Below, piece by piece: positions 1 to 16,891 of a stretch of DNA of 16,891 nucleotides. Position 1 is the first letter of the stretch, and the number at the start of each line of letters is the position of its first letter. This DNA comes from Bacteroidota bacterium (lineage in GTDB: Bacteria > Bacteroidota > UBA10030 > UBA6906), in assembly GCA_016844425.1 (NCBI GenBank), contig JAERML010000009.1, positions 1 through 16,891 on the forward strand. Direction: 5' to 3'. Position numbers and translations under genes: made by a program. The notes beneath the pieces were generated by a model. It was not told the origin of the DNA, searched no databases, and worked only from the letters and a program-made list of their open reading frames with translations.

Positions 1-152
1 TCCTTGCTTGCATCGGAGAGCGTGAAGAGTTTGTTCCCCGTGACATCGAGTCTGCCAAAGACACGGATAGAAACAATGTTGAGCAAAACGAGGATGCCGG
101 CAATGATGCCGACTTTCAACAGGGTCTGTGATTTCAGAGTGCGAGAGGTCAT
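1..152 (-). CDS. GldG-like ABC transporter auxiliary protein, N-terminal part (runs off the left edge)
   Basis: Only the first 50 codons are present, starting at the ATG whose complement is at 150-152. The start reads MTSRTLKSQTLLKV, followed by one hydrophobic segment (about residues 13-28) and then a stretch ending GNKLFTLSDASK. A single N-terminal membrane helix followed by '(D/V)TGNKLFTLS(D)' is characteristic of the GldG/ABC_transp_aux family, an extracytoplasmic partner of ABC-2 type exporters. The gene begins 7 bp after the stop of the GldF-like permease and follows the ATPase gene, which is the usual A-F-G order. No strong Shine-Dalgarno is visible, so translation may be coupled to the permease. 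The rest of the protein lies outside the window, so full length and C-terminal anchor cannot be judged. Confidence 0.8.
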   Translation of the reverse strand, partial: MTSRTLKSQTLLKVGIIAGILVLLNIVSIRVFGRLDVTGNKLFTLSDASK

Positions 153-159
153 GGGTTGA

Positions 160-876
160 TTACCACTTGCGACGTTCGAGTGAGACTGTTGCCAGAAAGA
201 GCGAGAAACCAAGGAGCGAACCGAAGTAGATGATATTTCGTGAATCGATGACACCCCGCGCGATGTTCGAGAAATGATAATCGATGGCGAGGAACTCGAT
301 GGTGGAGGCGAACCCTTCGGGAACGTAGATCAGGATTTTGTCCATCATAAAGAGAGCGAACACGATCAGGAAGCTGAGGATGAACGCAATGATCTGATTC
401 TCGGTAAGACTGGAGGCGAGCAGGCCGATCCCGATATAGACAGCACCCATCAACAATAGACCCAGGTATCCGGTAAAGACGGGTCCCATGTCTATCTTGC
501 CAATCGTCATGACGGAGATGAGGTATAAAAGCGTTGGTGCGAGGGTTGCAGCAAGCAACGTCCAGGCGGCGAGGAACTTCCCCAACACAATCTCCACATC
601 GCGGACCGGTTTTGTGGCAAGGAGTTCCAGTGTGCCCGATTTCTTTTCCTCGGCCAGGAGACGCATGGTTATGGCCGGAACGAAAAACAGGAAAATGAGC
701 GGGACCAGCTCGAAGACGATGCGGAGCGAGGCCACATTCATCAGAAACAGGTTGCTGGTGAAAAACCAGCCAATGATGGCCAGGAACACCACGATCACAA
801 CATACGCCACCGGTGAATTGAAGTAGGATCGGAGCTCGCGGCGATAGATGGGAAAGACATTCGATAGTGCAATCAT
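160..876 (-). CDS. ABC-2 type transporter permease, GldF-like
   Basis: This 238-residue integral membrane protein has about six hydrophobic segments (near residues 20-45, 55-72, 102-125, 135-155, 162-180 and 215-232). The N-terminus (IYRRELRSYFNSPVAYV) and the motif EEKKSGTLELLATKPV are typical of the ABC-2 permease family related to GldF, where the permease pairs with a GldA-type ATPase and a GldG protein. It probably forms the membrane channel of an exporter. In gliding Bacteroidetes the complex is linked to motility, but homologues are widespread in non-gliding bacteria, so motility should not be assumed. It lies 15 bp after the ATPase stop codon and 7 bp before the GldG-like start, so all three are almost certainly one transcript. 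Length is normal for the family. Confidence 0.9.
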   Translation of the reverse strand: MIALSNVFPIYRRELRSYFNSPVAYVVIVVFLAIIGWFFTSNLFLMNVASLRIVFELVPLIFLFFVPAITMRLLAEEKKSGTLELLATKPVRDVEIVLGKFLAAWTLLAATLAPTLLYLISVMTIGKIDMGPVFTGYLGLLLMGAVYIGIGLLASSLTENQIIAFILSFLIVFALFMMDKILIYVPEGFASTIEFLAIDYHFSNIARGVIDSRNIIYFGSLLGFSLFLATVSLERRKW

Positions 877-891
877 GAGTCTTGAGAGCTG

Positions 892-1833
892 TTATGTCGT
901 AAGTTTATGGAAGACCTCTTCGAGGCTTGTGGTTTTTCGGTGCATTTCCAGCAAAACCCAGCCCTCAGCGACCGCTAGCCTGAACGCTGCCTCCCGGATG
1001 TCAGCCCCTTTTTCAATGTGAATAGTATAGCGGCTGACAGAGTCCTTTTGCGAAACGAGTTCCACGGCAGTTACCGGGCCAAGGGCACGGAGTTTGGGAG
1101 ACACTTGGTCAACAGGATTCGCCACACCCGTTCTTAACTCGAGGCTGATGGATTCAGCACCCTGGAAATCCTGTCGAAGCTGTTCTGGGGTCCCGTCAGC
1201 AACAATCTTTCCCTCGTTTATTATCAGGACACGATCGCAGGTGGCCTGAACTTCCGAGAGAATATGAGTGGAGAGAATGACGGTCTTTGCCCTTCCCAAC
1301 TGGCGGATCAGATTGCGGATTTCGACGATCTGATTGGGGTCGAGGCCACTCGTCGGTTCATCGAGGATCAAGACATCCGGCTCGTGCACCATTGCCTGCG
1401 CAAGTCCCACGCGCTGACGGTATCCCTTGGAGAGTTCGCCGATATCCTTGTGTCGCACCTCCTCCAATCCGCAGACATGGGCCATCTCCTTGACACGATG
1501 CTTCATCTGCCCGCCCTTCAAGCCGTGGAGCTGTGCAGAGTATTCAATATAGTCAAGGACATTCATGTCGAGATAGAGAGGATTCATCTCCGGAAGATAT
1601 CCGACTTTCTTTCGGACATCGAGGGAACTGCGCGAAATATCGAGTCCATCCACCTCCACGTGACCTGCAGAGGGAGGCATGTAGCAGGTCAGGATTTTCA
1701 TGGTCGTTGTTTTCCCGGCACCATTCGGGCCCAGGAAGCCGAGAATTTCTCCCGTCTTCACATCGAACGAGATGTCATCGATTGCCTTCTGTTCACCATA
1801 GAATTTGGTGAGGTTGCGGACTGCTATAGACAT
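892..1833 (-). CDS. ABC transporter ATP-binding protein, GldA-like
   Basis: This 313-residue nucleotide-binding subunit powers the neighbouring permease. Walker A is GPNGAGKTT (residues 35-43). The Q-loop region reads YLPEMNPLY, with Glu where many ABC proteins have Gln, as is common in the GldA branch. The signature is LSKGYRQR (134-141), Walker B is VLILDEP (154-160), the D-loop SGLD is at 162-165 and the switch histidine is His190. After about residue 215 there is an extra C-terminal domain of roughly 95 residues, ending in a conserved-looking 'TSLEEVFHKLT', as in GldA/CcmA-type exporters. It is a cytoplasmic protein that should act as a dimer with the permease. All catalytic motifs are intact. 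The start ATG (complement 1831-1833) gives the expected N-terminus MSIAVRNLTKFYG. Confidence 0.93.
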   Translation of the reverse strand: MSIAVRNLTKFYGEQKAIDDISFDVKTGEILGFLGPNGAGKTTTMKILTCYMPPSAGHVEVDGLDISRSSLDVRKKVGYLPEMNPLYLDMNVLDYIEYSAQLHGLKGGQMKHRVKEMAHVCGLEEVRHKDIGELSKGYRQRVGLAQAMVHEPDVLILDEPTSGLDPNQIVEIRNLIRQLGRAKTVILSTHILSEVQATCDRVLIINEGKIVADGTPEQLRQDFQGAESISLELRTGVANPVDQVSPKLRALGPVTAVELVSQKDSVSRYTIHIEKGADIREAAFRLAVAEGWVLLEMHRKTTSLEEVFHKLTT

Positions 1834-1863
1834 GATTGCTCTGTGAGTTGTTCTCGTGTCGAC

Positions 1864-1895
1864 AGATTGGCGTTCGACTGCAGTGCGACCAATCT
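1864..1895 (-). other. Imperfect inverted repeat between the PspC and ABC-ATPase genes
   Basis: AGATTGG at 1864-1870 pairs with CCAATCT at 1889-1895, extended by two further pairs after a one-base bulge, with CTGCAG in the loop. It lies in the roughly 110-bp leader between the PspC-domain gene and the ATPase gene. No T-run follows on the minus strand, so it does not look like an intrinsic terminator. It could be an mRNA-stabilising stem or an operator, or it could be chance. Nothing else coding is seen between 1834 and 1944. Confidence 0.25.
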
Positions 1896-1944
1896 AAGAA
1901 AACGTGCCAAGAAAATCAAGATGCAGACAGGTCGATGTAACGGG

Positions 1945-2133
1945 CTATTGCCTTCGTGGGATGATTGCCCACGCGACGAGATAGCCGAGAGTGAACGGAA
2001 GAAATCCTGTAATGATGGCAAGAATGACGACAACAAGACGAACAACCGTTGCGTCAACCGCGAGATAGTCGGCAATGCCACCGCATACACCACCAATTTT
2101 CTTATCGGATGAGGAGAGGAAGAGTCGTTTCAT
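1945..2133 (-). CDS. PspC-domain small membrane protein
   Basis: This is a 62-residue protein starting MKRLFLSSSDKKIGGVCGGI. The motif KKIGGVCGGIADYLAVDATVVR, followed by one long hydrophobic helix (about residues 32-55) and a short basic tail (IIPRRQ), is the PspC domain. It is known from the phage-shock protein C family and from many one-domain envelope proteins. I chose this start rather than the one 24 codons upstream because AAGGAGA lies 10 bases before it (2144-2150), and because PspC proteins normally begin just before the SS..KKIGGVCGG motif. It lies 44 bp after the amidase stop and about 110 bp before the ATPase gene on the same strand. Role: probably envelope-stress or membrane-associated signalling; the exact partner is unknown. 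Confidence 0.85.
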   Translation of the reverse strand: MKRLFLSSSDKKIGGVCGGIADYLAVDATVVRLVVVILAIITGFLPFTLGYLVAWAIIPRRQ

Positions 2134-2143
2134 TGTCTGATTG

Positions 2144-2150
2144 TCTCCTT
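2144..2150 (-). promoter_or_regulatory. Ribosome binding site that decides the PspC start
   Basis: Read on the minus strand this is AAGGAGA, 10 bases before the ATG at 2133. No comparable site precedes the longer possible start at 2205, so the short 62-codon form is preferred. Confidence 0.6.
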
Positions 2151-2177
2151 GTTGAGTGTGCTTGAAAAAAACTGTCA

Positions 2178-3599
2178 TCACATCCTTGGACGCCGCGTGT
2201 GCCAATCAGTCAGCGTTTGATAAGCGTGCGCCAGTTCGAGAACATTCGCTTCCTCCATCGGAGGGCCTATGATCTTCAGACCGATCGGAAGACCGTCTTT
2301 GTTGAACCCGCATGGAACAGAGGCCGCAGGGAGTCCGAGCAAATTCTCGGCCGCCTCAATAGAATTGCCTCCTCGAAATATCGACTCCATGTCCGCTTCT
2401 ATGGATGGCGCACATTGCAGTGTGCTAGACCCGAGAATGATATCATAACGGCTGAAGAGTAGAGCGAAATCCCGAGCAATGATGGTTCGGAGGCGCTGAC
2501 ATCGGAGATAGTCCACGGCGGTGATCAGTTGGCCGCCGAGTAATTCGCCTCTTCGGTCAGGATCGATGATACCATCGAGCTTGCCAGCGCGAACCAGCGG
2601 CTCGAATGCCGACGCTTCCTCCGCGGCGATAATGGTTCCAGCAATGGTTTCGTATGGGTGTGAGGGTAGAAGGATCTCATTGGCAGTGATGCCAATGCCG
2701 CCAAGTGTCTGCAAGGCGCGGGAAAAGGCAGCAGCCACGTCGGATTCGCCCCACCGGGCGTAGTCCTCCTTGACGAACCCAACGCGTAGAGTGCGAACCT
2801 TCTCAGCCGCCTTTGCAAACGAAGGGCGGAAAGGTGCCTCCACGGTGCATATGTCATCGGGATCTTTTCCCTTCAGCGCATCAAAGACGATGGAGGAGTC
2901 ACGCGCCGTCCGTGTAAGAAAGCCGACCTTGTCCATAGTCCAGGAAAGCGCCATTACCCCCACTCTGCTGATGCGGCCGAAGGAAGGTCTCAAACCGGTT
3001 ACTCCGCAAAAGGAAGCGGGAGTCATGATTGATCCCCATGTTTCAGTGCCGAGCGCAAACACAGCAAGGCCGGCAGCCACTGCCGCACCCGAGCCACTGG
3101 ATGATCCGCCCGACCAGCGTTGAAGGTCCCATGGTGTTCGACAGGCGCCTGTTGCACTTGCTGTGGGTGGGCCGCCGGCGATCTCGCTCATGGCACATTT
3201 GCCAAGAAGGATGGCCCCGGCGTCATTCAGCTTGCGAATAACGGTGGCATCTTCATCGAATGTCTGATTTTGATATGGCTGTGCTCCCCACGTTGTTGGA
3301 TATCCTTTGACGGCAAAGAGGTCTTTGGCGGCGAACGGAATTCCGTGCAAGGGCCCTCGACTGAGCCCTGCGTTCACTTCCTTGTCCGCCTGTGCTGCCT
3401 GCTTCAACGCAAGTTCCGGTGTTGTAGAGACAAATGCATTCAAACGCGGTGACAATTTCTCAATGCGGTCAAGGTACGCTTCCGTAAGGCGGACGGCAGT
3501 GACCTGTCGGCGTTTGATTAATCGAGAGAGTTCGGTGATCGGTGCAAACAGAATATCTTCTGTAATCATAGGCGCGTTGAAAGCTCGCTGCTGTAACAA
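2178..3599 (-). CDS. Amidase (amidase-signature family), main catalytic part
   Basis: This 473-codon frame carries the whole amidase-signature domain, which hydrolyses amide bonds with a Ser-cisSer-Lys triad. By the family pattern the triad is Lys92 (HGIPFAAKD), Ser167 (WSGGSSSGSGAA) and Ser190 (GTETWGSIMTPA). All three are present. The nucleophile loop reads TWGS instead of the common T/D-x-GGS, which I believe occurs in one secreted amidase branch. The frame opens only with a TTG (complement 3597-3599) that has no convincing Shine-Dalgarno. The true N-terminus is very probably the Tat-like ORF at 3566-3853, one frame away: joining the two near 3597 would give about 558 residues, as expected for this branch. 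It is therefore best read as a frameshifted gene or a sequence with a one-base error. Substrate unknown; GatA is unlikely, since no gatB or gatC is nearby. Confidence 0.88.
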   Translation of the reverse strand: MLQQRAFNAPMITEDILFAPITELSRLIKRRQVTAVRLTEAYLDRIEKLSPRLNAFVSTTPELALKQAAQADKEVNAGLSRGPLHGIPFAAKDLFAVKGYPTTWGAQPYQNQTFDEDATVIRKLNDAGAILLGKCAMSEIAGGPPTASATGACRTPWDLQRWSGGSSSGSGAAVAAGLAVFALGTETWGSIMTPASFCGVTGLRPSFGRISRVGVMALSWTMDKVGFLTRTARDSSIVFDALKGKDPDDICTVEAPFRPSFAKAAEKVRTLRVGFVKEDYARWGESDVAAAFSRALQTLGGIGITANEILLPSHPYETIAGTIIAAEEASAFEPLVRAGKLDGIIDPDRRGELLGGQLITAVDYLRCQRLRTIIARDFALLFSRYDIILGSSTLQCAPSIEADMESIFRGGNSIEAAENLLGLPAASVPCGFNKDGLPIGLKIIGPPMEEANVLELAHAYQTLTDWHTRRPRM

Positions 3600-3853
3600 A
3601 ATGCAGGTGAAAGGCTGTTCGGAAGATCGTTCGCACGGAGGGAAGAGAGCCTCTCCTCGTGCTTCGAAAGAAATCCCGCCGTGAGTCTCTTCTCTTCCGG
3701 TGTAAGGAAGCGACCGGCAATGGAATCAGGGATAGTAGGATTAGAGGTTCTCTGTTCCGTCTGTGGTATTTCAGCCGTACTGTCTCGTGAGGCTGGAAGA
3801 ACAGCAGAGGTTATCAGAAGGGTTGTGAATGCTCGGCGAGTTAATCGCTCCAT
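3566..3853 (-). CDS. N-terminal part of the amidase with Tat-like signal, separated by a frameshift
   Basis: This 95-codon frame starts MERLTRRAFTTLLITSAVLP, a twin-arginine-like signal (RRAFTTLLI followed by a hydrophobic stretch). It continues with a segment resembling the conserved N-terminal extension of secreted amidases: FLTPEEKRLTAGF, then ERLSSLRANDLPNSLSPAF. It overlaps the catalytic frame by 34 bp and stops at complement 3566-3568. Adding one T in the four-T run of the minus strand (plus-strand AAAA at 3598-3601) would fuse it to the amidase frame. The ATG at complement 3851-3853 is preceded by GGAG at a suitable distance, so this is a plausible real translation start. Whether the break is a sequencing error, a mutation or a recoding site cannot be told from one sequence. 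Confidence 0.65.
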   Translation of the reverse strand: MERLTRRAFTTLLITSAVLPASRDSTAEIPQTEQRTSNPTIPDSIAGRFLTPEEKRLTAGFLSKHEERLSSLRANDLPNSLSPAFCYSSELSTRL

Positions 3854-3894
3854 GGCGTCTCCGGTTGTTGGTCGACTTCGGTTCTGGCTTCAGA

Positions 3895-3923
3895 ATGTTA
3901 GACAATTCTGTTCATAGTGGCAA
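3895..3923 (-). promoter_or_regulatory. Candidate promoter for the amidase operon
   Basis: Read on the minus strand, TTGCCA (3918-3923) is followed after 17 bp by TAACAT (3895-3900), about 40 bp before the amidase N-terminal ATG. Matches to the sigma-70 consensus are 5/6 and 4/6. The housekeeping promoter of this lineage may differ from that consensus, so this is tentative. Confidence 0.3.
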
Positions 3924-4029
3924 GACGCTAGTGGGTTGCACCGCAGAATATGTACCTTTTTACCTGTCGCTGCGCCGGAACGCAGAAAACATGATGAAAT
4001 TATCGCTTTTCGAGCTGAAATCTTTTCTC

Positions 4030-4057
4030 TTGACTTCGTCTCGTGAAAGCGTATATT
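4030..4057 (+). promoter_or_regulatory. Candidate promoter for the plus-strand operon
   Basis: TTGACT (4030-4035) and TATATT (4052-4057) are separated by 16 bp and lie about 85 bp before the first plus-strand ATG. Each hexamer matches the sigma-70 consensus at 5/6 positions. This is a prediction from sequence pattern alone. Confidence 0.35.
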
Positions 4058-4140
4058 GATGCACGGCACGCGGTATGATTTTTGTGAATTACGTGATTTG
4101 CGTTACTTGAAATAGAGCCAACGGAAACAGGGGATCAGAA

Positions 4141-4716
4141 ATGCTCTGGAAACTGCTTTTGCCTTTAGTTTTCCCCATTTGTCTGCTTGCACAACAGGAA
4201 CCCCCTACCTTGGCTCTTTCCCCATATGGCTCATATCACGGATATGGACCTGCACTAGGATTTCGCCCATCTTTTGGTTATGGCTTTCACGTCATCTATT
4301 CGCCACTCCCCCGCACAGCGATAAGCGCCAGGATTTCACTCAGTAGAACAAGCGTCGAGTTTGACCTCATCAACGCACAAGACCGCATTGATGTTGGTGT
4401 CATATCCTATCAGCTCGGGATTCGGCAACAAACAGCAAGTGTGGGCTCACTATTCGATATCGACCTTTCGGGAAACGTGGGGATGATCCGCTTTGTGAGG
4501 GAGGCAAAAACGATCTCCCTTGGTGCTCTCGGCACCACTGTCATCCCAGAGAAAACAGATACTCGTTCCATTTACAGCGTTGGCGTGATACTTTCTCGCG
4601 CAATAGGTTCGAGGGTTTCGATCGACGTCATGCCCGAGGTTCAGTTTATCTCTCCACTCTCGGAACGACAAGGGAACTATTCAATTTCTGGAGGGCTTGC
4701 CATTGGTATTCTCTAG
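4141..4716 (+). CDS. Secreted beta-barrel-like protein of unknown function
   Basis: This 191-residue protein starts with a signal peptide (MLWKLLLPLVFPICLLAQ, cleavage probably near residue 17). The rest alternates polar and hydrophobic residues in short strands rich in Gly, Ser, Tyr and Phe (for example FRPSFGYGFHVIYSP and SISGGLAIGIL at the end). It has no long helix after the signal. This fits a small outer-membrane beta-barrel of about eight strands, but I recognise no named family. It is the first gene after the divergent promoter region and its 3' end overlaps the next gene, so the two are probably translated together. The site before the ATG (AGGGGAT) is a weak ribosome binding site. 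Confidence 0.7.
   Translation: MLWKLLLPLVFPICLLAQQEPPTLALSPYGSYHGYGPALGFRPSFGYGFHVIYSPLPRTAISARISLSRTSVEFDLINAQDRIDVGVISYQLGIRQQTASVGSLFDIDLSGNVGMIRFVREAKTISLGALGTTVIPEKTDTRSIYSVGVILSRAIGSRVSIDVMPEVQFISPLSERQGNYSISGGLAIGIL
4690..4695 (+). promoter_or_regulatory. Ribosome binding site inside the first barrel gene, setting the start of the second
   Basis: GGAGGG lies 7 bases before the TTG at 4703 and only 1 base before the TTG at 4697, so 4703 is the better start. The site lies within the 3' end of the upstream gene, consistent with translational coupling. Confidence 0.5.
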
Positions 4717-5281
4717 GCGACTCAGAATTGCGGCTGGCACTTTCATGTCGGTTTTGTGTCTTCTCTCCACTCAGCTGCATGCACAGGAAGTCCCTCAAGA
4801 ACCCGTGGTGCAGGCACCACCGAAGAATCTCATTGATCTCAACGAGGGAGTGTCGTTTGAGATCGCACCTCACACAGGATTGATGGGAAGCAGCGGAACA
4901 TTCGGACTGAAACTCTCGATGAACTACAGTGCATTTACCCTTGAACTCGCCGGCGAACAGGTGATTGGGAGGACAGCCAATCTCTACCCGATCTCGGTAA
5001 ATGCACTCCTCAACTTGAGCACGAGGGGACAACTGATTCCGTACGGTGCCGTTGGTGGCGGTCTCCTGCTGACAGTACCGACGAATACAATTGGTGACCA
5101 AACCGTCTCGACATTGGGAGTGAATTTTGGCGGTGGCGCCCGGTACTACATTACAAAAACCTTTGGCTTCAGGATCGAAGGGAAGCAATATGTTACCAGT
5201 GTTTCAAACGATCGCGAATCAAAAAATGAACTCCTTTTCTTTCAAGAGATCAGCGTCGGCGTCACATTCATGTTACACTAA
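4703..5281 (+). CDS. Outer-membrane beta-barrel-like protein
   Basis: From the TTG at 4703 this is 192 residues. The start is MVFSRRLRIAAGTFMSVLCL, a normal signal peptide ending near LHAQ. The ATG at 4745 would leave an implausibly short signal with no positive charges, and the TTG at 4697 is too close to the GGAGGG site. The mature part consists of short amphipathic strands with glycine-rich turns (YGAVGGGLLL, NFGGGARYYI) and ends in VGVTFMLH. This is the pattern of OmpA-like/OMP_b-brl proteins, with alternating residues and an aromatic near the C-terminus. It overlaps the preceding gene by 14 bp and lies 24 bp before the next, probably in the same operon. Function unknown; it could be a small barrel tied to the haem lipoprotein downstream. 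Confidence 0.72.
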   Translation: MVFSRRLRIAAGTFMSVLCLLSTQLHAQEVPQEPVVQAPPKNLIDLNEGVSFEIAPHTGLMGSSGTFGLKLSMNYSAFTLELAGEQVIGRTANLYPISVNALLNLSTRGQLIPYGAVGGGLLLTVPTNTIGDQTVSTLGVNFGGGARYYITKTFGFRIEGKQYVTSVSNDRESKNELLFFQEISVGVTFMLH

Positions 5282-5305
5282 GTTAGGACAGGACGGAGAC
5301 AATTT

Positions 5306-5866
5306 ATGACACACCGGTACCTCCTTTACATCGCAATTATTGTCAGCATGGCGTTGACCGCGCAAGAATCCGCACGTGCTCAGCTCCGCTATGAGAACAG
5401 TCTGAGCCTTTCGGCCGGCGCCTATGCAGCAAGTGGATTCGGCACGAACCAATTCTTTGGCGTACGGTACAATTATTTCTTTCTCGGGGGGAGGTATTTC
5501 GTGGAAGGTTCGCTGGGGTTTGGCAGTCTCCGCTCCAGAGTGTTGGAGAACGTTGCCAAGTCACAGGTGTTTAGTTCTGAGCGGCTGTACGCATACGAAT
5601 TTGTCTTCGCCTACGATGCATTCCCCTCCGGTTTTCTGCCGTTCTTTGCCTTCGGCGTTGCCGGTCTAAACCAGGGAGGAGAGTCCACGTTTGCCGGTGT
5701 TCTCGGACTCGGCAAGCGAATCCCTTTAGCTGGATTTCTCGGGACCAACCAACTTGGTGTCCGGTACGATATCCGTGACCAGATTTTCTCCCAGAGGATC
5801 AACAACAGCGATCCGTATATCGCACACAACCTGGTCTTCACCTTCGGGTTGCAGTTCTACTTCTAG
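5306..5866 (+). CDS. Outer-membrane beta-barrel protein of unknown function
   Basis: This 186-residue protein has a clear signal peptide (MTHRYLLYIAIIVSMALTAQ, cleavage near ARA-Q). The mature chain starts LRYENSLSLSAGAYAASGFG and ends in LVFTFGLQFYF. An aromatic C-terminal residue in an alternating strand is the classic insertion signal of outer-membrane barrels. The repeated Gly-Phe/Tyr pattern (FFGVRYNYFFLGGRYFVEG) supports about eight strands. It resembles the general 'outer membrane beta-barrel domain' group but no specific member. The ATG at 5306 follows GGAG at about 9 bases. It is the third small barrel in a row and precedes the HzsA-related gene by 54 bp (24 bp if that gene starts at 5891). 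Confidence 0.75.
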   Translation: MTHRYLLYIAIIVSMALTAQESARAQLRYENSLSLSAGAYAASGFGTNQFFGVRYNYFFLGGRYFVEGSLGFGSLRSRVLENVAKSQVFSSERLYAYEFVFAYDAFPSGFLPFFAFGVAGLNQGGESTFAGVLGLGKRIPLAGFLGTNQLGVRYDIRDQIFSQRINNSDPYIAHNLVFTFGLQFYF

Positions 5867-5920
5867 TACAACGAGATACTTGATACAGGTATGTCTCACA
5901 ATTTCATGAGCCGAGGTCAT

Positions 5921-8155
5921 ATGAACGCACAAATGTTGTTGTGTCGACGTCTCCTATTCGGAGTCTCTTTTCCGGTGTTGGGGCTTGTGCTTGCCTCATG
6001 CGGCTCATCCCCCCCCGATGATATTCTTCAGAGATCTTCCGCAGCGCTCGTGTTTGTGAAGGAACCGAGCCAGCGTAACAACGGGAGCGGCCCCATGGAA
6101 AGTAACATCGATGAGTATTACCCGGGTACCGACCTGTACCTTCTCAGCCCAATTTCCAGCCAGGGTGAGCTGACGAATCTGACAGCTCAATACACCACCG
6201 CCGGTCAGTCCGATCCGCGACGGTATGGCGCCGCTGTAGACCCTGAAGTTTCGCATGACGGGAGGAAGGTACTCTTCTCGATGAAGAAAAACAGCGGCGA
6301 CCGCTGGCACATCTATGAAATGAATGCGGACGGAAGCAACCTCAACCCTCTGACGGACCAGACGGGGAGCGACGATATGGATCCTACATATCTCCCCAAT
6401 GGCCAGATCATGTTCACCTCAACACGCTCAGGTATCGTTGACGAATACGAGCGGCGATCTTCACCGTTGCTTCACGTGGGCGATCGCGGAGCCAACGGCA
6501 GGCTGACCAATATTCGACAAGTGTCGTTCAATCAGAGCCATGACACGAACCCGATTGTTCATTCCAGTGGAAAAATCTTCTACAGCCGGTGGGAGCACTT
6601 GGGCGACCCCAACAAGTTTCCCCTCTTTGTCATGAACCCCGACGGGACGAGGCCATTTGTTCTCTACGGCAACCATTCCCCGCGCGAGAGCGGAAGCCGT
6701 GTGTTCCTCGAACAGCGTGAACTCTCCGACGGCGGGATAGTCTGTTCTGTAATGGAGCGGAATTCCCCGTTCGAGGGGGGCGCCATCGCTATCATCGATA
6801 TTTCAAAGTCGGATGACAACCTGACTTTCATCACTCCTGCCACAGTGCCGTTCAACAACACGAACTTGCCAACAAGTGCATTATTCAAGACACCTCACCC
6901 GATCATCGATAGGAACGTTGAGCGGATCATTGTCTCCATGTCACCCATTCCGATCAGCGGGATGGGAGAAGAGGAGGTTGACTACGGGCTGTACGTGATG
7001 AACAAAGACGGGAATAACGTCCAGCTCATTTATAACGATCCTGCCTACAACGAGTACGATGCGGTGCCCGTCATGCCACGCGAGAATCTCCCCGGCGGCG
7101 TTCCCGCTATTATTCCCACGGACCCCAATGTTGCGGCGGCGATTGCGGCCGGCGTGCAAACGGGGATGTTTTTTGACGGTAACGTCTACGATCGGGCAAC
7201 AACCGACGGGCAGACGCGACCATCGTCCGCGTTCGTCAATGACGACGGCTCCGTGGGACAGGCGAAGTACCTCCGCATCCTGGAAGCGATCCCCTTGCCG
7301 CGCAGTAGCAACATGCGTGGCGGTCCGATCGGAAATACAAACTTCGAAAAGCAGCGCGTGGTCGGGTATGCCCCCATCCGATCCGATGGTTCGTTCTCAG
7401 CTGACGTCCCTGCGAACAAGTCGCTCCATATGCAGACACTCGACCAGTACGGCATGATGCTTGTAAACCAGCTGACGTGGGTGCAAGTCATGCCGGGAGA
7501 ACGACGACTCTGTACTGGGTGCCACGACTCTCATGACAGGGACCGGATCATTAACGACCTTGAAATCATGTCAAGTATGCAGGTCCGAAACAGAGCGACA
7601 GGCTCGACCTACAACTCCGGCTTCAACAACGCGGATGTGGTTACCGCTCACCCAGCGGCTCCTGCTCCCACTGACACAATGGATTTCTTTGACCGATACC
7701 GACCAAACAGAACGAACACGATCCAGGCAATCTTCGAATCTCGCTGCCAGTCGTGCCACGGTCTTTCGAATCCGGGCGGTCCTGCAGGTGGCCTCTCGCT
7801 GGAGAATCTGACGATTGACAGGACTCCACCCCCACCGAACTCAAATATGAGTGCGACCACCTCTGTGTACGATTCACTGATGGACGGGAGGTATCGAACC
7901 GCTACGAACCAAATGATCGATCACGTTTCTCCCTATGGTGCTCGACGCAGTCCACTAATGTGGGCAATGTATGGCAGACAGCTCAATAGCTCCAGCAACA
8001 CGGACTACCGCCCGTTGAGCTATGACCATACGCAACTCTGGACGCGGGACCAATACAACCGGATCGATCCATTTCTTCCGGCAAACAAACCGCTGCTGAA
8101 CATCATTGAATGGTTGGATGCGGGAAGCCAGTACTCCAACACGATTGCGCGTTGA
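5921..8155 (+). CDS. HzsA-related dihaem lipoprotein with PD40/TolB-like propeller
   Basis: From the ATG at 5921 this is 744 residues. It starts with a lipoprotein signal (CRRLLFGVSFPVLGLVLASC, lipid-anchored Cys27). I prefer this start over ATGs at 5891 and 5906 because GAGG lies just before it and the signal length becomes normal. The central part has PD40/TolB-type propeller blades, for example DPEVSHDGRKVLFSM, MNADGSNLNPLT and DPTYLPNGQIMFTSTRSG. The C-terminal part has two c-type haem sites: CTGCH (Cys531-His535), inside the typical VMPGERRLCTGCHDS context, and CQSCH (Cys609-His613). This architecture matches the HzsA-related family, distant from the alpha subunit of anammox hydrazine synthase. 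No HzsB or HzsC homologue is visible here, so hydrazine synthesis should not be assumed. It is probably an envelope redox protein, acting with the TlpA/DUF4266/DUF3570 genes that follow at 7-30 bp spacing. Confidence 0.87.
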   Translation: MNAQMLLCRRLLFGVSFPVLGLVLASCGSSPPDDILQRSSAALVFVKEPSQRNNGSGPMESNIDEYYPGTDLYLLSPISSQGELTNLTAQYTTAGQSDPRRYGAAVDPEVSHDGRKVLFSMKKNSGDRWHIYEMNADGSNLNPLTDQTGSDDMDPTYLPNGQIMFTSTRSGIVDEYERRSSPLLHVGDRGANGRLTNIRQVSFNQSHDTNPIVHSSGKIFYSRWEHLGDPNKFPLFVMNPDGTRPFVLYGNHSPRESGSRVFLEQRELSDGGIVCSVMERNSPFEGGAIAIIDISKSDDNLTFITPATVPFNNTNLPTSALFKTPHPIIDRNVERIIVSMSPIPISGMGEEEVDYGLYVMNKDGNNVQLIYNDPAYNEYDAVPVMPRENLPGGVPAIIPTDPNVAAAIAAGVQTGMFFDGNVYDRATTDGQTRPSSAFVNDDGSVGQAKYLRILEAIPLPRSSNMRGGPIGNTNFEKQRVVGYAPIRSDGSFSADVPANKSLHMQTLDQYGMMLVNQLTWVQVMPGERRLCTGCHDSHDRDRIINDLEIMSSMQVRNRATGSTYNSGFNNADVVTAHPAAPAPTDTMDFFDRYRPNRTNTIQAIFESRCQSCHGLSNPGGPAGGLSLENLTIDRTPPPPNSNMSATTSVYDSLMDGRYRTATNQMIDHVSPYGARRSPLMWAMYGRQLNSSSNTDYRPLSYDHTQLWTRDQYNRIDPFLPANKPLLNIIEWLDAGSQYSNTIAR

Positions 8156-8162
8156 GGATGCG

Positions 8163-8654
8163 ATGACGAAGCGATCTCTTGTCATTCTCTTCACGATGTG
8201 TGCACTGACCGCCAGAGTGTATGGGCTGGGGCCGGAGTGGGTGGGAAAGCCCGCCCCCGGTTTCTCGCTGCGCACCATGGATGGGACCGCCACACTTTCC
8301 CTTGGGCAGTTGCGGGGTCAGGTAGTCGTTGTTGATTTCTGGGCGAGCTGGTGCGCGCCGTGTAAGCGTTCGCTTCCCCAACTTGCGGCAATGGAGGCAA
8401 ACCACCCCGGGCTGAAAGTTATTGCCATCAATATCGATGATGAACGACAGAAAGCCGTTGAGTTTTTGAAGAGAAACAGGATCAAGCTGATCGCTCTCTA
8501 TGATGAGAAGAAGGATGTGGTGACAACGTACGATGTACCGGTGATGCCATCGGCGTTGATCATCGACAGGAAAGGTGTTGTCCGGTATGTACATGTGGGG
8601 TACACCGACGACGACCTCGATCAGTTCAAAAGGGAAATCCAGGGACTATTATAG
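8163..8654 (+). CDS. TlpA-like thioredoxin-fold protein, exported
   Basis: This 163-residue protein starts with a signal sequence (MTKRSLVILFTMCALTARVY). Next come an AhpC/TSA-type lead-in (VGKPAPGFSLRTMDG), the active site WCAPC (Cys64 and Cys67 within DFWASWCAPCKRS) and the cis-proline loop VPVMPSALIIDRKG (Pro129). All redox residues of the TlpA/ResA family are intact. The ATG at 8163 is chosen because GAGG precedes it by 5 bases and it gives a clean signal peptide; an upstream in-frame ATG at 8106 lies inside the preceding gene. Acting in the periplasm, it could keep haem-site cysteines reduced for cytochrome c maturation. It could also act on the two cysteines of the DUF4266 product, whose gene begins only 8 bp downstream. 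Confidence 0.92.
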   Translation: MTKRSLVILFTMCALTARVYGLGPEWVGKPAPGFSLRTMDGTATLSLGQLRGQVVVVDFWASWCAPCKRSLPQLAAMEANHPGLKVIAINIDDERQKAVEFLKRNRIKLIALYDEKKDVVTTYDVPVMPSALIIDRKGVVRYVHVGYTDDDLDQFKREIQGLL

Positions 8655-8659
8655 GAGGT
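8653..8659 (+). promoter_or_regulatory. Strong ribosome binding site for the DUF4266 gene
   Basis: AGGAGGT is a near-perfect Shine-Dalgarno. It starts inside the stop codon of the TlpA-like gene (TAG at 8652-8654). It is 3 bases before the GTG at 8663 and 6 before the GTG at 8666, so the second GTG may be the actual start. This is the strongest site seen in the operon, which suggests high production of the small lipoprotein. Confidence 0.6.
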
Positions 8660-8662
8660 GGT

Positions 8663-8887
8663 GTGGTGCGAGTGTTCTTTGCATTCATTGTTGTGGGGGC
8701 GGCTGCACTATCCGCCGCCGGATGTGCCACAGTCAAAGCGTATGAGCGTGAGAAGTTGACCGATCCGATTATGAAGCAGGACAATCAATTTGCCAAGCAG
8801 TCGCTTGAGCAGAAATTTTTCTCCACTCGCGAGGGGAGCATCGGCGGGGCTAGCGGCATCGGTGGGGGATGTGGGTGCGCGAAGTAG
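8663..8887 (+). CDS. DUF4266-family small lipoprotein with Gly-rich CGC tail
   Basis: This 74-residue protein has a GTG start (8663, or one codon later at 8666). The signal MVRVFFAFIVVGAAALSAAGC ends in a lipobox-like AAGC with Cys21 as lipid site. The short mature part reads TVKAYEREKLTDPIMK, then FFSTREGSIGGASGIGGG and CGC just before the C-terminal AK. 'V..YERE.L.DPIM' followed by 'REG..GG.(G)GGCGC' is the DUF4266 pattern as I remember it. The function of the family is not known to me. Conserved paired cysteines (70 and 72) in a flexible glycine-rich tail suggest metal binding, redox chemistry or post-translational modification. It sits between the TlpA-like gene (8 bp) and the DUF3570 gene (30 bp), an arrangement I recall from other genomes. 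Confidence 0.85.
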   Translation: MVRVFFAFIVVGAAALSAAGCATVKAYEREKLTDPIMKQDNQFAKQSLEQKFFSTREGSIGGASGIGGGCGCAK

Positions 8888-8917
8888 TGTATCTACTCAA
8901 TATTCCATGAGCCTTGT

Positions 8918-10057
8918 ATGCGACGTGTAGCAAAGCCGGTTGCTGTCGTTCTCCTTCCCCTGATGACTCTATGGGCAGTTACCCCGGTGTATGCGGCAGG
9001 GGGAGACCAGATGGGACTTACGACATACTACTTCTCGGACAGCGGCGAAAACAGTGTCGTCACGACATCGTTTAGTCTGGCGAAGAAACTTCTCCAGCAA
9101 ACCGTTTTCCTGATTGATATTGAACTGGACCATGTCACGGTTCCCCCCGTTACCGCGATTACCGGCGCCACCCGGCCGCAGCGAAAAAAGAGCGAGCCGT
9201 TCGAGAAGAGTCGCGGACAGTTGATAGTTGGCGTGGAGCAAGGGATTGGGGCAACGTCAACATTTGCGGCCAATTTCTATCGTAGCCAGGAAGTGGACTA
9301 CACTTCCAGCGCAGTCATCGGCACCTTCAGTCAGGAGTTGAACAACAAGAACACGACGCTCACGCTCCGCGGTCAGTACAATCACGACCTGGTGGGAAAA
9401 ATTCAGGATGCCGGGGACATCGTCAACAAAAAGAAGAAGACAATCACCGGAACGGTCAACATCAATCAACTTCTTTCACCAACGACAGTGCTCGATTTGA
9501 GCTATGACCATGTGATATTGTCCGGTTTCATCAGCGATCCATACAGGCAAGTCCGGGTTACAGATCCCAGCGGGACAACGTTGACAGACGAATTGCATCC
9601 ATCAAAGCGGACGCGCCAGGCCGCCTCCGGCAAGATTAGTCAGATGATACCAACGATCAAAGCGTCGTTGATTGGCAGCTATCGGTATTATTTTGATACG
9701 TGGAAGGTCCGCTCTCACACCGGCGAGATCCGGTTCAATAAGTACATCATCAATGATCTGATTTTCGGCGTCGACTACCGGTATTATACACAGAATGCGG
9801 CGTACTTCACACAAAAGACATATACCGGGTCGGAATACCTGAATGGAGCGCTGCGGACTGCAGACTACAAACTGAAGAAATTCAGTTCCAACAACTTCGG
9901 GTTCAGTCTCGAATACCTCTTGCGCGGACTCGGGCGCTCCAACCCCGATCTGGATTTTTTGCAGAATTCATCCATTGAATTCATGTACTTCCGGTATTTT
10001 AACAATCTGGAGTTTTCGGCGGACATCCTTCAGGCGAGCTTGAAATTTTCGATCTAG
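8918..10057 (+). CDS. DUF3570-family outer-membrane protein
   Basis: This 379-residue protein has a signal peptide (MRRVAKPVAVVLLPLMTLWA, cleavage near VYA-AGG). The body is made of alternating beta-strands, suggesting a large outer-membrane barrel. The family hallmarks are in the second half: HPSKRTRQAASGKIS, then SYRYYFDTWKVRSHTGEI and GVDYRYYTQNAAYFTQK. These match the DUF3570 consensus 'TRQA...YRYY.D.W.(I)RSHT...YRYYTQ.AA.FY'. It ends in ADILQASLKFSI, compatible with a barrel C-terminus. It follows the DUF4266 gene by 30 bp and is probably in the same transcript. It may provide outer-membrane passage or a docking surface for the lipoproteins. No biochemical function is known to me. The ATG at 8918 has only a weak ribosome binding site. 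Confidence 0.88.
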   Translation: MRRVAKPVAVVLLPLMTLWAVTPVYAAGGDQMGLTTYYFSDSGENSVVTTSFSLAKKLLQQTVFLIDIELDHVTVPPVTAITGATRPQRKKSEPFEKSRGQLIVGVEQGIGATSTFAANFYRSQEVDYTSSAVIGTFSQELNNKNTTLTLRGQYNHDLVGKIQDAGDIVNKKKKTITGTVNINQLLSPTTVLDLSYDHVILSGFISDPYRQVRVTDPSGTTLTDELHPSKRTRQAASGKISQMIPTIKASLIGSYRYYFDTWKVRSHTGEIRFNKYIINDLIFGVDYRYYTQNAAYFTQKTYTGSEYLNGALRTADYKLKKFSSNNFGFSLEYLLRGLGRSNPDLDFLQNSSIEFMYFRYFNNLEFSADILQASLKFSI

Positions 10058-10095
10058 CAGAAGATACACCGGCATTCATACTTGGGGAGGAGAAT

Positions 10096-12507
10096 ATGAT
10101 ACGATCTCTGCTGTTGCTGACTGTGATAAGTGTGCTCGGCATTGCGGCCGGGTTTGCAGGCGAGGTAAAATCGCCGGAAGCTCTTGGAGCTCACTGGGCA
10201 CGTGTTTCCGATGAGGCACAAATCCAGTTCGTAGTGGATGAACTGCGGGCTGTTGCCATGGGTCGGGGAAGCGAGAGAATCGTGCGGAAGCACGTAGCCC
10301 AGGGTGTTTCCCTGTTGTCGATCATGAGCACAGATGAGTCCGCGATAAAACGGATAGCCATTGCGTTGCGCAAAGCAGACGTGCGCGTCAATGGCAATAC
10401 GGCAACGGCGGAAGTCCGGCCCGGCGAGCAACTCCAGTTTGAGAAACGGAACAACACATGGATGGTAGTTGGCGGGAGAATGACGGTGTCGCCACGGCAA
10501 GACGGTCAGCCCCGCTCGACGATTGTGCCAAGTGCGGGCCCTTCCGTCGGGGAGACGTTCATTGCCACACCGATCAGCAGGGATAATGGGATCGAACGAC
10601 TATCGCGAAGCGTTACCCAGTCGAAGATCGACCGGACTCTCTTCTCCACGCCGGAGAAAACTGCGTCATACTATTATGCTCATTATACTCAGACCGCTCC
10701 GTATGTCTCGGCCACATACATTCAGTTTGTTACCGACCCATCCTGGAATCGGATTGTGTATGGAAATATGAACCGGTGGATCCGTGCGTATGACGTTGCC
10801 GGTCCTTCTGCGATTGCTGTGGATGCAGACGGTCGCGTATTTGTGGGAGAGTTGCAGAACAACCGCATCCTGGCCCTCCAGGTTGTCGGAGAAGGAAACG
10901 ATGCACAACTCCAGCCCCGGTTTGTCATACCGGATGTTGCCAACCCAACCGACATTGCGCTGGATGACAATGGTACACCACTCAACACTGCTGATGACGC
11001 GCTCTATGTTGCAGATGCATCACGGAACGTTGTTTTAAAGTATGCCATCGGCCCCACGGGCGCAACGTTGGCGGCGACGTTCGATGGCTTTGACTCGCCG
11101 ACAAGTGTCCTCGTGGGCAAGTGGAATGGCGCGGCCAATGGACTGGTTTATGTTGTGGATAAGCTTGCCAAACGCATCCGCGTGTTCGATGATCTTGGTT
11201 CCGAGCTATCACTCATCAAGGAACTGATAGGAAGTTATAGAGAGTACTTCAAGGCGATCAAAGCGGACCATTTTGGCAACGTGTACGTTGTCGATAATAT
11301 CCACTCGCGCGTATTCAAGTATACATCTGCGCTTGAGCTCCTTGATGCCCAGGGGAACGACGATACGTTTGCTGCCCTTGGCAATGTGGATGTCCCATTT
11401 GGGAAGATTGTCGTGGACGGTCAGGGGACGTACTGGGCCGGGTTCGATCAGATGTTTGCGGTTGAACGCTGGTCGGATGCCAGCGGCGCACAAAGGCGAA
11501 CGCTGGGTCTCGGTCTGAAGAATATCATCTTCCACGCGGATGAAGACATCGCGACGATCGAGAACACTTTCACGTTGACAGACTTTGGCAATGTGGGAAT
11601 CAGAATTTACGACGGCGCGGACAAACTTGTTCGCACACTGAGTTCTTCCTGGATGGTATCGGGGGCGAAGAGTCTGGTGTGGGATCGCCGGAACGATGCA
11701 GGGGAACAGGTGCCGGCGGGAACGTATCGTTACGAGATCGGGGCTGTCCCGTCCTACCGGGATGAGCCGACCATTTCCAGGACTGAGTTCTACCTGCCAC
11801 TATATTACTGGGAAAACAGTGGCAGCACAGTTGCGGCAGACGATGCGCACCTCGTTCAGGGAAGCGCCGTACGATGGGGTTCCGACCCCTCGCAGACGGC
11901 GAACGAGGATCCGTCGTCTGTGCGGTATCGGTTCACCGGCCTCAATCCGGAGAGCGAGTACATGGTTGCTGCCGAGTATGTCGCGCACAACAACATCCCG
12001 CGACAGCAGGACATGACCGTGAACGGGATGCGGCTCCATGAAACAGTGTCGGTAAGCAGCACGTCAACGAAGATTGACTACATCAAGCTGCCCAAGGAAA
12101 GTTATGCCGGGGGAGAGGCAACCATCAGCATCAACAGTCAGGCTGGAGGTTCGGCAATCGTCTCACAGCTCTGGTTCAAAGAGACCGGTAGAGGATTTGC
12201 GCCGAAACAACTGGATGGCTCGTTGCCGACGGCATACAAACTTGAACAGAATTATCCCAATCCTTTCAATCCGTCCACTGTGATTCGCTACGCTGTGCCT
12301 GCGGACGGTTCGGTGTCGTTGAAAGTATATGACATCGCGGGTCGCGAGGTGGCCACGCTCGTAAACGATCAGCAAGCGGCAGGGACGTATGAGATCCGGT
12401 TCAATGGAGAGAACTCTTCGGGCCGTGCGCTCGCATCGGGGGTGTATTTCTATCAGATCAAGTCGGGCGGGTTCTCCGAAACCCGCAAGATGCTACTGTT
12501 GAAATAG
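10096..12507 (+). CDS. Type IX-secreted NHL-propeller protein with FlgD-like segment and Por sorting domain
   Basis: This 803-residue protein follows a strong GGGGAGGAG site. A signal peptide (MIRSLLLLTVISVLGIAAGF) is followed by a region of about 100 residues (25-130) that I cannot assign. Residues about 215-460 hold NHL-type propeller blades: GPSAIAVDADGRVFVGE, NPTDIALDDNG, IKADHFGNVYVVDN and VDGQGTYWAG. Residues about 490-550 resemble a FlgD-Ig strand set (IRIYDGADKLVRTL, VWDRRNDAGEQVPAGTYRYE). Residues about 565-700 form a further beta-rich domain. Residues 713-803 are a type IX secretion C-terminal domain (EQNYPNPFNPST, GREVATLVN, SGVYFYQIKSG, TRKMLLLK). The protein should cross the outer membrane through the type IX system and stay at the cell surface or be released. 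It is the last gene of the run and is followed by a strong hairpin. Confidence 0.9.
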   Translation: MIRSLLLLTVISVLGIAAGFAGEVKSPEALGAHWARVSDEAQIQFVVDELRAVAMGRGSERIVRKHVAQGVSLLSIMSTDESAIKRIAIALRKADVRVNGNTATAEVRPGEQLQFEKRNNTWMVVGGRMTVSPRQDGQPRSTIVPSAGPSVGETFIATPISRDNGIERLSRSVTQSKIDRTLFSTPEKTASYYYAHYTQTAPYVSATYIQFVTDPSWNRIVYGNMNRWIRAYDVAGPSAIAVDADGRVFVGELQNNRILALQVVGEGNDAQLQPRFVIPDVANPTDIALDDNGTPLNTADDALYVADASRNVVLKYAIGPTGATLAATFDGFDSPTSVLVGKWNGAANGLVYVVDKLAKRIRVFDDLGSELSLIKELIGSYREYFKAIKADHFGNVYVVDNIHSRVFKYTSALELLDAQGNDDTFAALGNVDVPFGKIVVDGQGTYWAGFDQMFAVERWSDASGAQRRTLGLGLKNIIFHADEDIATIENTFTLTDFGNVGIRIYDGADKLVRTLSSSWMVSGAKSLVWDRRNDAGEQVPAGTYRYEIGAVPSYRDEPTISRTEFYLPLYYWENSGSTVAADDAHLVQGSAVRWGSDPSQTANEDPSSVRYRFTGLNPESEYMVAAEYVAHNNIPRQQDMTVNGMRLHETVSVSSTSTKIDYIKLPKESYAGGEATISINSQAGGSAIVSQLWFKETGRGFAPKQLDGSLPTAYKLEQNYPNPFNPSTVIRYAVPADGSVSLKVYDIAGREVATLVNDQQAAGTYEIRFNGENSSGRALASGVYFYQIKSGGFSETRKMLLLK

Positions 12508-12534
12508 GGCAGAACGAATCGTAAGACTGAAGAA

Positions 12535-12574
12535 GGTTGTCCTCCTCTCTTGACGCAAGTGAGGAGGACGAACC
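12535..12574 (+). terminator. Strong hairpin after the type IX cargo gene, probable terminator
   Basis: GGTT-GTCCTCCTC-T-CTTG pairs with CAAG-T-GAGGAGGAC-G-AACC around an ACG loop: about 17 base pairs with one mismatch and one bulge. It begins 27 bp after the stop codon. The tail is only ATTTTAATT, so termination may be partial, or the stem may protect the mRNA end. Its near-symmetry means it could work in both directions. Confidence 0.6.
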
Positions 12575-12603
12575 ATTTTAATTGGCAAATCCACCCACTC
12601 AAT

Positions 12604-12792
12604 ATGCATAGGCTATTCCATACAGTTGTACTCTCATTATTGGTTGCGGCTGTTGTCGCACAACAGTCTTCGTGGAGCGCGCGCGAGCTTCGAAGACCAT
12701 GGTCTTGCTCCGGTGAGATGATGCTACAACTTGATGACATATCGCGCAGGGTATCTATGAGCGTGCCCTGTTTTCTTTTTGTGTTGCATTGA
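12604..12792 (+). CDS. Doubtful small ORF with signal-peptide-like start
   Basis: This 62-codon frame starts MHRLFHTVVLSLLVAAVVAQ, which looks like a secretion signal, and continues QSSWSARELRRPWSCSG without any recognisable domain. It has no ribosome binding site before the ATG and runs through the palindrome and the second hairpin, both unusual for a real gene. It could be the remnant of a truncated secreted-protein gene or a chance open frame. I list it because the signal-like start is good; function cannot be suggested. Confidence 0.2.
   Translation: MHRLFHTVVLSLLVAAVVAQQSSWSARELRRPWSCSGEMMLQLDDISRRVSMSVPCFLFVLH
12693..12706. repeat. Perfect 14-bp palindrome, possible operator
   Basis: AAGACCATGGTCTT is its own reverse complement. 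It sits about 180 bp before the haem membrane-protein gene, with additional flanking complementarity (GAGC at 12685-12688 and GCTC at 12707-12710). It could be a dimeric regulator's binding site or part of an RNA stem; chance is also possible. Confidence 0.3.
12747..12780 (+). terminator. Intrinsic terminator-like hairpin
   Basis: CAGGGTA (12747-12753) pairs with TGCCCTG (12764-12770), including one G-T wobble. TTTTCTTTTT follows at 12771-12780. The shape is typical of a factor-independent terminator and would insulate the second plus-strand group from read-through. Confidence 0.55.
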
Positions 12793-12885
12793 AAGAATCA
12801 ACATCGAATCATTGAGTGGGAAGGTTAAGAAAATTCACATCACACACGTTGATTTTTGGAAAGAGAATCTTGTTCTTAACACCCA

Positions 12886-13191
12886 ATGGCTCATAGAATT
12901 TTCATAGCGTTTCTCTTTTTCATTACCATTGCCGCTGTGGTTGCCGTTGGGCTCAAGGGGTTTGGATATTATTTTACACCGGTCCACGAGCGCCCCTTTC
13001 GGAGCGACTATGAAATGATGAAGACATCGGGGAACTACAGCCTCGGTCTCGGGATCATCGGAGCGACAATGATCATTGTGGGGGTAAGTACGTACTCCAC
13101 GCGCAAGCGAGTTCGAGCACTATGGGATCTGGGGAAGCTCTCACGGTGGCTTGAATTCCACATCTTTCTGTGTCTTCTCTGTGGACGATGA
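12886..13191 (+). CDS. Haem-type membrane protein, N-terminal fragment (gene broken)
   Basis: This 101-codon frame contains two membrane helices (about residues 5-24 and 50-68, the second reading SLGLGIIGATMIIVGVSTYS). A basic loop (STRKRVRALWDLGKL) follows, then SRWLEFHIFLCLL, where the frame ends in CGR and a stop. In the family I recall, LSRWLEFHIFLCLLGP starts a third helix and leads into a histidine-containing segment. Here the reading continues only in another frame, at the ORF beginning 13170. The two pieces belong to one gene of the ferric-reductase/cytochrome-b-like membrane type that often sits beside multihaem cytochromes. No Shine-Dalgarno is visible before the ATG. Confidence 0.65.
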   Translation: MAHRIFIAFLFFITIAAVVAVGLKGFGYYFTPVHERPFRSDYEMMKTSGNYSLGLGIIGATMIIVGVSTYSTRKRVRALWDLGKLSRWLEFHIFLCLLCGR

Positions 13192-13685
13192 TTTCAGTGG
13201 CTTCAAGCGGGATTGTAGGGAGGTTCCTCTACATTCAAATTCCTCGCAATCTTCAGGGTGCGGAATTGGATGCCTCGCAAATAGCGAAGGAGCTGGACCG
13301 TCTTTCAGCGCTCCTTGCCTCCTCACCGGTTGGCGCACTTCTTATCAAAGTCATTGACGAACGATTTGCATCGATGAAACGGCCGGCCACATTCCTTCAA
13401 GCTGTCTCTGGCTACCTTCACCTGCGAACCTTGCGGAGGGAAGTGCGAGCAACGATGGGGCTTCTCCTTGCGAAAGCAAGAGTCCCCCATCGCGAAGCAC
13501 GCGACCTCGAGCGGATTGCGTCAGTGCGCGCATCGCTGCTCCAGAAATCGATCATTGTTGGGCAGGTTGGACGTCTGTTCCACTACTGGCATGTTATCCA
13601 CTTGCCTTTTTCCATTATCATGTTCATCACTCTTGCCGCCCATGTGGTGGTCTCGTTGTTGATGGGCTACACCTGGGTGTTCTAA
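13170..13685 (+). CDS. Haem-type membrane protein, C-terminal fragment (gene broken)
   Basis: This 171-codon frame is opened only by an internal GTG. It begins SSLWTMISVASSGIVGRFLY and continues IQIPRNLQGAEL, a cytoplasmic helical stretch (about residues 35-125) and a last membrane segment. The last segment reads GRLFHYWHVIHLPFSIIMF, then LAAHVVVSLLMGYTWVF. The histidines in HYWHVIH and LAAHV are likely haem ligands by analogy with cytochrome-b-like membrane proteins. Compared with the family as I remember it, about 20 residues seem to be missing between LCLL of the upstream fragment and LWTM here, and the frame changes. It lies 13 bp before the TPR gene. It would normally pass electrons between the quinone pool and the periplasmic cytochromes encoded downstream. 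Confidence 0.65.
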   Translation: MSSLWTMISVASSGIVGRFLYIQIPRNLQGAELDASQIAKELDRLSALLASSPVGALLIKVIDERFASMKRPATFLQAVSGYLHLRTLRREVRATMGLLLAKARVPHREARDLERIASVRASLLQKSIIVGQVGRLFHYWHVIHLPFSIIMFITLAAHVVVSLLMGYTWVF

Positions 13686-13698
13686 GCACATACTGACC

Positions 13699-14277
13699 AT
13701 GAACTCGAAATATATATTGCTGATTGGCGTTCTACTGCTGGTGGGAGTTGTGGTGGTTGCGGTGATGAGAGAATCCCCGTCCCTCGGGGCTGCGCCGCCC
13801 TCATCTAAGGGTTTCTCTTCCTCGACTCCCTCCAAGGAGAATGCGAGCAAGAGTGTGGTGGAGCAGATCAATCATCTTAAGGACGTTGTCAAGAAGGATT
13901 CAACCAGAGCATCCGTCCATTTTGAGCTTGCTCGGTTGCTCCAGGACGCGCACCGACCCTCCGAGGCAACGGAATATTACGGCCGTGGACTAGCGCTTGA
14001 TCCGTCCAACACCGCCAGCCGTATCGATTATTCCCTCTGCCTGTATGAAGTGGGGAGAATTCCGGAAGCGATGGATCAAAACCAACAGGTACTCCGGAAA
14101 CAGCCGTCGAACCCGGAAGCGTTGTATAATCTGGGGGCGCTGTATGCCAACACGGGAAGAAATGATTCAGCGAGAGTCTATTGGGGGAAGTTACTAAACA
14201 AACATGCAGGACATGAACTGGCGACGAAAGCGCGGGAAAATCTCAAGCAGTTGCCAGCAGCGTCACCTGCAATGTAA
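13699..14277 (+). CDS. Membrane-anchored TPR protein
   Basis: This 192-residue protein has one N-terminal membrane helix (YILLIGVLLLVGVVVVAVM) and a Ser/Pro-rich linker (about residues 28-50). About three tetratricopeptide repeats follow: ASVHFELARLLQDAHRPSEA, then SRIDYSLCLYEVGRIPEA and PEALYNLGALYANTGRND, each with the alternating small/aromatic TPR pattern. The soluble part probably faces the periplasm. TPR proteins of this shape (NrfG/CcmI-like) assist cytochrome c assembly by holding apocytochromes. Its position between a haem-type membrane protein and two multihaem cytochromes supports that role, but this is inference. The ATG at 13699 has a weak ribosome binding site and the gene ends 16 bp before the cytochrome start. 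Confidence 0.85.
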   Translation: MNSKYILLIGVLLLVGVVVVAVMRESPSLGAAPPSSKGFSSSTPSKENASKSVVEQINHLKDVVKKDSTRASVHFELARLLQDAHRPSEATEYYGRGLALDPSNTASRIDYSLCLYEVGRIPEAMDQNQQVLRKQPSNPEALYNLGALYANTGRNDSARVYWGKLLNKHAGHELATKARENLKQLPAASPAM

Positions 14278-14293
14278 GGCCGGCCCCCCCAAT

Positions 14294-15934
14294 ATGACGA
14301 ATCGATTGTGTGCTCTTATTGCACTGGCACTTGTCATGGCTAGTGGCCGTTTGCAGGCGCAATTCTCCCCTGGAGAATTGTCCCGTGTACACCGGCAATT
14401 GGAGGGAACAGAGAACTGTGCAAAGTGTCATGAAGTGGGAAAGGAGATCAGTGGTGCGAAGTGTCTTGACTGTCATGGAGAGATCAAGGCGGCGATTGAT
14501 TCGAAGCACGGATATCATGCGTTGGTGGCCCCGAAGAAATGCGTATCGTGCCACAAGGAACACCTGGGGCTTTCTGCGCAGACTGTTATCTTCAAGAAGG
14601 AAAGTTTTGATCATCAGCAGACAGGTTATGTACTGACGGGCAAACATCAGCAGACGCAATGCGAGCGATGTCATGATGCGAAGAATATCAGGGATCAGGG
14701 AGTGAAGACGCTGGTACAGAAAACAGGCAGGCAGTCCTATCTTGGACTCGCAACAACATGCAACTCGTGCCACGAGGACCGGCACCGGGGGAGTGTGGGA
14801 ACCGAATGTCAGTCATGCCATACCACTGACGCCTGGGCGCCTGCATCGAAGTTCGATCATGCGCGAACGAAGTTCGCCCTGACGGGGAAACACACGACCG
14901 TGGTCTGTGCAAAATGCCACACCGAGATCAGCGACCGAGCGGGCCAGAAGCCAATCATTCTTGCGACGAAGGCGTTTGCCGACTGCTCGCCATGTCATGC
15001 ATCGCCTCACAGGGAGAAGTTTGCCGGACGCGAATGCAAATCCTGCCATGTGACCGACGGTTGGCGGGGAACGAGTAGTCGACGGTTTGATCACAACCTG
15101 ACGGGGTTCAAGCTTCTTGGCAGTCATGCACGATTGCAGTGCCAGGACTGCCACAAGGAAAAACCAGGGATGTCACGGGCAAGCATGTATCGTCTCCCGC
15201 ATGACCGGTGCACCGACTGTCACACGGACTACCATCAAGGAGAGTTTGTAAAGAAGTACGGGAGTGACTGCCGCAAGTGTCATACGGAGGAATCGTTCAC
15301 ATCCTCCACGTTCACGATGGGGCAACACGCGACGCTCCGGTTTGTGCTCACCGGGGCACATAGCGCGACGCCATGCACTGCATGCCACGTGAAGAACAGT
15401 GAAGGGAGAAGGGTGTTCCACTTTGCCAGCCTCCGGTGCGAAGCATGTCACAAGGACCGGCACGGAGGACAGTTCACGAAACTCATGACCGACCAGAGTT
15501 GCGCGGTCTGCCATTCGACCTCCGATTGGAGGACGAACTCGTTTGACCACGCACGAACTTCATTTTCTTTACTGGGCAAACATGCAACCACGTCGTGCAC
15601 AGAATGCCACAAGCCTGCGCGGGTGACGTTGGTGGTCCAGTACAAAGGGACTCCTTCTGACTGCCAATCATGTCACAAGGAAGTTCATGTGGGACAATTC
15701 GCGGTTGCTGGAAAGACAAACTGCAAGTCGTGTCATAAGCCGGAGGGGTGGAAAGTGCCGGCTTTCAACCATACAACCCAGAGCGTTTTCGCGTTGACGG
15801 GGGCTCACGCAAAAGTCCGCTGTGGCGCCTGCCATAAAGAAGAATTGATCGGTGGAACAAGGGCACGTCGTTTCAAACCAGTACCAACCAAGTGTGAATC
15901 CTGCCACACGTCCAAAGGGGTGAAGAATGGCTAA
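14294..15934 (+). CDS. Multihaem cytochrome c with 20 CxxCH motifs
   Basis: From the ATG at 14294 this is 546 residues with a signal peptide (MTNRLCALIALALVMASGRL, cleavage near QAQ). The frame is open further upstream into the TPR gene, but only this start gives a signal peptide. I count 20 CxxCH haem sites, from CAKCH at Cys42 to CESCH at Cys534, about one per 27 residues. A repeated element, (F)-D/N-H-x-x-T-x-F-x-L-T/L-G-x-H, appears about six times before haem sites (for example KFDHARTKFALTGKH, SFDHARTSFSLLGKH). Its histidines probably act as distal haem ligands. This fits the cytochrome c3-like/multihaem family and predicts a long periplasmic or extracellular electron wire. It has no membrane helix besides the signal. 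The stop overlaps the start of the next cytochrome by 8 bp. Confidence 0.93.
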   Translation: MTNRLCALIALALVMASGRLQAQFSPGELSRVHRQLEGTENCAKCHEVGKEISGAKCLDCHGEIKAAIDSKHGYHALVAPKKCVSCHKEHLGLSAQTVIFKKESFDHQQTGYVLTGKHQQTQCERCHDAKNIRDQGVKTLVQKTGRQSYLGLATTCNSCHEDRHRGSVGTECQSCHTTDAWAPASKFDHARTKFALTGKHTTVVCAKCHTEISDRAGQKPIILATKAFADCSPCHASPHREKFAGRECKSCHVTDGWRGTSSRRFDHNLTGFKLLGSHARLQCQDCHKEKPGMSRASMYRLPHDRCTDCHTDYHQGEFVKKYGSDCRKCHTEESFTSSTFTMGQHATLRFVLTGAHSATPCTACHVKNSEGRRVFHFASLRCEACHKDRHGGQFTKLMTDQSCAVCHSTSDWRTNSFDHARTSFSLLGKHATTSCTECHKPARVTLVVQYKGTPSDCQSCHKEVHVGQFAVAGKTNCKSCHKPEGWKVPAFNHTTQSVFALTGAHAKVRCGACHKEELIGGTRARRFKPVPTKCESCHTSKGVKNG

Positions 15935-16891
15935 GACATTGATGCTCCTTGTCCTTGTCGTTTCGGTTGCCGTCGCTCAGGAGTCGCCGCATGGCAAGAT
16001 CAAACTCGAATGTTCCACCTGCCACGCAACCGATTCCTGGGAAATGAAAAAGGATGCAACATTCAACCACGCGACCACGGGATTTGCCCTCACGGGGCAA
16101 CATCGTTTGGTGCAGTGCGCTTCGTGCCACAAGGGACTGAAGTTCGATACGAAGATGGACCAGAACTGCACTTCTTGTCATACCGACATCCACAAAGCAG
16201 AGCTTGGCCCGAATTGCCTACGCTGTCACTCCACACAGTCGTGGCAAGTGACAGACATGATCCAGAAGCACCAGCAGACACGATTCCCCCTGCTAGGTCG
16301 CCACTCAACGATCAGTTGCCAGTCCTGCCACGTGCGCGCTGCAGAGCATCAGTTCATCGGCACACCCACGGAGTGCGTTTCCTGCCACCGGGATGAGTTC
16401 AAGGCGACGATTTCACCGAACCATGCTGCAGCAGGCTTTTCCACCGACTGCGTCCAATGCCATAAGGTCACGGCACTTACATGGGGAGGCGGATTCAACC
16501 ATAATCTGACCTCGTTTCCTTTGACTGGCTCGCATACGGCCGTTGCGTGCGTTTCGTGTCACCAGAACCAGGTCTTCAAAGGAACACCAAGCCAGTGCGT
16601 GGCGTGTCATCAGACAGATTTCTCGAACTCTACGAATCCCAACCATGCGGCGGCAAACTTCACCACGGATTGCCAGACATGCCATACAACACAACGGTGG
16701 CAAGGGGCGCGGTATGATCATAACGTGACGCGCTTCCCTCTCACGGGTGCGCATCAACAGGCTCCGTGTCAGAGCTGCCATGGCGACAATGCCTTCGCTG
16801 GCAAGTCGATGGACTGCGTGTCGTGCCACCTGGCCGACTATACAGCGACGCGGAACCCGAACCATGCGAGCGGCGGATTCCCGCAACAGTG
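15927..16891 (+). CDS. Second multihaem cytochrome c, N-terminal part (runs off the right edge)
   Basis: This frame opens at the ATG at 15927 and stays open to the window end: 321 codons and two further bases. The start MAKTLMLLVLVVSVAVAQES is a signal peptide and AAGGGGTG lies just before it. The first eight bases (ATGGCTAA) contain the stop codon of the upstream cytochrome, so translation is probably coupled. I count 12 CxxCH motifs, from CSTCH near residue 29 to CVSCH in MDCVSCHLADY. The motif FNH..T.F.LTG.H occurs four times in variant form (TFNHATTGFALTGQH, GFNHNLTSFPLTGSH, RYDHNVTRFPLTGAH and a looser QKHQQTRFPLLGRH). The last third is a regular array of three-haem modules about 73 residues long. 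It is probably a periplasmic or extracellular electron carrier, partner of the 20-haem protein. Confidence 0.92.
   Translation, partial: MAKTLMLLVLVVSVAVAQESPHGKIKLECSTCHATDSWEMKKDATFNHATTGFALTGQHRLVQCASCHKGLKFDTKMDQNCTSCHTDIHKAELGPNCLRCHSTQSWQVTDMIQKHQQTRFPLLGRHSTISCQSCHVRAAEHQFIGTPTECVSCHRDEFKATISPNHAAAGFSTDCVQCHKVTALTWGGGFNHNLTSFPLTGSHTAVACVSCHQNQVFKGTPSQCVACHQTDFSNSTNPNHAAANFTTDCQTCHTTQRWQGARYDHNVTRFPLTGAHQQAPCQSCHGDNAFAGKSMDCVSCHLADYTATRNPNHASGGFPQQ
16422..16891 (+). repeat. In-gene tandem three-haem modules, 219-222 bp period
   Basis: The histidine codons of the repeated NHA(A/S)xxF motif lie at 16422, 16644 and 16863, spaced 222 and 219 bp. The second marker, (F/Y)(N/D)HNxT, has its His codons at 16500 and 16719, 219 bp apart. 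Each module carries three CxxCH sites in the same order. Two complete modules are visible and a third begins at the edge. The repeat is clear in protein sequence and looser in DNA. Confidence 0.75.

Follow-up and report, generated by a model that had tools for sequence, protein, structure and literature searches.

A candidate one-flavin, two-haem variant of the ApbE/DUF3570/DUF4266 extracytosolic electron-transfer system

Results

Gene content of the locus

The window (the whole stretch of DNA analysed, 16,891 nucleotides) carries on its forward strand four genes for apparently exported proteins, which lie between positions 5921 and 10057 and are separated by gaps of 7, 8 and 30 bp (Table 1). 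They encode an HzsA-like dihaem lipoprotein, a TlpA-type thioredoxin, a DUF4266 lipoprotein and a DUF3570 protein. A previous sequence-only reading had placed these genes correctly and taken them for a single redox envelope unit. The same gene order was found to recur in three phyla; this rules out a chance grouping, confirms that the set is real and bears out its conservation as one unit. The unit is larger than four genes, since the small outer-membrane protein (OMP) genes upstream (4141-5866) and the NHL-repeat protein gene downstream are both syntenic in relatives. Homologues of omp1 occupy the equivalent position in loci L001, L003, L004, L006, L008, L009, L010, L014 and L127. The NHL-repeat protein has the T9SS type A C-terminal sorting domain (TIGR04183) of type IX secretion cargo and is found at the equivalent position in the Ignavibacteria and Calditrichota clusters long enough to include it. 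No inner-membrane donor is present in the conserved gene set. Of the two multihaem cytochromes at the right end of the window, the first (14294-15934) is a 20-haem protein and the second, starting at 15927, has at least 12 haem motifs and runs past the window end. A relative of the cytochrome-like protein preceding them gave a weak DUF4405 match in genome G006.

Table 1. Features of the HzsA-like/DUF3570 locus and its surroundings.
Feature	Position	Strand	Basis and remarks
omp1	4141..4716	+	opens the syntenic set; small protein, probably an outer-membrane barrel; without Pfam match over cut-off
omp2	4697..5281	+	small outer-membrane barrel protein; OMP_b-brl 25.3 bits, under cut-off 28.7; syntenic in relatives
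omp3	5306..5866	+	small outer-membrane barrel protein; TIGR04565 34 bits, under cut-off 60; syntenic in relatives
HzsA-like dihaem lipoprotein	5921..8155	+	HZS_alpha PF18582 72.7 bits, cut-off 26.6
First haem motif, CTGCH	7511..7525	+	residues 531-535, HZS_alpha middle domain of HzsA-like protein
Second haem motif, CQSCH	7745..7759	+	residues 609-613 of HzsA-like protein
TlpA/ResA-like thioredoxin	8163..8654	+	TlpA/Redoxin 80.5 bits, cut-off 26.6; active site WCAPC
DUF4266 lipoprotein	8663..8887	+	PF14086 60.5 bits, cut-off 27; CGCAK tail
CXC of DUF4266 tail	8870..8878	+	sequence; kept in relatives
DUF3570, predicted 16-strand outer-membrane beta-barrel	8918..10057	+	PF12094 118.2 bits, cut-off 25
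ApbE-type flavinylation motif TGAT, single	9161..9172	+	DUF3570 residues 82-85, loop 76-94
NHL-repeat protein with T9SS type A sorting domain	10096..12507	+	TIGR04183 44.4 bits, cut-off 23
Transmembrane cytochrome-like protein	12886..13685	+	ORF split in window; context, membership uncertain
Two multihaem cytochromes	14294..16891	+	context, membership uncertain

The HzsA-like dihaem protein

The HzsA-like protein is composed of a TolB-like propeller, an HZS_alpha middle domain and a C-terminal cytochrome c-like domain; it contains two CxxCH motifs and, by eye, a lipobox-type cysteine (LASC27). Its AF2 model matched hydrazine synthase alpha (5c2v_A) over the full length (TM 0.67/0.65, Foldseek E 1.5e-33) at about 20% sequence identity, and its score against the NCBIfam equivalog NF052339, 128.1 bits, fell short of the cut-off of 800. 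Searches returned 137 homologues. All 108 listed homologues of at least 700 aa have two CxxCH, and the first haem motif, with well-conserved surroundings, is invariant across a 23-row alignment. The fourth residue after the CxxCH histidine, at the position of the haem alpha-I ligand Tyr591 of hydrazine synthase (PMC12758564), is Asp in the window's protein. Tyr occurs there in none of the 119 motif-bearing proteins among the 120 listed homologues (D 94, S 9, N 9, E 4, A 2, T 1). Lacking the Tyr ligand, the haem site is therefore likely an ordinary one. As for beta/gamma genes, the 6 kb around each of 21 HzsA-like ORFs contained no other ORF with at least two CxxCH, several contigs ending sooner. 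The sequence-only reading had held anammox-type chemistry to be unsupported, and with no beta/gamma partner found near HzsA-like genes this judgement stands.

Association with DUF3570

HzsA-like genes were found in 20 genomes, from Ignavibacteria, Calditrichota and Fibrobacterota; the gene lies beside DUF3570 in 15 of them, is truncated at the end of a contig in four and stands apart in one. Since an HzsA-like piece in L148 probably belongs to the same gene as L013, the 21 ORFs amount to about 20 genes. The class of G001 has the two genes adjoining in 4/4 testable cases. The HzsA-like gene of G011 lies on another contig than its matching DUF3570, and in G006 no HzsA-type DUF3570 was found. That the pairing might be peculiar to the source genome, as the earlier reading had allowed, is answered by its occurrence in three phyla.

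The 86 DUF3570-positive Bacteroidota genomes were sampled at 40, one locus each, and four others were added. Within 3 kb of 101 DUF3570 genes, ApbE was found at 57, an HzsA-like gene at 15, both at none and neither at 29, so that 72 have one of these redox neighbours, against the possibility, also raised beforehand, that most have none. ORFs shorter than 350 aa were left out of this count and of the tree (two DUF3570 pieces in L113, both ApbE-adjacent), and L148 (G013), whose two-site DUF3570 lies about 4.6 kb from the contig-end HzsA-like piece, was scored as "neither". DUF4266 lies at most 6.5 kb from 94 of the 101 genes. TlpA, rightly anticipated as a recurrent neighbour, is present in 11 of 15 HzsA-type relatives and missing beside the other four.

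A predicted barrel with a single flavinylation motif

The AF2 model of DUF3570 (pLDDT 88.6) is a 16-strand barrel, and its VIA and Foldseek matches comprised many kinds of barrel. An even-stranded barrel following a signal peptide is as predicted for an outer-membrane beta-barrel, in agreement with the barrel-like protein first proposed. No MtrB chain was among the matches listed, a listing that carries no weight against MtrB kinship.

DUF3570 is a published substrate of ApbE flavinylation, as shown for Chlorobium luteolum, and DUF4266 is a proposed CXC redox protein (PMC8238504); the initial statement that neither family had a known function thus needed correction. ApbE/DUF3570/DUF4266 systems have two flavinylation motifs; the window's DUF3570 has one, in the stretch between strands 3 and 4. 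The HzsA-type DUF3570 form one clade (19 rows, SH-aLRT 100). Counted in this stretch with the final pattern [S/T][S/G/A/T]A[S/T], the motif occurs once in 19/19 rows of the clade and two or three times in 77/83 others. Complete loss of flavinylation in HzsA-type DUF3570 was considered and rejected, as a strict [S/T]GA[S/T] search found the motif retained. By that search the motif was apparently missing from most ApbE-adjacent Ignavibacteria DUF3570, which, as the alignment showed, use [S/T][S/A/T]A[S/T] twice. The [ST]GA[ST] motif is kept in all 120 homologues listed of 228 found. The TGAT loop, poorly ordered in the model, has a conservation of 3.74 bits versus 3.11 and 2.89 for two other long loops. 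Thr or Ser takes the place of the motif Asp in the Ignavibacteria and most Calditrichota members, and does so in all 120 listed homologues; a review describes this Asp as strictly conserved, though a change to Ala had a minor effect only. Outside the counted stretch, further TGAS strings were seen in four DUF3570 members (L004, L005, L120 and L128). The barrel probably carries a flavin, and the window's DUF3570 would be flavinylated. Strand parity in the model is the sole basis on which the flavin may be assigned to one side of the membrane.

DUF4266, which adjoins DUF3570, has by eye a lipobox-type cysteine (AAGC21) and ends in GGGCGCAK; a C-terminal CXC and a thioredoxin-like protein in the cluster, here TlpA, are both features of ApbE/DUF3570/DUF4266 systems. 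HzsA-type DUF4266 tails, read in the first three sets, end in CGC[AS]K, an ending seen in this type alone among the tails listed.

ApbE encoded elsewhere

Such systems have apbE in the cluster. No ApbE was found near any of the 15 HzsA-adjacent DUF3570 genes; it is encoded elsewhere in 18/20 HzsA-type genomes (12/14 and 6/6), and was not found in G003 and G013, perhaps through incompleteness. In the class of G001, ApbE is present in 5/5 genomes with an HzsA-like gene versus 81/273 without DUF3570, a match below cut-off in G171 having been dropped from the class count. All 21 DUF3570 genomes of the class have ApbE, largely a matter of adjacency (in the cluster in 17/21). In four of five HzsA-type Ignavibacteria, ApbE adjoins genes for EetB, EetA and an ECF ATPase; in the fifth, G002, it is next to ECF genes where a contig ends. 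Genomes G001, G005 and G115 have ApbE and no detected FMN_bind, DUF2271 or NqrB/RnfD; therefore, of the known substrate types, DUF3570 alone was found there. NqrB/RnfD, sought with NQR/RNF in mind as the true ApbE substrate, was likewise not found in G002 and G014. FMN_bind proteins occur in 11/20 HzsA-type genomes, so that ApbE there may have other work. Both FMN_bind and DUF3570 are absent from 11/102 genomes of the class that encode ApbE, so that it is not unusual for ApbE to occur with no recognised substrate. The window's own genome presumably encodes ApbE as well.

Discussion

The reading we favour, with a fair degree of confidence, is that the gene set is a one-flavin, two-haem variant of the ApbE/DUF3570/DUF4266/thioredoxin extracytosolic electron-transfer system. 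Synteny, the single clade, the motif count, the barrel and HZS-alpha folds and the presence of ApbE elsewhere in most relatives' genomes were computed directly. We propose that DUF3570 would be a beta-barrel in the outer membrane that has lost one of the two usual flavin sites and retained the TGAT site in a long loop. An ApbE encoded outside the cluster, supplied with FAD by an ECF-type exporter, would attach the flavin to this site in the periplasm before the barrel enters the membrane. The HzsA-like lipoprotein, standing in the place that apbE has in other clusters, would exchange electrons with the flavin barrel, the direction of flow being equally conjectural; DUF4266, with its CXC tail, and TlpA would form a thiol branch, and the small OMPs and the T9SS protein may be accessory surface parts. 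The set looks like a new way of moving electrons across or along the outer surface. More specifically, and only tentatively, it may be a mixed flavin-haem outer-membrane conduit, in which a one-FMN barrel (covalent, in a surface or lumen loop) is wired to an HzsA-like lipoprotein replacing the second flavin. Of the sequence-only reading, the redox envelope unit, the barrel, TlpA and the non-anammox character held up, and the DUF context and metal or cofactor handling did not; it had overlooked the flavin, the ApbE encoded at a distance, the disappearance of one of the two flavin motifs and the OMP and T9SS members of the set.

Alternatively, the HzsA-like protein might catalyse a reaction of a small nitrogen, oxygen or sulfur compound at a substrate haem, with DUF3570, DUF4266 and TlpA only supplying electrons or thiols or admitting substrate. 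In hydrazine synthase the HZS_alpha middle domain contains an active-site haem (PMC12758564). The first haem motif of the HzsA-like proteins does not vary in the alignment and has well-conserved surroundings, and alternative substrates for HZS-like proteins have been suggested by other authors (PMC10732223). The missing Tyr ligand, with its likely ordinary haem site, and the lack of another ORF with at least two CxxCH within 6 kb, as far as the contigs extend, argue against a catalyst, which we consider rather unlikely. Still less probable is thiol, haem or metal handling, whereby TlpA and the CXC tail would deliver reduced thiol or metal and the TGAT loop would be structural and flavin-free. 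The CXC tail with its Gly-rich stretch, the frequent TlpA neighbour and the replaced motif Asp are consistent with this role; however, the motif persists in every listed homologue and clade member while the sister site is lost, ApbE is present in nearly all the genomes, and none of the set's genes in the window showed a domain for metal transport or metal binding in a Pfam profile search. No supporting evidence emerged for the metal or cofactor handling originally suggested. Finally, that the HzsA-like gene is a passenger, kept beside DUF3570 by shared ancestry of the chromosomal stretch without joint function, is very improbable: the separation in G011, the small number of genomes and a synteny comparison covering the gene set rather than its outer flanks would allow it, but the tight spacing, an order constant across three phyla and the corresponding changes seen both in DUF3570 (one site) and in the DUF4266 tail speak against it.

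Loss of one of two flavin motifs coincident with a dihaem protein joining the cluster is a natural experiment on whether flavins and cytochromes are interchangeable in extracytosolic electron transfer. DUF3570 gains a predicted place, the outer membrane, and a haem partner. The HzsA-like clade gains a conserved genomic partner set, a link of which no description was found in the open-access papers searched, although the supplements of PMC8238504 may list some of these clusters. The family bears on the origin of hydrazine synthase because it has the full alpha-subunit fold without anammox-tied features. Were the mixed conduit true, it would add one more type of outer-membrane electron route to those formed by multihaem porin-cytochrome complexes and by cytochrome wires, and would represent a living relative of the redox protein that was recruited to become hydrazine synthase alpha.

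Comparison with known systems

The closest parallel is with the clusters of ApbE, DUF3570, a thioredoxin-like protein and DUF4266 named "DsbD systems" by Meheust et al. 2021 (PMC8238504). The HzsA-type cluster shares with them exported-looking, adjacent DUF3570, CXC-tailed DUF4266 and a thioredoxin-fold protein, with ApbE in most genomes; it differs in lacking apbE, in having one flavin motif instead of two, and in a thioredoxin of the TlpA/Redoxin type where PF13899 is named. It adds the HZS-alpha-like dihaem lipoprotein, the small OMPs and, outside Fibrobacterota, the T9SS protein. The same source gives DsbD as an optional electron source (316 clusters are without it) and describes cytochrome/flavin swaps for other systems.

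Like the non-anammox HZS-alpha homologues of clades I-IV (PMC12758564), the HzsA-like family lies outside anammox. Clades I-III are also reported to have no Tyr ligand. The families differ in their described neighbours: clades I-IV adjoin fused beta-gamma homologues, clades I-III FG-GAP proteins as well, whereas the present family has DUF3570/DUF4266 instead. With Kuenenia stuttgartiensis hydrazine synthase alpha (5C2V) it shares the whole-length fold, the PF18582 domain and two c-type haem motifs; unlike 5C2V, it has a lipobox and neither the Tyr ligand nor beta/gamma genes.

Porin-cytochrome conduits of the MtrCAB type combine an outer-membrane barrel with redox partners. The HzsA-type set resembles them in this and in the multihaem cytochromes nearby in the window. 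It departs from them in that no sign was seen of a cytochrome threading the DUF3570 barrel, whose predicted cofactor is a covalent flavin.

Gene organization and spread of the cluster

The HzsA-like dihaem lipoprotein, TlpA, DUF4266 and DUF3570 genes that the sequence-only reading had claimed for the window are all present as it stated, and lie 7, 8 and 30 bp apart. Elsewhere in the window, the ORF resembling GatA/AtzE amidases has a possible upstream part in another frame, with a start that looks Tat-like by eye; the two may belong to a single gene interrupted by a frame break.

Features of the 16,891-nt window
Feature	Position	Remarks
GldA-like ABC ATPase, permease-like ORF, start of a third gene	3-2205	minus strand; ATPase 384 bits, under the cut-off of 402.6
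PspC-domain protein	1945-2205	minus strand
GatA/AtzE-like amidase ORF	2178-3853	minus strand; possible upstream part at 3566-3853
Three small proteins, probably barrel-type (omp1-omp3)	4141-5866	upstream of HzsA-like gene
HZS_alpha dihaem lipoprotein (HzsA-like)	5921-8155	
TlpA	8163-8654	
DUF4266	8663-8887	
DUF3570	8918-10057	
NHL-repeat protein with T9SS sorting domain	10096-12507	downstream of DUF3570
Transmembrane cytochrome-like gene	12886-13685	two overlapping ORFs
Two consecutive multihaem cytochromes	14294-16891	20 and at least 12 CxxCH

When genome contigs were scanned with the HzsA-like alignment, 14 loci emerged, from records labelled Ignavibacteria, Chlorobi, Calditrichota (or kin names), Fibrobacteria and one genome labelled 'Deltaproteobacteria', which a genome search assigned to the Calditrichota set. 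Searches with DUF3570 added six genomes (G115, G324, G332, G413, G419 and G425) for a total of 20. The HzsA-like gene adjoins DUF3570 in 15 of them; in four others (G003, G006, G007 and G014) the contig ends before any DUF3570 is reached, and in the sole split case, G011, the HzsA-like gene (locus L011) and a DUF3570/DUF4266/TlpA set of the matching clade (L136) occupy separate contigs. Among the 294 Ignavibacteria genomes the family occurs in five, four times next to DUF3570 and once (G014) with the contig end inside the gene. The recurrent order among relatives is omp2-omp3-HzsA-like-(TlpA)-DUF4266-DUF3570, TlpA being missing beside DUF3570 at four of the 15 HzsA-adjacent loci (L002, L005, L120 and L129). 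The NHL protein comes next in those Ignavibacteria and Calditrichota clusters that are long enough to show it, and not in Fibrobacterota. An additional lipoprotein-like gene with a weak fn3 match separates the HzsA-like gene from TlpA at L001:12603-13358. One homologue, P0080, is located on a contig of 4.7 Mb.

Neighbours of DUF3570 genes

The genomes with DUF3570 number 21 of 294 in Ignavibacteria, 9 of 40 in the Calditrichota set, 11 of 100 in the Fibrobacterota set and 86 of 296 in Bacteroidota. The neighbourhood census drew on the Ignavibacteria, Calditrichota and Fibrobacterota loci together with a single locus per genome for 40 of the Bacteroidota; it scored neighbours within 3 kb of 101 DUF3570 genes encoding at least 350 aa, the window's own gene not being counted. 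ApbE, the enzyme that places covalent FMN, adjoins 57 of these genes and an HzsA-like gene 15; none has both. The remaining 29 lack both neighbours (Fibrobacterota set 23, Calditrichota four, Bacteroidota two); two of them, L128 and L130, lie at contig ends, the HzsA-like half ending another contig of the same genome. For 94 of the 101, a DUF4266 gene is located no more than 6.5 kb away. ApbE is present at 38 of the 40 Bacteroidota loci and an HzsA-like gene at none of them. In the Fibrobacterota set, where G419, G013, G011 and G012 carry four to six DUF3570 genes each, ApbE was found within 3 kb of only one of 29.

A DUF3570 clade with a single flavin motif

A tree built from 102 DUF3570 proteins by a quick method, without bootstrap, has long branches in its other parts; in it, the 16 HzsA-adjacent proteins (window included) and those of L128, L130 and L136 formed one 19-row group (SH-aLRT 100). 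Every member of this group has exactly one [S/T][S/G/A/T]A[S/T] motif between strands 3 and 4; in the same stretch, the other 83 proteins have two or three (77 proteins), one (four) or none (two). The alignment identifies the missing site as the first, the second being retained as [S/T]GA[S/T] followed by Arg-Pro. Of the 228 homologues that the window protein matched, 120 were listed; all 120 have the four motif letters and the Arg, and all 120 have Thr or Ser in place of the canonical opening Asp, a residue that the alignment shows to be retained in the Fibrobacterota proteins and in two from Calditrichota (L010 and L127). Excerpts of the review PMC12052999 term this Asp strictly conserved, yet report that its change to Ala had a minor effect. 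The HzsA-type DUF4266 proteins end in CGC[AS]K, the other DUF4266 tails listed being CGCG, CGCN, CGC or CGCVQ. Divergent DUF3570 ORFs, one of them 699 aa long, occur at L155:8765-10162 and L158:8131-10227 (genomes G413 and G419, both in the Fibrobacterota set) with a His/Asp-rich insert ahead of a single motif; DUF4266 there ends in CGCVQ.

Within the open-access literature searched, DUF3570 and DUF4266 are named nowhere but in PMC8238504. According to excerpts of that paper, ApbE flavinylates two [S/T]GA[S/T] sites of Chlorobium luteolum DUF3570; DsbD clusters occur with genes for ApbE, DUF3570 (227), thioredoxin-like proteins (183) and DUF4266 (221), while 316 clusters hold ApbE, DUF3570, thioredoxin-like and DUF4266 genes without DsbD. 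The paper also notes the CXC tail of DUF4266 and describes other systems in which flavinylated components and cytochromes are swapped for one another.

Possible flavin supply

The HzsA-type clusters are devoid of ApbE. The enzyme is encoded elsewhere in 12 of the first 14 and all six of the further HzsA-type genomes, and was not found in G003 and G013. All 21 Ignavibacteria genomes with DUF3570 have ApbE, as against 81 of the 273 without; in 17 of the 21 it lies inside the DUF3570 cluster, and the informative cases are therefore the four HzsA-type genomes plus G014, which have ApbE elsewhere in five of five. Of the 102 Ignavibacteria genomes with ApbE, 29 are without FMN_bind proteins; DUF3570, mostly of the ApbE-adjacent type, is present in 18 of these 29 versus 3 of the 73 with FMN_bind, leaving 11 with neither. 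Three genomes (G001, G005 and G115) have ApbE and one detected DUF3570 each, of HzsA-type, and no FMN_bind, DUF2271 or NqrB/RnfD was detected in them; FMN_bind matches are present in G002 and G014.

In G005, the genes grouped with apbE are PF07456, PF07009, a CbiQ-type gene and a pair of ABC ATPases. By tblastn, ApbE, EetB, EetA and ATPases are also grouped in G001, G014 and G115, and in G002 the ATPases and a CbiQ-type gene accompany ApbE, which is located at the end of a contig. PF07456 is EetB, the S subunit for FAD export in Listeria (PMC9973259, in excerpt). None of the non-Ignavibacteria genomes compared (G011, G012, G413, G004 and G332) was found to have the exporter set next to ApbE.

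Predicted structure and a possible mechanism

The window DUF3570 is modelled as a 16-strand barrel (pLDDT 88.6). Its flavin motif lies in loop 76-94, which is poorly ordered (pLDDT below 50 at residues 80-85) and has a conservation of 3.74 bits versus 3.11 and 2.89 in the other long loops. Such barrels usually have both termini in the periplasm; by strand parity, the long loops, including that of the motif, would then face outward or be folded into the lumen. The Chlorobium DUF3570 was modified when expressed without its signal peptide and mostly insoluble, as excerpts of PMC8238504 describe, which fits flavinylation of the unfolded chain before insertion.

We favour, with moderate confidence, an outer-membrane electron-transfer unit that combines haem and flavin. 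DUF3570 would be the outer-membrane barrel bearing one FMN, the HzsA-like dihaem lipoprotein would constitute the haem component, and TlpA and DUF4266 would act as the thiol pair. Confidence in this reading is slightly reduced because the class-wide association between DUF3570 and ApbE is mostly adjacency.

Downstream of the cluster, the window, G005 and G115 each have a transmembrane cytochrome-like gene as well as 20-haem and larger cytochromes; in the ORFs at the corresponding places, haem motifs number 20 and 31 (G005) and 20 and 37 (G115). Intact 286-aa relatives of the split transmembrane gene exist in G005 and G115 (L248 and L249), and the split in the window reflects either a disrupted gene or a mistake in the assembly. 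In G006 (L132:8068-16766), a two-site DUF3570, DUF4266 and TlpA are near two 20-haem cytochromes and a membrane protein weakly resembling DUF4405 (24.4 bits, under the cut-off of 26.7), a family described in excerpts of PMC11334425 as a flavinylation-associated cytochrome. Genes of two-component appearance, judged by eye, stand beside the L132 set. A link between these multihaem or DUF4405-like neighbours and the flavin system is suggestive only, the four genomes including two close kin.

Relation to hydrazine synthase

The model of the HzsA-like protein (pLDDT 79.3) matches hydrazine synthase alpha over its full length (E 1.5e-33, TM 0.67/0.65), with TolB propellers as the next-best matches. 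The protein is not a hydrazine synthase. In the window sequence the first haem motif is followed by DSHDRD, and the Tyr ligand of haem alpha-I is therefore absent, as it is from all 119 HzsA-like homologues listed. None of 21 HzsA-like ORFs has another ORF with two CxxCH motifs at a distance of 6 kb or less, several of the contigs ending sooner. Other non-anammox HzsA homologues adjoin beta-gamma genes, and the excerpts of PMC12758564 that describe them make no mention of DUF3570; the family analyzed here, in contrast, has DUF3570 as its partner.
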